Shown piece by piece: positions 1-64,000 of a stretch of 64,000 nucleotides of DNA. The stretch is from positions 1,899,154-1,963,153 of the forward strand of contig NC_013851.1 of assembly GCF_000025485.1 (NCBI RefSeq). The letters are read 5' to 3'. The translations under genes were made by a program, and so were the position numbers. Numbering within the stretch: the first letter of the stretch is position 1; each line of letters begins with the position of its first letter. The notes under the pieces are model-generated. The model was given only the letters and a program-made list of their open reading frames with translations, was not told where the DNA came from and ran no database searches. Source of the DNA: Allochromatium vinosum DSM 180. GTDB lineage: Bacteria; Pseudomonadota; Gammaproteobacteria; Chromatiales; Chromatiaceae.

Positions 1-211
1 CGATTCGCAGCCAGTCGCGTAACTGCGCCACGGACGCCGCCTCGCCACAGGCCAGCACCTCCACACGCCCATCGCTCAGGTTGCGCGCATAGCCGGTCAG
101 TCCCAGTCGCATCGCCTGCTCGCGTGTCGAAGCGCGGAAGAAGACTCCCTGAACACGCCCGGCGACCACACAGCGATAGCAGACTCTGTGCTCAACGGCT
201 CGCTCGTCCAT
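1..211 (-). CDS. acyP: acylphosphatase, C-terminus cut by window edge
   Basis: Hydrolyses the carboxyl-phosphate bond of acyl phosphates in the cytoplasm. The visible 70 residues carry the acylphosphatase signature GRVQGVFFR (residues 18-26, R26 being the phosphate-binding arginine) and GYARN (40-44, N44 the catalytic asparagine), followed by the DGRVEV strand. The family is about 90 aa, so some 20 residues lie outside the window to the left. The ATG is preceded by a G-rich ribosome site (GGGGG, spacing about 8). It is divergent from the wrbA-like gene, with a 178-bp spacer. Confidence 0.88.
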
Positions 212-347
212 CGTTGAATCCCCCAGGTTGTTGTCGTGCATCACGCGCCGGGACGTCGGCAGAGCACGCGATGGTGGCAGCGATTCTCACCAGATCGCCG
301 CGGCGGATCAAGGATAGCGATTGGCGTGCGCGGCTTTGAATGATTAA

Positions 348-980
<633 letters not shown>

Positions 981-1001
981 GACGCCCGCGCGAGGCCTGA
1001 G

Positions 1002-1715
1002 TTGAACGGCCCGACCCCGCAACTCCATCTGCCGCTCGAACTGCGGCCTGAACCAACCCTGGAGTCCTATCGGCCGGGGCCGAACGCCGAGGTGCTGGAT
1101 GCCGTCTCGGCGCTGGCGCGGGGCGCGGGTGAACCCTACCTATTGCTCTTCGGCGCCAGCGGCACGGGCAAGACACACCTGCTGCAAGCCTCCTGCCAGA
1201 CTGTCGTGCGCTCCGGGCGTCAGGCCCATTTCGTGCCGCTCGGGATGGCGGATCTGGACCCGGCGATGCTGGAGAACCTGGAGCAGATGGATCTGGTGGC
1301 GATCGATGACATCCAGTGCATCGTTGGCGATCCGGCCTGGGAGCGCGCCCTCTTCGATCTCTTCAACCGGCTGCGCGAACAGGGGCGTTCGCTGCTCGGC
1401 GCCACTGATGCCGCCCCCGACAGCCTGCCGTTCAGCCTGCCGGATCTGGCCTCGCGCCTGCTGTGGGGACCGCGTTATCGGCTACTGCCGCTGCCAGACC
1501 TGGACTGCGAACAGTTGTTGCTCGAATCGGCGCGCGGACGCGGGATGCGCCTGACGCCGGAGTTGGTGCGCTTCATCATGAGCCACCACGCACGCGATCC
1601 GGCCTCGCTGCTCGACCTGCTGGCGCGACTCGACAGCCTCAGCCTGCGCGAGCAGCGCCAGCCGAGCATTCCGCTGGTGCGTCGCATCATGCTGGGATCC
1701 GAAGACGCCGACTGA
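1002..1715 (+). CDS. hda: DnaA regulatory inactivator Hda
   Basis: AAA+ protein that, bound to the DNA-loaded sliding clamp, stimulates ATP hydrolysis by DnaA and so prevents re-initiation of replication. Visible features are a near N-terminal clamp-binding motif QLHLPL (residues 7-12), Walker A GASGTGKT (51-58) and a Walker B-like VAIDDIQ. The C-terminal DNA-binding domain of full DnaA is absent. At 237 aa it has the normal Hda length. The start is a TTG; it is the only start that keeps the clamp motif at the very N-terminus. The gene ends 3 bp from a convergent CDP-alcohol transferase gene. Confidence 0.9.
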   Translation: MNGPTPQLHLPLELRPEPTLESYRPGPNAEVLDAVSALARGAGEPYLLLFGASGTGKTHLLQASCQTVVRSGRQAHFVPLGMADLDPAMLENLEQMDLVAIDDIQCIVGDPAWERALFDLFNRLREQGRSLLGATDAAPDSLPFSLPDLASRLLWGPRYRLLPLPDLDCEQLLLESARGRGMRLTPELVRFIMSHHARDPASLLDLLARLDSLSLREQRQPSIPLVRRIMLGSEDAD

Positions 1716-1717
1716 GT

Positions 1718-2284
1718 TCAATCCGGCCTCCGGCCGTTGGCGATCGCCTTGCGGCTCCAGATCCAGACGTACTGCGTGCCGCTGACGACCACGGTGAGCA
1801 GGCAACTCCAGACCAGCGCGGCAATCAAGGCGTCCGGCAGATCCACGACCCCGGCATCGAGGATGACCGCCACGACCAGCAGGATCTGCAGGGCCGTGTT
1901 GACCTTGCTCATGAGGATGGGAGCCGCCTCGACCTCGGCGACCCGGTAGTTGTAGAGCAAGGCGCCGCTGATGATGACCAGATCGCGAAAGATCACCGCC
2001 AGCACCAGCCACAGCGGGATGAGGTCGTGCACACCGAGCACCAGGAAGCAGCACACGAGCAGGGTCTTGTCGGCCAGCGGGTCGAGCAGGCCGCCGAGCC
2101 GGCTCTGCCAGCCATAGTGTTTGGCCAGAAAACCGTCGAGTCCGTCGGAGATCCCGGCGGCGGCAAACAGAACCAAGGCCCAGCCGAATTCGTGGACCAC
2201 GAGCAGATAGACCACCGGAATCACGGTGATCAGTCGAATCATGCTGATGATGTTGGGGATGTCACTGGGCTTCAAGAGACTCAT
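1718..2284 (-). CDS. CDP-alcohol phosphatidyltransferase family membrane protein (PgsA-like)
   Basis: Integral membrane enzyme of the family that transfers a phosphatidyl group from a CDP-lipid to an alcohol (glycerol-3-phosphate in PgsA). The family motif D-x2-D-G-x2-A-R-x8-G-x3-D-x3-D is present at residues 47-72 with all four Asp in place, but with Lys for the Arg at 55. At 188 aa it is close to PgsA (about 180). Several hydrophobic segments are visible. I chose the ATG at 2284, which has AGG upstream; a GTG at 2308 would add 8 residues. It is divergent from purM, the start codons about 80 bp apart. The exact alcohol substrate is not clear. Confidence 0.8.
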   Translation of the reverse strand: MSLLKPSDIPNIISMIRLITVIPVVYLLVVHEFGWALVLFAAAGISDGLDGFLAKHYGWQSRLGGLLDPLADKTLLVCCFLVLGVHDLIPLWLVLAVIFRDLVIISGALLYNYRVAEVEAAPILMSKVNTALQILLVVAVILDAGVVDLPDALIAALVWSCLLTVVVSGTQYVWIWSRKAIANGRRPD

Positions 2285-2365
2285 AGCGCCTACGCCTACG
2301 GAACGCACTGACGGAAGATGGCGGGTATACTAGCGCACCTCGATTCGTCAGACTGGAGCCATCGC

Positions 2366-3439
2366 GTGCCGCAGGATTCAACCCCCCCATCCACCGCCCT
2401 CAGTTACCGCTCGGCCGGTGTCGACATCGACGCCGGCGCTCGACTCGTCGAGCGTATCAAGCCGCTGGCCGCCGCCACGCGCCGCCCTGGCGTGCTCGAT
2501 GGGCTAGGCGGGTTCGGGGCGCTGTTCGAATTACCGCTGGAGCGGTTCCGTCAGCCGGTGCTGGTCTCGGGTACCGACGGCGTAGGAACCAAGCTCAAGC
2601 TCGCCATCGAACTGGGACGTCACGACACCATCGGCATCGATCTGGTGGCCATGTGCGTCAACGACATTCTGGTCAGCGGCGCCGAGCCGCTGTTTTTCCT
2701 CGACTACTATGCCACCGGGCGCCTGGACGTGGATGTGGCCACGGCTGTCGTCAGCGGCATCGCGCGCGGCTGCGAGCTGGCCGGCTGCGCCCTGACCGGC
2801 GGCGAGACGGCCGAGATGCCCGGACTCTACGGCGCGGGCGACTATGACCTGGCCGGATTCTGCGTCGGCATCGTCGAGAAGGATGCCATCATCCAGCCCG
2901 AGCGGGTCGCGCCGGGCGACCGGCTGATCGCGCTCGCCGCTTCCGGGCCGCATTCCAACGGCTATTCGCTGATCCGCAAGGTCATCGAGACCAGTGGCGC
3001 GGATCTGAGCCAAACCTTGGGTGAGACGACGCTGGGCGAGGCGCTACTGGCGCCGACGCGCATCTATGTGCGCTCGGTGCTGTCGCTGATCGCGGCGCAG
3101 CACGTCCATGCCCTGGCGCATATCACCGGCGGCGGCCTGACTGAGAACCTGCCGCGCGTGCTGCCGGCCGGCACGCAGGCGTGCATTGATCTCGACTCCT
3201 GGACCCGTCCGGCGGTGTTCGACTGGCTCCAGACCCAGGGCGGCATCGCCGAGACCGAGATGCTGCGCACCTTCAACTGTGGCGTCGGGATGGTGGTGTG
3301 CGTGGCGGCGGACTCCGCCGATGACGCGCTGGCTCACCTGCGCGCACAGGGCGAGACCGCCTGGGTCATCGGCCGGATCGAAGCCACCGAGGGCGAGCCG
3401 CGTGTCGTCTACCAGGGCGGCGGTGCCCATGCCGTCTGA
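2366..3439 (+). CDS. purM: phosphoribosylformylglycinamidine cyclo-ligase (AIR synthetase)
   Basis: Fifth step of purine synthesis: ATP-dependent closure of FGAM to AIR. The sequence shows the family N-terminal [12 protein letters not shown], the [14 protein letters not shown] loop and GGETAEMPG. The GTG at 2366 has GGAG about 8 bp upstream and gives 357 aa, close to the usual 345. An earlier in-frame start at 2318 would add 16 residues that do not resemble the family. The 3' end overlaps purN by 11 bp, the classic purMN arrangement. Confidence 0.93.
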
Positions 3440-4100
3440 ACGCGCGCCGCTGTCGGTCGTCGCGCTCATCTCGGGGAGCGGCAGCAATCTACAGGCCCTG
3501 ATCGACGCCCAGGAACAGGGGGCGCCGTTTCGGATCCGCGCCGTCATCAGCAACGAGCCGGAGGCCTTCGGCCTGGAGCGTGCGCGCCGTCACGGCATGG
3601 CGACTGCGGTTCTGAACCACCGCGACTATCCGGATCGCGCCAGCTTCGATGCCGCCCTCGCGGCGGCGATCGATGGCTATGATCCGGGGCTGGTGGTCTT
3701 GGCCGGCTTCATGCGCATCCTGACGCCGGCTTTCGTCGAGCACTATCGCGGACGGCTGTTCAACATCCATCCCTCGCTGCTGCCCAAGTATCAGGGGCTG
3801 CACACCCACAAGCGCGCGCTCGAGGCCGGTGACACCGAACACGGCGCCAGTGTGCATTTCGTCACGGCCGAACTCGACGGTGGTCCCGTGGTGCTCCAGG
3901 CCCGCGTGCCCGTACGGCCCGGAGACGACCCAGGCATACTGGCCGCGCGGGTGCTGAAACAGGAACACGTCATCTATCCGACCGTGGTGCGCTGGTTCGC
4001 CGAGGGCCGGTTGCGTCTCGACGCGGATGGACGCCCCAACCTCGATGGCGAGGTGCTGGACGAACCGCGCCGGATCGATCTGGATCAGGGGTCGACCTGA
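3429..4100 (+). CDS. purN: phosphoribosylglycinamide formyltransferase 1 (formyl-folate dependent)
   Basis: Third step of purine synthesis, transferring a formyl group from 10-formyl-THF to GAR. The N-terminal [12 protein letters not shown] phosphate loop, the catalytic [11 protein letters not shown] segment (Asn and His) and the [11 protein letters not shown] segment with the catalytic Asp are all visible. At 223 aa it is slightly longer than E. coli PurN (212), mainly at the C-terminus. The ATG lies inside the end of purM, so translation is probably coupled. The window also encodes PurT (31.6-32.8 kb), the formate-dependent alternative for the same step. Confidence 0.94.
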
Positions 4101-4702
4101 TCGTTGCCGCCTTCCGCTCCCGGCTCGCGACCGTCATGGGGTTCGAGGCGCCGCTCGCTGTAGGGTAGACAGGTCGCGGGGCGCGCCGGCGAACAGGCTT
4201 CGGCATCGCGCACCAGCCGGACATAGAAGGCCTCGCGCGGCGTGCCATAACCCAGGTGGCCCCGGCGAAAATCGAGCGTCCAGGCGCTGTCCGGATAATA
4301 GGTCGCCGGGTCCGAGGTCCAGAAGCGGCCGGCCGGCGTGCGTGGAAAGGTGACGCCGTCGATGCCGACGCCATGGCAACGCTGCAACAGCAGGGAGCGC
4401 AGTTCGTCCTGGGTCGGCAGGCGCCAGTCGGCATAACCGGCGAAGCGCCAGTCGCGCGCGCGCCGCTTCGCCTCTTCCAGCTTGAATGTCTGCGGTTCGC
4501 CCGCCGTACAGCCGACCCCCGCCGCACCCTCGGGACATTGCTTCCACATCAGCCGGGTGCTCCGGTCGTAGACCGTGCCGTTCTGGATCGGGATGTAGCG
4601 CGGATCGGGCATGGGCGCGGCGTCCCAGTCGACACACTCCTGAGCGACCGCCAGACCAGCCAGCAGCGCCAGCGGAATGCTCAAGAGTCGTATCGGCCGC
4701 AT
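4085..4702 (-). CDS. DUF1566 (Lcl C-terminal domain) exported protein
   Basis: Predicted secreted protein of 205 aa with a Sec signal (MRPIRLLSIPLALLAGLAVA). The DUF1566 features are a TRLMWKQCPEG segment, then AGYADWRLPTQDELRSL and a FWTSDP motif. This domain occurs in bacterial surface or periplasmic proteins of unknown function. The start at 4702 is chosen because the signal peptide then begins directly. An upstream in-frame start at 4741 would add 13 polar residues. Its 3' end overlaps the convergent purN by 16 bp. No function can be assigned. Confidence 0.75.
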   Translation of the reverse strand: MRPIRLLSIPLALLAGLAVAQECVDWDAAPMPDPRYIPIQNGTVYDRSTRLMWKQCPEGAAGVGCTAGEPQTFKLEEAKRRARDWRFAGYADWRLPTQDELRSLLLQRCHGVGIDGVTFPRTPAGRFWTSDPATYYPDSAWTLDFRRGHLGYGTPREAFYVRLVRDAEACSPARPATCLPYSERRLEPHDGREPGAEGGNDQVDP

Positions 4703-4721
4703 ACGCACGCGCTGACCGACA

Positions 4722-4979
4722 CTATTTGGATCTGTCCTCATCCGTCCTGGAGCCGGAGGCCGGCAGGCTCGTCATGAGTTTCTGGAAGTAGTCCCAGGAC
4801 GCCAGGGTTCCGGCCATATAGGGCTGGAAGAGCTTGAGCGGGTCATAGCCCTCGACCCCTGCATTCATGCGCTCGCGGATGTCGTCCATGAGCTGGCGCT
4901 GAAAGGCTTCGACGTCCGGGAGACCGAAGAGTTTGCGCATTTCCTCGGGGGTGATATCCACATCGACCGTGACCTTCAT
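4722..4979 (-). CDS. small conserved hypothetical protein (DUF6489-like)
   Basis: 85-aa acidic soluble protein beginning MKVTVDVDITPEEMRKLFGLPD, with the body containing a QRQLMDDIRERM helix and DPLKLFQPYM. I associate this short family with DUF6489 from memory; its function is unknown. A good ribosome site (GGAGGAA) precedes the ATG. The gene starts only 18 bp from the hairpin end of an IS200/IS605-like relic, so its original promoter may have been displaced. The next gene (DUF1566) starts 20 bp after its stop and could be co-transcribed. Confidence 0.65.
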   Translation of the reverse strand: MKVTVDVDITPEEMRKLFGLPDVEAFQRQLMDDIRERMNAGVEGYDPLKLFQPYMAGTLASWDYFQKLMTSLPASGSRTDEDRSK

Positions 4980-4989
4980 CAGTTCCTCC

Positions 4990-5375
4990 GCGAGAAACCC
5001 CGTCCTTCAGGGCGGGGAGGGATAGCGGCTACGACAGTGCAGCCACCGGAAACAGGTGCAGGCTTTCCACCTGCCGGGCCGTGAGGCTCTGCCCGTAAGG
5101 GCCTGGTGACGGTGCAGCGTCTCACGACGCCACACGCTCCCCTCGCCAATGTGTGCAACCGGCTCCCGCTGGCGCGGCGATCAAAACCTTCGACGCTTTA
5201 CCTTTCGCCTGCATGATCTCGACCTTTCAGAGCGGCGGACTGAGGAAGCATCCGCCGGTGAGTCTTAGCGACCTGTTGCATACGTAGCCCCTTTCGACCG
5301 TCCTGGTCAGGCGGGCTGAGGCTGGTCAACCCAGCTTGCTCTCACAAGCTCCGCCCTTCAGGGCGGGGTAGTTGA
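4990..5375 (-). mobile_element. relic or non-autonomous IS200/IS605-type element without transposase
   Basis: No gene fits this 435-bp gap. It is bounded by two near-identical GC-rich palindromes in the same orientation: 4998-5017 (CCCCGTCC, TTCA, GGGCGGGG pattern) and 5351-5366 (CCGCCC, TTCA, GGGCGG). Such subterminal hairpins in direct orientation typify IS200/IS605 ends. Read on the minus strand, the left end would be at about 5373 and the right end at about 4990. Several further hairpins lie between: GCGTC/GACGC near 5119-5132, GCCC/GGGC at 5091-5102 and CGGCGGA/TCCGCCG at about 5233-5257. No tnpA or tnpB remains. Confidence 0.55.
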
Positions 5376-5415
5376 CGAGAACCTCTCCGGTGGGTGACGA
5401 GCCGGTCGGACCAGC

Positions 5416-5874
5416 TCAGTGACGGCGCGCACGCGGCATGTCTTCCAGGATCGGCTCCTCGACCTGGATGCTGCGTCGCACACGCCGGCCGATCAGGACG
5501 CAGGCGCGCTCGAAGGCACGCTCGGCCTCGCGGGCGTTCCAGTCCCATTCGGATGGATGCGAGGTGGCCGGAAACTGCCAGTGCCCGGTGATCAGCACCG
5601 AACCGATGCGAACCTCCAGCGTCCAGTCGTGCCAGACCATGTCGGGCCGGTCGTCTTCGACGAACTCCTGTTCGACCAGTCGGACATAGTGGCCGGCCTG
5701 ATCGTCCATGGCGACCTGATTGGTGAGCACCAGGCTGTCGTCGATACAACTGCTCCAGCCGGTATGCACCGCGCTGGCCGTCGACATGAGGGCATGGAAG
5801 AGCAGACCGGGCGTGAGCGTCAGGGACAGGGGGGTGTCCCAGTCCGGCTCACCTGTGTCTCTATCGGGTGTCAT
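5416..5874 (-). CDS. hypothetical protein
   Basis: 152-aa acidic soluble protein that I do not recognise. It includes the segments LSLTLTPGLLFHALM and VWHDWTLEVRIGSVLI, and a basic C-terminus (MPRARRH). No signal peptide or membrane helix is seen. The ATG at 5874 is the first good start; a TTG at 5925 would add 17 residues. No clear ribosome site is visible for either. It lies downstream of nudF on the same strand with a 96-bp gap. In enterobacteria nudF is followed by yqiB, but this sequence does not resemble YqiB. Confidence 0.6.
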   Translation of the reverse strand: MTPDRDTGEPDWDTPLSLTLTPGLLFHALMSTASAVHTGWSSCIDDSLVLTNQVAMDDQAGHYVRLVEQEFVEDDRPDMVWHDWTLEVRIGSVLITGHWQFPATSHPSEWDWNAREAERAFERACVLIGRRVRRSIQVEEPILEDMPRARRH

Positions 5875-5970
5875 TGCGTGAATGTCGCGCCTCTGTTGTC
5901 CGTGGTGGCGCGATCTGAGCGCCAAACAGCAAGTCTACGTCGGTCGGGCCACGAACGGCAATGCGGACAC

Positions 5971-6537
5971 TCAACACCCCGGATCCTCCGAGAGCATCTC
6001 GGCCTGACTGCGCAGATAGGCGCCGGCGCGATAGAGTCCGACCAGTGTCTTGCCATCGCGGATGGTGCCGTCGTCGCACCAGTCGAGCGCCTGACTCAGC
6101 GGCATCCAGTGGATCTCGATCACCTCGCCGTGCTCATGAGCGTGCGGCAGCTCGGTCAGACCGCGCCCCAGCCACAGATGGATGACTTCATTGAAGATGC
6201 CGGGCGAGCTGTACAGGGAACCGAGATCGATCCAGTCGTCGGCCTGCAGGCCGGCCTCTTCGGCCAGCTCGCGGCGCGCGGTCGACAGCGGGGTCTCGCC
6301 CGGATCGAGGCGGCCTGCCGGCAGTTCCCAGATCCAGCCCCGGGCCGCGTGACGGAATTGACGCAGCAGACAGACGCGCTCCTGCTCATCGAGCGCCACG
6401 GCCGCCGCGCCGCCCGGATGGCGCACCATCTCCAGCTCGACCTGACTGCCGTCGGGAAGTTCGACCGACTCGACGGCCACTTCGATGACCTTGCCCTGAT
6501 AGATCGGTTCGCGTTTCAGGATGTCGCCTTCACTCAT
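5971..6537 (-). CDS. nudF: NUDIX hydrolase, ADP-ribose pyrophosphatase
   Basis: Hydrolyses ADP-ribose to AMP and ribose-5-phosphate. The complete Nudix box (G-x5-E-x7-REL-x-EE-x-GL) is read in GRLDPGETPLSTARRELAEE and the AGL that follows. The upstream segment RQFRHAARGWIWELPAGR is typical of the ADPRase subfamily. The 188 aa include a short N-terminal arm. A strong ribosome site, GAGGAG, lies 7 bp before the ATG. The gene is divergent from phoB across a 218-bp spacer. Confidence 0.88.
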   Translation of the reverse strand: MSEGDILKREPIYQGKVIEVAVESVELPDGSQVELEMVRHPGGAAAVALDEQERVCLLRQFRHAARGWIWELPAGRLDPGETPLSTARRELAEEAGLQADDWIDLGSLYSSPGIFNEVIHLWLGRGLTELPHAHEHGEVIEIHWMPLSQALDWCDDGTIRDGKTLVGLYRAGAYLRSQAEMLSEDPGC

Positions 6538-6663
6538 CTCAGAATCTCCTCGATGCGCGCGATGCGGATTCGCCGGGCATCTCTCGTGTCGTGAGGGGGT
6601 TACACTAGTCCCCCCGCGCGAATTCGACAAGATCGGGGCGCGATTCGAGGGCGGTTCGGACCC

Positions 6664-6707
6664 TACAGTCACAGAACCGTCATCGATCGTCAATAAAATC
6701 GATCGTC
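6664..6707 (+). promoter_or_regulatory. candidate Pho box and direct repeat upstream of phoB
   Basis: CAGTCAC (6666-6672) and CCGTCAT (6677-6683) are spaced 11 bp apart, the spacing of the two CTGTCAT-type half sites in a Pho box. Immediately after lies a direct repeat ATCGATCGTC (6682-6691 and 6698-6707) separated by AATAAA. Autoregulation of phoBR through a Pho box would be normal. The match is partial and is an inference. Confidence 0.35.
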
Positions 6708-6755
6708 CTCCAGCGCAGGCGCGCTGTTCCATTTCAGTCTTCAGGTTCCTTCCCC

Positions 6756-7442
6756 ATGACCACCATTCTTGTCATCGATGACGAGCCAGACATCCGCGAG
6801 GTGATGCGGTTCGCGCTCGAGAGTTCGGACTTCCGCGTCATGGAGGCCGGTCACGCCGACGAGGCGCGCAAGCTGTTGAGCAACGAGACCCCGGATCTCA
6901 TCCTGCTCGACTGGATGCTGCCCGGACGCTCCGGGCTGGAGCTGGCGCAGCAGCTCAAACAGAACCCCAAGACCAAGTCGATCCCGATCATCATGATCAG
7001 CGCGCGCGGCGAGGAAGAAGATCGGGTCAAGGGACTCGACACCGGCGCCGACGACTATATCGCCAAGCCTTTCTCGCCGCGCGAGATGGTGGCGCGCGTC
7101 AAGGCGGTGCTGCGGCGCGCGAAGCCGGACGAGGCCACCGACGAGATCGAGATCGGCGGTCTGGTGATGGACAATCTCGGGCATCGGGTCACGGCTGGCG
7201 GTCGCCCGATCGAGGTTGCACCGACCGAATACCGGCTGCTGCACTTCTTCATGGCCCATGCCGATCGCGCCTTCAGCCGTTCGCAGCTGCTCGATCAGGT
7301 CTGGGGCGATCAGGTCTATGTCGAAGAGCGCACCGTGGATGTGCATGTGCGCCGTCTGCGCAAGGCGCTGGAGCCGACCGGACACGACCGGCTGCTGCAA
7401 ACCGTGCGTGGCGTCGGCTATCGTTTCTCGGACAAGACTTGA
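6756..7442 (+). CDS. phoB: phosphate regulon response regulator PhoB
   Basis: Two-component regulator that activates phosphate-starvation genes. The receiver domain (residues 1-125) has the acidic pair DDE near residue 8, the phosphoacceptor D52 in LLDWMLPG and K in AKPFSPRE. The C-terminal winged helix (about 130-228) contains LLDQVWGDQVYVEERTVDVH and HVRRLRKAL, as in PhoB/OmpR. The 228 aa match E. coli PhoB (229). The stop overlaps the TTG start of phoR, so the pair is translationally coupled. Confidence 0.94.
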   Translation: MTTILVIDDEPDIREVMRFALESSDFRVMEAGHADEARKLLSNETPDLILLDWMLPGRSGLELAQQLKQNPKTKSIPIIMISARGEEEDRVKGLDTGADDYIAKPFSPREMVARVKAVLRRAKPDEATDEIEIGGLVMDNLGHRVTAGGRPIEVAPTEYRLLHFFMAHADRAFSRSQLLDQVWGDQVYVEERTVDVHVRRLRKALEPTGHDRLLQTVRGVGYRFSDKT

Positions 7443-8815
7443 GCGGCGCACGCTATCCGGCGTCGGTTCGGGGCGATCTGGGACGAGCCCTGCTGCTCGA
7501 TCTCGGGCTGCTGCTGGTGCCGGTCGCGCTGGGCCTGCTCATCACCGCATTCGGCCTCGACCCAGCCTGGATCTGGCCTTGGATCCTGCTCCCGACCCTG
7601 CTGCGTCATCCCTGGCTGCTGATCCGGCTCGCGCTCCTGATCCGGCGCCAGCATCGACTCGCCCCGCCCTTCCCGCTCGGACTCTGGGGCGAGGTCTATC
7701 GCGGGATCGCACGCTATCAGCAACGCGGGCGTAAGAGCCGCAAGCGTCAGATCCGCTTCAGCCGGCGTTTTCGCGAGGCCGCCAACGCTGTGCCCGATGC
7801 CCTGGTCATCCTCGACAAACAGCATCGCGTCGAGTGGGCCAATCCGGCCGCGGCCAAGCTGATGAACATCCGTTGGCCGGAGGACGATCGGCGTCCCTTC
7901 ACCGAGATCCTGACCCAGCCCGAGATCCTGCCCTTCATCGAGGCGGGCGAGTACATGCGCCCGCTCGACATCGCGCCCGAACACAACCGCGCCATCATGC
8001 TCTCGCTACGCATCACGCCCTTCGGCGAGCGCAAGAAGCAACGGTTAGTGGTCGGGCGTGACATCACCAAGATCTATCATCTCAACATGATCCGGCGCGA
8101 TTTCGTCGCCAACGCTTCGCACGAACTGCGCACGCCCCTGACCGTGATCGCCGGGTTCCTGGAGACCCTGCTCGACGCGCCCGGCACGCCGACCCCGCAT
8201 CGGCGTCCGCTGACCCTGATGCGCAACCAGACCGACCGCATGTGCTCGATCATCGAGGATCTGCTGACGCTCTCACGGCTGGAGATGCGCGAGAGTTCCG
8301 AGGAACAGGAGTCGGTGGACGTTCCCGACGAGCTGCATCTGATCCTGCAGGAGGCTCAGGCGCTGAGCAATGGCCGGCATGGTTTCGAGAGCCGGATCGA
8401 AGAGGATCTGCTGCTGCTCGGCAGTCCGCCCGAACTGCGCAGTGCGTTCTCCAATCTGGTCTTCAACGCCGTCAAGCACACACCCGACGGCACGCGCATC
8501 CAGGTCGTCTGGCAGCGTGGGATCGATGGGGTCGAATTCAGTGTCAGCGACGACGGTCCGGGCATTCCGCCCGAGCACCTGCCGCGGCTGACCGAGCGTT
8601 TCTACCGCGTCGACCGCGCGCGCTCGCGCGAATCGGGCGGAACGGGTCTGGGGCTGGCCATCGTCAAGCATGTGCTCAACCGGCACGATGGACGACTCAG
8701 GATCATGAGCGAGCTTGGACGCGGTTCGCGCTTCGTCTGCCGCTTTCCGGGCAAACGCGCCCTGATCCGGGACGATCGCGACGCGATGCCGGTCGATGAG
8801 CGTCCGGCACAGTAA
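7439..8815 (+). CDS. phoR: phosphate regulon sensor histidine kinase PhoR
   Basis: Membrane-bound histidine kinase partner of PhoB. Two N-terminal hydrophobic segments (about residues 15-60) are followed by a PAS domain (ALVILDKQHRVEWANPAA), HisKA with the phosphorylated His in NASHELRTPLTV, the N box (VFNAVKHTPDG), and ATP-lid motifs SDDGPGIPP and GGTGLGLAIVKH. At 458 aa it is near the usual 430. The TTG start overlaps the phoB stop by 4 bases. A downstream GTG about 10 codons in is an alternative. As in other PhoR, no large periplasmic sensor domain is present. Confidence 0.92.
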   Translation: MSGARYPASVRGDLGRALLLDLGLLLVPVALGLLITAFGLDPAWIWPWILLPTLLRHPWLLIRLALLIRRQHRLAPPFPLGLWGEVYRGIARYQQRGRKSRKRQIRFSRRFREAANAVPDALVILDKQHRVEWANPAAAKLMNIRWPEDDRRPFTEILTQPEILPFIEAGEYMRPLDIAPEHNRAIMLSLRITPFGERKKQRLVVGRDITKIYHLNMIRRDFVANASHELRTPLTVIAGFLETLLDAPGTPTPHRRPLTLMRNQTDRMCSIIEDLLTLSRLEMRESSEEQESVDVPDELHLILQEAQALSNGRHGFESRIEEDLLLLGSPPELRSAFSNLVFNAVKHTPDGTRIQVVWQRGIDGVEFSVSDDGPGIPPEHLPRLTERFYRVDRARSRESGGTGLGLAIVKHVLNRHDGRLRIMSELGRGSRFVCRFPGKRALIRDDRDAMPVDERPAQ

Positions 8816-8920
8816 GGCGCACGCCTGGACTCGTCGCCGGCCGAATCGGAATGGGGTGTCTGGAGAGGTCCAGGTCGACGTCTTGGCACGGACGGCCGCG
8901 CCGAACCTGGTTCGGAGGGA

Positions 8921-9283
8921 TCAGCCGAGGGCCGACATCGGGATACGCCGCTCATCGCCGTCATCGGACGAAACAGCGGAATCAGGCGACTGAGAATCCT
9001 GGAAGGCCAGGTTGACGCGATCGCGCAGTTCCTTGCCCGGCTTGAAGTGCGGGACGTGTTTGGCGGCCAGGGCGACCGACTCACCCGTCTTGGGATTGCG
9101 TCCGATGCGTGGCGGGCGGTAATGCAGCGAGAAACTGCCGAACCCCCGGATCTCGATCCGCTCCCCGGTAGCGAGCGCCGTGCTCATGCGCTCGAGGATC
9201 TTTCTGACCGCCTCCTCGACGTCTTTGTAAGGGAGATGGTCCTGGTCGGCGGCCAGAATGTCGATCAGCTCCGATTTCGTCAT
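8921..9283 (-). CDS. ihfB: integration host factor beta subunit with C-terminal tail
   Basis: DNA-bending nucleoid protein, the beta half of [14 protein letters not shown] at the start, the [18 protein letters not shown] arm and [10 protein letters not shown] are diagnostic. The protein is 120 aa where E. coli IhfB is 94, with an extra acidic-serine tail ([17 protein letters not shown]) after the family end. It is the last gene of the leftward aroA-cmk-rpsA-ihfB set, as in many Gammaproteobacteria. It is convergent with phoR, with a 105-bp spacer holding nothing I recognise. Confidence 0.92.
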
Positions 9284-9297
9284 GGGGCGACTCCTGG

Positions 9298-9337
9298 AAA
9301 AATCGATCGGGGACCGCCCCGTGGCGGCGCGGTCCCC
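9298..9337 (-). terminator. hairpin with T-run between rpsA and ihfB
   Basis: GGGGACCGC (9309-9317) pairs with GCGGTCCCC (9329-9337). On the minus strand the stem is followed within about 7 nt by TTTTT. It could be a partial terminator that lowers ihfB expression relative to rpsA, or an RNA-processing or stability element. Confidence 0.55.
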
Positions 9338-9366
9338 GTATCCTCATGGTCTAGAGGATCTCAGCC

Positions 9367-11049
9367 TCAGTTGCCGCGCTGAGCCTCTTCCATCTGCTCC
9401 TTGAGGAGGTCGCCGAGCGTGGTGGCGGCGCTGGCCGCGTCACGCGAATAGCCCTTGATGGCGCTCTGCTCTTCCTCGACGTCCTTGGCCTTCATCGACA
9501 GCGACAGGGTGCGGTTCTTGCGATCGACGCCCAGGAACTTGGCCTCGATCTCTTCGCCGACCTTGAGCACGGCGCGCGCGTCTTCGACGCGGTCACGCGA
9601 GATCTCGGAGGCGCGCAGATAGCCTTCGACGCCCTCGCCGAGCGTGATGGTCGCGCCCTTGGCATCGACCTCGGCGACCACGCCGGTCACGACGCTGCCC
9701 TTCTCGTGCAGAGCGACGAAGCTGGAGAACGGATCCTTGTCGAGCTGCTTGACGCCGAGCGAGATGCGCTCACGCTCGGGGTCGACCGACAGCACCACGG
9801 TTTCGAGTTCATCGCCCTTCTTGTAGCGACGCAGGGCGTTCTCGCCGGCCTCGTCCCAGGAGATGTCGGACAGATGCACCAGGCCGTCGATGCCGCCGTC
9901 CAGACCGATGAAGATACCGAAATCGGTGATCGACTTGATCTTGCCGGAGACGTGATCGCCCTTCTTGTGGGTGACGGCGAACTCCTCCCAGGGGTTCATG
10001 GCGCACTGCTTGATGCCGAGCGAGATGCGGCGACGCTCCTCGTCGATGTCCAGCACCATGACCTCGACCTCGTCGCCCAAGTTGACGACCTTGGAGGGAT
10101 GGATGTTCTTGTTGGTCCAGTCCATCTCGGAGACGTGCACCAGACCCTCGACGCCCTCTTCGATCTCGACGAAGCAGCCGTAGTCGGCGATGTTCGTGAC
10201 CTTACCGAAGACGCGGGTGCTCTCAGGATAACGGCGCGAGATGTTGACCCACGGGTCTTCGCCCATCTGCTTGAGGCCGAGCGAAACGCGCTGACGCTCA
10301 CGATCGAACTTGAGCACCTTGACGCTGATCTCGTCGCCGATCTCGACCACTTCCGACGGATGCTTGACGCGACGCCAAGCCATGTCGGTGATGTGCAGCA
10401 GGCCGTCGATGCCGCCCAGATCCAGGAAGGCGCCGTAGTCGGTGAGGTTCTTGACCACACCCTTGACTTCCATGCCCTCTTCCAGGTTTTTGAGCAGTTG
10501 ATCGCGCTCGGCGCTGTACTCTTCCTCGACCACGGCGCGGCGCGAGACCACGACGTTGTTGCGCTTGCGGTCGAGCTTGATGACCTTGAACTCTTGTTCC
10601 TTGCCTTCGAGGTAGGTGGTGTCGCGCACCGGGCGCACGTCGACCAGCGAACCGGGCAGGAAGGCACGCACCGTGCCCAGGTCGACGGTGAAGCCGCCCT
10701 TGACCTTGCCGTTGATGAGACCCTTGACGGTCTCGGCGTTCTCGAACGCCTTCTCCAGATAATCCCAGGCGGCGAAGCGCTTGGCCTTTTCGCGCGAGAG
10801 ACGGGTCACGCCGAAGCCGTCTTCGACGGCGTCGAGGGCCACTTCGACCTCGTCGCCGATCGCCACTTCCAGCTCGCCCTCGGGGCTGATGAATTGACTG
10901 CGGGGAATGATGCCTTCGGACTTGAGTCCGGCATTGATCACGACGTTGTCGGCGGTGATGTCGATGACGGTGCCGACGACGATGGTACCCGGCTGGAGCT
11001 GGGTGGTGTTCAGACTTTGTTCGAAGAGTTCGGCGAAGCTTTCGGTCAT
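9367..11049 (-). CDS. rpsA: 30S ribosomal protein S1
   Basis: Large RNA-binding ribosomal protein needed to load mRNA. Starting at [13 protein letters not shown] it has 560 aa (E. coli 557) and about six S1 domains. Repeats such as [20 protein letters not shown] and [18 protein letters not shown] are obvious. The start at 11049 is chosen because it matches the family N-terminus; an upstream in-frame start would add 30 unrelated residues. The ribosome site is weak, as is usual for rpsA, which is read through its structured leader. The upstream spacer holds a hairpin terminator and a second hairpin. Confidence 0.96.
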
Positions 11050-11112
11050 GAGATCCAAGTATCCTGAGAATGGCGCGCTGACCCATCCCATCCGGGACGA
11101 GGGGTGTTTTAA

Positions 11113-11190
11113 GTAAACGAAAAGGTCGACGCTCTCCACGTCGACCCTACCTGTTTCAGACCGCTGTTCGCAGCCAATCCAAGGGATTGG
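11113..11190 (-). terminator. rho-independent-type hairpin between cmk and rpsA, plus second leader hairpin
   Basis: On the minus strand GGTCGACG (pairing bases 11124-11131 with 11139-11146) forms an 8-bp stem followed by TTTTCGTTT. This would stop most transcripts arriving from cmk. A second stem CCAATCC/GGATTGG (11174-11190, loop of 3) lies just before it. rpsA probably has its own promoter in this 160-bp spacer. Confidence 0.65.
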
Positions 11191-11211
11191 ACTGGCCGGA
11201 TGCCGGCGATC

Positions 11212-11889
11212 TTAGGAGCCTCGGGCGATCGCTTCCGGGAAGACGCGCCTAACCTCTTCCAGGACTCGATCGAGCACTTCAGCAATGGACATCTGGGTGG
11301 AATCCACCAATACGGCATCCTCGGCGGGACACAGGGGTGCCACCGGGCGGGACCGGTCGCGCGCGTCCCGTTCGCGGATGTCCGCTACAAGTTGCGGGAG
11401 GTTAGCATCCACCCCCTTCTCCTTCAACTGTTTATAGCGGCGTTCGGCACGGATCTCGGGGCTGGCATCGAGAAAGATCTTCAGTCGTGCCTGAGGAAAG
11501 ACCACGGTGCCCATGTCGCGTCCGTCGGCCACCAGGCCAGGCGCGCGGGCGAAGCGGCGCTGCCAGTCGAGCAACGCCGCGCGCACGCCCGGATGGGCGG
11601 CCACGCGCGAGGCGGCCATGCCGGCCTCTTCAGTGCGGATGGCATCGCTGACGTCCTCGCCGGACAGGAGCACCCGTCCGGCCTGGAACTCGACCGGCAG
11701 GGCGGCGGCCAGCGGAGTCAGCGCCTCAGGGTCGTCGAGATCCAGTCCCTGGCGACCGGCCGCCAGACCCAGCACTCGGTAGAGCGCGCCGCTGTCGAGC
11801 GCGTGCCAGCCGAGCCGTTCGGCCAGGCGCTGCATGAGCGTGCCCTTGCCGGTGCCGGAGGGACCGTCGATGGTGAGGATCGGGGTCAT
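11212..11889 (-). CDS. cmk: cytidylate kinase
   Basis: Phosphorylates CMP and dCMP with ATP. The P-loop is GPSGTGKGT (residues 9-17). The [13 protein letters not shown] motif and the lid segment ([12 protein letters not shown]) are typical. It is 225 aa, the normal length. The start codon overlaps the aroA stop by 4 bases (ATGA), so the two are coupled. rpsA follows downstream behind a hairpin. Confidence 0.94.
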
Positions 11890-13220
11890 GGACGCTGTTC
11901 CTCGATCGTCAGCCCGGCGTTTGAGGCCAGTTGCGGGAAGCCGGGGAAGGAGGTCTCGACATTGGCGCAGTCGCGCACCTCGATCGGCCCACTGGCGCGC
12001 AGTCCGGCGATGGCAAAGGACATGGCGATGCGGTGGTCGCCGTGGGCCTCGATGGCGTTCTCGCCTGTGGCCGAACCCAGGGTGCCGCCCTGGATGCGGA
12101 TGCCGTCCGGGGTCGGTTCGGCCTGGATGCCGAGCTTGGTCAGGCCATCGGCCATGACCTGGATGCGGTCGCTCTCCTTGACGCGCAGCTCTTCGGCGCC
12201 GGTCAGCACCGTCTCGCCCTCGGCGCAGGCGGCAGCGATGAAGAGCGCGGGGAATTCGTCGATGGCCAGCGGCACCTGATCGACCGGAATCCGGATGCCG
12301 CGCAGCCGGGCCGACTTGACGCGGATGTCGGCCACCGGCTCGCCGCCGGCGGTGCGCTTGTCGAGCAGTTCGATGTCGGCGCCCATGGCGCGCATGATGT
12401 TGATGACGCCGACTCGGGTCGGGTTGATGCCGACGGCTTCGAGCAGCAGATCCGAGCCGGGCGCGATGCTGGCGCCGACCAGAAAGAACGCGGCCGATGA
12501 GATGTCGGCCGGGATGCGCAGTCGGCAGGCGGTCAGGCGTCCGCCGCCGGTGAGACAGACGCGCAGTCCCTGGCGGCGTACTGAGTAACCGAAGGCGGTC
12601 AGCATGCGCTCAGTGTGGTCGCGCGTCGGCTCGGGTTCGACGATACAGGTCTCGCCCTCGGCATAGAGTCCCGCCAGCATCAGGCAGGATTTGACCTGGG
12701 CGCTGGCCATCGGCAGGCGGTATTCGAGGCCGTTCAGATGGTCCACCGGCTCGATGGTCAGGGGCGCTGTGCCGGTCGGACTGGTGCGGATCTGAGCGCC
12801 CATCAGTGCCAGCGGCTCGGTGACGCGGCGCATCGGACGGCGCGTCAGCGAGTCATCGCCCACCAGTGTGGCCGTGAACCCCTGCCCCGCCAGCAGTCCG
12901 ACGAGCAACCGCATGGCCGTGCCCGAGTTGCCCATATCGAGCGTCGTGTCGGGCGCGCGCAGACCGCGCATCCCCACGCCCTCGATCACCAGCTCGCCGT
13001 CGCTCGGACCCTCGATCGAGACGCCCATGGCACGGAAGGCCGCGAGTGTGGCCAGGGCATCGGCCCCTTCCAGGAAACCGCTGACCTGGGTGCGCCCCTC
13101 GGCGATGGCCGAGAGCATGATGGAGCGATGCGAGATCGACTTGTCGCCCGGCACGCGCAGACGTCCGCGCAGTGAGCCGCCGGGGCTGATGAGGTAGCGA
13201 TGATCGATGAGCGAGGACAA
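11886..13220 (-). CDS. aroA: 3-phosphoshikimate 1-carboxyvinyltransferase (EPSP synthase)
   Basis: Sixth step of the shikimate pathway, joining PEP to shikimate-3-phosphate. [10 protein letters not shown] near the N-terminus, [13 protein letters not shown] and [10 protein letters not shown] are family signatures. The frame is open further upstream, but the family-like protein starts near the TTG at 13220, which has GGGAG just before it and gives 444 aa. The 70 or so upstream residues look non-coding. First gene of the aroA-cmk-rpsA-ihfB block here; tyrA/hisC-type neighbours are absent upstream. Confidence 0.92.
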
Positions 13221-13407
13221 GGCGTCTCCCAGGCTCGCGTGGCCGGTGATGAAAGGGCTGGGATTGTAGCAGTCGCCGGGCGGCGAACCAACGCACACCA
13301 CGCTGGGATGGAAATTCAAGTAGGATGTCGGCCCGACTCGTTCGAGCATCATGACGGATGCCCGCCGAAGCGGCGTCCTCCCGTTCACACCCCTAAAGAT
13401 CGACCCC

Positions 13408-13710
13408 ATGCCCATCACCGAGAAACAGAAACGCTGGCTCAAGCCCCAGGTCCATCATCTCAAGCCCGTCGTACTCGTTGGTCAGTACGGCATCACCGAG
13501 CCGGTCCTGGCCGAGATCGAGATTGCACTCGACCATCATGAACTGATCAAGGTCCGCATCAACGCCGGCGACCGTGACGAGCGTGATGCCGCCATCGGCC
13601 TGATCTGCGAGCGCACCGGCGCGGACCTCATCAATCGCATCGGCAACGTCGCCGCGCTCTATCGCCACAATCCCAAGAAGCGCGACCCCATCGTACTGCC
13701 GAAGCTCTGA
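13408..13710 (+). CDS. yhbY: YhbY family ribosome-assembly RNA-binding protein
   Basis: Small CRM-domain protein associated with pre-50S particles. Characteristic segments are LKPVVLVGQYGITE, HELIKVRIN and a C-terminal GNVAALYRHNPKK. From the ATG at 13408 it has 100 aa, the normal length. An upstream in-frame start at 13351 would add unrelated residues. It is divergent from aroA and convergent with dcd, from which a hairpin separates it. Confidence 0.9.
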   Translation: MPITEKQKRWLKPQVHHLKPVVLVGQYGITEPVLAEIEIALDHHELIKVRINAGDRDERDAAIGLICERTGADLINRIGNVAALYRHNPKKRDPIVLPKL

Positions 13711-13744
13711 GGCGGCCCCAGACCTCGCCACACACGCAAACAGT

Positions 13745-13775
13745 GGCCTGAACCAAACGCCGCTCGGTTCAGGCC
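13745..13775. terminator. 10-bp perfect inverted repeat between convergent yhbY and dcd
   Basis: GGCCTGAACC (13745-13754) and GGTTCAGGCC (13766-13775) pair exactly with an 11-nt loop. No T-run follows on either strand, so it is a bidirectional transcription barrier at best. Its position between two convergent genes supports that role. Confidence 0.5.
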
Positions 13776-13787
13776 GTGATCCCTGAC

Positions 13788-14354
13788 TCAGGATCTGGGC
13801 AGGGTCACGCCGCGCTGCCCTTGGTACTTGCCGCCGCGATCCTTGTAGGACGTCTCGCAGACCTCGTCGGACTCGAAGAACAGGATCTGCGCCACACCCT
13901 CATTGGCGTAGATCTTCGCCGGTAGCGGCGTGGTGTTGGAGAACTCCAGCGTGACATGACCTTCCCATTCAGGTTCCAAAGGGGTCACGTTGACTATAAT
14001 TCCACACCTTGCATACGTGCTTTTTCCAACGCACACGATCAGCGTATTCCGGGGGATACGGAAGTACTCCACCGTGCGCGCCAGCGCAAACGAATTCGGC
14101 GGAATGATGCAGACGTCGGATTTGAGGTCGACGAAGCTGTTGGAATCAAAGTTCTTGGGATCGACGATCGCTGAGTTGATGTTGGTGAAGATCTTGAACT
14201 CATCGGCGCAGCGCACGTCGTAGCCGTAGCTCGACGTGCCATAGGAGATCACGCGCCCATGCTCGCCTTCACGCACCTGGCCCGGTTCGAAGGGATCGAT
14301 CATCCCATGCTCGACGGCCATGCGTCGTATCCAGCGATCTGATTTGATGGCCAT
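13788..14354 (-). CDS. dcd: dCTP deaminase
   Basis: Deaminates dCTP to dUTP for thymidylate synthesis. [13 protein letters not shown] at the start, [11 protein letters not shown], and [20 protein letters not shown] (containing the active-site Glu region) are diagnostic. It has 188 aa, as in the family. The gene lies downstream of a galE terminator and so probably has its own promoter in the short A-rich spacer (14355-14380). Confidence 0.95.
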
Positions 14355-14365
14355 CCGGCCTCCTG

Positions 14366-14404
14366 ACGAAAAACAAAAAACTACGACGCCGCTGATGGGC
14401 GGCG
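14366..14404 (-). terminator. rho-independent terminator after galE
   Basis: On the minus strand CGCCGC and GCGGCG (bases 14387-14392 and 14399-14404) form a GC stem with a 6-nt loop, followed by TCGTAG, then TTTTTTG and TTTTT. It sits directly after the galE stop and before dcd. Confidence 0.7.
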
Positions 14405-14441
14405 CACGACAATGAACTAATGGGACAGCGCCAAGCCGCGC

Positions 14442-15449
14442 TCAGTAACCGTCCGGATTCTGCGACTGCCAGCGCCAGGCATCGACCACCATACGCTCCA
14501 GATCGTATTCGGCACTCCAGCCCAGCTCGTCGCGCGCAAGCGACGGGTCGGCATAACAGCAGGCGATGTCACCGGACCGGCGCTCGACGATGTCATAAGG
14601 GACGGCACGACCGCTCGCCCGCTCGAAGGCCGCGATCACCTCCAGCACACTGTAGCCGCGACCGGTCCCGAGATTGTAAGTGACCACGCCCGGCGATTCT
14701 TGCAGCTTGTGCAGGGCGGCCAGATGACCTCGCGCCAGATCCACCACATGGATATAGTCACGCACCCCGGTTCCGTCCGGCGTCGGATAATCGTTGCCGA
14801 AGACGCGCAACCGCTGGAGCCGCCCGACCGCCACCTGAGCGATATAGGGCATCAGATTGTTCGGGATCCCGTTCGGATCCTCGCCGATGCGCCCGCTCTC
14901 ATGCGCTCCGACCGGATTGAAATAGCGCAGCAGCGCAATGTTCCAGCGCGGATCGGAGACATGCAGATCGTGCAGGATCTCCTCGATGAACAGCTTCGAG
15001 CGCCCATAGGGATTGGTCGCCCCGACGGGGAAATCCTCACGGATCGGCACGCTCGTCGGATCGCCATAGACGGTCGCCGATGAGCTGAAGACGAGGTTGC
15101 GCACCCCGGCTTCGGCCATCACCTGACAGAGCGTCAGGGTGCCCTGGACGTTGTTGTCGTAATACTCCAATGGCTGCGCCACCGACTCACCCACCGCCTT
15201 GAGTCCGGCGAAATGGATCACGGCATCGAACCGGCCCTGGCTGAAGATCTCGCCGAGGGCTTCACGATCGCGCAGATCGACCTCGAAGAAGCCCACAGCC
15301 TGCCCCGTGATCTCGCCGACACGGCGCAGGGACTCCTCCCGGCTGTTGCAGAGATTGTCGATTACTACGACATGGATACCCGCCTGCAGCAGCTCCAGGC
15401 ATGTGTGGCTGCCGATGTAGCCGGCCCCGCCGGTCACTAGAACTCGCAT
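14442..15449 (-). CDS. galE: UDP-glucose 4-epimerase
   Basis: Interconverts UDP-glucose and UDP-galactose, supplying galactose for surface polysaccharide. It is an extended SDR: N-terminal NAD loop [11 protein letters not shown], catalytic Ser in FSSSATVYG, and Tyr/Lys in NPYGRSK. The 335 aa match GalE (338). A terminator follows. No other sugar-nucleotide genes are nearby. Confidence 0.94.
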
Positions 15450-15498
15450 GTCTTGTGTGCTCCGTTCAGTCCGAATGAAATCCGCTGTTACTCGACCT

Positions 15499-15957
15499 TC
15501 AGGCTATCTCAACACGCTCGCCGGCGAGTCGCAAACGTTGGCGCAGACGGCGCAGCGTCTCGGGATCGAGCGAGTCCGGGGGCAGCGCCAGCGTGCGTCG
15601 CCGCCACCAGGAACCCTCGACGATGAACACGAGCGCCACGCCCAGCGTACTGACGAAGGTCGCGGGCGAGAGCCGGGCTTCGATCTCGCGTCCGGAGACG
15701 AGCCTCAGCGTCCAGAATCCATCCGGGTGCCAGATTGCGCACCGGATCGACCAAGGCGCACGCCCGAGCACATCACCCAACAGCGTCAGCAGGGCGCCCA
15801 GCAATACGGCCGAGATCAGCGGCAGAGTCAGCCAGCCGAGCGGTAGCGCCAGGATCACAGCCAGCGCCAGCATCGGTGTTGCAACGGCCAGGAACACGAG
15901 CCGGCGCGAAACACGCGGGAACAGTACGAGTGGCGGATACGCTCGATGCGTATCCAT
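15499..15957 (-). CDS. YgfX-family small membrane protein
   Basis: 152-aa protein with two membrane helices (about residues 18-60: [18 protein letters not shown] and [16 protein letters not shown]) and a soluble C-terminal part containing a [20 protein letters not shown] segment. Together with the preceding sdhE gene this matches the sdhE-ygfX (ygfY-ygfX) pair known from enterobacteria, where YgfX is a membrane partner of SdhE. The ORF starts 3 bp after the sdhE stop. The assignment rests on topology and context; sequence identity to E. coli YgfX looks low. Confidence 0.7.
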
Positions 15958-15960
15958 GGA

Positions 15961-16260
15961 CTAGACTGCGCGTGGCGACTCGCTCACGACCGCGAGGATC
16001 CGTGCAACGAGTGCACGCTGACGCGGTTCGGGCGGCTCGGAACGCTCCATGAACCAGTCGCTCAGATGCGGATCCGGTTCGCCGAGTAGCGCCAGGAAAT
16101 CCTGCCGCTCGCTCTCGGACAACTCGGCATAGCCGAGATCGAGAAAGCGCGCGAGCAGATGATCCAGCTCCAGCATCCCGCGCCGACACTGCCAGCGCAG
16201 ACGTTGCAGCTCCCGTGCGTCATCGGTGGGAAGCGGCCGTGATTCGCTCGGGTCAACCAC
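15961..16260 (-). CDS. sdhE: FAD assembly factor SdhE
   Basis: Small protein that promotes covalent flavinylation of SdhA. The signature RRGMLELDHLLARFL (related to the RGxxE motif) and SERQDFLALLGEPDP are visible. At 99 aa it is normal. The GTG start directly follows the sdhB stop, with no spacer, so translation is coupled. Its target SdhA is not encoded in the window. Confidence 0.88.
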   Translation of the reverse strand: MVDPSESRPLPTDDARELQRLRWQCRRGMLELDHLLARFLDLGYAELSESERQDFLALLGEPDPHLSDWFMERSEPPEPRQRALVARILAVVSESPRAV

Positions 16261-16953
16261 TTATAGCCCCTTTTCGAGCATCAGCTCCTTGATGTGCCCG
16301 ATGGCGCGGGTCGGATTGAGTCCCTTGGGACAGACCTCGACGCAGTTCATGATGCTGTGGCAGCGGAACAGCTTGTACGGTCCTTCCAGCGCATCGAGCC
16401 GCTCTTCGGTCGCCTGATCGCGGCTGTCGGCCAGGAAGCGCCAGGACTGCAACAGTGCCGCCGGCCCATGGAACTTGTCGGGATTCCACCAGAACGACGG
16501 ACAGGCGGTGGAACAGCAGCCGCAGAGGATGCACTCATAGAGTCCGTCGAGCTTGTCGCGATCAGCCGGACTCTGCGGGATCTCCTGCTCGGGCAGCGGA
16601 TCCTTGCGCACCAGATAGGGCTTGACCGCGCGATACTGTTCGTAGAACTGGGTCATGTCGACGACCAGATCGCGGATGACCGGACGCCCCGGCAACGGAC
16701 GCACCGCGATCGGCGTCTTCAGCTCAGTGATCGGCGTGACACAGGCCAGCACGTTGCGACCATTGGCGTTGACCGCGTCCGACCCGCAGACACCCTCGCC
16801 GCAGGAGTGACGAAAGCTGAAGGACTCGTCTTGCTTCTTCACTTCCAGCAGTGCATCACGCAACATCATGCCCTGGAAGGTCTTGACCTCGTAGTCCTGC
16901 ATCCGGGGACGCGGGTCGGTGTCCGGATTGTAGCGATATACGCTGATTCTCAT
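16261..16953 (-). CDS. sdhB: succinate dehydrogenase iron-sulfur subunit
   Basis: Carries electrons from the flavoprotein SdhA to the quinone. The 2Fe-2S cluster cysteines are in HSCGEGVCGSD and a later Cys in VLAC. The 4Fe-4S and 3Fe-4S cysteines are in CILCGCCSTACP and CHSIMNCVEVCPKG. The 230 aa are standard. It is followed by sdhE and ygfX. The usual upstream sdhC, sdhD and sdhA are missing; a TelA operon lies beyond a 153-bp spacer with no recognisable gene. Confidence 0.95.
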   Translation of the reverse strand: MRISVYRYNPDTDPRPRMQDYEVKTFQGMMLRDALLEVKKQDESFSFRHSCGEGVCGSDAVNANGRNVLACVTPITELKTPIAVRPLPGRPVIRDLVVDMTQFYEQYRAVKPYLVRKDPLPEQEIPQSPADRDKLDGLYECILCGCCSTACPSFWWNPDKFHGPAALLQSWRFLADSRDQATEERLDALEGPYKLFRCHSIMNCVEVCPKGLNPTRAIGHIKELMLEKGL

Positions 16954-17106
16954 CGTCGATACCCGAGACGGTTGGCTGTTGGAGACTGGGCGAATACGCG
17001 GCGATCCAGAGGCTTCGGACGATTCGCGCTAACCTGTGCATCCTACCTGTTTTGTGCGCCGCAATAAAACAGCCGGATCTCCTGGTTAACCGCACGGCCC
17101 CCGATC

Positions 17107-18309
17107 CTACTGAGTGATCGCCCGACCCACTTGGGCGGCATCGCCCTTGTCCATGCGCTGGATGGCGGCATCGCCCTGATTCGCCAGCACTTCAAGACGG
17201 TCGATCTGGGCATCGAGCTGGGGCAGCGCCTCGCGCCGGTAACGCGAGACCTCATCGATGGCACCGATCACGTCCGTGAACGCCTGCTCCAACTGTTTCA
17301 TGTCGAGCACCGTGGATGCGGCGCGATTCTGGATCTCCACGCCCTGGGTGCGCAGCGCCTTGGCGGTGCCGGCGATCAGATTCGAAGTCGTGGTGTTCAG
17401 GGCTTCCACCCGATCCAGCACCAGACGCTGATTGGCCAGCGCCAGCGCCACCGTGACCGCGACATTCAGGGCCGAGACCGTGACATTGATGGCCCGATCC
17501 ACGCCGCGCATCAGCTCGCGGTTGTTCCGGATGACCACTTCCAGAGCCATGATGCCCTGCTGACTGACCGCCAGCTGCTGTTGCAGATCCAGGATGCGCT
17601 GGCGTAGCGGAAACAGCAGTTCCTCATCGAGAAAACGGCGCTTGGGATCGTCCTGGGGCAGCTCCAGCGCCTTGTCTTCCAGACGCCGGTCGATGATCCG
17701 GCCCAGCCCGATCTGGCGGCGCAACTGATCCAGGCTGTCGCGCAGTGACTGCTGATCGTCGCTCAGGGTCAGGTTGTCCCGATGCAGCATCTGCTTGCCG
17801 GACTCCAGATCCTTGATGATGCCGTCGAGCGCCTCCTGCGCCGTCTCGAATTTCTGGAAATAGCGTTGCAGCGGCGTGCCGATGCCGGGGATCAGGGCCA
17901 GGAGCCGCGACAGGCCCGCCCGGCTCAGGTCGTAGCGCTGGGGATCGAGCTCCTGCATCCGAATACGTAGATCCACCAGCGAGCGCGCTACAGGTCCGCC
18001 CTCATCGCCCTGGTGGGCGAGCTTGCGGATCGGTGCCTGGAGCATCTGACTGCGATGGGCCGCCTGACGCTGCACTTCCAGGCCCATGTCGTCCACCGCC
18101 TGACGCTGACGGCGGTCGATGCCGTCCTGGTCCGTCGCCTTGAGCACCTCGGCCACGAAGGCATCGGCCATGGCGAGTAGCGCGGGGTCGTCCAACGTGG
18201 TCTCGGGGTCGGTCTCCTGTTTCACCCGCGCTTCGATCTCCGCTGCCGGGGGCAGCGACAGATTGAAGCCGGAATCGTCGGTCGTTTGCAGGGTCTTGGA
18301 TGTGCTCAT
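17107..18309 (-). CDS. TelA family toxic-anion resistance-like protein
   Basis: 400-aa cytoplasmic, largely helical protein. It matches the TelA/YaaN family: LDPQRYDLSRAGLSRL, LIPGIGTPLQRYFQKFE, NVTVSALNVAVTVALA and a C-terminal DVIGAIDEVSRYRREALPQ. The family was named for tellurite resistance; the biochemical role is unsettled. The start at 18309 has GAGGAA upstream. The frame remains open another 27 codons through a run of 14 C (coding strand), but this is not family-like. It lies 73 bp downstream of its presumed membrane partner. Confidence 0.82.
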   Translation of the reverse strand: MSTSKTLQTTDDSGFNLSLPPAAEIEARVKQETDPETTLDDPALLAMADAFVAEVLKATDQDGIDRRQRQAVDDMGLEVQRQAAHRSQMLQAPIRKLAHQGDEGGPVARSLVDLRIRMQELDPQRYDLSRAGLSRLLALIPGIGTPLQRYFQKFETAQEALDGIIKDLESGKQMLHRDNLTLSDDQQSLRDSLDQLRRQIGLGRIIDRRLEDKALELPQDDPKRRFLDEELLFPLRQRILDLQQQLAVSQQGIMALEVVIRNNRELMRGVDRAINVTVSALNVAVTVALALANQRLVLDRVEALNTTTSNLIAGTAKALRTQGVEIQNRAASTVLDMKQLEQAFTDVIGAIDEVSRYRREALPQLDAQIDRLEVLANQGDAAIQRMDKGDAAQVGRAITQ

Positions 18310-18348
18310 GCGGGGGTTCCTCGCGTCAGGTGCCGGCCGGTCGTTGTC

Positions 18349-18362
18349 GGGGGGGGGGGGGG
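18349..18362. repeat. homopolymeric run of 14 G (C on the coding strand)
   Basis: Fourteen consecutive G, in the spacer between the stop of the membrane-protein gene (18383) and the telA start (18309). Runs of this length are mutable by slippage and could alter leader length or coupling. It could also be a sequencing or assembly error. Confidence 0.9.
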
Positions 18363-18382
18363 CGCGGAGCCTCGGCGGATCT

Positions 18383-19363
18383 TCAGGCATCGCGCCCGTA
18401 GTGATGCGCCTTCTCCGCGAAGCGCCGCAGATCGGCCAGCGCCTGATCCGCCGCGACCGACGCCTGGGGCCGGTCGGTCTCCACCGCCGCCACGGCCACG
18501 GCGGCGTCGTCCAGGGCGGTGATGGCGGCCTCGTTGCGCGCGCTCAACTCGCGCAGGCGCTGCTCGGTCTGCTCAACCAGATCGAGTCGCCGGGTCAGGG
18601 CCAGGCGCTCCTCGTCCGGCATCCGGGCCGGCTCCTGGGACAGACGACGGCGCACATAGTCCGCGTCCACCTCGGCCACGCCACGGGCGATCGAGGCCAT
18701 GGTGTTCAGATTATCCACCGCCGTCCGGGTGACCTCGCCCACCAGACCCCGGGAGCGCTCGAAGGTTAGTTCGTTTGGATCGAATTTGCCGCGCAGCATT
18801 CCGTCCACATGCGCATAGCGGGTATAGAGCCGGTCGGACTGGATGGCCAGATCGGGACGCTCCACCGCCAGCAGACGTTTTTTGGCCTCCCAGAGCGCGA
18901 GAATCACCGTATCGCTCTCCACCGGCGGGCGGGCAGGATCGAGCACGGCGATTCCCTGCTCGCGGGCCTCGCGTTCCAGTGCGGCCTGTTCCTGTGTCGC
19001 CAGTGCCGCCTGCCGGGCCGCGCGCCGGCGCTCGGCCAGGGTCAGACGCCGACGCCGCCACGCCCGCTCGGCGGGGATCGCCGCCGCCAGCGCCGCCAGA
19101 CCGGTCAGCCATCCGCCCAGGGTCGGGCCGAAGCCGCCCCACAACGAGGTGAGCCAGATGAGCAGGGCGATGAAGGGCACGACGAGCCAATAGCGAATCA
19201 GCACCCGCAGCCGCGTGAACGGCTCGCTGGGCAGCGCGGCGTGCGGGTTGATCAGGCCGAGGATCAACCACGGCAGGCAGGAGAGAAAGAGCCCGTAGGC
19301 CAGACCCTGGAGGAAGCCGAACATGGGTTGGGTGCCTGTCCGCAGGTGGTAAGGATCGGTCAT
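18383..19363 (-). CDS. XpaC-like membrane protein partnered with TelA
   Basis: 326-aa protein with N-terminal hydrophobic segments (FGFLQGLAYGLFLSCLPWLIL and YWLVVPFIALLIWLTSLW), then a long charged coiled-coil-like domain (RRRRLTLAERRRAARQAALA). Proteins of this kind often precede telA-type genes, as XpaC does in Firmicutes. That is context evidence; the sequence itself is only loosely recognised. The ATG at 19363 was chosen; an upstream TTG at 19390 and the ATG at 19324 are alternatives. A 252-bp spacer follows before the entericidin-like gene, with no gene seen in it. Confidence 0.65.
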   Translation of the reverse strand: MTDPYHLRTGTQPMFGFLQGLAYGLFLSCLPWLILGLINPHAALPSEPFTRLRVLIRYWLVVPFIALLIWLTSLWGGFGPTLGGWLTGLAALAAAIPAERAWRRRRLTLAERRRAARQAALATQEQAALEREAREQGIAVLDPARPPVESDTVILALWEAKKRLLAVERPDLAIQSDRLYTRYAHVDGMLRGKFDPNELTFERSRGLVGEVTRTAVDNLNTMASIARGVAEVDADYVRRRLSQEPARMPDEERLALTRRLDLVEQTEQRLRELSARNEAAITALDDAAVAVAAVETDRPQASVAADQALADLRRFAEKAHHYGRDA

Positions 19364-19616
19364 CGCATGACCGGCCGGCCGCTTGGTCAAGCGGGGCTTC
19401 CGACAACAGTATGGCTCTGATGATAGCTGATAGCCGGTCGGTACGGACAGATCGTCAGGCGATCTCAGCGGTTCCAGTTCAGTAACTTAAGTTCGCTAGC
19501 GCACCGACAGGCGCGGCCCACATGGCCTAGGGTTGGCCAAACCCGGCGCAGATACATGCAGGACTGACCGGCCGTAATGCAACGCCAACCGATGGCGACG
19601 ACAACAGGTGACGATG

Positions 19617-19772
19617 ATGAACAAGCTTCCGGCACTGACACTGGCACTGATGCTGCTGATCACGATCAGCGGATTGTTCGGCTGCAATACCATGGAGGGC
19701 GCCGGCAAGGATATCCAGCGCGGCGGCGGTGCCGTGAGCGAGACGGCAAGAGACGTCAAGCGGGATATGTGA
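19617..19772 (+). CDS. entericidin-like small lipoprotein
   Basis: 51-aa product with an N-terminal hydrophobic stretch and lipobox LFGC, followed by NTMEGAGKDIQRGG and ending ETARDVKRDM. This is the EcnA/EcnB pattern (cell-envelope lipoproteins linked to stress-related lysis or toxin-antidote function in E. coli). AGGTG lies 6 bp before the second of two adjacent ATGs (19614 and 19617). No partner entericidin was found next to it. Confidence 0.75.
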   Translation: MNKLPALTLALMLLITISGLFGCNTMEGAGKDIQRGGGAVSETARDVKRDM

Positions 19773-19894
19773 GACGCGCGATGTCGTCACGCCCGCCGTG
19801 GGAAGCGCCGCGCCTGCGCACTGTCGGACGGTGCGCGAAACAGAACGGCACGGAGGCCAAGAGCGATCCATCCCCAACCACTGGAGCACAGGTT

Positions 19895-20122
19895 ATGCAT
19901 TTCGATATCACCCAGCACAACGTCGGCAACATCGATCGTCTGATCCGCGCGCTTGTCGGCGTTCTCCTGATCGTCGCCGTCTTTCGCGGCAGTAGCTGGT
20001 TCGGCGGAATCCTCGGCGCGGTCCTGCTCGCCACCGCTTACTTCCGCTTCTGCCCGATCTATACCTTCTTCAATTTCAGCTCCGACAGCTCCAACGAGGA
20101 CGTCGCTCCCCAGGGCAAATAG
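19895..20122 (+). CDS. small YgaP-type transmembrane-domain protein (DUF2892)
   Basis: 75-aa membrane protein: polar start [20 protein letters not shown], then two hydrophobic stretches ([10 protein letters not shown] and [15 protein letters not shown]) and a CPIYTFFNF segment typical of DUF2892. Such proteins resemble the C-terminal membrane domain of the E. coli rhodanese YgaP, without the rhodanese part. The function is unknown. GGAG precedes the ATG. Confidence 0.78.
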
Positions 20123-20220
20123 GCCGTGCGGGCACCCGCCGGGTGGGTCATCAGGCCCGGCGGTGGAACCAAGCGACTGGACTGGCTACATCGGCCATTA
20201 AAATTATGGAGCCTGCTGTC

Positions 20221-20961
20221 ATGCTATTGATGAAGCGCTTACTCGCCGAGTTCATCGGCACGTTCTGGCTGGTTCTGGGCGGTTGCGGCGCGGCGGTGTT
20301 TGCCGCCGGCGTGCCCGATGTGGGCATCGGCTATCTGGGCGTCGCCCTGGCCTTCGGTCTGACGGTGCTGACCATGGCCTACGCAATCGGTCATATCTCC
20401 GGCTGTCATCTCAACCCGGCCGTGTCGGTTGGTCTGGCCGTTGGCGGTCGCTTCAGCGTGGCCGATCTGCCGCTGTATGTCGTGGCGCAGACGCTGGGGG
20501 CCATCGTTGCCGCGTTTCTGATTCTCTTTGTGGCCAGCGATATGGGGCTGTACAAGGACGGTCAGGCGACCTTCGCTCTCGCGGCCGACAGTCTGGCCGT
20601 GAACGGTTATGGTGAGCTGTCGCCGCAGGGTTACGGACTCGTGGCCGGACTGGTGACTGAAATCGTCATGACCATGATGTTTCTGTTCATCATCCTTGGC
20701 GTCACGGACAAGCGCGGCACCGCCGTGGCCGGCGGTCTGGCCATCGGTCTGGCGCTGACCCTGATCCATCTGATCTCGATCCCGGTCACCAATACCTCGG
20801 TGAATCCGGCCCGCAGCACAGGTCCAGCGTTAGCCCTCGCCTTCTCGGGCGAAGGCAAGGCGCTGGCGCAGTTGTGGCTGTTCTGGGTGGCGCCTATCGT
20901 CGGCGCGGCCCTGTCCGGCGTCATCTACCGCTTCTTCGAGCGCGACGAGGGGCGAGTCTGA
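20221..20961 (+). CDS. aqpZ: aquaporin Z (MIP family water channel)
   Basis: Water-selective channel of the inner membrane. Six hydrophobic segments and both NPA boxes are present: residues 65-67 (HLNPAVS) and 195-197 (SVNPARS, with the following Arg of the selectivity filter). The 246 aa are slightly longer than E. coli AqpZ (231). The ATG at 20221 has GGAG 9 bp upstream; ATG 20230 is an alternative. It is convergent with nrdB. Confidence 0.93.
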
Positions 20962-20999
20962 GGGCGCGAGGCGCGAAAAAACTGACGTCCGCAGACGGC

Positions 21000-22376
21000 T
21001 CAGTCCCAGTTCAGGGCGCCGCCGGTCTGATACTCGGTGACACGGGTCTCGAAGAAGTTCTTCTCCTTCTTCAGATCCAGCACCTCGGACATCCAGGGAA
21101 ATGGGTTGCTCGCGCCCGGATACTGCTCCGGCAGACCGATCTGGGCGCAGCGCCGGTTGGCGATGAAGTGCAGATAGTCCTCGAACATCTGAGCGTTGAG
21201 TCCGAGCACCCCGCGCGGCATGGTGTCGTGAGCATAGCGCGCTTCCAGCTCGACGGCCTCGCGGATCATGCCGACCAGTTCCTGCCGGAACTCGGGCGTC
21301 CAGAGGTGCGGATTCTCGATCTTGATCTGATTGATGACGTCGATGCCGAAGTTCATGTGCATCGACTCGTCGCGCAGGATGTACTGAAACTGCTCGGCGG
21401 TGCCGGTCATCTTGTTGCGCCGACCCATGCTCAGGATCTGCACGAAGCCGACATAGAAGAAGATGCCCTCGAAGATGACATAGAAGGCGACCAGCTCGCG
21501 CAGCAGCTTCTGGTCGTTCTCCGGCGTGCCGGTCTGGAAGTGCGGATCGGCCAGATGCTGGGTGAAGGGCAGCGCCCATTCAGCCTTGCGCGCCACCGCC
21601 GGCACTTCGCGATACATATTGAAGATCTCGCCCTCGTCGAGTCCCAGGCTCTCGACCACGTACTGATAGGCGTGGGTGTGCAGCGCCTCCTCGAACGCCT
21701 GACGCAGCAGATACTGACGGCACTCGGGATTGGTGATGTGACGATAGACCGCCAGCACCAGATTGTTGGCGACCAGCGAATCGGCGGTCGAGAAGAAGCC
21801 CAGATTACGCTTGACGATGAGACGCTCGTCTTCGGTCAGTCCGTGCGGATCCTTCCAGAGCGCCAGATCGGCGTTCATGCTGATCTCCTGCGGCATCCAG
21901 TGGTTGGCACAGGCGTCGAGATACTTCTGCCAGGCCCAGTCGTACTTGAAGGGCACGAGCTGGTTGAGATCGGCGCGGCAGTTGATGATGCGCTTGTCGT
22001 CGACACGCACCCGGCTTGCGCCCATGGCGAGTGATTCCAGGCCGGTGGCGCCGCCCGTGCTGGAGGCGCTCGGGTGCGGCTCGGGCAGGATGCGATCATC
22101 GATCGGCAGATCGCCCTGCAGGTCCGGGGCGGCGTGGGCAAAGGGATCGGGATCGACGCTGGGGGCGGCGCCGGCGGTCGTCATGAGCGCGGCATTGTCG
22201 ACCAGCCCCAGACCGGGACGCGGATGCGCCGGGCGTGGAGACGACTGGGGCGTCGCAGCTCCATGAACGGCCGTGTCCGGTCGGCGCCCTGGTCTTGGAC
22301 GCGTCACGGGTTCCAGCGACGGCTGCGGGTTTGGAGTCTGACTGGTGGTTGCGAGTGGGTCATCCCAGTTCAGCAT
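21000..22376 (-). CDS. nrdB: ribonucleoside-diphosphate reductase beta subunit, with Pro/Ala-rich N-terminal extension
   Basis: Radical-generating subunit of aerobic class I ribonucleotide reductase. The conserved core begins [20 protein letters not shown]. Iron-ligand segments are [15 protein letters not shown] and [11 protein letters not shown]. The C-terminal ENFF-type tail [12 protein letters not shown] matches the peptide that docks on NrdA. The start MLNWDDPLA has GGAGG just before it and resembles the Pseudomonas start MLSWDE. Residues 10-115 are a poorly conserved Pro/Ala-rich insert, giving 458 aa versus about 376 in E. coli. No nrdA is adjacent. Confidence 0.93.
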
Positions 22377-22461
22377 GGTTTCTGGCCTCCGAGGTCGCTG
22401 CGGCGGGTGAACGAGAGGGGGGGCGAGTCTACGCGATTTCAGCGACGGCTCCAAGAGATAA

Positions 22462-22477
22462 AGACCATATCTTGTGC
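22462..22477 (-). promoter_or_regulatory. candidate NrdR box upstream of nrdB
   Basis: The 16 bases AGACCATATCTTGTGC match about 12 of 16 positions of the NrdR consensus (acaCwAtATaTwGtgt), 86 bp before the nrdB start. NrdR boxes normally come in pairs; a second, poorer site with TTATATAG lies near 22498. This is an inference from consensus only. Confidence 0.4.
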
Positions 22478-22635
22478 ATTCAATGCGTCGTGGATCGCTT
22501 ATATAGTTGTCAGGCACTTTGCCATGCCGGTGGCGCCCGCTCGATGCCTGACCCTGGGGAGGATAGAGAACCGCTGGCGCGACGCGTTCGAGACGAATGC
22601 GGCCCAGCGGGACCGGAAAGCGTTAGAATCAGGTC

Positions 22636-23625
22636 ATGAACACAGCCAATCCAACCCCCTATGCCGATCTCGGTCCCGACTGCGTGCTGGATGCCGTCGA
22701 AAGCCTGGGGCTGGTGCCCGATGGTCGTCTGCTGGCACTCAACAGCTACGAGAACCGCGTCTATCAGGTCGGCCTTGAGGACGAGGCGCCCGTCATCGCC
22801 AAATTCTACCGTCCCGGACGCTGGAGCGATGCCGCCATCTGCGAGGAGCATGCGTTCACGCTGGCCCTGGCCGAGCTGGAGATCCCGGCCGTCGCCCCTC
22901 TGGACATCGGTGGCGAGACGCTCCACAGCTTCGCCGACTACCGCTTCTCGCTGACGCCGCGACGTGGCGGGCGTCATCCCGAGTTGGGCGACCTAGACGT
23001 TCTGGAATGGATCGGGCGCTTCATCGGGCGCCTCCACGCTGTCGGCGCGGTCGAGCCGTTCCGCCATCGCCCGACCCTCGACATCGCGCATTTCGGCATC
23101 GAATCGCGCGACTATCTGCTCGCCCACGACTGGATCCCGGCCGATCTGCTGGCGGCCTATGTCAGTGTGGTGGATCAGGCTCTGCAAGGCGTGCGCGACT
23201 GTTATGCGCGCGCCGGATCGATCCCGCACCTCCGGCTGCACGGCGACTGTCATCTCGGCAACCTGCTCTGGACCGACGCCGGCCCGCACTTCGTCGATTT
23301 CGACGACGCGCGCCAGGGGCCGGCCATTCAGGATCTGTGGATGCTGCTCTCGGGCGAGCGCGAGGAGATGAGCCAACAGCTCGCGGCCGTGCTCGCCGGT
23401 TATGAAGACTTCCAGGAATTCGACACGCGCGAACTGCATCTGGTCGAGGCGCTGCGCACGCTGCGTCTGATCCATCATGCCGCCTGGATCGCGCGGCGAT
23501 GGGCCGACCCCGCCTTCCCGGCGGCCTTCACCTGGTTCGGCGACGCGCACTACTGGCAGAATCATATCCTGCAACTGCGCGAACAGATCGCGGCGATGGA
23601 GGCCGGCCCCCTGCATGGATTCTGA
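22636..23625 (+). CDS. srkA: SrkA/YihE-like stress response serine/threonine kinase
   Basis: Protein kinase of the aminoglycoside-phosphotransferase fold that counters stress-induced death in E. coli. Catalytic loop HGDCHLGNLLW and metal-binding VDFDDARQGP are present, as is the N-terminal LALNSYENRVYQVGL. The 329 aa match YihE (328). It is divergent from nrdB across a 259-bp spacer with the candidate NrdR box. The kinase fold is certain; the specific role is by family. Confidence 0.88.
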   Translation: MNTANPTPYADLGPDCVLDAVESLGLVPDGRLLALNSYENRVYQVGLEDEAPVIAKFYRPGRWSDAAICEEHAFTLALAELEIPAVAPLDIGGETLHSFADYRFSLTPRRGGRHPELGDLDVLEWIGRFIGRLHAVGAVEPFRHRPTLDIAHFGIESRDYLLAHDWIPADLLAAYVSVVDQALQGVRDCYARAGSIPHLRLHGDCHLGNLLWTDAGPHFVDFDDARQGPAIQDLWMLLSGEREEMSQQLAAVLAGYEDFQEFDTRELHLVEALRTLRLIHHAAWIARRWADPAFPAAFTWFGDAHYWQNHILQLREQIAAMEAGPLHGF

Positions 23626-23760
23626 GCAGCGGATGCGCGGCACCAAGACGCGGTTTAGAATGCGCCGCTCCTGCACCACGATGCACGCGCCCACCCCGAC
23701 CGGTAACGGTGGAGTTCCGGGCCGGCATGAACACCGATTCGACATCCGAGGTCTCATCAC

Positions 23761-24060
23761 ATGCGCAACCGAGGCGGACGCCAACAGTCCGACGATCTTG
23801 ATTTCAACGGCTCGGACTGGCTTGGCAAGGCCAAGGATCTGATCAATCAGGGCAATCTCAGGCGGCTGATCGTGCGCCGCCCCAGCGGGCGCATCCTGGC
23901 CGATCTGCCCCTGACCGCGGCGGTAGTCGTCCTGGTCATCCTGGTCCTGATCGTGCCGATGCTGATGGCGCTCGCCGCCCTGGCCGCGCTCGCGATGCAG
24001 TTCAAGCTCGAGATCACACGCGATCCGGGTGTCTACGACAGTCACGACTACGACGACTGA
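23761..24060 (+). CDS. DUF4342 domain membrane protein
   Basis: 99-aa protein with a soluble N-terminal half (LIVRRPSGRILADLPLTA) and one long hydrophobic segment (about residues 50-80, VVVLVILVLIVPMLMALAAL). The Pfam DUF4342 pattern of a small LxxAGN/IRRLIV-type domain and membrane helix fits. Function unknown. Confidence 0.65.
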   Translation: MRNRGGRQQSDDLDFNGSDWLGKAKDLINQGNLRRLIVRRPSGRILADLPLTAAVVVLVILVLIVPMLMALAALAALAMQFKLEITRDPGVYDSHDYDD

Positions 24061-24128
24061 AGCGCCTGCTCGATCGAGGGTGGCCGAGGCGCTCGCCGCT
24101 GACTGTGGTCAGCGGTGCCGCGTTGCGA

Positions 24129-24620
24129 TCAGATGTGCTTCAGCCGGCTTTCGAGTTCGGGGGGAGTCAGACTGAGCAGCCACTGGCCGATCGACTCGAA
24201 GTCCATGATCAGTGTCGACTCCTTCCAGACCGGATCGGACGGCGCGGGCGTCAAGGCCGCCAGATAGACGGCCATGGCCACCAGCACCACGCCGCGCGCA
24301 CCGCCGAAGGCCATCCCCAGCACGCGGTCCAGTCCGCTCAGGCCGACCGTGTCGATCAGGGTCGTCAGGATGGCCGCGAGGATAGCGCCAGCCAGCAGCG
24401 TCAAGAGCACCAGTCCGGCAAAGGCGGCGCCCTTGCGCACCATGGGATGCGAGAGTTGCGTGCTCAGCAGATCGGCCACTTCCTGATGGAATAGCCAGGC
24501 GATCACGAGGGCGGCGATCCAGGTGCCGAGCGAGAGCACTTCGCGAATCAAGCCGCGCGCCAAACCGACCAGGGCCGAGAGCGCAATGATGCCAATGATG
24601 ATGTAGTCGACCCAGTTCAT
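24129..24620 (-). CDS. cvpA: CvpA family membrane protein
   Basis: 163-aa inner membrane protein of the colicin V production family with four hydrophobic segments (the first is DYIIIGIIALSALVGLARGL). Needed in E. coli for colicin V export and envelope homeostasis. It lies just downstream of a dedD-like gene, as in the E. coli folC-dedD-cvpA-purF cluster; here folC and purF are absent. Confidence 0.88.
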   Translation of the reverse strand: MNWVDYIIIGIIALSALVGLARGLIREVLSLGTWIAALVIAWLFHQEVADLLSTQLSHPMVRKGAAFAGLVLLTLLAGAILAAILTTLIDTVGLSGLDRVLGMAFGGARGVVLVAMAVYLAALTPAPSDPVWKESTLIMDFESIGQWLLSLTPPELESRLKHI

Positions 24621-24643
24621 CTGGTTTGTGGGTTGTTCGTCAC

Positions 24644-25390
24644 TTACTGGTAGCGTTGGATGAGCGTGTCGAGCTTTTGCTGCTTGCGCAGCATCTCGGC
24701 GGTGCGCTCGGCATTGGTGCGGTCGATGTCCGGACCCACACGTACCCGATAATAGGTCTTGCCATTGACCACGGCCTGCTCGACGAAGGCCGAGAAGCCG
24801 GACTGCTTGAGTTTGCCGGCCAGTTTGCCGGCCGCTTCCGGCGAACCGAGACTGGAGACCTGGACCACCCAGGATGGCAGACCATCGGCGCGCGACTTCG
24901 GAGGCTCGGGCAGTGCCACCCTCGACTCCGGCTTGGGGGCTGGCTGCTGGGCCGGCTTCGGGGGCTGAGCCGGTTTTGGTGTCGGCGCCTGCGCCATCCT
25001 GGAGGCTGGCGGCGGCGCCGGGGGCGGAGTCCGAGGCTGTGGGACGGTTGGCGGCGCAGGCTCCGAGACCGGATCGAAGGTGATCACATCCGGACCATCC
25101 TCTGCAAAGGCTTCATCGATACGCCCGAAGTCCCGCATCGGTTCGGGGGGTGTCAGTTGCGCTTCCTCATCGGTCAGACCACCGGCCTCGGCGGGCATCG
25201 GCGGCGTTCCGGGCACCGCATAGGGTGCGTCGAGCGACAATGGATCCTGGAATACGGGTTCGGGCGGAAGCGGCCCCTGGACATAAGGCGGTGCGGGCGA
25301 TTCGTCCTCGAACAGCATGGGCACGAAGACCACCGTCACGGTGATCATCACCACGGCGCCGGCCAGTCGTTTCTTGGCTCCTTCTTGCAT
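24644..25390 (-). CDS. SPOR-domain membrane protein (DedD-like)
   Basis: 248-aa inner-membrane protein with a cytoplasmic start, one helix (LAGAVVMITVTVVFVPMLF), a long Pro-rich linker (about 40-165) and a C-terminal SPOR domain (about 170-245: VVQVSSLGSPEAAGKLAGKL and YYRVRVGPDIDR). SPOR domains bind denuded peptidoglycan at the septum. The order dedD-cvpA supports DedD. It is short of full identity evidence. Confidence 0.82.
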   Translation of the reverse strand: MQEGAKKRLAGAVVMITVTVVFVPMLFEDESPAPPYVQGPLPPEPVFQDPLSLDAPYAVPGTPPMPAEAGGLTDEEAQLTPPEPMRDFGRIDEAFAEDGPDVITFDPVSEPAPPTVPQPRTPPPAPPPASRMAQAPTPKPAQPPKPAQQPAPKPESRVALPEPPKSRADGLPSWVVQVSSLGSPEAAGKLAGKLKQSGFSAFVEQAVVNGKTYYRVRVGPDIDRTNAERTAEMLRKQQKLDTLIQRYQ

Positions 25391-25538
25391 TGCTCATCAC
25401 CCGATGGTCGGGCACCGCTGAGCGTGCCCGCGTATTGATGTCGTTCATGCCCCGATGAGGCAGGCGCCAGTATAACTCAGACCCACCGGCGCGGCGCGGG
25501 ACCGGGTGTCCGGCCAGACCGCCAGAACCCCATGTCAG

Positions 25539-26084
25539 TCAGCCATCGGTCTTCCGGGGGAGCGGAGCGTTGAGCCATTCAAGCAGACCCAACAGCGCCG
25601 TGCGCACCGCCTGGGCGCGCACCGCCTCGCGATCGCCGGCGAAGCACGCGCGGCGCGTCACGGATGCGCCGCCCGCTTGCCCCCAAGCGAACCAGACGGT
25701 TCCGACCGGCTTTTCGGGCGAGCCGCCGCCCGGCCCGGCGATACCGCTGACGGCCAGCGCGATCTCGGCCTGACTGTGCGCCAGCGCGCCCGCGACCATA
25801 GCGCGCACCACGGGTGCACTCACCGCGCCGTGCTGTCCGATCAGCCCGGCGTCGACGCCGAGCATCTCCTGCTTGGCCGCATTGCTGTAGGTGACGAAAC
25901 CGCGATCGAACCAGTCGCTGCTGCCGGCGATGTCGGTGATCGTCTTGGCGACCCAGCCGCCGGTGCAGGACTCGGCCGTCGCCAGCCGCCAGCCGCGTTC
26001 TCGCAGGCACTCGCCCACGCGCGCCGCGAGCCGGGTGAGTTCATGGGGTGAAACCGAATGCGGGGCAGGATGATCTGTCGTCAT
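25539..26084 (-). CDS. pncC: nicotinamide-nucleotide amidase (CinA C-terminal domain)
   Basis: Deamidates NMN to nicotinate mononucleotide in the pyridine nucleotide cycle. Family signatures are LATAESCTGGWVAKTITD near the start and ALAVSGIAGPGGGSPEKPVG in the middle. The 181 aa match stand-alone PncC (165-175). The CinA N-terminal domain is absent. It is divergent from the cupin gene. Confidence 0.92.
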   Translation of the reverse strand: MTTDHPAPHSVSPHELTRLAARVGECLRERGWRLATAESCTGGWVAKTITDIAGSSDWFDRGFVTYSNAAKQEMLGVDAGLIGQHGAVSAPVVRAMVAGALAHSQAEIALAVSGIAGPGGGSPEKPVGTVWFAWGQAGGASVTRRACFAGDREAVRAQAVRTALLGLLEWLNAPLPRKTDG

Positions 26085-26240
26085 GGGAGACGATCTTCGC
26101 CGAAGGCGACGGACCGGACAAGCGTCGGCGTTGGAAAAAATCGTCTGAAAACCGCACTATTACACTGTCAAGGCCGGCAGAGCGGCCGACACCCCAATCT
26201 CAGACGATCCGATCCAACCGACGAGACGACCCAAGAGACC

Positions 26241-26522
26241 ATGAGCGACCTGGAGATCCGTTGCGAACACAAGCCCTCCCCCGCCAAACTGGACGTGATG
26301 GGCGTTTATGACTGGCCGATCTGGAAGAAGGAACCCTCGACCTTCTCTTGGCGCTATGACCAGACCGAAACCTGCTATGTGCTGCGCGGCCGTTTTCGCG
26401 TGACACCCGAGGGCGGCGAGCCGCAAGCGTTCGGGCGCGGCGATCTCATCACCTTCCCGGCCGGACTCTCCTGCACCTGGGAGATCATCGAGGCGGTCGA
26501 AAAACACTACGACTTCGCCTAG
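26241..26522 (+). CDS. small cupin-domain protein
   Basis: 93-aa single-domain cupin: GRGDLITFPAGLSCTWEI and CYVLRGRFRVTPEGGEP give the two cupin strands. Resembles the DUF861/EutQ-type small cupins found in many proteobacteria. The metal or substrate is not recognisable. The ATG at 26241 starts the domain; upstream in-frame codons are not protein-like. Confidence 0.78.
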   Translation: MSDLEIRCEHKPSPAKLDVMGVYDWPIWKKEPSTFSWRYDQTETCYVLRGRFRVTPEGGEPQAFGRGDLITFPAGLSCTWEIIEAVEKHYDFA

Positions 26523-26586
26523 GCGTCTCCAGTACGCGCCGCGCGTCGACGAACGAGAACACCAACGAGGAAACGAGGACAGTCAC

Positions 26587-27081
26587 ATGCGAAAGATCCA
26601 CTGGCTTGCCGTACTCACCGCCCTACCCCTGCTGTTCGCCACGCTGGCGCCACGCGCCGAGGGGATGAACATCGCCGACACCGTGGTCAAGATGCCGCTG
26701 GCCGAGGACGTCTCCATCGACGACGCGATCGACTCCATGCTGCTGCGCGCCAACGGACTGAACTTCAAGCTGGTCGCGCGCCAGCCGCTCTACAAGGAGC
26801 TGGAGGCCATGGGCGTGGAGACCAGGCACGTCGAGATCTTCCAGTTCTGCGACGCGCGCATCGCCGCCCGGATGCTGGCCGAGAATCTCGATTTCGCCGC
26901 CTATCTGCCCTGCCGCATCACGCTGATCGAGGATCAGGACGGCAAAGTCTGGCTGGTGACGCTGGATCTGGACCGGGTGATGCAGATGGCCGACCTGCCG
27001 CCGAACCTCAAGGAGCTGGCGATCAAGGTGCGCGACACCATGAACGAGATCATGACGGCCGGCGCCAACGGCGATCTGTAG
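26587..27081 (+). CDS. DUF302 family exported protein
   Basis: 164-aa protein with a Sec signal (LTALPLLFATLAPRAEG) and a DUF302 domain (VSIDDAIDSMLLRANGLNF, then FQFCDARIAARML and LPCRITLIEDQDGKVWL). DUF302 proteins occur in sulfur and denitrification contexts but have no settled function. GAGG precedes the ATG. It is 64 bp downstream of the cupin gene on the same strand. Confidence 0.8.
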   Translation: MRKIHWLAVLTALPLLFATLAPRAEGMNIADTVVKMPLAEDVSIDDAIDSMLLRANGLNFKLVARQPLYKELEAMGVETRHVEIFQFCDARIAARMLAENLDFAAYLPCRITLIEDQDGKVWLVTLDLDRVMQMADLPPNLKELAIKVRDTMNEIMTAGANGDL

Positions 27082-27087
27082 CCCGAC

Positions 27088-27414
27088 TCAGCCGCCGCGC
27101 GCGGCCTTGCGCTCGCGCGCGTCCAACTCCCTCCCGCCCCAGATCCTGGGCCGTTCCAGCCATTTCTGGATGAAGGACCAGGATGCCTGATAGCCCTCAT
27201 GCGGCAGCCGACAGTCCGAGCAATCCTTGCGCCTGAGTCCATGCTTGTCGGTATAGATCCGATAGGGTCCGGGACACTCATAGGCGATGAGCGGGCAGTA
27301 ACAGAACAGACAGTTGAAGGCCCGCTTGACCCCGGCATGGCAGGGATAGAACGGGCATTCATGGTTGGTGAAGCCCTTGTAGGCTTCATTCACCGTACCG
27401 TCTTTCGGTTGCAT
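27088..27414 (-). CDS. cysteine-rich small domain protein
   Basis: 108-aa soluble protein with at least nine Cys in its first 70 residues (CPFYPCHAG, CLFCYCPLIAYECPG, CSDCRLPH). The pattern is that of the cysteine-rich small domain family, seen in anaerobes and often near cobalamin genes. Likely metal-binding. It stops 22 bp before the pyruvate carboxylase B gene's own end, i.e. both are on the minus strand with the carboxylase upstream, so they may be co-transcribed. Confidence 0.78.
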   Translation of the reverse strand: MQPKDGTVNEAYKGFTNHECPFYPCHAGVKRAFNCLFCYCPLIAYECPGPYRIYTDKHGLRRKDCSDCRLPHEGYQASWSFIQKWLERPRIWGGRELDARERKAARGG

Positions 27415-27436
27415 CAGCCAGCCGTCACACGTCCGA

Positions 27437-29257
27437 TCAGGACGTGATTTCGATCAGCACCTCATCCGGATTGACCGTGTCGCCCTTGACGACATAGACG
27501 GCGGTGACGGTGCCGGCGATCGGCGCCTGGATCTCGGTCTCCATCTTCATCGCCTCGGTGACGATGACCGGCTGGCCTGCGTTTACCGTATCCCCCTCCT
27601 TGACCAGCACATCGACGATGTTGCCCGGCATGGAGGTGGTGACGTGACCCGGCTGACTCGGCTTGGGACGCTTGCCCGCGCTTGCCCGCGGCACCGCACC
27701 CTCGGCGCCGCCCGAGAGCACCAGCTCGTCGAGCGTCTCGACGACCACCTCTTCCGGGATGTCGTCGATGGTGAAATAGAAATGACGCTCGGCCTGTCCC
27801 TTGTGCCCGGCGCCCGTGACCTTGATGTGATAGGTCTCGCCGTGGACGTTGATGTTGAACTCGGTCGGCGCGGCCTTGGCCGGCTCGTTGCTCGGCGGCG
27901 GCTCCAGCGGCTCGGGCACCAAGGTGCCCTCGGCGCGCTGCTCCAGGAAGCCGCGTCCGATCTCGGGGAACATGGCATAGGTCAGCACGTCGTCTTCGGA
28001 CAGCGCCAGCGGCCCGATCTCCTTGGTCAAACGCTCCAACTCAGGCTTCAAGAGATCCGCCGGGCGGCACTCAATGAGATCCTCGTTGCCGATCGCCTGC
28101 TGTTGCAGGGTCGGATTGACCGGCGCCGGCGCCGCACCATAGCGGCCCTGGAGATAGAGCTTCACCTCGTTGGTGATGGTCTGATAGCGCTTCTCGGTCA
28201 GCACGTTGAACACCGCCTGGGTGCCGACGATCTGCGAGGTCGGCGTGACCAGCGGCGGATAGCCGAGATCCTGACGTACGCGCGGAATCTCTTCCAGCAC
28301 GGCGCTCATGCGGTCGAGCGCGTTCTGTTCCTTCAACTGGTTGGCTAGATTCGAGATCATGCCGCCCGGCACCTGATTGACCTGGACGCGGGTGTCGACG
28401 CCGGTGAACTCGCTCTCGAACTGATGGTACTTCTTGCGGATCTGGTAGAAGTACATCCCGACTTCCTGGATGGCCTCCAGATCCAGCCCGGTGTCGTACT
28501 CGGTGCCGCGCAGGGCCGCGACCAGACTCTCGGTCGGTGGATGCGAGGTGCCGCCGGCCATCGACGAGATGGCGGTATCGATGGTGTCACAGCCGTTCTC
28601 GATCGCCTTCAGGTGGCACATGTCGGCCAGACCCGAGGTGGCGTGCGAATGCAGATGCAGCGGCAGATCCACACTGTCCTTGAGCGCCTTGACCAGCTCG
28701 GCCGTGACGAAAGGCGTCAGCAGTCCGGCCATGTCCTTGATCGCAATGGAGTCGCAGCCCATCGCGGCCAGTTCGCGTCCCATCTTGACGAAACCGTCGA
28801 CAGTGTGGACCGGACTGACGGTGTAGCAGATGGTGCCCTGGGCGTGCTTGCCGGCGGCCTTGGTCGCCTCGATCGCGGTCTTGAGGTTACGCAGATCGTT
28901 GAGTGCATCGAAGATGCGGAACACGTCCATGCCATTGTCGGCCGCGCGGCGCACGAAGGCGCGCACCACGTCGTCTGAATAATGCCGGTAGCCGAGCAGG
29001 TTCTGGCCGCGCAGCAGCATCTGCAAGCGGGTGTTGGGCAGCGCCTCGCGCAGCTTGCGCAGACGCTCCCAGGGATCTTCCTTCAGGAAGCGCACGCAGG
29101 CGTCGAAGGTCGCCCCGCCCCAGCACTCCAGCGACCAGTAGCCGATGGCGTCGAGCTTGGGACAGATCGGCAGCATGTCCTCGGTACGCATGCGCGTGGC
29201 GAGCAGGGATTGATGCGCATCGCGCAGGATGACGTCGGTGATGTTGATCTTCGGCAT
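27437..29257 (-). CDS. pycB: pyruvate/oxaloacetate carboxylase subunit B with biotin carrier domain
   Basis: 606-aa protein combining a carboxyltransferase barrel (N-terminal DVILRDAHQSLLATRMRTED, then LHLHSHATSGLADM) and a C-terminal biotinyl domain with EAMKMET (biotinylated Lys). This is the OadA/PycB architecture. Paired with a stand-alone biotin carboxylase it forms a two-subunit pyruvate carboxylase that makes oxaloacetate, or works in reverse. Sodium-pump subunits (oadB/oadG) are absent, which favours pyruvate carboxylase. The partner gene ends 31 bp before it. Confidence 0.9.
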   Translation of the reverse strand: MPKINITDVILRDAHQSLLATRMRTEDMLPICPKLDAIGYWSLECWGGATFDACVRFLKEDPWERLRKLREALPNTRLQMLLRGQNLLGYRHYSDDVVRAFVRRAADNGMDVFRIFDALNDLRNLKTAIEATKAAGKHAQGTICYTVSPVHTVDGFVKMGRELAAMGCDSIAIKDMAGLLTPFVTAELVKALKDSVDLPLHLHSHATSGLADMCHLKAIENGCDTIDTAISSMAGGTSHPPTESLVAALRGTEYDTGLDLEAIQEVGMYFYQIRKKYHQFESEFTGVDTRVQVNQVPGGMISNLANQLKEQNALDRMSAVLEEIPRVRQDLGYPPLVTPTSQIVGTQAVFNVLTEKRYQTITNEVKLYLQGRYGAAPAPVNPTLQQQAIGNEDLIECRPADLLKPELERLTKEIGPLALSEDDVLTYAMFPEIGRGFLEQRAEGTLVPEPLEPPPSNEPAKAAPTEFNINVHGETYHIKVTGAGHKGQAERHFYFTIDDIPEEVVVETLDELVLSGGAEGAVPRASAGKRPKPSQPGHVTTSMPGNIVDVLVKEGDTVNAGQPVIVTEAMKMETEIQAPIAGTVTAVYVVKGDTVNPDEVLIEITS

Positions 29258-29288
29258 GGTGAAGCTCGCTTGAAGCCGGTCGGTTGTC

Positions 29289-30707
<1,419 letters not shown>

Positions 30708-30878
30708 GGATTAGCCTCTGGAACGGCCGGCCGCTGGCCGCAATGGCGTTGGCGAGTGAACCGCGATCGAGAGCGATGGTTCAGCTCGCGATGAATGCTG
30801 CTAAGCAGCAATATAGCTGAAGTGCGGAATCCTGCAAAGAGATCGCTGAATGCGATCGCGGCGATCCGAGAGCGGCTC

Positions 30879-30896
30879 AGGCGGCATGAGCCGCCT
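30879..30896. other. small hairpin between pycA and tRNA-Leu
   Basis: AGGCGGC, ATGA, GCCGCCT: a 7-bp perfect stem with a 4-base loop, in the 227-bp spacer (30708-30934) between pycA and tRNA-Leu. On the minus strand it lies downstream of the tRNA. No T-run follows, so a terminator role is unproven. Nothing else was seen in this spacer. Confidence 0.45.
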
Positions 30897-30934
30897 TGCC
30901 GTGACTTAAACTCCGATGTCTAAGTCATTTGAGC

Positions 30935-31021
30935 TGGTACCGAGGGCCGGACTCGAACCGGCACGGTGTCACCACCGTCAGATTTTGAGTCTGATGCGTC
31001 TACCAATTTCGCCACCCCGGC
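30935..31021 (-). tRNA. tRNA-Leu (CAA)
   Basis: On the minus strand the 87 bases fold as a class II tRNA: acceptor GCCGGGG with 3' CCTCGGT, discriminator A and encoded CCA; D-arm; anticodon arm TCAGA, CTCAAAA loop, TCTGA giving anticodon CAA; a variable arm; T-loop GTTCGAGTCC. CAA reads UUG codons for leucine. The length and the variable arm fit tRNA-Leu. Confidence 0.92.
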
Positions 31022-31103
31022 AACGCAGAGGCGGATTATAACCAAGTCGGGCCGCAAATGGGAGATCCTGATCCAGTGTCCGTGGAGCGGGGCACGCTGT
31101 CCG

Positions 31104-31556
31104 TCAGCGTTCGTCGAATCCGGCCAGCCTGTAGAGTCGCCTCGCCTCGTCCAGATCCTGCGCTACACCGTGCCCTTGTTCGTACATCATCGCCAGCGTG
31201 GTCAGGGAGCCAACGAGCCCCTGGTCGGCCGCCCTCTTGAACCACTCGACGGCTTTGGCGGGATTCTTGTCGGTGCATTCGCCCTCCATGTACATGAAGG
31301 CCAGACCATGCTGAGCCAGCCCGAGTCCGGCCTTGGCCGCGCTCTTCATGTAGCTGTAGGCCATGAGCGGATTGGGCAGCATCCCGAGACCATTCTGGGC
31401 CATGATGGCCATGCGGTACTGGGCCTCGACCTGTCCTTGCTCGGCCAAAGGCGCAAGCAATCCCACCGCGCGTGAAAACTGCTTGCACTCGAAGGCGGCA
31501 ATACCACTCGCCAGGTCGATATCGAACGCATTGTCTTGGTCGTTCACGGAGATCAC
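31104..31556 (-). CDS. Sel1-repeat (SLR) protein
   Basis: 150-aa protein made of three to four Sel1/TPR-like repeats (AQYRMAIMAQNGLGMLPN, AQHGLAFMYMEGECTDKN and TTLAMMYEQGHGVAQDLD). No signal peptide. Likely a protein-protein interaction module. A single such gene with no partner, so the role is open. Confidence 0.85.
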   Translation of the reverse strand: MISVNDQDNAFDIDLASGIAAFECKQFSRAVGLLAPLAEQGQVEAQYRMAIMAQNGLGMLPNPLMAYSYMKSAAKAGLGLAQHGLAFMYMEGECTDKNPAKAVEWFKRAADQGLVGSLTTLAMMYEQGHGVAQDLDEARRLYRLAGFDER

Positions 31557-31640
31557 CTCATGCTGGAGTCTGTTGGAACCGTTATCGGTGGTCGCATTCC
31601 GTACTGGCCCGCCGGCTGGGCACGGTCACGACATGACGCT

Positions 31641-32825
31641 CTATTCCAGTATCACCTGCACCTGAGCCGCCGCCTGCACGGCCCGCGCAGTGGCCTCCTC
31701 CACGTTCTGACCGCGCGCCAGGACCACCCCCAGTCGGCGCCGCCCCTGCACCTCGGGCTTGCCGAACAGCCGCAGATCGGTTCCGGGTTCGGCCAGGGCG
31801 GCGGCCAGATTGCCGAAGCGCGGCTGTGTAGATACGCCTTCGGCCAGAATGACCGCCGAGGCCGCCGGCCCCAACTGACGGATGGCCGGGATCGGCAGCC
31901 CCAGAATCGCGCGGGCGTGCAGGGCAAACTCCGAGAGATCCTGTGAGATCAGTGTCACCAGCCCCGTATCATGGGGACGGGGCGAGACCTCGCTGAAGAT
32001 CACCTCATCGCCGCGCACGAAGAGTTCGACGCCGAAGATCCCCGGCCCGCCCAGCGCCTCCGTCACCTGGGCGGCGATGGCCTGGGCACGCTCCAGGGCG
32101 CGCGGCGTCATCGGTTGCGGCTGCCAGGATTCGCGATAGTCGCCCTCCTCCTGACGATGGCCGATCGGCTCGCAGAATGCGGTGCCGTCGCGATGGCGCA
32201 CCGTCAGCAGCGTGATTTCGTAGTCGAAGTCGATGAAGCCCTCGACGATCACCCGGCCACCGCCGGCGCGACCGCCGACCTGGGCATAGTCCCAGGCCGC
32301 TTGCAGGTCGTCGGCGTGGCGCACCAGGCTCTGGCCCTTGCCCGAGGAACTCATGATCGGTTTGACCACGCACGGCAGACCGATTTCGGCGACCGCCTGC
32401 TCGAACTCGGCGTGGGTGTCGGCAAACCGGTAGTTCGAGGTCGGCAGTCCCAGCTCCTCGGCCACCAGACGGCGGATGCCCTCGCGGTTCATGGTCAGCT
32501 GGACGGCGCGGGCGGTGGGCACGACCCGGAATCCCTCGGCCTCCAGCTCCAGCAGCGTCTCGGTGGCGATCGCCTCGATCTCGGGGACGATGAGGTCGGG
32601 ACGCTCCTGCTCGATCACCCGCCGCAGCTCCGCCCCGTCGAGCATGGAAAAACAGTGGGCGCGATCGGCCACCTGCATCGCCGGTGCATTCGCATAGCGG
32701 TCGCAGGCGATGACCTCGACGCCGAGGCGCTTGAGTTCGATCACGACCTCCTTGCCGAGTTCGCCGGCCCCGCAGAGCAGCACCTTGGTGGCCGAGGGGG
32801 TCAGAGCGGTTCCGAGTGTGGGCAT
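31641..32825 (-). CDS. purT: phosphoribosylglycinamide formyltransferase 2 (formate-dependent)
   Basis: ATP-grasp enzyme making formyl-GAR from formate, ATP and GAR. N-terminal [20 protein letters not shown] and central [15 protein letters not shown] match PurT. The 394 aa equal the family length (392). It provides a folate-independent route parallel to purN (3.4 kb). Its upstream spacer of 228 bp, shared with the divergent TonB receptor, holds an AT-rich stretch. Confidence 0.94.
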
Positions 32826-32954
32826 GAGTACTCCGCATGGTTGGCGGTGGATGGGATGGGGGTGACATCCAGTGATGAGATTCCCCCGAAATTTCGTCTT
32901 ACAAGGATAACGCAGACTGTCCGTCTGACTGGAGATGAAGAGGCGGAGGCCGGT

Positions 32955-33000
32955 GGTAGCGTATTACGCTAATAAAAATTATCATACAGCCCATATTGGC
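32955..33000 (+). promoter_or_regulatory. AT-rich operator-like stretch before the TonB receptor
   Basis: GCTAATAAAAATTATCATAC (about 32968-32987) contains GATAAT on the other strand (ATTATC). It lies 67 bp before the receptor start. It could be a weak Fur-type site, as expected for a siderophore receptor. The match is partial. Confidence 0.3.
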
Positions 33001-33053
33001 ACCCAGCCGTGGCTGTATCAGGCCGGCATTCCCCATCGTCAAGGAACCTCTCC

Positions 33054-35288
33054 ATGTACTCACGACGCTCGTCACCCGTTCAGGCCGCGCTCGTCATTCA
33101 GTGTCTGGCCTGGTCTGGGGCGTACGCGCAGGAAACGATCACGCTCGAGACCATCGAGGTCGGCGCCGAGCGGATCCTGACACCGACCAAGCAGGCTGAA
33201 GAAACCGTGTACACCGGTGCCGCCCTGACGACCAGGGGGATCGAGATCCAGGGCGCCAAGGCCGCGATGCAGGTCTGGGGGGCGATCGATCTGCTGCCGG
33301 GCGTGAGCGCCGAGCAACCGGACAGCCGCGGACTGGGGGTGGAGCAATCGAGCGTGCGTCTGCGCGGAGTGCGCAGTTCGCTGGGCACCCTCACCGTGGA
33401 AGGGGTGCCGAACTACGGCGGCAACCCCATCGGTCCGCGGGATTCTCTCTATGACCTGGAGAACATGGAGTCGATCTCCGTCTACAAGGGCGCGGCCCCG
33501 GCCGACATCGGCACCGGCGTCGGCACGCGCGGCGGGGCCATCGTCCTGCATCCCAAATGGCCCGGCGAGGAAGCCGGCGCCGCGCTGAGTCAGCGGCTGG
33601 GTGGGAATGACTTCACGCGCACCCACGCGCGGCTGGAATCCGGACGGTTGAACGCGAGCGGCACCCGGATCGCCGGCGCGGCCTCCTATTCGGAGGCGGA
33701 CAAGTGGCGCGGCCCGGGGGATCTGGGGCCACGGATCAATGCCAATCTGGCGCTCGTCCAGCCGGTGAGCGAGGATCTCGAACTCAAGCTCTGGCTCAAT
33801 CACAACGACCAGGAACAGCACCTCTACCGGGCGCTGACCTATGCGCAGGTCGCCGGGGCGGGGGCGGATCTGGATCTGGATCTCGACTTCAACGCCCGGC
33901 GCACCGGGAACGCGGCCGATGACATCCATTACTACGACTACAACCGCGGCGCCTACCTCAATACCGATCTGCTCTCGGTCCTGACCTACCGGCCCAGTTC
34001 GGACACCCGCTTCACCCTCAAGCCCTACTACGCCAACGAGGACGCCAAGATCCTCCAGGGCACCACGGCGAGCGGCGGACGGGTTCAGGAGCGCAACCGC
34101 GACATCGAGCGCTGGGGTCTGATCGCCGAGGCCGGCACCGAATTCCAGGGGATCTCCGCTCTGCTCGGGTATCACTATGAGCACACGGATATGGAGATTA
34201 CCTCTGAGAATTACGCCATCACCCGCACCGGACTCAGTTATCGCGGCTACGGCGTGCTGGCGACCACCGGGACGACGCACATCCACAGCCCCTATGCCAA
34301 GCTCGCCGGCCGACTCGGTGCACTGAACTGGCAGGCCGGACTCAAATATTTCCAGTTCCAGGATGCTGCCAGCGACGGCTACACGACCGGCGGAGCGCCC
34401 GACTATGCCCTGGTGCGGGCATCCGACCTGGACCGCGAGGCGCGTTCCCATGACATCTGGCTGCCGTCGCTCGGCCTCTCCTACGACCTGACGCCCGAGA
34501 CCCAGCTCTATGCCAGCTATGGGCGGGGATTCATCCGTCCCTATTCCTACATGCCCATCATCAATACCTACAGCAGCAACCGCGCACGCTTCCAGGCCGC
34601 CGGGGTCACGCTGAACGAGCTGTTCGCCGGCTATGACATGGAGGAGTCCGATACCCTGGATCTCGGCCTGCGCTTTCGCGGCGAGCGTTTTGAGATCATG
34701 CCGACGCTCTTCTTCGGCCAATACCGGAACCTCCTGACCAGCGTGTCCGACTCCCGCGTACTGGTCAACGGCAAGCCGGTGAGCTACCAGCAGAACATCG
34801 GCGAGGCCACGGGCTACGGGCTGGAGCTGGCGATCAATGCCTATGTCTCGGACGCTCTCACGCTCTATCTCAACCCGACCTATACCCGCCTGACCTACGA
34901 CACGGATCTGACCTATCAGGGCACGACCCTCGACACCAAGGGCAAGCAGGTGGTCGACACGCCGGAGTGGATGGCGCGCGCGGGACTCATCTACCGGATC
35001 GGGGGCTTCGAGCTGCGCCCGGTGCTGCGCTACCTGGGCGAGCGTCATGGCGATTCCCGGCACGCCGAGTCGATCGACGCCGTGCTGCTCGCGGATCTGA
35101 CCCTGAGCTACAGCACCGAGCGGCTGTGGCCGGGCCGGACGCTCAAGGCGTCGCTGGAACTGACCAACCTGTTCGACGAAGACTATGTCGCGGTGATCAA
35201 CGCCTCGGACGACAGCCAGGGCGGAAGTGCCAGTTACTATCCGGGGGCGCCCTTCACGGCCATGCTGACGCTGGGGATCGAGCTGTGA
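33054..35288 (+). CDS. TonB-dependent outer membrane receptor (metal chelate)
   Basis: 744-aa outer-membrane beta-barrel. It has a signal peptide ending AYA (residues 1-25), a plug domain (about 40-170: TVEGVPNYGGNPIGPRDS and VYKGAAPADIG) and a barrel to the end. The barrel finishes LGIEL rather than with the usual final Phe. It lacks the FRAP and NPDL heme motifs seen in the receptor at 50.7 kb, so a ferric or other metal chelate is likelier. AAGGAA precedes the ATG. It overlaps the next gene by 4 bases and begins the operon of receptor, binding protein, permease, ATPase and DUF364 protein. Confidence 0.88.
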   Translation: MYSRRSSPVQAALVIQCLAWSGAYAQETITLETIEVGAERILTPTKQAEETVYTGAALTTRGIEIQGAKAAMQVWGAIDLLPGVSAEQPDSRGLGVEQSSVRLRGVRSSLGTLTVEGVPNYGGNPIGPRDSLYDLENMESISVYKGAAPADIGTGVGTRGGAIVLHPKWPGEEAGAALSQRLGGNDFTRTHARLESGRLNASGTRIAGAASYSEADKWRGPGDLGPRINANLALVQPVSEDLELKLWLNHNDQEQHLYRALTYAQVAGAGADLDLDLDFNARRTGNAADDIHYYDYNRGAYLNTDLLSVLTYRPSSDTRFTLKPYYANEDAKILQGTTASGGRVQERNRDIERWGLIAEAGTEFQGISALLGYHYEHTDMEITSENYAITRTGLSYRGYGVLATTGTTHIHSPYAKLAGRLGALNWQAGLKYFQFQDAASDGYTTGGAPDYALVRASDLDREARSHDIWLPSLGLSYDLTPETQLYASYGRGFIRPYSYMPIINTYSSNRARFQAAGVTLNELFAGYDMEESDTLDLGLRFRGERFEIMPTLFFGQYRNLLTSVSDSRVLVNGKPVSYQQNIGEATGYGLELAINAYVSDALTLYLNPTYTRLTYDTDLTYQGTTLDTKGKQVVDTPEWMARAGLIYRIGGFELRPVLRYLGERHGDSRHAESIDAVLLADLTLSYSTERLWPGRTLKASLELTNLFDEDYVAVINASDDSQGGSASYYPGAPFTAMLTLGIEL

Positions 35289-36340
35289 CAGCTTGCACGC
35301 GCCGACATGTCCTGGGTCTGTTGGTCGCCGGACTCGCCGCGCCCGTGTGGCGTTCGAGCAGCGCGGCTTCCGCCGAGCGGGTGCTGGCCGTCGGCCCAGG
35401 CGCGCTGCGGCTGTTGGCCTATCTGGAGGCGACCGAGCGTCTGGTCGGGTTGGAGGACATGGAGCGACGTCCGCTCTCGACCAGTAGCTATCGCTATGCG
35501 CTGCCGCCCGGATTGGCCGACCTGCCATCGATCGGACCCGGCGGTCCGGGCCGTCTGCCGGACCTGGAACAGCTATTGGCGCTGCGCCCGAATCTGGTCG
35601 CGACCGTCACCCTCGACGGCCAGCAGCTCCAGGCATTGCGCGAGCGCGCCGGACTCCGAGTGCTGCCGTTGAGCTATGGCGACACCGGCCTGCTGCGGAT
35701 CGATGACCTGCTGACCTCGCTGCGTGCCTTGGCCGCCGCTCTGGGCCGGGAGGCACGCGCCGAGCAGCTGGCCGGATTCCTGACCGCCAACCTGGCCGAA
35801 CTACGCGAGCGGCTGGCCGATGCCACGCCGGCGGCGGCCTATCTGGGCGGCGTCAGCCTCCAGGGTGCCCATGGCCTCACCAGCACCCAGTCGGGACATC
35901 TGCCGCTCGTCTGGGCGGGCGCCGACAATCTGGCGGACCGGGCTGGACCCACCGGGCATTTCTTCATCGACCGCGAACAGCTCCTGCTCTGGGATCCGCC
36001 GACGCTCTTCATCGATGGCGGCGGGCTGGCCGGTGTCCTGACCGAGTACGCCGAAAATCCCGGCTTCTACCAACGTCTGCAAGCGGTACGCGAAGGCCGG
36101 GTCTATCTGACCCTGCCCTTCAACGCCTATAACACCAATGTCGAGAACGCCCTGGCCAATGCCTGGATGATGGCCAGGGTGCTTCACCCCGCCGCCCTGG
36201 CGGATCTCGATGTGCCGACCCGGGCAGGCGCCATCATGCGGACCTTCCTCGGCGCAGACGTCATGCCGGCCCTGGCCCGCAACGGCCAGGGTCTGGGCCG
36301 GCTGGATCTGGAGACCGGACAGTGGACGCCGCTGTCCTGA
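35285..36340 (+). CDS. ABC transporter periplasmic metal-chelate binding protein
   Basis: 351-aa FecB/BtuF-type helical-backbone binding protein. The N-terminus TRRHVLGLL looks like a twin-arginine signal, followed by a Sec-like hydrophobic core. Segments RVLAVGPGALRLLAYL and LLALRPNLVATVTLDG are typical of the fold. It delivers ligand from the outer-membrane receptor to the permease. The GTG start overlaps the receptor stop by 4 bases; its own end overlaps the permease gene by 19 bases. The ligand is not known. Confidence 0.85.
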   Translation: MTACTRRHVLGLLVAGLAAPVWRSSSAASAERVLAVGPGALRLLAYLEATERLVGLEDMERRPLSTSSYRYALPPGLADLPSIGPGGPGRLPDLEQLLALRPNLVATVTLDGQQLQALRERAGLRVLPLSYGDTGLLRIDDLLTSLRALAAALGREARAEQLAGFLTANLAELRERLADATPAAAYLGGVSLQGAHGLTSTQSGHLPLVWAGADNLADRAGPTGHFFIDREQLLLWDPPTLFIDGGGLAGVLTEYAENPGFYQRLQAVREGRVYLTLPFNAYNTNVENALANAWMMARVLHPAALADLDVPTRAGAIMRTFLGADVMPALARNGQGLGRLDLETGQWTPLS

Positions 36341-37398
36341 GTGCGCCGCGCGCGGTCTTCCAGCGCCAGACCGGGCGGCGTCTGCTGACAGGTGTGGCGC
36401 TCCTGATCCTGCTGGCCGGACTGATGATCTATGCCCTGGGTCAGGGCAGTTATGCACTCACGCCCGAAGCCGTCCTGGCCGCGCTGTTCGGCGGCCCCGG
36501 AGCCGCCGATCCGGCGGCACACGTCATCTGGTCGATCCGTCTGCCGCGTCTGCTCGCGGCCCTGCTCGCCGGCATGAGCCTGGGTCTGGCGGGGGCTGTC
36601 ATGCAGAGCGTGCTGCGCAATCCGCTCGCCTCGCCGATGACGCTCGGGGTCTCTCAGGGTGCAGCCCTGGGCGCCACCTGCGCCATCGTGCTGCTGGGTG
36701 CGGGCGAGCTGAACCGGCTGGGACCGAGCGCAGTGGTCATCCAGGAACCCTCTCTGGTGGTCGGCGCCGCCCTGATCGGGGGACTCGGAACCGCCGGCGC
36801 CATCCTGCTGCTGGCCCTGCTGCGCGGGTTGCGCCCCGAGGCGCTGGTGCTGGCCGGCATCGCGCTCGGGGCCTTCTCCAGCGCCGGAACCATGCTGGTG
36901 CAGTATTTCGCCACCGAGACCCAGGCGGCGGCGACCCTGTTCTGGACCTTCGGCGATCTCGGCAAGGCGGGTTGGCGCGAGGTCGCCTGGCTGGCGGCCA
37001 TGCTCGTACCGCTGTTTCTGCTGCTGAAGCGCGCGGCCTGGTCGCTCAACGCCCTGGCCTGGGGCGAGGACAGCGCGCGCGCGCTCGGGGTGGCAGTCGG
37101 TCCACTGCGTCTGTGGGCACTGGCAGCGGGCGCCGTGCTTGCAGCGGTGGCCACGGCCTTCCTCGGCGTGATCGGCTTCGTCGGACTCATCGCGCCGCAT
37201 CTGGTGCGCTTGCTGATCGGGGCCGACCATCGCTATCTGCTGCCCTACGCCGCGCTGGCGGGGGCGATCGTACTGCTCGGCGCCGATACCCTGGGCCGCC
37301 TGATCATCGCCCCCGTGGTGCTGCCGGTCGGGGCGGTCACGGCCATGCTCGGCGCGCCCCTGCTGCTGGCGCTGCTGCTGCGGCGGCGGAGTCACTGA
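36322..37398 (+). CDS. FecCD-family ABC transporter permease
   Basis: 358-aa inner membrane permease with about ten hydrophobic segments. FecCD signatures include LLAALLAGMSLGLAGAVMQ, NPLASPMTLGVSQGAA and GVIGFVGLIAPHLVRLLIG. It starts at GTG inside the end of the binding-protein gene. With the following ATPase it forms the import pump for a siderophore-type or metal chelate. Confidence 0.9.
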   Translation: MDAAVLSAPRAVFQRQTGRRLLTGVALLILLAGLMIYALGQGSYALTPEAVLAALFGGPGAADPAAHVIWSIRLPRLLAALLAGMSLGLAGAVMQSVLRNPLASPMTLGVSQGAALGATCAIVLLGAGELNRLGPSAVVIQEPSLVVGAALIGGLGTAGAILLLALLRGLRPEALVLAGIALGAFSSAGTMLVQYFATETQAAATLFWTFGDLGKAGWREVAWLAAMLVPLFLLLKRAAWSLNALAWGEDSARALGVAVGPLRLWALAAGAVLAAVATAFLGVIGFVGLIAPHLVRLLIGADHRYLLPYAALAGAIVLLGADTLGRLIIAPVVLPVGAVTAMLGAPLLLALLLRRRSH

Positions 37399-37399
37399 G

Positions 37400-38149
37400 A
37401 TGCTCGAGATCCGCGATCTCGGTCTGGGCTATGGCGAGCGTATCCTGGTGCGCGGGCTGGATCTGGCGGTGCCGGCGGGCGAGGTGCTGGCGGTACTCGG
37501 TCCGAACGGCGCGGGCAAGTCGACGCTGCTCAAGGCGCTGGCCCATCTGCTCCGACCCCGGACCGGAACCCTGCACCTGGACGGCGTTCCTCTCACCGGC
37601 CTTGGCCGCGCGACCCGGGCGCAGCGCGTCGCCTATCTGCCCCAGCAATCGCCGCCCGTGGCCGTCACCGTCTACGAGGCCGTTCTGCTCGGGCGTCTTC
37701 CGCATCTCGGCTGGCAGGTCGCGGACGCCGATCTGGCGCTGGTCGACGACATCCTCGCGCATCTCGGCCTGAGCGCCTTCGCCGGACGGCTCTGTACCGA
37801 ACTCAGCGGCGGCGAGCTGCAAAAGGTGCTGATCGGACGCGCCTTGGCGCAGACGCCGCGCCTGCTGCTGCTCGACGAGCCGGTCAATCATCTGGATCTG
37901 GCCAATCAGCTCGAGGTGCTGGCCCTGATCCGGCAAACGGCCCGCGACCGCGATCTGGCCATCCTGGTGGTGCTGCACGACCTCAATCTGGCGCTGCGTT
38001 TCGCCGACCACTTCCTGCTGCTCGACGGTGCCGGCGGTCATGACGCCGGGGCCATGACGACCCTGACCCCGGAGCAGATCGAGCGGGTCTACCGGGTGTC
38101 GGTGGTCCGCCATGACTTGGCCGGGCATTCGCTCTTCATCCCCCGGTGA
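37400..38149 (+). CDS. ABC transporter ATPase of the metal-chelate importer
   Basis: 249-aa ATPase of the FecE/FhuC/BtuD type. Walker A GPNGAGKST, signature LSGGELQKVLIGRALA and Walker B LLLLDEPVNHLD are visible. It starts 1 bp after the permease stop, and its end overlaps the DUF364 gene by 4 bases. Confidence 0.9.
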   Translation: MLEIRDLGLGYGERILVRGLDLAVPAGEVLAVLGPNGAGKSTLLKALAHLLRPRTGTLHLDGVPLTGLGRATRAQRVAYLPQQSPPVAVTVYEAVLLGRLPHLGWQVADADLALVDDILAHLGLSAFAGRLCTELSGGELQKVLIGRALAQTPRLLLLDEPVNHLDLANQLEVLALIRQTARDRDLAILVVLHDLNLALRFADHFLLLDGAGGHDAGAMTTLTPEQIERVYRVSVVRHDLAGHSLFIPR

Positions 38150-39018
38150 ATCCCGTGACTGACGATACCCGCTGGCCGAGTGATCCCCTGCTCGAAACCC
38201 TGGCCCGCCGCGCGGTCGACGATCTGGCCAGACATCCGCTGGTCCTGGAGGATCTGAGCCTCGGCCAGCCCATCTCCTGGGCGCTGGTCCGCGACCGGAA
38301 CGGACAGCGCGCGCTCGGCCTGGCCCTGACGCCGGCTGGCGAGTCCGGCTCGCCGGGGCCGCGCCATGCCGGGCTACCGCTCGACTGGAGCGAATGGCCG
38401 CTGCATGAGCTCCCCGGCCGGATCCTGGCCGACCATCCGCTGGAGCGCTGTCTCGCGCTGGCGGTCATCAACGCCATCTCGCAGCATCGTCTGGCGCGTG
38501 AGGGATTCGCCGGCGTCGAGACCACGGAGGTTCGCCCGAGTGTGGTGCGCTGGGTCAGGGAACAGGAGGTGCGCCGCGTGGTGGTCATCGGCAACATGGG
38601 ACCGCTGGTGACCGGACTCGCCGAGGCGGGCGTTCCCCATGTGGTCTTCGAACGCAGCCCGGGCAATCGCGCCGGTGCCTTGCCCGACGCCCAGGAGTGG
38701 GCCTGGCTGCCCAGGGCCGATGGCCTCATCCTCACCGGCGCGACCCTGCTCAATCACACCCTGGCGCCGATCCTGGCGCTGGCGCGCGAGGCCCGTTTCA
38801 AATTGCTGGTCGGCTTCTCGGCCCAGGCGCACCCGGCGTTCCTGGCCGGATGCGGTGCCACGCACGTCTTCAGTCTGCACATCCGCCACATCGATCGGGT
38901 TCGCCGGCTGTTGCAAGTCGGCCACTGGAATTCCATGTTCGAGACCGAGATGGGCTATCTCGCTCGCCTCAATAGCGAGGCGTCGTCGCCTGACGTCATC
39001 TCAGACGGGGTGAGATGA
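38146..39018 (+). CDS. DUF364 putative heavy-metal chelation protein
   Basis: 290-aa cytoplasmic protein of the DUF4213/DUF364 family, found beside FecCD importers and thought to handle the metal that comes in. Segments INAISQHRLAREGFAG, VRRVVVIGNMGPLVTGLA and ADGLILTGATLLNHTL fit the family. It is last in the importer operon, overlapped with the ATPase by 4 bases. Its 3' end overlaps the convergent P-type ATPase gene by 18 bp. Confidence 0.8.
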   Translation: MNPVTDDTRWPSDPLLETLARRAVDDLARHPLVLEDLSLGQPISWALVRDRNGQRALGLALTPAGESGSPGPRHAGLPLDWSEWPLHELPGRILADHPLERCLALAVINAISQHRLAREGFAGVETTEVRPSVVRWVREQEVRRVVVIGNMGPLVTGLAEAGVPHVVFERSPGNRAGALPDAQEWAWLPRADGLILTGATLLNHTLAPILALAREARFKLLVGFSAQAHPAFLAGCGATHVFSLHIRHIDRVRRLLQVGHWNSMFETEMGYLARLNSEASSPDVISDGVR

Positions 39019-41124
39019 CTCCGCCTCCCTGATCACCGACCCGCTCTCCGTCAGTCGCGCGCCCCGCAGGGCGTTGACCAACACCCCGAGCGTGGTGCCG
39101 TTGTGCAGCAGCGCGCTGGCGACGGGCGAGAGCCGGCCCATGAGTGCGCCGGCCATGATGGCGGTGTTGATGCCGACGGTGGCATTGAAGTTGGTGCGGA
39201 TGATGCGCATGGTGCCGAACGCGATCTCGCGCGCGTCGGCGACCGCGAGCAGACGATCGTCGGTGAGCACGATATCGGCACTCGCCCGCGCCAGATCCGC
39301 TCCGCGCGACATGGCGATCCCGACATCGGCCGCGACCAGCGCCGGGCCGTCGTTGATGCCGTCGCCGACGAAACCGACCTTGCGCCCCTCGCGCTGAAGC
39401 GCGGTGATGAGCGCCGCCTTCTCCTCCGGCCGCACCTCGCCGTGGACCTGGTCGAGCCGCAGCGTCCGCCCCAGCGCCTCCGCCTTCTCCTGACGATCGC
39501 CCGAGATCATCACCAGCCGCTCGATCCCGAGCGCACGCAGCCGCTCCAGGGTCGCCTCGGCGTCCGCGCGCAGGGTGTCGCGCAGCGCGATCAGACCCAT
39601 GGGGCCATGCTCGCTGGCGACATAGAGCAGCGTCTTGCCTTCGTCGAGCAGGCGTTTGACCTGCATCTCGTGGGCGTCGAAGCGGATGCCTTCGTGCTCT
39701 TCCAGATAGTGGCGGCTACCGACGATGATCCGGCAGCAGTCGAGCTGGGCGTTGAGTCCATGGGCGACCATGTAGTCGACCTCGCCGTGCGAGATGTGCT
39801 GGAGGTCGCGCTCGCGCGCCGCCTCGACCACGGCCTGGGACAGGGGGTGGGTGGCATGTTCCTCGACCGAGGCGACCATGGCGAGCAGGGCTTCCTCCGA
39901 CTCGCCGCAGCGCGGATCCAGCACCACGACATCGGTGACTTCCAGCTCGCTGTGGGTCAGGGTTCCGGTTTTGTCGAACACCAGGGTATCGATCTCGGCC
40001 AGACGCTCCATGGCCTCGCCGCCCTTGATCAGCACCCCATGGTTGGCCGCCTCGTAGAGACCGGACTTGAAGGCGACCGGGGTGCCGAGCTTGAGCGCGC
40101 AGGAATAGTCGACCAGGAACACCGACTGCACGCGCGTCAGATCGCGTGTCAGGGCATAGACGGCCGCCGCCGAGCCGAGCGTGAGATAGACCCGCTGGTC
40201 GGCCAGTTCGTCGGCCAGACGCTGGGTCTCGGAACTCTTGTCGAGCGATTCCTGGATGAAGCGGGCGACGCGGGCGGTGGTGGTGTCCTCGCCGACCCGG
40301 GTCGCCCGGATGCGCAACCGGCCCTCGACCAGCACCGAACCGGCGACCACGCGCTTGGGCGCCTCGCGCGCGACCGGCACGTCTTCGCCGGTGACGGCGG
40401 CCTGATTGACCAGGGCCGCGCCCTCGACCACGTAACCGTCGACCGGAATGGTCTCGCCGACACCGACGACCAGGGTCTCGCCGGCCTGCACCTGATCGCC
40501 CGGGATCTGGACGAGCTGTCCATCGCGCTCGACCCAGGCGAGGGTCGGCGCCGGGCGCAGCAACCGGCGCAGCAGACGGTCGGACTGCCGCTGGGTGCGT
40601 TCCTCCAGATACTCGCCGAGCGTGAGCAGGAGATCGGTGATATTCGCGGTGTAGAGCTTGCCGCGACTCGCCGACAGACCGACGGCCAGGGCGTCCAGCA
40701 CCTCGACCTTGACGCCTTCGTGAATCAGGGTGTCCGCCCCCTTGACCAGCTTGGTGCCGATGTTCAGGTAGGTCGCCACATGCTGGGCCGGACGCGGCAG
40801 CAGCGGCAGCAGCAGGAGCGTCAGAACGTTGCGCACCAGCGGCGTGACGGACGGCTCGTCCGCCGGCTCGCGATGCGTCTCCAGCGGTTCTCCCGGCTTG
40901 AAATCGGCGAGTCTCGCCAGCAGCCGCTCCCGAGGGAGCAGGCGCGGGTCGAAGTCGATGGCGAGACTGCGCGCGGCGCGGTTGAGGCGCACGTCCAGGA
41001 CGCCATCCAGCGATTCGAGCCAGTAGCGCAGCGGCTCACCGACGCTGGCCGCCGCCAGCGCCGGAACGCGCAGGCGCAGCCGGCCAGACAGCTCATGGAG
41101 GATGCGGTAGGGAACCGAGGTCAT
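39001..41124 (-). CDS. P1B-type heavy-metal ATPase with SCA transmembrane motif (FezB-like candidate)
   Basis: 707-aa ion pump with the P-type motifs VTGE (about 244), DKTGT (phosphorylated D384), HP (426-427) and GDGINDGP (about 587). The metal-site motif normally CPC, SPC or TPC reads SCA (DYSCALKLGTP, about 339-349). The N-terminus has an arginine-rich SGRLRLRV stretch (13-20) and no CxxC metal domain. I recall these two features from the P1B-6 group that includes FezB of ferrosomes; that link is from memory and is an inference. The ATG overlaps the previous small gene by 4 bases (ATGA); it is the last gene of a five-gene coupled operon. Confidence 0.88.
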   Translation of the reverse strand: MTSVPYRILHELSGRLRLRVPALAAASVGEPLRYWLESLDGVLDVRLNRAARSLAIDFDPRLLPRERLLARLADFKPGEPLETHREPADEPSVTPLVRNVLTLLLLPLLPRPAQHVATYLNIGTKLVKGADTLIHEGVKVEVLDALAVGLSASRGKLYTANITDLLLTLGEYLEERTQRQSDRLLRRLLRPAPTLAWVERDGQLVQIPGDQVQAGETLVVGVGETIPVDGYVVEGAALVNQAAVTGEDVPVAREAPKRVVAGSVLVEGRLRIRATRVGEDTTTARVARFIQESLDKSSETQRLADELADQRVYLTLGSAAAVYALTRDLTRVQSVFLVDYSCALKLGTPVAFKSGLYEAANHGVLIKGGEAMERLAEIDTLVFDKTGTLTHSELEVTDVVVLDPRCGESEEALLAMVASVEEHATHPLSQAVVEAARERDLQHISHGEVDYMVAHGLNAQLDCCRIIVGSRHYLEEHEGIRFDAHEMQVKRLLDEGKTLLYVASEHGPMGLIALRDTLRADAEATLERLRALGIERLVMISGDRQEKAEALGRTLRLDQVHGEVRPEEKAALITALQREGRKVGFVGDGINDGPALVAADVGIAMSRGADLARASADIVLTDDRLLAVADAREIAFGTMRIIRTNFNATVGINTAIMAGALMGRLSPVASALLHNGTTLGVLVNALRGARLTESGSVIREAESSHPV

Positions 41125-41528
41125 CCATCCTTGCTCTGCTGACTGTGATGCAGTTCCGCCGCCGCGTCGCCGAAGCGCTCCTTGACCTCCTCGATGCCAC
41201 CCTGCAACAACGACCAGGTCTTGACGAGGCCCTTGATGGCTGTGCGCTGCACCTGCTCGTTGGTGACCAGATAGGTGACGGCGGCGCCGATCATCAGTCC
41301 CTTGAGGAAGCGGTCGTTGGGCAGGCTGAACAGCGAACGGTTGGGCTGTTGCTGTTGCTGATAGTAGGCTGGATGGGCATACGGATAGGCCGGCGGCATG
41401 CCGGGCTGAGCGGCACCCATGCCCTGCCCTTGTCCCTGTGACTGGCCCGGTCCCGGATAGCCGCCGGGGGTCTGACCGCCGGCGTACTGACCGGCGCCCG
41501 GAAACGGCTGATAGTTGTAATGGCTCAT
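41121..41528 (-). CDS. Q/G/P/Y-rich small protein with one membrane segment (fez-like operon gene 4)
   Basis: 135-aa protein with a low-complexity N-terminus (GGYPGPGQSQGQGQGM, then YYQQQQQPN) and a hydrophobic segment FLKGLMIGAAVTYLVTNE, then a helical C-terminus (EEVKERFGDAAAELHH). The segment FLKGLMIGAA...VTNEQVQ matches FWKGALVGAA...LTSGSVQ in the first gene of the operon, so the two share a module. It overlaps its neighbours by 4 bases on each side. Confidence 0.78.
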   Translation of the reverse strand: MSHYNYQPFPGAGQYAGGQTPGGYPGPGQSQGQGQGMGAAQPGMPPAYPYAHPAYYQQQQQPNRSLFSLPNDRFLKGLMIGAAVTYLVTNEQVQRTAIKGLVKTWSLLQGGIEEVKERFGDAAAELHHSQQSKDG

Positions 41529-41707
41529 GCTGGATCTCCCGAAGTGGCTGGAGTCGTGGATGGAGTCGGGTCGGTGTCGGCGCTACGGCGTTTGACGAGG
41601 CCGCGCATCAGGAGCACCAGGGCGGCGCCGACCAGGACGCCGCCGACGCCCTCGACGAGCTTCTTTTTCACGCCGTGCTGATGGCGTTGCGGGCTGTATT
41701 GACTCAT
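41525..41707 (-). CDS. 60-aa single-pass membrane protein (fez-like operon gene 3)
   Basis: Small protein with a basic start (HQHGVKKKLVEG), one glycine-rich helix (VGGVLVGAALVLLMRGLV) and a Pro/Thr tail. The start ATG overlaps the stop of the 122-aa gene, and its stop overlaps the start of the 135-aa gene. I know no named family. Very short, but held in the fully coupled operon. Confidence 0.7.
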   Translation of the reverse strand: MSQYSPQRHQHGVKKKLVEGVGGVLVGAALVLLMRGLVKRRSADTDPTPSTTPATSGDPA

Positions 41708-42072
41708 GAGGTCTCCTCACTGCCGGTCATCCGGCTCTGGATTCCATAGACGACCGCCGTGCCGATCAGGAACATGAGTCCCAGCCGGCCAAAACCCTGG
41801 TCGGAGACGCTGGAGGCGATGGCGCCCGCCGCCGCCGTGGCGACACCGCCGATGACGGCGGTACGGGTAGTCTCGACCAGCGCGCCCTGCGGGGTCTGGG
41901 TGCCGGACTGAAAACGCCGGATCTGTTGAGCCGCCGCCGCGCTGCCGGCAACGATGGCGCCGGTGGTCGCCAGACGCATCAGGGCCGCACAATCCGGAGC
42001 GGTCTGCGGGTGGGGTGGATAGACGGGGCCGGCCGGAACCGGGTAGTAGCGCGGTTCGTAGTGCGTGCTCAT
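41704..42072 (-). CDS. 122-aa Gly/Ala-rich membrane protein (fez-like operon gene 2)
   Basis: Pro/Tyr-rich N-terminus (RYYPVPAGPVYPPHPQ), then three Gly/Ala-rich hydrophobic stretches (LATTGAIVAGSAAAA, AVIGGVATAAAGAIAS and GLMFLIGTAVVYGI). No known catalytic motif. Such Ala/Gly helices can pack tightly in membranes, as seen in organelle-shaping proteins, but this is a guess. Coupled by ATGA to both neighbours. Confidence 0.75.
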   Translation of the reverse strand: MSTHYEPRYYPVPAGPVYPPHPQTAPDCAALMRLATTGAIVAGSAAAAQQIRRFQSGTQTPQGALVETTRTAVIGGVATAAAGAIASSVSDQGFGRLGLMFLIGTAVVYGIQSRMTGSEETS

Positions 42073-42824
42073 GCGCTCGAATCCTTGCCGCCGTTGCCGT
42101 TGGAGCCAAACAGCGCACTCTGGACCGAACCGCTGGTCAGCAGCAGCACGGCAGCGGCGCCGACCAGCGCGCCCTTCCAGAAGTCCGGGTCGTCGAAGTT
42201 CAGCATCTTGGAGATCGTGGACAACCCATTGCCGCCATTGGCGACCTCGTTGACGAGATCGCTCACGCTGGCTCCATGGGCCTGACCGGCACCATGTGCC
42301 GCACCATGGGCATAGCCCTGATGCGGCGCCTGGAAAGCCTCGGGCGGATAGGGATAGGCACCCGGCGGCGGGGGTGGCGGCGGATAACCGGCATATTGGC
42401 CGTAGTACATCGCGGCGGCGGCGTAGTGCGGAGCGGTCTGATGATAGCCCGGAGCGAATGCGGGCTGAGCCGTGTGGGGCTGTCCGTAGCCAGGCGGCAT
42501 GGCGCCTGCGCCGCCGTGCATGAAGGGCTCCCGCCCTGAGACCGGCCCCATGGATTCGCCGTAGCCCGGCTGATTGCCCTGGGGTGCGACATAGCCCTGC
42601 GGCTGGCCCTGAGCCGCCCCGTAGCCGGGCTGACCGCCGGCGGACTCGCTACGGCCGGGTTGGCTGCCCTGGGACAGGCCGGCCTGAGCCTCGCCGTAAC
42701 CACCGGCGGCCCCCGGCCCCTCCGGCCCTTTCGCGGCGCCCTCGGACGAGCCGCCGTATCCCTGCGTCTCCATGCCCGGACGCTGCTCTGGCGCGCCGCG
42801 CGCGCCGCTTTGGTGATCGCTCAT
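42069..42824 (-). CDS. 251-aa low-complexity Gly/Pro/Gln/Tyr protein with C-terminal membrane segment (fez-like operon gene 1)
   Basis: First gene of the operon. Residues 1-190 are disordered: repeated QPGYG, GYGQPH and YPPPPPPPGAYPYPPE segments. The C-terminal part has a short amphipathic portion, then FWKGALVGAAAVLLLTSG and a glycine-rich tail. The ATG at 42824 has GGAG 8 bp before it; a start at 42896 would add 24 unlikely residues. Behind it, about 104 bp upstream, is the Fur-like palindrome. Function unknown; likely a compartment or scaffold component if the ferrosome reading is right. Confidence 0.75.
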   Translation of the reverse strand: MSDHQSGARGAPEQRPGMETQGYGGSSEGAAKGPEGPGAAGGYGEAQAGLSQGSQPGRSESAGGQPGYGAAQGQPQGYVAPQGNQPGYGESMGPVSGREPFMHGGAGAMPPGYGQPHTAQPAFAPGYHQTAPHYAAAAMYYGQYAGYPPPPPPPGAYPYPPEAFQAPHQGYAHGAAHGAGQAHGASVSDLVNEVANGGNGLSTISKMLNFDDPDFWKGALVGAAAVLLLTSGSVQSALFGSNGNGGKDSSA

Positions 42825-42925
42825 CGGATTCTCCAATCGTGTTTGACCCTTTAGAGATGCCGGCCGCCCACGCAAGCGGCCGACACGTGCCGCCAAGGTT
42901 ACCGCAATTCGGGCGCGGAATGTAG

Positions 42926-42945
42926 ATGAGAATGCTTATTCTCTT
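42926..42945 (-). promoter_or_regulatory. Fur-box-like palindrome upstream of the five-gene operon
   Basis: ATGAGAATGCTTATTCTCTT contains GAGAAT, GCTT, ATTCTC (42928-42943), a 6-bp perfect dyad that resembles Fur sites of the GAGAATNATTATC type. It lies 104 bp before the first gene. Iron control of a metal pump operon would fit. Confidence 0.6.
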
Positions 42946-43170
42946 CCATCTCATGATCGGACAATGGGGCGCGGTGGCGGCGACAAACGCCACGGTGTTC
43001 AGCACCTCTGGCCGGCTGTTCGCTGAACGGCGGCAATACAGTATAGGTCGTGTGGTAAACGATACAACGTCCCATCAGCTCGCCGAGCCGACGCGGGGGA
43101 TGGTCCCCGTCACCCCGTCCATTGCTGGAGGTTTTTTCAGTGGTGCGGTCGAACACGCCAAACTTGGAGA
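42944..43170. other. spacer between the fez-like operon and the yeeZ-like gene
   Basis: No gene is supported here. A short open frame on the plus strand across 42926-43216 has no ribosome site and an unlikely composition. On the minus strand TTGTAT (complement of 43062-43067) and TATACT (complement of 43040-43045) with 16-bp spacing look like a sigma70 promoter, starting near 43033 and reading toward the operon. The Fur-like palindrome then lies downstream of that start. Confidence 0.5.
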
Positions 43171-44076
43171 TCACGGAACGCGCTCAGCCGCAATGGCGTG
43201 CAATCCCTCACGATAGGTCGGATAGCGCAGCTGCACGCCCAGCTCCTGCTTGATGCGCTCATTGCTGAGACGCTTGCACTCGGCATAGAAATGTCGCGCG
43301 AAGGGCGAGAGTTCAGCCTCCTCGAAGCGCACGGCCGGCGGCGGCTCGACGCCGATGAGAACGGCGGCATGGCACAGCACCGTGTCGGCCGGCGCGGGCT
43401 GGTCGTCGGCGACGTTGTAGATCCGCCCGGCGCTCGGCCGCTCCATCGAGGCCAGGAGGACGGTCACGAGGTCGTCGACATGGATGCGATTGAACACCTG
43501 CCCCGGCTTGAGGATGCGCCGGGCGCGGCCGGATTCGAGCGCATCGATCACGCTGCGTCCTGCGGGACCATAGATACCCGGTAGCCGGAAGATGTGCGTC
43601 GGCGACGCCGTCCGCGCTCCGAGATCCAGCCAGACGCTCTCGGCCTCCAGGCGACGCTGATTCTCCAGCGTGGCCGGGTTGGGCGTGCGTGTCTCGTCGA
43701 TCCAGTCGCCGCCGCAGTCGCCGTAGACACCTGTCGTGGAGAGATAGCCGATCCAGGCCAGAGACCCGCCGCGCGCCTCCAGAGTCTTTCCGTGCAGACG
43801 CCACGCCGGATCGCCATCCGCCTCGGGAGGGATGGAGACCAGCAGATGCGTCGCCCCGGCCAGGGCCTCCCTGACCTCCGGACTCGATTGGTGGCCGTCG
43901 AACACCAGGGCCTGGATGCCCTGCGTGCGCAGGGCCTGGGCCTTCCCGGCATCGCGGCAGGTGCCCGCCACGCGCCAGCCGTGCGCGATGGCCGCCTGCG
44001 CCAGACGGGTGCCTGTGTAGCCGAGACCGAAGCAGAACAGCGATGGAGTCGGCATGTTGCGAAGGCCTGTGCTCAT
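43171..44076 (-). CDS. YeeZ-like NAD(P)-dependent epimerase/dehydratase family protein
   Basis: 301-aa extended-SDR protein with the N-terminal nucleotide motif FGLGYTGTRLAQ, a YLSTTGVYGD segment (the catalytic Tyr lies in this region in YeeZ) and a C-terminal FNRIHVDDL. YeeZ relatives have no proven substrate. It overlaps the hutX gene by 4 bases (ATGA) and closes the haem-related operon CpxP-like, hutW, hutX, yeeZ. The link to haem is only by context. Confidence 0.8.
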   Translation of the reverse strand: MSTGLRNMPTPSLFCFGLGYTGTRLAQAAIAHGWRVAGTCRDAGKAQALRTQGIQALVFDGHQSSPEVREALAGATHLLVSIPPEADGDPAWRLHGKTLEARGGSLAWIGYLSTTGVYGDCGGDWIDETRTPNPATLENQRRLEAESVWLDLGARTASPTHIFRLPGIYGPAGRSVIDALESGRARRILKPGQVFNRIHVDDLVTVLLASMERPSAGRIYNVADDQPAPADTVLCHAAVLIGVEPPPAVRFEEAELSPFARHFYAECKRLSNERIKQELGVQLRYPTYREGLHAIAAERVP

Positions 44077-44585
44077 TGATCGGTCGTGAGTGCGTCCCGC
44101 AGCGCCAGGAACCGCTCGACCTGCTTGGGAATGAGCCGGCGCTGTGCGTCGCGCCCGAGATAGACCTTGAACATGCAGTCACCCTGACGGTTGTAGAACT
44201 GCACCGAATGGGTGTCGCATTGGAACAGCTTGCGCGAGACGAACACGATGAGATCGCAGTTGGCGGCCTTGAGATGTCCGCCGACCGGCTGGCCGTGCAG
44301 GTTGTAGTAACCCTGAGACACATGCCCCCCTGGCAGCGGCCCCCGGACCTCCAGGATGACGTCGCCGGTGTTGATCACCAGGGTCAGCTCGCCCCAGCTC
44401 GAGAGCTCGAGCATCACGGCCTCGAAATGACCGCCATCGATCGAACGGGCCTCGCTCTCCGGCAGCCAGTAAATTACATCCCGTGTCTTCACCCCATGTT
44501 CCCTGGCGAGATCCTCCAGCACGGCGCCTGGATTGCTCTGTAGTGACGCACGGATGGCGTCGCTCTGTGTTTCGGTGAGTGTCAT
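44073..44585 (-). CDS. hutX: haem utilisation carrier HutX
   Basis: 170-aa cytoplasmic haem-binding protein that passes haem to HutZ- or HutW-type enzymes. The N-terminal helical part (AIRASLQSNPGAVLEDLARE) is followed by the SH3-like haem-binding region (GGHLKAANCDLIVFVSRKLF). The start at 44585 fits the family. It ends overlapped with yeeZ and begins 11 bp after the hutW stop. Confidence 0.85.
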   Translation of the reverse strand: MTLTETQSDAIRASLQSNPGAVLEDLAREHGVKTRDVIYWLPESEARSIDGGHFEAVMLELSSWGELTLVINTGDVILEVRGPLPGGHVSQGYYNLHGQPVGGHLKAANCDLIVFVSRKLFQCDTHSVQFYNRQGDCMFKVYLGRDAQRRLIPKQVERFLALRDALTTDQ

Positions 44586-44595
44586 GCGGGGTTCC

Positions 44596-45999
44596 TCAGG
44601 CAAGTGCGGCGGGCCGTTCCACGGGAGCGGCGCCGTCGCGAAGACGTTGATCCAGCCATTCGAGCAGATTCTGGGTCAGGGTCACCTGCCAGAACCGGCC
44701 CGCCAGGGTGAGTTCGAGCCAGCGTCCGTCCCGTGTCAGCAATCCGGCGCCCTGCCATTGATCGAGCAGCGGTCCGGCGACCTGCTCCAGGTCGAGTCCG
44801 GTCGTCGTCGCAAGCCGGTCGGCGAGTGCCCACTGGTCCAGCCGGCCGCGCTCCAGACCGCCCTTGATGCCATCGAGCAACCCATGGTGGGGCGACAGAC
44901 GCATGAGACCGCCGAGCAGCGGCCGGCCCGGACGCACGTACTCGGCATACTCGGCCACGTCGGCCAGGATGCGGTAGGAATGACCGCCCAGACAGCCGCC
45001 GGCGCCGGCGCCGAAGGCCAGACACTGGGCGCCGGCCTTGATCTCCAGGTTGTAGAGGTTGCGCTCGCGGGTGCTGCGGCGCCAATGACTCGACGACAGC
45101 GGCTCCCAGCGTGCCTCGTCCATCAACTCCGCCCCACGCGCATAGAAGGCGCCGTGCGACTCGACTGCCGCCGGCTCGAGCTTGCCGGCACGCGCCGCGA
45201 TCGCCAGCGGTGTCTGTGGCATGAGCTTGAGCGCATAGAGGTCCAGGCCGTCCAGACCCAGACCGATGGCGGTGCGCACGTCCTCCTCCCAGACCTCGGG
45301 TGTCTGACCCGGCAGTCCATAGATGAGATCGACGATCACGGCACCCCGGTCGGCCGCCACCAGATCCTCGAGCCGCCGGAGCAGCGTCCCGCGCTCGGTC
45401 CTGCGACCCAGACGCCGGCGCACGTCCTGGTCGAAACTCTGCACGCCGATCGACAGACGATTGACTCCGGCGTCGAAGAGCGCCTGTGCTTTGTCCGGTT
45501 CCAGATCACGCGCCCGACCCTCGACCGTGATCTCGCAATCAGGCGCCAGCGGCAGATGCTCGCGTGCGGCCGTGATCACGCGTGCCAGTTCGCGGGTCGA
45601 CAGCAGCGTCGGCGTGCCGCCGCCGACATAGACGGCCTGGATCGGTCCCTCGGCCTGATAGGGTCGGTCCCGGTCGCGCTTCAGATGCTCCACCAGCGCC
45701 TCCGCATAGACGGCTCCAGCCGACTCATGCCAGGTGTTCTGGTAGAAACCGCAGAAGAGGCAGTGACTCTCACAGAAGGGGATGTGCAGATAGGCGACCG
45801 ACTTTCCCGAGCGTGCGGCGGACGTCATCTCGGTCCAGGTGCGCGACCACTCCGACTCAGGCACCGGCGACAGGCCCACGAAGGGATGGACGGCGCGGCG
45901 CCCGGCGAAGGCGTTGGCCAGGGGATCGGTTCCCTCTTGGGCGTGGAAAGCCTCAATGGGCTTCCAGGGGCGTGGTTCCATGGGACGGCTGGCGCTCAT
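44596..45999 (-). CDS. hutW: HutW-type radical SAM haem-degrading enzyme (anaerobilin synthase family)
   Basis: 467-aa radical SAM protein with the cluster motif HIPFCESHCLFCGF (CxxxCxxC) near residue 75 and VYVGGGTPTLL, in the HemN-like class. The HutW branch opens the haem ring under anaerobic conditions, releasing iron. The ATG overlaps the CpxP-like stop by 4 bases. With HutX downstream it forms the typical hutWX pair. Consistent with an anaerobic phototroph. Confidence 0.88.
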   Translation of the reverse strand: MSASRPMEPRPWKPIEAFHAQEGTDPLANAFAGRRAVHPFVGLSPVPESEWSRTWTEMTSAARSGKSVAYLHIPFCESHCLFCGFYQNTWHESAGAVYAEALVEHLKRDRDRPYQAEGPIQAVYVGGGTPTLLSTRELARVITAAREHLPLAPDCEITVEGRARDLEPDKAQALFDAGVNRLSIGVQSFDQDVRRRLGRRTERGTLLRRLEDLVAADRGAVIVDLIYGLPGQTPEVWEEDVRTAIGLGLDGLDLYALKLMPQTPLAIAARAGKLEPAAVESHGAFYARGAELMDEARWEPLSSSHWRRSTRERNLYNLEIKAGAQCLAFGAGAGGCLGGHSYRILADVAEYAEYVRPGRPLLGGLMRLSPHHGLLDGIKGGLERGRLDQWALADRLATTTGLDLEQVAGPLLDQWQGAGLLTRDGRWLELTLAGRFWQVTLTQNLLEWLDQRLRDGAAPVERPAALA

Positions 46000-46481
46000 C
46001 TGTAGTCGAGACCCTTGTTTAATTGCTCCTGCGCTTGAAGCCTCTCATCCGACGCTGCGAGCACCTGCTGGAACTGCTCCTCGGTCAGGATGTCGCGGAA
46101 GCGTCGGAAGGCGTCGATGCGCAGGCTGGCAAGCTCGCGCTTGAGCACGCTCAATTCGTCGAGCTCGGCTTGCAGGGTCTGGCTGTCCTGGCCCTGCTTC
46201 AGCACCGCGCGTCGCACCTGGTTCTGCAACTCCCAGGCGCGCTGCATGCGCGGATGGATCTCAGGCGGAAAGACCGCGCCCAGTTCCCTTTCGAACCGCT
46301 CGCGCTGCTTCGGAGTGATACCGAACCGCTCCGGATTCTTACGCACCGCGGCCATGGGATGTGGCAACTCCACCAGTTCGCTGACCCTGAATCGAACCGC
46401 CGCCGGTTCCTCGGCCTGGAGCGGGGCGACTGGCAGGGTGGTGGTGAGAACGAGAAGAGTCGCAATCAGTGGCTTGCGCAT
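45996..46481 (-). CDS. Spy/CpxP-type periplasmic protein
   Basis: 161-aa exported protein with a Sec signal (LIATLLVLTTTLPVAPLQA) and two LTxxQ-like motifs (ITPKQRERF and ILTEEQFQQVL), the mark of the Spy/CpxP/CnrX fold. Members bind metals or act as chaperones. Its stop overlaps the hutW start, so it belongs to the haem operon; a periplasmic metal or stress sensor role is possible. Behind it lies a 20-bp palindrome. Confidence 0.72.
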   Translation of the reverse strand: MRKPLIATLLVLTTTLPVAPLQAEEPAAVRFRVSELVELPHPMAAVRKNPERFGITPKQRERFERELGAVFPPEIHPRMQRAWELQNQVRRAVLKQGQDSQTLQAELDELSVLKRELASLRIDAFRRFRDILTEEQFQQVLAASDERLQAQEQLNKGLDYR

Positions 46482-46553
46482 GATGGAGTGAGCCCTGGGT
46501 AAGTGACTGGGAAGGCGGCACCAGGAGCAGCGATCGATCCGGCGCCAAGGGTG

Positions 46554-46600
46554 TCATTATCATACGATCATGCGAATCGATATCATTTGATATCGAATGA
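46554..46600 (-). promoter_or_regulatory. operator region upstream of the CpxP-hutW operon
   Basis: A 9-bp perfect dyad TCGATATCA, TT, TGATATCGA (46577-46596), and next to it CATTATCATACG (46555-46566), which on the minus strand gives GTATGATAATG, similar to a Fur half site. Located 70-115 bp before the first gene of the operon. Candidate for iron- or haem-responsive control. Confidence 0.5.
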
Positions 46601-46661
46601 CCTTCCCTACCTGGATCGAGGGCAGGTCTGAACGGCTATGACCGATATCGAAGCAAGGTGC

Positions 46662-46847
46662 TCAATTCGCCGATAGTCGAGTGCTCAGGTCTTCGCCCAG
46701 ACGGTTAGGGCACGCGCGGCACGAACCAAAAAAACCGCCGAGCACCAAACCTATGACCAACAGCGGCGGAACGAAACCGGTCATCAGCGCCTGCCCCCAG
46801 TGCGCCCAGCGCTGGATGGCGGATGGCTGAAGACGTATTGAAGTCAT
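46662..46847 (-). CDS. small single-pass membrane protein
   Basis: 61-aa product MTSIRLQPSAIQRWAHWG then a helix (GFVPPLLVIGLVLGGFFG) and a CRACPN motif. AGGAG precedes the ATG with 6-bp spacing. The gene follows the 94-aa gene by 42 bp on the same strand and precedes the CpxP-like operon. Unknown function; the Cys pair suggests a metal or redox role. Not similar to anything I know. Confidence 0.6.
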   Translation of the reverse strand: MTSIRLQPSAIQRWAHWGQALMTGFVPPLLVIGLVLGGFFGSCRACPNRLGEDLSTRLSAN

Positions 46848-46888
46848 GGAAAGCTCCTGTGTCATCGCGAGAGGGGCTGACGGCCGGA

Positions 46889-47173
46889 TCAGGACTGCCA
46901 ACCCTGATCGCCCTGCTGTTCGCGTAGGCGCTGCACATCGGCCAGGCAACGCCAATGACGCGCCAGCCGACGGTAGGCGCACAGCTGCTCGGCTTCACGA
47001 CAATCGTCAGGGTGCAGGCACAGGGCTTCGATATAGCACAAGATGGTCTCGGCCAGCGCAACCGAGCGCTCGCGCACGTATTGATGGATGAGCTCGGCGA
47101 GCCGGCGGCGCAGTTGCGACGCCTCCAGGTGCGTGAGGTCACCGAGTTCCAGATGATGCATCATGGCAGACAT
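46889..47173 (-). CDS. hypothetical 94-aa protein
   Basis: Helical, Cys- and Arg-rich (EALCLHPDDCREAEQLCAYR) soluble protein. The ATG has GGGAG upstream. It sits under a Fur-like box (47254-47270) and upstream of a 61-aa membrane protein gene in the haem district. No family recognised. Low GC-rich codon bias anomaly was not seen. Confidence 0.55.
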   Translation of the reverse strand: MSAMMHHLELGDLTHLEASQLRRRLAELIHQYVRERSVALAETILCYIEALCLHPDDCREAEQLCAYRRLARHWRCLADVQRLREQQGDQGWQS

Positions 47174-47506
47174 GGCGTGTTTCTCCCGGGATGAACGGTT
47201 GATGAAACATCCGGCGTGGCGATCCGATCTGGAGTGGCTGGCGGACTCTAAGTGATAACGATTCTTATTTTAAATCAAAAATACACCCTGTCAATTTATT
47301 TTCCAGGACTGGGCCGCGGCCTTCGGAGCCTGGTGGAAGTGATTCCATCCTGTCGCTCCGAGATCCGCAGTTGCAGTCGCCATCGATCTGCTATAAATTA
47401 AGAATCATTCGCATTAAATATCGAAACCGGAGCCGTGGTCGGACAACGGCTCACGGCCACGGCCGCCGACCGTTCCAACCCAAACCGACCCGAGGAGCCA
47501 GACACC
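47174..47506. other. regulatory spacer with two Fur-like boxes
   Basis: No gene here. GATAACGATTCTTATTT (47254-47270; on the other strand AAATAAGAATCGTTATC) fits a Fur site and lies before the leftward 94-aa gene. TAAGAATCATTCGCATT (47399-47415) fits a second and lies before the rightward haem operon. The spacer between is AT-rich compared with its surroundings (AAATCAAAAATACACC). Confidence 0.6.
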
Positions 47507-47830
47507 ATGTTCATCGCCATGAACCGCTTTCGCATCAACCGGGGTTTCGAGTCCGACTTCGAGCGCCTCTGGCGCGAACGCGAGTCCTATCTCTCGGAAC
47601 TCCAGGGTTTCATCGCCTTTCGGCTACTCAAGGGGCCGGACGACGGTCAATGTACCCTCTATGCCTCGCACACGAGCTGGGCGAGCCGCGCCAATTTCGA
47701 GGCCTGGACCCAGTCGGAGCACTTCCGCAAGGCGCACGCCCAGGCCAAAGCGCCCCAGGGCACCTATGCCGGACCTCCGGTGTTCGAGGGCTTCGAGGTC
47801 GTCCTGGAGGAACTGAAGGATGCGTCCTGA
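47507..47830 (+). CDS. antibiotic-biosynthesis-monooxygenase-fold haem-degrading protein (IsdG/HmoB-like)
   Basis: 107-aa ABM-domain protein: MFIAMNRFRINRGFESDFE at the start, then LYASHTSWASRANFEAW and SEHFRKAHAQ. IsdG-type enzymes have a conserved N, H and W in such positions, and bind and open haem. Its place as first gene of hmuTUV under a Fur-like box supports a haem role. GAGGAG precedes the ATG. Overlaps hmuT by 11 bp. It could also be a haem chaperone. Confidence 0.78.
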   Translation: MFIAMNRFRINRGFESDFERLWRERESYLSELQGFIAFRLLKGPDDGQCTLYASHTSWASRANFEAWTQSEHFRKAHAQAKAPQGTYAGPPVFEGFEVVLEELKDAS

Positions 47831-48719
47831 ACCCCTGACGACACAGCCCAGTCCCTGGAACCTGCTGTTGCTCACGCTGATCCTGACACTGGCGCCGGGC
47901 GCAATCCCGGCCGCCGAGCGGCTGGTCTCGGTGGACGGTGCGCTCACCGAGATCGTCTATGCGCTCGGACAGGGCGCGCGGCTGGTGGGCGTGGACACCA
48001 CCAGTCTCTATCCGCCCGAGACCCGGACACTGGCGAGCGTCGGCTACAAGCGCGCCCTCTCGGCCGAGGGTCTGCTGAGTCTGTCACCCGATCTGGTGCT
48101 GGCGACCGAGGACGCCGGACCGCCCGAGGTGCTGAATCAGATCCGTGCCGCCGGGGTCGAGGTGCGCCGGATCCCGGACCAGGCGACCCTCGACGGACTG
48201 CGCGCGAAGATCCGCGCGGTCGCGACGGTGCTCGATGCCCCCGAGGCGGGTGAGGCGCTGATCGCCCGCATCGAACTCCAGCTCGCACAGCTCGAACAGG
48301 CGCTCGGCCGGATCGAGGACCGGCCCAGGGTGCTCTTCCTCATGGTCGTCGGCTCCGGCATCGCCCATTCCGCCGGACGGGGCGCCCCTGTCGATACCCT
48401 GATCCGGCTCGCCGGCGGCGAGAACGTGCTGCACGAGACGGTCGAGGACTACAAGCCGCTGAGTCCGGAAGCCGCACTCGCCGCCGTACCGGACGTCATC
48501 CTGGTCTCCGACCACGGCCTGAAGGATCTGAACGGCATCGATGGCGTGCTCGGCCGCGCCGGTCTGGCCGCCACGCCCGCCGGTCAGGCCCGACGGGTGA
48601 TCGCGCTCGACCGCACCCTGCTCTTCCACTTCGGCCCGCGGATCGCCGAGGCGGCCGGGGAGCTGGCGCGCCGGCTCGGTACCCTGAACGACAACCGGCT
48701 CGTGGAGACCCGTGAATAG
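47820..48719 (+). CDS. hmuT: haem ABC transporter periplasmic binding protein
   Basis: 299-aa binding protein with a signal peptide (LLLLTLILTLAPGAIPAAE). Family segments are SVDGALTEIVYALGQGARLVG, SVGYKRALSAEGLLSL and LFLMVVGSGIAHSAGRG. HmuT-type residues Tyr/His are in these loops. It binds haem in the periplasm and passes it to HmuU. Overlaps the gene before (11 bp) and after (8 bp). Confidence 0.86.
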   Translation: MRPEPLTTQPSPWNLLLLTLILTLAPGAIPAAERLVSVDGALTEIVYALGQGARLVGVDTTSLYPPETRTLASVGYKRALSAEGLLSLSPDLVLATEDAGPPEVLNQIRAAGVEVRRIPDQATLDGLRAKIRAVATVLDAPEAGEALIARIELQLAQLEQALGRIEDRPRVLFLMVVGSGIAHSAGRGAPVDTLIRLAGGENVLHETVEDYKPLSPEAALAAVPDVILVSDHGLKDLNGIDGVLGRAGLAATPAGQARRVIALDRTLLFHFGPRIAEAAGELARRLGTLNDNRLVETRE

Positions 48720-49800
48720 CACCGCCCTCACCGCGACCGCGATCGCCGGCCTGCAGCGCCGCGCGCATCGGCAGCGCTGGACCCTGGCAGCACTGCTCGC
48801 GTTCATGCTCAGCGTCACGCTGCTGTCGATCGCGATCGGCCCGGTCACCATCCCGCCGAGCGAGGTGCTGCGGGTGATGGCCGCGAGCCTGGGCCTGCCG
48901 GTCGGCGAGGTCCAGCCCCAGCACGTCGCGGTCATCGAGACCATCCGTCTGCCGCGCACCCTGCTCGGGCTGCTGGTCGGAGCCGCGCTCGCCGTGGCCG
49001 GCGCGTCCATGCAGGGGCTCTTCCGCAACCCGCTGGCCGATCCGGGACTCATCGGGGTCTCGGCCGGCTCGGCGCTGGCGGCCGTCTCGATCATCGTGCT
49101 CGGCGGTCAGGGGCTGACCGTCCTCACCACGGCACTGGGCGCCTTCACCCTGCCGCTGGCGGCCTTCGGCGGCGGGCTGATCACCACCCTGGTGGTCTAC
49201 CGGCTCGCCAGCCGCGACGGACAGACTTCGGTCACCACCCTGCTGCTCGCCGGCATCGCCATCAACGCCCTCTGCGGCGCCGGGACCGGACTTCTGACCT
49301 ATCTGGCCGACGATCAGCAGTTGCGCAACCTCACCTTCTGGAGCCTGGGCAGCCTGGGCGGGGCGACCTGGAGCCAGGTCGGCAGTCTGGCCCTGCTGGT
49401 CACTCTGCCCCTCTTCGCGCTGCCGCTGCTGGCGCGCACGCTCAACGCCCTGCTGCTCGGTGAGGCCGAGGCAGGACATCTGGGGATTTCGGTCCAGCGC
49501 ATGCAGCGTCTCATCGTCGCCCTGGCCGCCCTGGCGGTGGGCGCGGCGGTAGCGGTGAGCGGTCTGATCGGCTTCATCGGGCTGGTGGTGCCGCACCTGC
49601 TGCGCCTGGCCCTGGGCCCGGATCACCGGATTCTGCTGCCCGGCGCGGCCCTGCTCGGTGGCAGTCTGCTGCTGCTGGCCGATCTGCTCGCGCGCACTCT
49701 GGTGACGCCCGCCGAGCTGCCGATCGGCATCCTCACGGCCCTGCTCGGCGGACCCTTCTTCCTGGTTCTCCTGATGCGTCAGCGCGGGGTGGCGGCATGA
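48712..49800 (+). CDS. hmuU: haem ABC transporter permease
   Basis: 362-aa FecCD permease with about ten helices. Signatures: LLVGAALAVAGASMQGLF, NPLADPGLIGVSAGSAL and LIGFIGLVVPHLLRL. Begins at GTG within the end of hmuT; its last 4 bases overlap hmuV. Imports haem across the inner membrane. Confidence 0.88.
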   Translation: MNSTALTATAIAGLQRRAHRQRWTLAALLAFMLSVTLLSIAIGPVTIPPSEVLRVMAASLGLPVGEVQPQHVAVIETIRLPRTLLGLLVGAALAVAGASMQGLFRNPLADPGLIGVSAGSALAAVSIIVLGGQGLTVLTTALGAFTLPLAAFGGGLITTLVVYRLASRDGQTSVTTLLLAGIAINALCGAGTGLLTYLADDQQLRNLTFWSLGSLGGATWSQVGSLALLVTLPLFALPLLARTLNALLLGEAEAGHLGISVQRMQRLIVALAALAVGAAVAVSGLIGFIGLVVPHLLRLALGPDHRILLPGAALLGGSLLLLADLLARTLVTPAELPIGILTALLGGPFFLVLLMRQRGVAA

Positions 49801-50609
49801 GCCTGGACGTCGAGGATCTGCGGGTCCGGCGCGGCGGGCGCACCCTGATCGACGGAGTCAGTCTCCGCCTGCATCCGGGCGAGGTGCTGGTGATCCTGGG
49901 GGCGAACGGGGCGGGCAAATCGACCCTGTTGCGCTGTCTGAGCGGCGAGCTTCAGCCCGACGCGGGCGAGATCCGCCTCAATGGTCGTCCGCTGGCGCAC
50001 TGGACGTCGGGCGACTGCGCCAGACGACGTGCCATCCTGCCGCAGCAGAGTGCCCTGAACTTCCCCTTCACCGCGCTCGAGGTCGCCGCCATGGGACGCC
50101 TCCCCCACGGTGGTCCGGGGCCGGGCGACGCCCGGATCGCGGCGGCGGCACTGGCGGCGGCCGAGGTGCAGCATCTGGCCGAGCGGCGCTATACCACGCT
50201 CTCCGGCGGCGAGCGCCAGCGGGTGCACCTGGCACGCATCCTGGCCCAGCTCTGGACGCCGCTGCCCAACGACGAGCCGCGCTATCTGCTGCTCGACGAG
50301 CCGACGGCGAGTCTCGACCTAGCCCATCAGCACGCCACCCTCGCCCTGGCGCGGCGCTGGACCGACAGGCACATCGGGGTGCTGGTGGTGCTGCATGATC
50401 TGAATCTGGCCGCCCAGTACGGCGACCGGATCGCACTCATGAAGGACGGGCGCCTGCTGGCCGTGGACCGCCCGCAGGTCGTCCTGAAGCCGACGCCGAT
50501 CGAGCATGTCTTCGGTCTGCCGGTGCGGGTCATCCCGCATCCGGAACTGGACTGTCCGCTGGTGATCGCGCGTGAGCCGCGGCCGGCGGCGCCGGCCCGA
50601 TCATCATGA
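49797..50609 (+). CDS. hmuV: haem ABC transporter ATP-binding protein
   Basis: 270-aa ATPase. Walker A GANGAGKST, signature TLSGGERQRVHLARILA, Walker B LLLDEPTASLD and the H-loop VLHDLNLAAQYGDR are all visible. ATGA overlap with hmuU. Drives haem import. Confidence 0.9.
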   Translation: MSLDVEDLRVRRGGRTLIDGVSLRLHPGEVLVILGANGAGKSTLLRCLSGELQPDAGEIRLNGRPLAHWTSGDCARRRAILPQQSALNFPFTALEVAAMGRLPHGGPGPGDARIAAAALAAAEVQHLAERRYTTLSGGERQRVHLARILAQLWTPLPNDEPRYLLLDEPTASLDLAHQHATLALARRWTDRHIGVLVVLHDLNLAAQYGDRIALMKDGRLLAVDRPQVVLKPTPIEHVFGLPVRVIPHPELDCPLVIAREPRPAAPARSS

Positions 50610-50701
50610 CCGCCTGAATCACTCAACAACGACAGCCAGCCAATCTCCGCCCACGCGGGGATCAGCGAGCGGCCCGGACGACGCTACAGAGGTACGCATC
50701 C

Positions 50702-52759
50702 ATGTCCATCCGTTCGCCACGACACACAGCCGGACTCGGCCGGCTCCCGATCGGTCTGGCGCTGCTCGCGCCGGTCGGCTCGCTTCCGGCTCAGGAGACC
50801 ACGGGTGTCAGTCTGCCCGCCATCGAGGTGACGGCCGCCCGAACCGAGCGCGACGCCTTCGAGATCCCCGAATCCGTGAGCCTGCTCGACCGCCCGGCGA
50901 TCGAGCGTGAGCAGCCGACGAACCTTGGGGATCTGCTGGAGGATCTGCCCAATGTGGCCATCGGCGGCGGCCCGCGCGGACAGGGCCAGACGGTCAACAT
51001 CCGCGGCCTCTCCGATGAGCGCATTCTGTTTCTGATCGATGGGGCACGGCAGAACTTCGCGCGCGGCCACAGCACCCGGATCTTCATCGAGCCGGATCTG
51101 CTCAGGCAGGTCGAGGTGCTGCGCGGGCCGGCCTCGGCCCTTTGGGGCAGCGGCGCCATGGGCGGCGTGGTGGCGCTCGGCACGCTGGACGCGGCCGATC
51201 TGCTGCGCGAGGATCAGACGTTCGGCGGGCGGGTCAGGCTCGGCTATCAGGGCGCCAGTGACCAGTGGCTGACCAATGCCGGGATCTATGGCGTCACGGC
51301 GGACGGGCGCTTGGACTATCTGGTCGATCTGGCCTATCGGGACGCGGGCGACGTGCGGCTCGGCGATGGAACCGATCTGACCCACTCGGGTTTCGAGCGC
51401 GTGTCCGGCCTGGCCAAGGGCACCTGGAGTCCGGACGGGATCAACAGTTTCGGCCTGTCCGTCATGGCCTTCGATCAGGACGGCGCCATCCCGTCCAACC
51501 CCCAGACCGAGGCGACCGACGACACTCTGGTCGACAACAGCACGCGACAGCAGAACCTGACCCTGAGCTATCGGCACGAGGATCCGGACCAGACCTATCT
51601 GCGCCCCTCCGCCCTCTTCTACCGCAACACCACGGACATCGAGGAACGGCGGCGATCCGACGGACGCCTGGACGAGACCCGTCTGGAGACGCTCGGACTC
51701 GACCTGCGCAACAGCACGAACCTCGGCGACCCGGAGCGTATCGGCCATGTCCTGACCTATGGCCTCGACTACTACCAGGACCAGGTAGACGGAGAGCGCA
51801 ACGGCCGGCCGCGCGACACCTATCCGGACGGCGAAACCCGCGTCCTGGGTCTCTATCTCCAGGACGAGATCCGCCTCGCCAGACGCTGGACCCTGACGCC
51901 CGGTCTGCGCTGGGACAGCTTCCGCAGCCAGGCCGAGGCTGCGGGCCTGGAGACCAACGAGGACGAGGCCTTCTCCGCCAAGCTCGGTCTGGACGTGGCG
52001 GCGACCGACTGGCTGTCCTTCCAGGCGAGCTACAACGAAGCCTTCCGCGCCCCGAATGCAACCGAGCTGTTCGTCTCCGGTACCCACTTCACCTGCGGAC
52101 GCACCTGCGCCAACCTCTTCGTCCCCAACCCGGATCTGAAGCCTGAAAAGGCCCACAACACCGAGATCGGCCTGCGCTTGCGCGAGCAGGATCTCTTCAC
52201 GACGGGTGATGAGGGCCGCTTCCAGGTGCGCGCCTTCCGCAACGACGTGACCGACTTCATCGACCAGATCGTCAATTTCACGATGCGCCCCGTGGAGGGC
52301 AACAGCGGCAGCGGCGGCATCACCGGCTTCCGTAACGTGCGCGATGCGAAGCTGGAGGGCTTCGAGCTGGAAGCCGATTACGAGGCCAGGCACTGGTGGG
52401 CGGGCATCGCCTATGCCCGGACGCGCGGCGAGGACGACCGAACGGGCGAGCCACTCGCCAGCGTTCAGCCCGACACCTGGACCCTGAAGGCCGGGCTGCG
52501 CTTTCCGGCTCAGGGTGTGCGCGTCGGCTGGACCGGACGCTTTGTCGCGGCGCAGAACGCGGTACCCGAGGACGGCACCCCGTCCGACAGCTATGCGATC
52601 CACGATCTCTGGCTGACCTGGAAGCCAGCGGACAGACTCGCCGGACTCAGCCTGGAACTGGGTGTCGACAACCTGCTCGACGAGGATTACCAGCCCTACC
52701 TCTCGTCCCTCAAGGCGCCGGGACGCAACATCAAGGCGATGGTGAACTATCGGTTCTAG
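50702..52759 (+). CDS. TonB-dependent haem/haemoglobin receptor
   Basis: 685-aa outer membrane receptor with signal peptide, N-terminal TonB-box region (LPAIEVTAARTER), plug domain (RGLSDERILFLIDGARQ) and barrel ending in Phe (MVNYRF). It has FRAP (AFRAPNATELF) and NPDL (VPNPDLKPE), the haem-receptor hallmark, with a His-containing loop between. It lies 92 bp behind hmuV on the same strand. Together with hmuTUV it forms a complete haem uptake route. Confidence 0.9.
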   Translation: MSIRSPRHTAGLGRLPIGLALLAPVGSLPAQETTGVSLPAIEVTAARTERDAFEIPESVSLLDRPAIEREQPTNLGDLLEDLPNVAIGGGPRGQGQTVNIRGLSDERILFLIDGARQNFARGHSTRIFIEPDLLRQVEVLRGPASALWGSGAMGGVVALGTLDAADLLREDQTFGGRVRLGYQGASDQWLTNAGIYGVTADGRLDYLVDLAYRDAGDVRLGDGTDLTHSGFERVSGLAKGTWSPDGINSFGLSVMAFDQDGAIPSNPQTEATDDTLVDNSTRQQNLTLSYRHEDPDQTYLRPSALFYRNTTDIEERRRSDGRLDETRLETLGLDLRNSTNLGDPERIGHVLTYGLDYYQDQVDGERNGRPRDTYPDGETRVLGLYLQDEIRLARRWTLTPGLRWDSFRSQAEAAGLETNEDEAFSAKLGLDVAATDWLSFQASYNEAFRAPNATELFVSGTHFTCGRTCANLFVPNPDLKPEKAHNTEIGLRLREQDLFTTGDEGRFQVRAFRNDVTDFIDQIVNFTMRPVEGNSGSGGITGFRNVRDAKLEGFELEADYEARHWWAGIAYARTRGEDDRTGEPLASVQPDTWTLKAGLRFPAQGVRVGWTGRFVAAQNAVPEDGTPSDSYAIHDLWLTWKPADRLAGLSLELGVDNLLDEDYQPYLSSLKAPGRNIKAMVNYRF

Positions 52760-52932
52760 GGGCCGGCGGCAAAACGCATAGCCTCTGGTCAGACAACCTA
52801 GATACAATTTAAAATAAAACAAGAATCATTGTTATTAGCCAGTCCGCCCCCGTCGATCTTCCGGTGATAACCCCGGCGGAGCGTGAACAGCCATTCACCC
52901 TGACTGCTCAACCCTCGGGAGGTGCATGGCTC
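52760..52932. promoter_or_regulatory. spacer with a Fur-like box after the haem receptor
   Basis: AAGAATCATTGTTATTA (52821-52837), next to AT-rich AATTTAAAATAAAAC, fits a Fur site. It is 95 bp before the start of the following unknown gene and may control it. Confidence 0.5.
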
Positions 52933-53754
52933 ATGCCTCACAGCAACACACTATCGATTCGCGACCTCACCCAGACCCATTCCAGCGGTCTGCTTCCGTG
53001 CTGGTTCTCGATCGGCTCTCTGAGCTGGCTCGCGGTGGCGGCCCTCTGTGTTCAGGTCGTCCGGACGCTCGTCCTCGAAGCCGGTGAACCACCCGCTCAG
53101 GCGTTCATCACGGATGCCGACTGGCTGGAACAGACCGCTCCCGCCTCGGTCGAGAGCGGCTGGATCCATCTCAGGGTGCAGCCCGAGGAGCACACGCTCC
53201 AGGGCCTCATGATCCTGATTGGTACCCGAGCCGAAAACGGCCTCCTGCACGCCGTCCTGCCGCCGGGAGTCGAGCGCGTGAAGACGAGCGTCCAGTGCCG
53301 CGAGACGCCGAGCCGGATCGAGGGCAATCGTCTCGTCATCCAGGTGGGTGAGTGCCCCGTGCAGGGCTGCATCGTCGATATCGATTGGACGCTGGACATA
53401 GAGACCTGGAACCCGGACGCCTCGACGTCCTGGGTCGATTCCAACGGCTACCGGCTGCGCGCGGCGGATGTCATGCCGCGTCTGGGCCTGGACATCCATC
53501 GAATCGCCCACTCACCGGATCGGCCATATCCAGGTCAGGAGCCGATCCTTCCGCCCTCCAGCCCTGCACTGGAGAACAACTGGCGCTGGATCGTTCGCCT
53601 TGATGGCGTTGAGACCGAGCAGACGGTTCGCCGCGGCAAGATCCGCGCGCCACTGGATTTCGCGGATGCCTGGATGCCAAGGATCGAGCACGCCGAGTTG
53701 GAGGCACTCGAAACCCTTCGCGAGTCAGGCCGACAATGGCTCTCCAGCCTTTGA
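52933..53754 (+). CDS. hypothetical protein with one membrane segment
   Basis: 273-aa protein. A hydrophobic stretch (WFSIGSLSWLAVAALCVQVV) lies near residues 25-44. The rest is soluble, with three Cys in SVQCRETPSR and GECPVQGCIV. I do not recognise a family. GGGAGG lies 10 bp before the ATG at 52933; a GTG at 52864 would extend it by 23 residues. It is under a Fur-like box and is followed by a cytochrome gene. A metal- or haem-associated role is a guess from position. Confidence 0.65.
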   Translation: MPHSNTLSIRDLTQTHSSGLLPCWFSIGSLSWLAVAALCVQVVRTLVLEAGEPPAQAFITDADWLEQTAPASVESGWIHLRVQPEEHTLQGLMILIGTRAENGLLHAVLPPGVERVKTSVQCRETPSRIEGNRLVIQVGECPVQGCIVDIDWTLDIETWNPDASTSWVDSNGYRLRAADVMPRLGLDIHRIAHSPDRPYPGQEPILPPSSPALENNWRWIVRLDGVETEQTVRRGKIRAPLDFADAWMPRIEHAELEALETLRESGRQWLSSL

Positions 53755-53853
53755 ACGCGCAATCATTGGTGATCCACGCTCGAACTTATAATGAGAACGC
53801 CTTTTATGACGCATCCATCACTGAGTCAACATGCCTCGACAGGTGCTTTCCGC

Positions 53854-54171
53854 ATGCACATGATTCATCGCGTCGGACGTCTATGCATGGCCTTCACGGC
53901 CATGACCGTTGCGCCATCAGCGCTGGCGGATCTCGTTCTGGCCCAGAAGAGCGGCTGTACCGTCTGTCATAGTGTGGAGGCCGCGATCGTCGGCCCAGCC
54001 TACAAAGACGTGGCCGCCAAGTACAGGGGCGACGCCGCCGCCCAGGATCGGCTCGTCGCCAAGGTGATGGCCGGCGGAGTCGGCAACTGGGGCCAGGTGC
54101 CGATGCCACCGAATGCGCATGTCCCGGCCGCCGACATCAAGGCGCTGGTGACCTGGATTCTCGGCCTCTGA
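53854..54171 (+). CDS. periplasmic c-type cytochrome (monohaem, c551/c8-like)
   Basis: 105-aa exported protein. Signal peptide to ALA (residue 25), then a mature chain of about 80 aa with CxxCH (GCTVCHS) and a probable axial Met in QVPMPPN. The KSGCTVCHSVEAAIVGPAYKDVAAKY layout is that of cytochrome c551/c552, small electron carriers. The ATG at 53854 gives the best signal; other starts up to 53791 are longer. A possible Fur-like AATGAGAACG is at about 53790. Confidence 0.85.
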   Translation: MHMIHRVGRLCMAFTAMTVAPSALADLVLAQKSGCTVCHSVEAAIVGPAYKDVAAKYRGDAAAQDRLVAKVMAGGVGNWGQVPMPPNAHVPAADIKALVTWILGL

Positions 54172-54458
54172 CATGCTCAGCCCGTCTTACTGCTGTGGGC
54201 TATATCCTGATCAGTGAGCACCTGCTGCGGCCAGTTGCTGGAGGCCTATGTCGCCAACCGCTCACGTCGCAAGATCCGCCGTATGCACGCGATCTGCATC
54301 GATCTCCATCAAGGAGGCATGGGTACTGGTCGATGGCACCATTGAGCACGGCACGGCCGAGCTGAGCGAGTGTGAGCGAGAAGGTCTAGCTGGCGCGCGT
54401 CGCGGCCCTGGTCAAGGACAGCGAGTATCTGGAACAGACCGTTGGCGCGACTGGCGCA

Positions 54459-54517
54459 TAACGCGCCCTTGTGCCAAATAGAATGCAAAACAGTGCCAAA
54501 GCGTTTGCCAAGCTACA
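54459..54517 (+). repeat. direct repeat copy A (59 bp)
   Basis: Repeat unit starting TAACGCGCCCTTGTGCC and ending CCAAGCTACA. Copy B at 54631-54689 differs at one base (C to T at position 8 of the unit). The unit contains three GTGCCAAA or TTGCCAAG echoes. Confidence 0.9.
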
Positions 54518-54630
54518 GCGGGTCGGGCAGACGGTCACGCTCGATCGCGGGACGGCGTACCCACAGGCGCGGGCGGCGCGGGTCTATCCGCTGTAATTGG
54601 CGTTAGTGCCAAATCATCCGCAAAATCGAG

Positions 54631-54689
54631 TAACGCGCTCTTGTGCCAAATAGAATGCAAAACAGTGCCAAAGCGTTTGCCAAGCTACA
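54631..54689 (+). repeat. direct repeat copy B (59 bp)
   Basis: Second copy of the 59-bp unit, 172 bp after copy A. The sequences between differ. A likely duplicated fragment or a recombination product. Confidence 0.9.
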
Positions 54690-54797
54690 CCTAGCCGAGT
54701 ATGCGGCGCGGATCGAGTCGCGCGAGTCTGCCGCACATTTTCCGGCACACCTCAAGGTGATCGGTGGCGGAAAACGGGGCTAGGATCTTGATTTTAT

Positions 54798-54845
54798 TGG
54801 AGCTGGCGGACGGATTCGAACCGACGACCTGCTGATTACAAATCA
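54798..54845 (-). other. tRNA-Thr(TGT) 3' fragment, att site of the integrated element
   Basis: On the minus strand the bases read TGATTTGTAATCA (anticodon stem-loop with TGT), GCAGGTC, the T-arm with TTCGAAT and the acceptor CGCCAGC, discriminator T and CCA. No D-arm or 5' acceptor precedes it, so only the 3' half of the gene is present. This is the mark left at one end by integration into a tRNA gene. The integrase gene starts 183 bp away. The opposite, intact copy should lie to the right of the window. Confidence 0.75.
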
Positions 54846-55028
54846 CGAATTCGCTGTTACGCTCCCTTGCGATGGGTTACGATAGAGTGCGCTAGATTAG
54901 TGACTTAGGCGCGCTCGGTTTACGCTCCGTTGCCTTTCGATGCTACCTGATACCCGCTCTCGTGGTGACTCTATGGTGACTCAAGCCGACCGCCTGACTG
55001 GGTGACTCACCGGACAGAGGATCGGCGT

Positions 55029-56225
55029 ATGGGACTGACAAAGAAGACAATCGACGCCCTGAGTTATCAGGGAGCCGGGAACGAGCGGTTCGTCGTCTGG
55101 GATGATGACCCGCCCGGATTCGGACTGAGGATCTACCCGAGCGGACGCAAGGCGTTCGTACTCTCCTACCGCTCCCAAGGCCGCAAGCGCCTGATGACCA
55201 TCGGCACCTATGGCGTGCTGACTCTGGATCAGGCCCGCATCCAGGCCCGCGCCGAACTGGCCAAGGTCGAGACCCAGGGCGCCGACCCGCTCGCCGTGCG
55301 CCAGCGACAGGCCCAGGGCGAGACTTTCCGCGATCTCTGCCAGACCTACATGGAGCGCCACGGGCAAGCCAAGAAGAGCGGCACCGACGACCAGCGGCGC
55401 ATCGATCGCCACCTGTTGCCCCTGTGGGGATCGCTCAAGGTTCCGGCCGTCACCCGCGCGGACGTGGCGGCGCTGCACTCCAAGATCGGCAAGGCCCACC
55501 CCTATGAGGCCAATCGCGTCCTGGCGCTGTTGTCGAAGATGTTCGATCTGGCGCGGCGCTGGGGCTTTGTGCCCGAGGGTCATCCCAACCCGGCCCGCGA
55601 CATCGACCGCTTCAAGGAAGCCAAGCGGGATCGCTGGGTGACGCCCGAGGAACTGCCGCGTCTGGCCCAGGCGATCAATGAGGAACCCAATCAATCGGCT
55701 CGGTTCGGTCTGTGGCTGTATCTGCTGACCGGCGCGCGGAAGAGCGAGTTACTGCGTGCGCGCTGGGATGATGTGGATTGGACGCGCGCGGAACTGCGCA
55801 TTCCAGACACCAAGGCCGGGCGCGTTCACTACATCCCCTTGAGTGCCGCCGCCCTGGCGCTGCTGCGCGAGATCCCGCGCGTAGCGGGCAACCCCCATAT
55901 CCTGCCCGGCAAGCTGGACGGCGCGCATTTGGTCAACATCAATAAGCCATGGGATCGCGTTCGCCGGGCGGCCGGTGTCGAGGACGTGCGCGTCCATGAC
56001 CTGCGTCGAACGGTCGGCTCCTGGCTGGCCCAGGCCGGGAACTCGCTGCACCTGATCGGGCGCGTTCTGAATCACTCCAACCAATCGACGACAGCCATCT
56101 ATGCGCGCTTCGGCGAGGATTCAGTTCGCGCGGCCCTGGAGCAGCACGGCGCCCGGATCATCGGCGCGGCTGGACTGACCCCATCGGCGGACGTGACCGA
56201 GATCAAGACCCGCCGCACGGCTTGA
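55029..56225 (+). CDS. int: tyrosine recombinase / phage integrase
   Basis: 398-aa integrase of the P4 type. N-terminal DUF4102-like domain (MGLTKKTIDALSY, PPGFGLRIYPSGRKAFVLSY), a core-binding domain (about 95-185) and a catalytic domain with R237 (TGARKSELL), H323 and R326 (HDLRRTVGSW), H349 (LNHS) and the nucleophile Y358 (AIYARF). GAGG lies 8 bp before the ATG. It is adjacent to the tRNA-Thr fragment, as expected for an element integrated there. Confidence 0.93.
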   Translation: MGLTKKTIDALSYQGAGNERFVVWDDDPPGFGLRIYPSGRKAFVLSYRSQGRKRLMTIGTYGVLTLDQARIQARAELAKVETQGADPLAVRQRQAQGETFRDLCQTYMERHGQAKKSGTDDQRRIDRHLLPLWGSLKVPAVTRADVAALHSKIGKAHPYEANRVLALLSKMFDLARRWGFVPEGHPNPARDIDRFKEAKRDRWVTPEELPRLAQAINEEPNQSARFGLWLYLLTGARKSELLRARWDDVDWTRAELRIPDTKAGRVHYIPLSAAALALLREIPRVAGNPHILPGKLDGAHLVNINKPWDRVRRAAGVEDVRVHDLRRTVGSWLAQAGNSLHLIGRVLNHSNQSTTAIYARFGEDSVRAALEQHGARIIGAAGLTPSADVTEIKTRRTA

Positions 56226-56251
56226 AACACCCCACAGACGAGGATGCCGCC

Positions 56252-56440
56252 ATGCCCGAGCTACACCCGCAATTTCTGACCGACTCGGACGGCAAGCCGA
56301 TGTCGGTTCTGCTGCCCTTCGCCGAGTACGAGGCGCTGATGGAATACCTGGAGGATATGGAGGACATCGCAGACGCCCGCCAAGCGAGGGATGAGCCGAC
56401 GATCCCTTGGGAAACGGTCAAGGCCGAAATGGGGCTGTGA
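56252..56440 (+). CDS. RelB/Phd-type antitoxin of a toxin-antitoxin pair
   Basis: 62-aa acidic protein (PMSVLLPFAEYEALMEYLEDMEDIADARQA), the usual form of antitoxins found before RelE-type toxins. A start at 56222 would add 10 residues. It overlaps the toxin by one base (TGATG). DNA-binding is expected at its N-terminus. It stabilises the element or neutralises the toxin. Confidence 0.75.
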   Translation: MPELHPQFLTDSDGKPMSVLLPFAEYEALMEYLEDMEDIADARQARDEPTIPWETVKAEMGL

Positions 56441-56703
56441 TGACCTATCGAGTCGAAATCAAGCGCCCGGCACGCAAGGCGCTACTGGCGCTGCCTCAAG
56501 CGTATCGGTCGCGGATCGCCGAGGCCATCGAGGCACTGGCCAACGATCCACGCCGATCGGGGACGCGCAAGCTGGCGGGGAGTGAGTCTCTGTACCGGCT
56601 GCGTGTCGGTGACTATCGCGTCATCTATGAGATCCAGGATGAGTGCCTGATCGTCGTGGTCGTCAAGGTCGGCCATCGGCGCGAGGTCTACCGCGAGCAC
56701 TGA
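56440..56703 (+). CDS. RelE/ParE-type toxin
   Basis: 87-aa protein MTYRVEIKRPARKALLALPQ, ending LRVGDYRVIYEIQDECLIVVVVKVGHRREVY, as in RelE family mRNA interferases. The basic residues and terminal hydrophobic strand are typical. It directly follows the antitoxin. A 10-bp perfect hairpin terminator follows it. Confidence 0.85.
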   Translation: MTYRVEIKRPARKALLALPQAYRSRIAEAIEALANDPRRSGTRKLAGSESLYRLRVGDYRVIYEIQDECLIVVVVKVGHRREVYREH

Positions 56704-56718
56704 CACCCCAAAACGAGC

Positions 56719-56752
56719 GAACCCCGAGCGACCGCACGCCGTCTCGGGGTTC
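56719..56752 (+). terminator. hairpin after the toxin gene
   Basis: GAACCCCGAG (56719-56728) pairs exactly with CTCGGGGTTC (56743-56752). A 14-nt loop lies between. No strong T-run follows, so efficiency is uncertain, but its position after the module fits a terminator. Confidence 0.6.
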
Positions 56753-56787
56753 TCGCCATCCACTGACACACCTGTTGGACCGATCAG

Positions 56788-57084
56788 ATGGCTGATGACG
56801 AGTCTATCACCAAGCGCCGCCCACCGGGCAGACCGCGACTATACGAGGATGTGCTGTCTGATGCCGAGCGCGCACGGCGCTACCGGCAGAAGAAAAAAGC
56901 CAAGACTCAAAGCGCCGACGCCATCCCCCCTTTATCCGATGCCGAGCACCGCGCCATCAAGCGGCACGCCAAGGACCACGGACTCAGCGAGACCGCCCTA
57001 GTTGCCGCCATCGTGCGCCAAGCTCTTCAATCACCCTCTCTTTTGCGCCAAGCACTGAGCAATCAACAGGGGCTAAATCTATAG
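56788..57084 (+). CDS. hypothetical basic protein with GRPR...AERARRYR motif
   Basis: 98-aa protein. N-terminal RRPPGRPRLYE then LSDAERARRYRQKKKAK, a strongly basic stretch that may bind nucleic acid, and a C-terminal helical part (ALVAAIVRQALQSPSLLRQ). The partial protein at 63.3 kb has the similar motif RRGRPSS, then LSGAERQRRYRERQK. Not a named family to my knowledge. ATG at 56788. Confidence 0.65.
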   Translation: MADDESITKRRPPGRPRLYEDVLSDAERARRYRQKKKAKTQSADAIPPLSDAEHRAIKRHAKDHGLSETALVAAIVRQALQSPSLLRQALSNQQGLNL

Positions 57085-57317
57085 CCGCAAGTTTCGTGAC
57101 ACATGGAATGCGTCACGAAACCGGCCAAGGTCGCCGGATCACGGTCGTTTTTCACCCTCTGCCCGCTGACCATCCCGCCCCAAACCCGCCGTCAACCCAA
57201 AAAGTCCCTTTCCAGATCAGTCCCATAGCGTGCTCTAGCGCATAAGGATTTCCACTCAAGAATGTCGTGACACTACGATTCCAGCGTCTTTCAACACGTC
57301 AAGACGCGAGAATCGCC
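57085..57317. other. spacer with a 10-bp inverted repeat
   Basis: No gene. GTTTCGTGAC (57091-57100) and GTCACGAAAC (57112-57121) are exact inverted repeats with an 11-base loop. The motif CGTGACAC occurs again at about 57265 before the AlpA-like gene. Candidate operator or terminator. Confidence 0.5.
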
Positions 57318-57533
57318 ATGTCATTCGAAGAAGCTCAGTCCCCCATCACCCCGCTGGCGTATCGCCCCAGCGAGGCCGCCAAGCTGATCAATATCAGTCG
57401 TTCCCTGCTCTATCGCCTGATGGCCGAGGGTGAAATCCCGACTTTTATGGTTGCCGGCTGTCGCCTGATCAGTCGTCGCGCCATTGAGGAATACATCAGC
57501 ACCCGCGAACAGACCGGCCAGCAGGCCGCGTAA
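57318..57533 (+). CDS. AlpA-like helix-turn-helix (HTH_17) DNA-binding protein, first
   Basis: 71-aa protein: YRPSEAAKLINISRSLLYRL then GEIPTFMVAGCRLISRRAIEEYI. This is the excisionase/MerR-like HTH_17 pattern, common in elements as an excision or transcription regulator. The start at 57318 was chosen; an upstream in-frame start would add 17 residues. Followed 9 bp later by a second such gene. Confidence 0.82.
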   Translation: MSFEEAQSPITPLAYRPSEAAKLINISRSLLYRLMAEGEIPTFMVAGCRLISRRAIEEYISTREQTGQQAA

Positions 57534-57542
57534 GGGGGCATC

Positions 57543-57761
57543 GTGGCTGAAACCATTCGCCGCTTACTGACCGAGAAACAGGCCGCCGACAAGCTGGCGC
57601 TCAGTCAACGCACCCTGCAAGCCTGGAGGCGTACCGGCGAGGGACCGCCGTTTGTGAAGCTGGGAGGCACCGCTGTTCGCTACGTCGACAGCGACCTGGA
57701 TGCCTGGATCAATGAACAGATCCGCCGTTCAACCAGTGATAGCGGTCACGAGGCCGCTTGA
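57543..57761 (+). CDS. AlpA-like helix-turn-helix (HTH_17) DNA-binding protein, second
   Basis: 72-aa protein: LLTEKQAADKLALSQRTLQAW then GPPFVKLGGTAVRYVDSDLDAWI. Same fold as its neighbour but a different sequence. GTG start. Probably with its partner it controls excision or replication of the element. Confidence 0.8.
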   Translation: MAETIRRLLTEKQAADKLALSQRTLQAWRRTGEGPPFVKLGGTAVRYVDSDLDAWINEQIRRSTSDSGHEAA

Positions 57762-57776
57762 CCGGAGTAGAGAGAG

Positions 57777-57977
57777 ATGTCCGCAAGATCGAGGAAGATC
57801 CGCGCCGAACGGCGCGAGAAAATGGCCATGCGCTGGCCAGATACGAAGAAGCTCGCCGGGAGTAGGGGCCACGGCGAGCTTGCAAAGGATTCGAGAACCG
57901 GCTTAGTCTGTAAAAAGGACGACCCGCCTTTAGCAGAGGGGGCGTCGTCCCAGGGAGTTAGCAGCTCCCTGAGTTAA
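57777..57977 (+). CDS. possible small basic protein (doubtful)
   Basis: 66-aa open frame, N-terminal SARSRKIRAERREKMAMRW, with GAGAGAG just before the ATG. Its second half overlaps two hairpins, and it may be only a leader transcript. I give it low confidence. Confidence 0.3.
   Translation: MSARSRKIRAERREKMAMRWPDTKKLAGSRGHGELAKDSRTGLVCKKDDPPLAEGASSQGVSSSLS
57917..57971 (+). other. tandem hairpins before the replication operon
   Basis: GGACGAC (57917-57923) pairs with GTCGTCC (57944-57950); next CAGGGAG (57951-57957) pairs with CTCCCTG (57965-57971). Two stems in a row with no gap could be a terminator, a small RNA or a leader structure 157 bp before the 188-aa protein gene. Confidence 0.5.
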
Positions 57978-58127
57978 GGTCCGTCCGGTAAAGACACAGG
58001 ACCAACGACGCCGAGCACGATTGTACCTAAGCCGGGGTGCGCCTGCACGCCTGCGCGCCCGTCCGCTCGCGTCCTCCCTCCTGTCTTGGCCGGTCGGTTT
58101 CTCATCACCCTGATCGAGAACCGATCC

Positions 58128-58694
58128 ATGAAGCCTGAAACTTTCACCGCTGGCGAACAGCCCAGCACCAGCTACGAAACCCTCCTGAAGCCCTACGGCA
58201 CACCGGCTGAAGTGCTGGCCCTGGTGCGCATGGGCGGGATGCTCTCCTTCAACGGCGACCGCCTGACCAACTTCGCGTGGTCCATCGCTGAGCTGGCCGA
58301 GCTGGGCGGCGCCTTCAACGACGCCATGCAATCGGCCGACTGCCCGGCCCATATCAACAGCGGGACGCTTGGCGCGCTCCTGGTCAGCATCCAGGCGTCC
58401 AGCCACGCCATACAGCGCATCCTGGACGAAGCCCTTGAGATCGGCGATCTGGCCGGGATTCGGCGGGGGAAGGCAATGAGAGCACGCCCCAAGGAGGGGG
58501 CGGTTCCCGCCGCTCCTGCTGCCGATCTCGCGTCCCGTCTGGCGTCTGCCGCTGCTCAAGCCGTCCGCAAGACCAACGTCCAGACCGGGACCATTCCAGG
58601 CCGCACGCGCTCTGGTGAGTTCCGCGTCCGGTTCGACGATGGTCGGGCGGCTGTCTACCGCATCCATCTTGAGCTTGTTCGGGAGGTCCGATGA
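58128..58694 (+). CDS. hypothetical protein of the replication operon
   Basis: 188-aa protein MKPETFTAGEQPSTSYETLL, with a helical middle (NFAWSIAELAELGGAFNDAM and LVSIQASSHAIQRILDEALE) and a C-terminal GEFRVRFDDGRAAVYRIHLE. It overlaps the DUF3987 gene by 4 bases (ATGA), so the two are co-translated. I do not recognise a family. Confidence 0.7.
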   Translation: MKPETFTAGEQPSTSYETLLKPYGTPAEVLALVRMGGMLSFNGDRLTNFAWSIAELAELGGAFNDAMQSADCPAHINSGTLGALLVSIQASSHAIQRILDEALEIGDLAGIRRGKAMRARPKEGAVPAAPAADLASRLASAAAQAVRKTNVQTGTIPGRTRSGEFRVRFDDGRAAVYRIHLELVREVR

Positions 58695-61600
58695 ACGCCC
58701 CAACTCCCCAGGGGGCCACGGCTCCCGTTGTCGATCCTGATCGGCTGCCAGCCGAGGTCCGTGCTTCGATCCAGGCCCAGGCGCCCGCGTTCGAGCTGGA
58801 GCCGCCTGAGCCGGATAAGGCACCCGACAAGGATCATATCCAGACCATGCTGGATCGCGGCTGGAAGAAATCAGCCGTCGCAAGAGAGATCAGCGTTCAC
58901 CCGGCCCAGATTTCGAGGGTATTGAAGGGCGAGCAGTCGCTTTCGTCAGAGCCTCGTCGTCGTCTGCTGGAGCTGGTCACGGCTGGTTCCGCGCCGAATG
59001 ACCCGCCAGTGCCCGATACCAGCGTCGAGCCGATCCGCTGCGCTGCAACCATGGATCTGTTCGAGTCGGCTGAGTCTCCAATTGGAGACCCGGCCCCGTT
59101 CGACCTCGCCGAGGCCATCGCCCAGGGCGCCGAGATCACCGCGCGGGCTGGCGAACTGGAGGCCGATTCGGATCTTCAGACCGATCTCGAACGGCTGGCC
59201 GAATATGAGCACCAGCACCAGCCGGTCGAGTTGGCGTGCTTCTCCCCCGACGAGGGGAAAACCGCCGATGCACCCCTCGCCGAGGTCCAGGCGCCCGAGT
59301 CGATTCGGGATCGACTTGGCGAAGAACCGGCCCGCTTCCCAATCGCGCTGGCCGATACCGTCACCGGCCCCATCACCCGCCGTCGCGAAGTGACCTGGAG
59401 CGAACTGGCCAAGCGGCTCAAGAGCGTCGAGGTCGGGGCCAAGGATGGTCCGCTGTGGCTCGCTGGCGACCATGCCCCCGGCCCGCGCGGCAATGAGCAC
59501 GTCCGCTCAGTCTCCGTGCTGGCGCTGGATGTGGAGGCCAAGACCGCGCGGAACCCCGAGACCGGCATCAAGACCGTCATCGGCCCGGAGCCGCCCACGC
59601 TTCAGGAAATGGCCGCCGAGATCGAGCTGTGCGGTTGGCGCGCGATCCTGCACACGACGCACAGCCACCTGGACCCCGGCATCCAACCGCCCGGCGTGGC
59701 CCATCATCGATACCGGCTGGTGCTGGCATTGGATCGCCCGCTCCAGCCCGGCGAGCTGGATGTGTTCGGGCGCCATGTGGCCAGTGTGCTGGGGATCAGT
59801 GATTGCTTCGATCCTTCGACACTGAAGCCGAGCCAACCGCTCTATCTTCCCCGCGCTCCCCAAGAGCGGCTGATCTATTTCGGGCATGTCGCCATCGAGG
59901 GCGACCCGCTGCCCGTCGAGTCCCTGCTGAATGCGGCGCGCGCCGCACAGGACGCCCTCCGCGCCGCTGCCGGTAAACGCCAAGGCCCACAGACCGCCAG
60001 CGTCATCGATACCTTCAACGCGGCCCACGATGTCCGGGAGCTGCTGCGTCATCACGGGTACATCCCGAAGCGCGGAAACCGCTGGATGCACCCGGAATCC
60101 ACCACCGGCATGGCTGGCGTGCGGCTGCTGCCCGAGTCCGACCCGCCGCGCGTCTTCTCCAGTCACGGCTGCTGTCCGCTCAATGATGGCCATGCACACG
60201 ATGCCTTCTCGGTCTGGTGCATCCTGGCGCATGGTGGCGACACCAAGGCCGCTGTTCGAGAGGCCGCCCGGCTGCTGGGGGTGGAGGGCGAACGCCACAC
60301 GCGCCAGACCACGGGCGAACGGGGCGAAAAGGGCGAAAACCCAAGCGGGGCGCGGGCTGGCGCCGAGGTGAATCGGGGCGAACGCGGGGCGAAAAGGGGC
60401 GAATCAAGGGCGAATCTGACCGACGATCAAAAGCGCGCGGCGCTGTCCCGAGCCGCCCGGCTGCTGGTGTCCGAAGTCTCGCCGATGGTCGAGTACCCCA
60501 TTGACGCACTCGGGCCGCTCGCCGAGCCGACCCGCGCCCTGGCCGATGGCGTACAGATCCGTGAGGCGATGGCGGGGCAGTCGCTCCTGGCGGTTGCCGC
60601 GATGCTCGCGCAGTCGGTCGCCAACGTGCGGACCATCGAATCGGTCAAGCCGGTGTCGCTCTATCTGCTGACGATCGGCGAGAGCGGAGACGGCAAATCA
60701 TCCGGCGATGCTGTCGCCCAATCAGCTATCCAGGCTCGCCAGCGTGCCGAGGCCCGTGAATACCTAGAGCAGGTCCGGGACGCCCAGGCCAAGGGCAAGA
60801 GCCGGACCAAAGACGAAGATCCCGAGGAACTGCCGCCCGAGCCGTACCGGATCGCCCGAGATGGCACCGTCGAGGGCATCCGCCGCTCATTCGCCCAAGG
60901 CGTGCCGAGCCAAGGCGTGTTTTCGTCTGAGGCCGCCGCGATGCTGTCGGGCTACGGCATGAACGCCGACAACCGCGCCAAGACCGCCGCCACCTTCAAC
61001 GCCCTTTGGGACGATGGCGAGCTGTCGGTATCGCGAGGCACCACCGGACGCTTGCAGCTCTATGATCGGCGCCTGTCGATTCACTGGCTGCTGCAACCGG
61101 AGGCCGCTCACGAAGTCATGAGCGACCCCTTGCTGTCCGGCATCGGGTTCTGGCCGCGCTTCCTGATCGCCTGGCCCGAACCATCCGCACCGCGCGTGGC
61201 GCGTCCCTGGCGTGCCGACCAATGCCCCGAGATCGGCGCGTTCTGGCGGGCCTGCACCCGCCTGCTGGACCGCCCGATGGGGGACGACTGTTCAGACCTG
61301 CCTGTCCTGGATCTGACCGACGAGGCCATGCAGTTGGCCTGCGGGTACTTCGAGCGCCTGGAGCAGGCCGCCAAGGGCAAGCCCGCCCCGCTACGGGAGA
61401 TCAAGCCCTATGCCGTGCGCTCGACCGAGCAAGCCTTGCGGGTCGCGGGTGTGCTGTCGGTCTTCGAGGGACTGGACCGCGTGGACGCTGCCGCCATGCG
61501 TAACGGGATCGCCCTGGCCGCCTATGCCCTGGAGACATGGCGCGGAGTGTTCGGGGACCGCGATGTCCGCACCGCCCGGCAACTGGCGTTGACGCTTTAC

Positions 61601-61771
61601 CGCTGGCTCCTGGAGCAACCCGAAGCATCGGCGAGCCTGACCGCGATCTCTCGCATCGGCCCCAAGGCCACGCGCCCGAAGGATCGGCGAGATACCGCGC
61701 TGGCCGTGCTCGAACATGCGGGACTGGTGACGAGTGCCGGTTACACCTGGAGCGTGGAGGTGCCGGAATGA
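58691..61771 (+). CDS. large replication protein: HTH, primase-like region and DUF3987 domain
   Basis: 1026-aa protein. Residues 48-95 form an HTH-like region (TMLDRGWKKSAVAREISVHP then QISRVLKG). Residues about 230-430 resemble a RepB/primase-type N-terminal domain (LALDVEAKTARNPETGIK, ILHTTHSHLDPGIQPPG, HHRYRLVLALDRPL). The C-terminal part (about 600-1026) fits DUF3987, with an ATPase-like GESGDGKSSGD near residue 662. A low-complexity GERGEKGE/GERGAKRGES linker lies at 540-575. Such proteins replicate plasmids, phages and elements. Coupled to neighbours by ATGA at both ends. Confidence 0.82.
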   Translation: MNAPTPQGATAPVVDPDRLPAEVRASIQAQAPAFELEPPEPDKAPDKDHIQTMLDRGWKKSAVAREISVHPAQISRVLKGEQSLSSEPRRRLLELVTAGSAPNDPPVPDTSVEPIRCAATMDLFESAESPIGDPAPFDLAEAIAQGAEITARAGELEADSDLQTDLERLAEYEHQHQPVELACFSPDEGKTADAPLAEVQAPESIRDRLGEEPARFPIALADTVTGPITRRREVTWSELAKRLKSVEVGAKDGPLWLAGDHAPGPRGNEHVRSVSVLALDVEAKTARNPETGIKTVIGPEPPTLQEMAAEIELCGWRAILHTTHSHLDPGIQPPGVAHHRYRLVLALDRPLQPGELDVFGRHVASVLGISDCFDPSTLKPSQPLYLPRAPQERLIYFGHVAIEGDPLPVESLLNAARAAQDALRAAAGKRQGPQTASVIDTFNAAHDVRELLRHHGYIPKRGNRWMHPESTTGMAGVRLLPESDPPRVFSSHGCCPLNDGHAHDAFSVWCILAHGGDTKAAVREAARLLGVEGERHTRQTTGERGEKGENPSGARAGAEVNRGERGAKRGESRANLTDDQKRAALSRAARLLVSEVSPMVEYPIDALGPLAEPTRALADGVQIREAMAGQSLLAVAAMLAQSVANVRTIESVKPVSLYLLTIGESGDGKSSGDAVAQSAIQARQRAEAREYLEQVRDAQAKGKSRTKDEDPEELPPEPYRIARDGTVEGIRRSFAQGVPSQGVFSSEAAAMLSGYGMNADNRAKTAATFNALWDDGELSVSRGTTGRLQLYDRRLSIHWLLQPEAAHEVMSDPLLSGIGFWPRFLIAWPEPSAPRVARPWRADQCPEIGAFWRACTRLLDRPMGDDCSDLPVLDLTDEAMQLACGYFERLEQAAKGKPAPLREIKPYAVRSTEQALRVAGVLSVFEGLDRVDAAAMRNGIALAAYALETWRGVFGDRDVRTARQLALTLYRWLLEQPEASASLTAISRIGPKATRPKDRRDTALAVLEHAGLVTSAGYTWSVEVPE
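60313..60414 (+). repeat. seven GGGCGAA repeats inside the DUF3987 gene
   Basis: GGGCGAA begins at 60313, 60322, 60331, 60376, 60387, 60397 and 60408. The first three are 9 bp apart (one frame); the last four are 10-11 bp apart (frame changes). A stretch from about 60317 (GCGAACGGGGCGAAAAGGGC...) recurs at about 61850. Confidence 0.9.
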
Positions 61772-62837
61772 GCGTCCAGGCACTCATTGCCGATCTGCTG
61801 GTGCCCGTTTCGCCCCCGCCAAGGGCGAGCAAAGCGACAAGCACCCGAGGCGAACGGGGCGAAAAGGGCGAAAACCCGCGTCCTGTCTGGTCTGGCGCGA
61901 GGGCGAACATGGGCGAAAGTGGGGCGAATCCAGGACGCCATCGCGCAATGATTACACGATTACCACCGAGCCATTCGCCCCAAATTCGCCCCAAATTCGC
62001 CCCTATTCGCCCCTATTCGCCCCTGATTCGCCCGCATTCGCCCCGCCGCGAACCCGCGCCATTGCTGAAGATTCGCCCAATTCGCCCCGTTCGCCCAAGG
62101 TCCATGGCACTTTGCATTCGCCCGCCAGCATCAAGGACTTGGAGCGCCAAGGTGCTGAGAGTCACCGGAAGATCCAGGCCGCACTGCTGGACGCTCGCAT
62201 CCGCGCCAGCGCCGAGACCATCGGCAACGCCCTGGAGTCGAGTCTGATCGAGGGATCGGAAGCCCTGGCCAAGATCCGGCCCGCCGCCGACCCGGCACCG
62301 TTGGCGACAGCCAGCTATGGCGAGGTGGTGGCCTGGATGGACTCGACCGGCGAGACCGACGCGCAGACCCGACGCGAGATCCTGGTCAGCTACGGCTTTG
62401 ACCCTGACTTCCAGTATCCAGACTCGGGGCGCCGCACCTGTCGCCAGTGCGCGAACCTGGACGCCGATGGCGGATGTCGGGCCGCGCGTCGGGGGCAGAT
62501 ACCGAACACCAGCCGGTTCTACACCTACCCGCCCGGTATCGACGCGCCTCATCGCTGTGTGGGCTACCTGCCTGGACCGGATGACCTGGACAAGCGCCCT
62601 GGTCGCGAGCGGTTCGACTGGCCGACCGCCGAGACGGAGCCGGACACCGGCATCGAGACCACCGCCAAGGCTGTCTGTGCCCGCTGTGCCCACTGGACGC
62701 CAGACCGGATCAATCCCCCTGGTGGTCTCGGACACTGCACCATCGCCGCGCCTGCCTCCAAGCGCCCCGGCTCACTCTGGCCGTGGCCCGATGCCGAAAT
62801 TCACTGCACCCGATTTCAGGAGATCACCCCATGCTGA
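61734..62837 (+). CDS. Cys-rich protein of the replication operon (N-terminus uncertain, frame switch)
   Basis: The C-terminal 200 residues look like a true protein: SIKDLERQGAESHRKIQAALL, EILVSYGFDPDFQYPDSG and two Cys modules, CRQCANLDADGGC with a later RCVGYLPG, and CARCAHWTPDRINPPGGLGHC with a later HCTRF. The frame is open back to a GTG at 61734, but its first part is read from a shadow of the previous gene. The coupled start (ATGA at 61768) is in another frame. So either a frameshift or a start after the repeats. The end overlaps ssb by 7 bases. Function unknown; zinc binding is likely. Confidence 0.6.
   Translation: MPVTPGAWRCRNERPGTHCRSAGARFAPAKGEQSDKHPRRTGRKGRKPASCLVWREGEHGRKWGESRTPSRNDYTITTEPFAPNSPQIRPYSPLFAPDSPAFAPPRTRAIAEDSPNSPRSPKVHGTLHSPASIKDLERQGAESHRKIQAALLDARIRASAETIGNALESSLIEGSEALAKIRPAADPAPLATASYGEVVAWMDSTGETDAQTRREILVSYGFDPDFQYPDSGRRTCRQCANLDADGGCRAARRGQIPNTSRFYTYPPGIDAPHRCVGYLPGPDDLDKRPGRERFDWPTAETEPDTGIETTAKAVCARCAHWTPDRINPPGGLGHCTIAAPASKRPGSLWPWPDAEIHCTRFQEITPC
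61768..62247 (+). CDS. coupled short ORF across the repeat array
   Basis: 159-aa open frame with an ATGA overlap to the DUF3987 stop. MSVQALIADLLVPVSPPPRA at its start looks like a real protein; it continues with GERGEKGENP, the same peptide as in the DUF3987 linker. After about residue 50 it is built only from repeats and has no domain. It is likely the true start of the 62.8-kb gene, or a short leader. Confidence 0.45.
   Translation: MSVQALIADLLVPVSPPPRASKATSTRGERGEKGENPRPVWSGARANMGESGANPGRHRAMITRLPPSHSPQIRPKFAPIRPYSPLIRPHSPRREPAPLLKIRPIRPVRPRSMALCIRPPASRTWSAKVLRVTGRSRPHCWTLASAPAPRPSATPWSRV
61857..62123. repeat. facing arrays of GGGCGAA and TTCGCCC (iteron-like)
   Basis: GGGCGAA at 61857, 61866, 61901, 61911, 61922; then, beyond a 45-bp spacer, TTCGCCC at 61974, 61985, 61996, 62006, 62016, 62027, 62037, 62072, 62081, 62090, 62117. 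The second set starts as seven copies spaced 11, 11, 10, 10, 11 and 10 bp. TTCGCCC is the reverse complement of GGGCGAA, so the two arms face each other. The spacing changes reading frame, so the pattern is held by DNA rather than by the protein. Confidence 0.85.
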
Positions 62838-63232
62838 TCAGCAACATCTATGGCCGTCTGGCCGCCGATCCGACCGAGAAGACCACGAAGACCGGAAAGC
62901 CGATGGCCCTGGCGTCCGTGGCTGTGGATGTCACCGGCCAGCGCGCCGAGGATGGCGACTCGGAAACGCTGTGGGTCTCGCTGATGGCCTTCGGGCACCA
63001 GTGCGAGGCGCTGCTGAGAGCCGAGAAAGGGCAGATGGTCGCCGCCATCGGCAAGCTGACCCGGAGCCGCTACACCGGCCGGGATGACATCGAGCGCGAG
63101 TCCTGGACGCTGCTCGCCGAGAGCGTCGTCACCGCCAAGAGTGCGCGCCCTGGTACCCGTAAGCGCCAAGATCCGCCGCCGCCCGATCGGCGAGCGCCAG
63201 CGCGTGACTTTGATGATGCGATCGACTTCTGA
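62831..63232 (+). CDS. ssb: single-stranded DNA-binding protein
   Basis: 133-aa SSB-like OB-fold protein: MLISNIYGRLAADPTEKTTK, LWVSLMAFGHQCEALLRAEK then GKLTRSRY. The C-terminus DFDDAIDF resembles the acidic SSB tip (DDDIPF) that binds partners. It overlaps the previous gene by 7 bases. It protects single-stranded DNA during replication of the element. Confidence 0.85.
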   Translation: MLISNIYGRLAADPTEKTTKTGKPMALASVAVDVTGQRAEDGDSETLWVSLMAFGHQCEALLRAEKGQMVAAIGKLTRSRYTGRDDIERESWTLLAESVVTAKSARPGTRKRQDPPPPDRRAPARDFDDAIDF

Positions 63233-63291
63233 GGCGTCGAGGGTCGGATTCTGAATCCGGCCCTTTCCCGTCACCCGTAACGGAAATCACC

Positions 63292-64000
63292 ATGCACCCG
63301 ACACCCAAACGCCGTGGCCGCCCATCGAGCGGGACCGCACTCTCTGGAGCCGAGCGCCAACGCCGATACCGCGAACGGCAGAAATCACGTCACAGTGACG
63401 CGAATTCACCCGCCTCGATTCCCGTCACCCGTAACGAAAAACCCGGCAACCCCGAACACCGTCGCCTGTTCGCCATCCCACACCCCAAGCCCAGCGACTC
63501 GACCGCCCTGGCCGTGCCGACACTGCCCGAGGCGCGCACCGTCACCGGGGATCGCGAAGTGGATGCCGTGCTCTGGCTGCGCGATCTCTGCAAGCTCGCG
63601 CGAGAGGTCGGCGTCCTGGACCGCGCGCTTGAGGCCGCGAGCCGGATCAAGACGCCGATGGAGGAACTGGAGCGGCGCTATACCGACTGGCTCAAGGGCC
63701 AGCTTGGAGCGCATCCGCTGGCCGTGGCGCTGTCGCGAATCGGCGAGATCGAGGGCCATGTCACCAAGGCCCGGCAGCGCATCCGGCTGCACGCCGAAGG
63801 GCTGGCCATCTTCGGCAGCTATGAGGCAGCCATGAGCGACACCGCGCCCGAGCGGATGCTGGCTGAGAGCGCCGTCCTGCCCGAGGACTTCGACGGCTGG
63901 TCGCGCCTTGGGATGGATGCCCTGGCCGAGGTCTTCGCCCGATCAGTCAACCCGGCCACGCTCGCCGAGTGCGCGTCCGAGCTGCGCTATTGGGACTGGC
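63292..64000 (+). CDS. hypothetical protein, C-terminus beyond the window
   Basis: Open frame of at least 236 codons from an ATG 60 bp behind ssb. N-terminus RRGRPSS, then LSGAERQRRYRERQK, similar to the 98-aa protein at 56.8 kb. The middle has helical stretches (LWLRDLCKLAREVGVLDRAL then MEELERRYTDWLKGQLG). No recognised family. Spacer and early gene share CCCGTCACCCGTAACG (63267-63282 and 63421-63436). Confidence 0.65.
   Translation, partial: MHPTPKRRGRPSSGTALSGAERQRRYRERQKSRHSDANSPASIPVTRNEKPGNPEHRRLFAIPHPKPSDSTALAVPTLPEARTVTGDREVDAVLWLRDLCKLAREVGVLDRALEAASRIKTPMEELERRYTDWLKGQLGAHPLAVALSRIGEIEGHVTKARQRIRLHAEGLAIFGSYEAAMSDTAPERMLAESAVLPEDFDGWSRLGMDALAEVFARSVNPATLAECASELRYWDW

Follow-up and report, generated by a model that had tools for sequence, protein, structure and literature searches.

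The window, by which we mean the whole 64,000-nucleotide stretch of DNA that was analysed, contains five open reading frames that all lie on the minus strand and form an operon, with the start of each overlapping the preceding stop in an ATGA (four overlaps). The ATGA-coupled leftward genes had been described in an earlier note on this DNA, and all five frames were confirmed (Table 1). Its description of the small proteins as low in complexity and with few membrane segments was also borne out by composition and hydropathy. Glycine makes up 20% of the gene 1 protein, whose single hydrophobic segment is C-terminal (FDDPDFWKGALVGAAAVLLL), and the N-terminal part of the protein encoded by gene 4, directly upstream of the ATPase gene, is 17% Gly, 16% Pro, 17% Gln and 11% Tyr. 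Genes 1 and 3 each encode one hydrophobic stretch and gene 2 encodes two; that of gene 4 falls under the hydropathy cut used. The cluster had been proposed to be of the fez type, that is, a cluster for ferrosomes, which are membrane-bound iron-storage granules.

Table 1. Genes and other features of the candidate ferrosome-type cluster (positions in the window).
Feature	Position	Strand	Description
Gene 1 (F1)	42069..42824	-	251 aa; Gly/Ala/Pro/Gln-rich N-terminal region; paralogue of gene 4
Gene 2 (F2)	41704..42072	-	122 aa; predicted helical membrane protein, MamC family by profile
Gene 3 (F3)	41525..41707	-	60 aa; single-span; QRHGVKKxLVEGxGG-type motif
Gene 4 (F4)	41121..41528	-	135 aa; N-terminal region of low complexity; one weak hydrophobic segment; tail helical and charged
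Gene 5, FezB-like P1B-type ATPase	39001..41124	-	707 aa
SCA motif DYSCALKLGTP, replacing CPC/SPC	40078..40110	-	ATPase residues 339-349
SGRLRLRV	41065..41088	-	ATPase residues 13-20; N-terminal HMA-like domain without CxxC
Imperfect inverted repeat	42925..42946		putative; overlaps weak Fur-like site upstream of operon

The product of gene 5 is a P1B-type ATPase. It matched NCBIfam TIGR01525 (P1B) with an E-value of 8.8e-149 (496.9 bits, above the cut-off of 346.25), it carries DKTGT, and its predicted structure has the P1B fold, with PDB entry 4bbj the nearest, P1B pumps as the top PDB matches and, by our own reading of the model, eight helices in the membrane part. The features of the pump picked out earlier, DYSCALKLGTP, SGRLRLRV and the missing N-terminal CxxC, could all be verified in the sequence, and R15 and R17 are invariant in all 12 aligned pumps. 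An SCA motif in place of CPC is what we take to be the mark of P1B-6. For P1B-6 a table in PMC7558416 gives Fe(II), and the relevant section of a 2016 paper states that no P1B-6 pump had yet been biochemically examined (PMC4932525).

A quick tree was computed from 77 of the 127 pumps without bootstrap, with the motif columns left out and with P1B-4 and P1B-5 references unlabelled. It placed the window pump within a clade of 51 SCA rows (SH-aLRT 93), with the CPC pumps lying across a branch of 99. The SCA label is imperfect: L125, one of the 52 labelled rows, falls with the CPC pumps, and the motif in L079 and L101 is DYACP. By its SCA motif and its grouping apart from Cu/Zn/Cd pumps, the window pump probably belongs with P1B-6/FezB, a grouping judged with relatives (Mailhella, Rhodomicrobium and Firmicutes) of proven ferrosome-makers such as R. 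palustris, S. putrefaciens, D. magneticus and C. difficile. The sister of the window pump's subclade includes Mailhella (Desulfovibrionaceae), Firmicutes and Methanobrevibacter. A scan of contigs kept the best 80 of 588 stretches, and the absence of R. palustris and Shewanella there carries no weight. The placement in the SCA clade led us to reject a Cu/Zn-type exporter. The CopA/ZntA-like CPC pumps of the same genome share the P1B class and are related in sequence, but they are 38% and 35% identical to the window pump over its residues 161-687 and 137-697, have the motifs ACPCA and TCPCA, and fall on the opposite side of the tree; no F1, F2 or F4 genes were found within 1.5 kb on each side of them.

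The small genes are conserved companions of SCA-type pumps, in an arrangement that goes beyond chance. Two of the 129 loci, L004 and the truncated L068, were set aside; among the remaining 127, F1/F4-type genes lie at most 4.5 kb from 47 of the 81 ATPases with an SCA-type motif versus none of the 46 other ATPases, and the corresponding figures for F2 are 39 of 81 and 0 of 46. The loci are mutually related, so the 81 cases are not independent. Within the window pump's subclade the same small genes recur across proteobacterial classes and in two further phyla; five proteobacterial-type pumps, including two from short contigs, have no F1/F4 gene close by. The earlier note had named two outcomes that would count against a fez-type cluster, an ATPase grouping with Cu, Zn or Co exporters instead of P1B-6, and small genes confined to unrelated exporters with no granules forming; the pump lies in the SCA clade, apart from Cu/Zn-type CPC pumps, and its partners were found near that group only, so neither outcome was seen.

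MamC (Mms13) is a magnetosome membrane protein of magnetotactic bacteria, and by profile comparison the gene 2 protein is homologous to it. Gene 2 matched the NCBIfam model NF038051 (MamC) with an E-value of 3.8e-10 and 39.9 bits, and as this score is below the equivalog cut-off of 100 we regard it as a relative of MamC, within a wider MamC superfamily, and not as MamC itself. All 11 F2 members tested matched the same model, whose matches among 116 genomes of the window's family and 14 controls were almost only to fez-like clusters and magnetotactic-type MamC; the 14 control genomes had no F2/MamC profile matches. Conversely, the F2 profile was matched by all 20 MamC loci (15 distinct stretches), with the L181 MamC scoring 52.2 bits where 2000 shuffles reached at most 7.7. 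The relationship is therefore reciprocal over the hairpin and specific against background, and direct profile-profile alignment of F2 with MamC (hhalign) gave 98.5% and an E-value of 2.2e-15 over 92 columns, most of the protein. It is visible to profiles only, since a pairwise BLAST comparison between P0002 and a single MamC was not significant (E 0.10). Against PDB sequences the F2 profile gave chance-level matches (best E 0.033), and the AlphaFold2 model of gene 2 has three helices (pLDDT 63).

At the level of residues, a lysine found in 20 of 20 MamC proteins is K or R in 39 of 42 F2 rows, and a position that is D in 19 and E in one of the 20 is D or E in 25 of the 42. Other loop residues are not kept, however, such as an E that 20 of 20 MamC proteins have and the listed F2 types lack, MamC has a clade of its own in the tree (support 99/93), and no other magnetosome genes were recognised in the five-gene operon. 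A first F2 tree with only one MamC left its placement undecided. Midpoint rooting of a larger tree of 79 columns, from which eight near-duplicate F2 loci and short stretches were dropped (including three of the second sample's 11 F2 rows), nested MamC inside F2; its weak points are the nodes of 81/65 and 85/68 on the path and the long-branch neighbour L093.

Gene 3 represents an unnamed, lineage-specific family, for which Pfam and NCBIfam gave no match and whose members occur in 24 of the 129 loci, every one from the window's family. Genes 1 and 4 are paralogues, a relationship that the earlier note had overlooked, as it had the MamC kinship of gene 2. The charged tail of gene 4 is YtxH-like in an Azospirillum relative, and Pfam matches to SARAF and Tecti-min-caps, being below cut-offs, were dismissed as chance. 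FezA we take to be DUF6110, and the identity of F4 with FezA was dropped as a firm claim given an hhalign value of 8.7% for F4 versus DUF6110; a bridging family, A9, gave 94% to F4, and 55% to DUF6110 over 26 columns. In the sister subclade a small protein precedes the pump in five of ten listed loci, and it is DUF6110 in the two tested. This layout resembles the FezA-FezB pair of C. difficile as set out in the gene description of PMC12574912.

FezC is characterised as a DUF4405-like heme b protein in the pertinent text of PMC11334425. FezC-like proteins with two conserved histidines were present at 13 of the 129 loci, among which are that of Mailhella and nine clusters that also have MamC-type genes, and DUF4405 matched five of the six tested (2.9e-5 to 0.046, all under the family cut-off). 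None was found in the window cluster, for which reason we do not file it as the D. magneticus type, nor in its own genome at E<=1, where an empty result is weak. The portion of PMC12574912 that lists the C. difficile genes names no FezC, so this protein need not be required of all ferrosome clusters.

Two further observations had been thought to fit iron storage, and both are weak evidence. The Fur-like site upstream of the operon agrees with the 19-mer consensus at 13 of 19 positions, the window contains 32 matches of at least 12/19 (both strands counted), and none was found in it with three or fewer mismatches. The convergent metal-chelate importer was rejected as a conserved partner, since among 20 downstream stretches of 5.7-16 kb DUF364 and the TonB receptor were found in none and the FecCD permease in one. 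In addition, L081 and L092 have FecCD relatives close to the pump. In Azospirillum, the gene that converges on the pump gene belongs to DUF6925 and not to DUF364.

The pump class and the partner genes upheld the proposal of a fez-type cluster where the Fur site, the importer, FezC and the FezA match did not. The operon is quite probably of ferrosome type (fez-like), in a form that lacks FezC and includes a membrane protein of the MamC family. In common with the fez clusters of D. magneticus, R. palustris and C. difficile, it has an SCA-type P1B pump beside small membrane proteins, some of its sister clusters have FezC-like DUF4405 proteins, and there are several small genes per cluster, as in the six fez genes given for R. 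palustris in the part of PMC12016538 concerned with them. It differs in lacking FezC, in having F1, MamC-family, F3 and F4 proteins as its small proteins, and in that a counterpart of FezA is not demonstrable. We infer vesicle formation, an Fe(II) substrate, a pumping direction, a topology and a role for each small protein as follows. The four small proteins would insert into a membrane vesicle or invagination, which might be coated and shaped by the products of genes 1 and 4, a pair of single-span proteins with Gly/Pro/Tyr/Gln-rich arms, with gene 3 assisting. The FezB-like ATPase would move Fe(II) from the cytoplasm to the lumen via its SCA site, and the MamC-family protein, its charged loop facing the lumen, may help to nucleate or limit the growing iron granule.

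It is unlikely that the pump instead detoxifies the cell of Fe(II) or another metal across the inner membrane, with accessory small proteins and no organelle. As a class, P1B pumps are treated as exporters in the pages of PMC7558416 on them, and a CxxC metal site is missing from the N-terminal domain, so that the cargo may differ; but several co-inherited membrane proteins with low-complexity arms, one of the MamC family and elsewhere FezC-like ones, would be unexpected for a simple exporter. We give distinctly less credence to an organelle or granule that uses the same membrane-shaping kit for a non-iron cargo, either a different divalent metal or phosphate that iron accompanies as a passenger. 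The substrate is deduced from class and neighbours alone, and the adjoining importer (DUF364, FecCD) is not metal-specific by sequence, yet the homology to MamC points to an iron mineral and genes linked to iron recur around related pumps: FeoA and TonB receptors flank the Cereibacter cluster, a FeoB-like GTPase and a Fur-like regulator flank the Coprococcus pump (by eye), and rubrerythrin/DUF2202-like genes lie inside other clusters, with ferritin/rubrerythrin-like genes at six of the 129 loci (weak Pfam matches in each case). A decaying or non-functional remnant is scarcely credible, for although dead copies exist (DKTGT, SCA and GDGIND are all gone from a FezB paralogue in G352, and G344 carries a truncated copy), the window copy retains all three motifs, its gene overlaps are intact, and it shares 87% identity with an open-frame relative.

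Ferrosomes and magnetosomes may share a membrane-protein family. We suggest tentatively, at somewhat under even chances, that MamC arose as a specialised branch of a protein widespread in ferrosome clusters, that part of the magnetosome's crystal-controlling machinery was recruited from an older iron-storage organelle, and that the ferrosome member would govern how granules nucleate or how large they grow, much as MamC acts on magnetite. F2-type genes adjoin that of a FezB-like pump in three phyla or more. The accessible parts of the literature on MamC and ferrosomes, including PMC12713370, PMC12778047 and PMC12199438, yielded no mention of the homology between F2 and MamC; Grant 2022 and Pi 2023 may mention it. 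A shared family would offer a direct handle on how bacteria build iron organelles and on what ferrosomes and magnetosomes have in common, and the MamC of magnetic bacteria could be compared with a relative from a different iron organelle. The MamC-family gene would also give a marker of ferrosome clusters additional to the pump. A close pump occurs in 38 of 146 genomes of the window's family, its own included, and ferrosomes are accordingly predicted in that family.

The earlier note's five-gene operon was confirmed, with products of 251, 122, 60, 135 and 707 aa and an ATGA overlap of each start with the previous stop. Its description of the fifth product, a FezB-like P1B-type ATPase (the pump), also held: DYSCALKLGTP occupies the position of CPC in Cu/Zn pumps, and the HMA-like N-terminal domain contains the Arg-rich SGRLRLRV and no CxxC. 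The AlphaFold2 model (pLDDT 81) is that of a P1B pump whose membrane part, as read from the model, has eight helices, and its nearest PDB structures are Cu and Zn pumps. The assignment of the pump to a ferrosome-type class gained support from a tree of 77 of 127 pumps, calculated after removal of the motif columns, in which 51 of 52 rows with a D[YF]xC signature, the window pump among them, formed one group (SH-aLRT 93, slightly below the tool's mark of 95). This group adjoins six cysteine-less pumps (99), and the single remaining D[YF]xC row, L125, was placed on the CPC side. The first part of the group comprises pumps of Mailhella, Duodenibacillus, Firmicutes, Methanobrevibacter and a few others; the second contains the window pump and other, mostly proteobacterial, pumps. 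Of the ten loci listed for the first part, five (L097, L098, L102, L108, L133) have a protein of 88–110 aa ahead of the pump, and both of the two checked match DUF6110 (7.5e-39 and 1.9e-7), a layout that, judged by sequence, would be the one expected for the FezA-FezB pair of ferrosomes.

Iterative profiles over 129 loci resolved genes 1 to 4 into four families, F1 to F4. The F1 and F4 profiles match each other, and these families are therefore paralogues, with the segment WKGALVGAAxxLLLTN / LKGLxIGAAxxYLLTN in common. The proposed tie of the small genes to this pump class stood, as 47 of the 81 SCA-type loci (pumps with the SCA-type motif) carry F1 or F4 no more than 4.5 kb from the pump, whereas the 46 loci of control ATPases, which came from other taxa, carry none of F1 to F4 (127 of the 129 loci were taken into these counts). 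F2 and F3 were found within the same distance at 39 and 24 of the 81, respectively. The commonest gene order is (HMA2)-F1-F2-(F3)-F4-pump, and most of the 34 SCA-type loci lacking F1/F4 are from the Firmicutes-type part of the tree. In a second sample, from one order of the same phylum, 36 of 317 genomes had the pump (E ≤ 1e-110), and the 12 clusters examined of these 36 had F4 in every case and F2 in 11, with part of the F2 matches weak (16–64 bits). The pump paralogue of L183 lacks the phosphorylation site, SCA motif and GDGIND, and is a pseudo-ATPase still in frame. The HMA2-type proteins of L187 have a PGRxRxR stretch in common with pump N-termini.

At the sequence level, gene 2 is a relative of the magnetosome membrane protein MamC. 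It matches the NCBIfam MamC model (NF038051) at 3.8e-10 and 39.9 bits (cut-off, 100), and the model matches all 11 aligned F2 proteins and none of 14 control genomes. Conversely, the F2 profile matches all 20 MamC loci (1.4e-13 to 6.1e-18; kept from 23 places, 15 distinct stretches) of another family, whose 55 genomes include 21 with a full-score MamC. Comparison of the F2 and MamC profiles gave 98.5% (E 2.2e-15, 92 columns), and the MamC of L181 scored 52.2 bits on the F2 profile, its 2000 shuffles reaching at most 7.7; by plain BLAST of one F2/MamC pair the homology was invisible (E 0.10). In a 57-row tree of only 79 columns, MamC is a single clade (99/93) that falls within F2 under midpoint rooting, the root being arbitrary; along the path, nodes of 81/65 and 85/68 lie between those of 97/83 and 98/85. 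At one loop position, 19 of 20 MamC proteins have D, and 25 of 42 F2 rows have either D or E (E in the window); the adjoining residue, E in 18 of 20 MamC proteins, is E in just 10 of 42 F2 rows (G in the window). Full-score MamC and a FezB-like pump occur together in four genomes (G904, G921, G934, G948). AlphaFold2 modelled gene 2 with only fair confidence (pLDDT 63), with helices at 25–55, 61–89 and 95–121.

Among 116 whole genomes of the window's family, 28 had a MamC-model match (E ≤ 0.01). The sole one above the cut-off, G329, has its MamC adjoining a gene read as MamO-like, and G363 has MamC split in two pieces (best 80.5 bits). The remaining 26 all fall within the family's 38 pump-positive genomes, and in 24 the match is, by coordinates, on the pump's contig at most ~4 kb away. 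Matches in G340 are on a different contig from the pump in a fragmented assembly, and that in G352 is inside the cluster with the inactive pump. Apart from these, G293 has a marginal match (0.0075) with stop codons. At least one pump-positive genome, G289, with its pump on a 5.5 kb contig, has no match.

By transfer from FezB and the P1B class table, the pump would load a vesicle with Fe(II): FezB is termed a putative ferrous iron transporter in PMC11334425, and the table in PMC7558416 is a second source for this assignment. According to a statement in PMC4932525, no pump of class P1B-6 had undergone biochemical study as of 2016. Gene 2 may control the mineral, a role carried over from magnetosomes, where a passage in PMC12199438 describes the MamC loop as a regulator of crystallisation, possibly through iron oxide binding.

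A protein of related loci (13 of 129) with two conserved histidines within a short membrane region resembles FezC, described in the relevant section of PMC11334425 as a DUF4405-like heme protein of ferrosomes. Five of six checked match DUF4405 (2.9e-5 to 0.046), all below its cut-off, and that of L095 has no DUF4405 match. This protein is absent from the window cluster, and a search of the window's own genome found none. The second such region in L096 has a longer C-terminal extension, STAS-like by eye. A ferritin/rubrerythrin-like protein occurs in six of 129 loci, with Pfam matches below cut-offs.

Two supports offered for iron storage proved weak: the operon promoter has no good Fur box where a Fur-like site had been proposed, and the importer is unconserved beside the cluster (DUF364 and TonB receptor in 0 of 20 downstream stretches, FecCD in one). 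The epimerase, HutX and HutW neighbours recur in L046 only, among related loci searched, many with little upstream DNA.

Ferrosome clusters are already known. As far as our searches show, the MamC homology and linkage to FezB-like pumps (two founding papers lay outside the search), the paralogy of F1 and F4, family F3 and the FezC-less cluster version in the window's family appear new in the literature, and prior mention of each is possible.

Coordinates of flanking genes and of features in fetched loci
Feature	Locus	Fetched stretch	Coordinates
Importer genes: TonB receptor, SBP, FecCD, ABC ATPase, DUF364	window		33009-39018
Heme-iron genes upstream of operon: epimerase, HutX, HutW-like radical SAM protein	window		43171-45999
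Shortened second pump copy	L068	G344 C1:1266700-1276000	6185-7324
Second FezC-like membrane region beside pump cluster	L096		8416-9018
Magnetosome-type region (full-score MamC, MamO-looking neighbour) in genome placed in window's family	L181	G329 C1:280000-291000	
Full F1-F2-F3-F4 cluster with pump paralogue	L183	G352 C11:82000-91000	5157-7016
Second F2, in F1-F2 pair distant from main cluster; no pump in fetched stretch	L184	G304 C1:2540500-2549500	4342-5113
Two neighbouring HMA2-type proteins, unlinked to operon	L187	own genome C1:2399000-2410000	4247-5297

Pump relatives were found, own genome included, in 38 of 146 genomes of the window's family (E ≤ 1e-130), 2 of 274 of its class (E ≤ 1e-150) and 8 of 398 of its phylum (E ≤ 1e-110), and 12 plasmid records (E ≤ 1e-120) were from Azospirillum, Arcobacter, Cereibacter and Vibrio. 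Within its own genome, the window pump has two clear relatives of CPC type, at 38 and 35% identity. G344, of the same genus, has a full pump copy just 64% identical to the window pump; its shortened copy, ~95–96% identical, is possibly a remnant of horizontal transfer.
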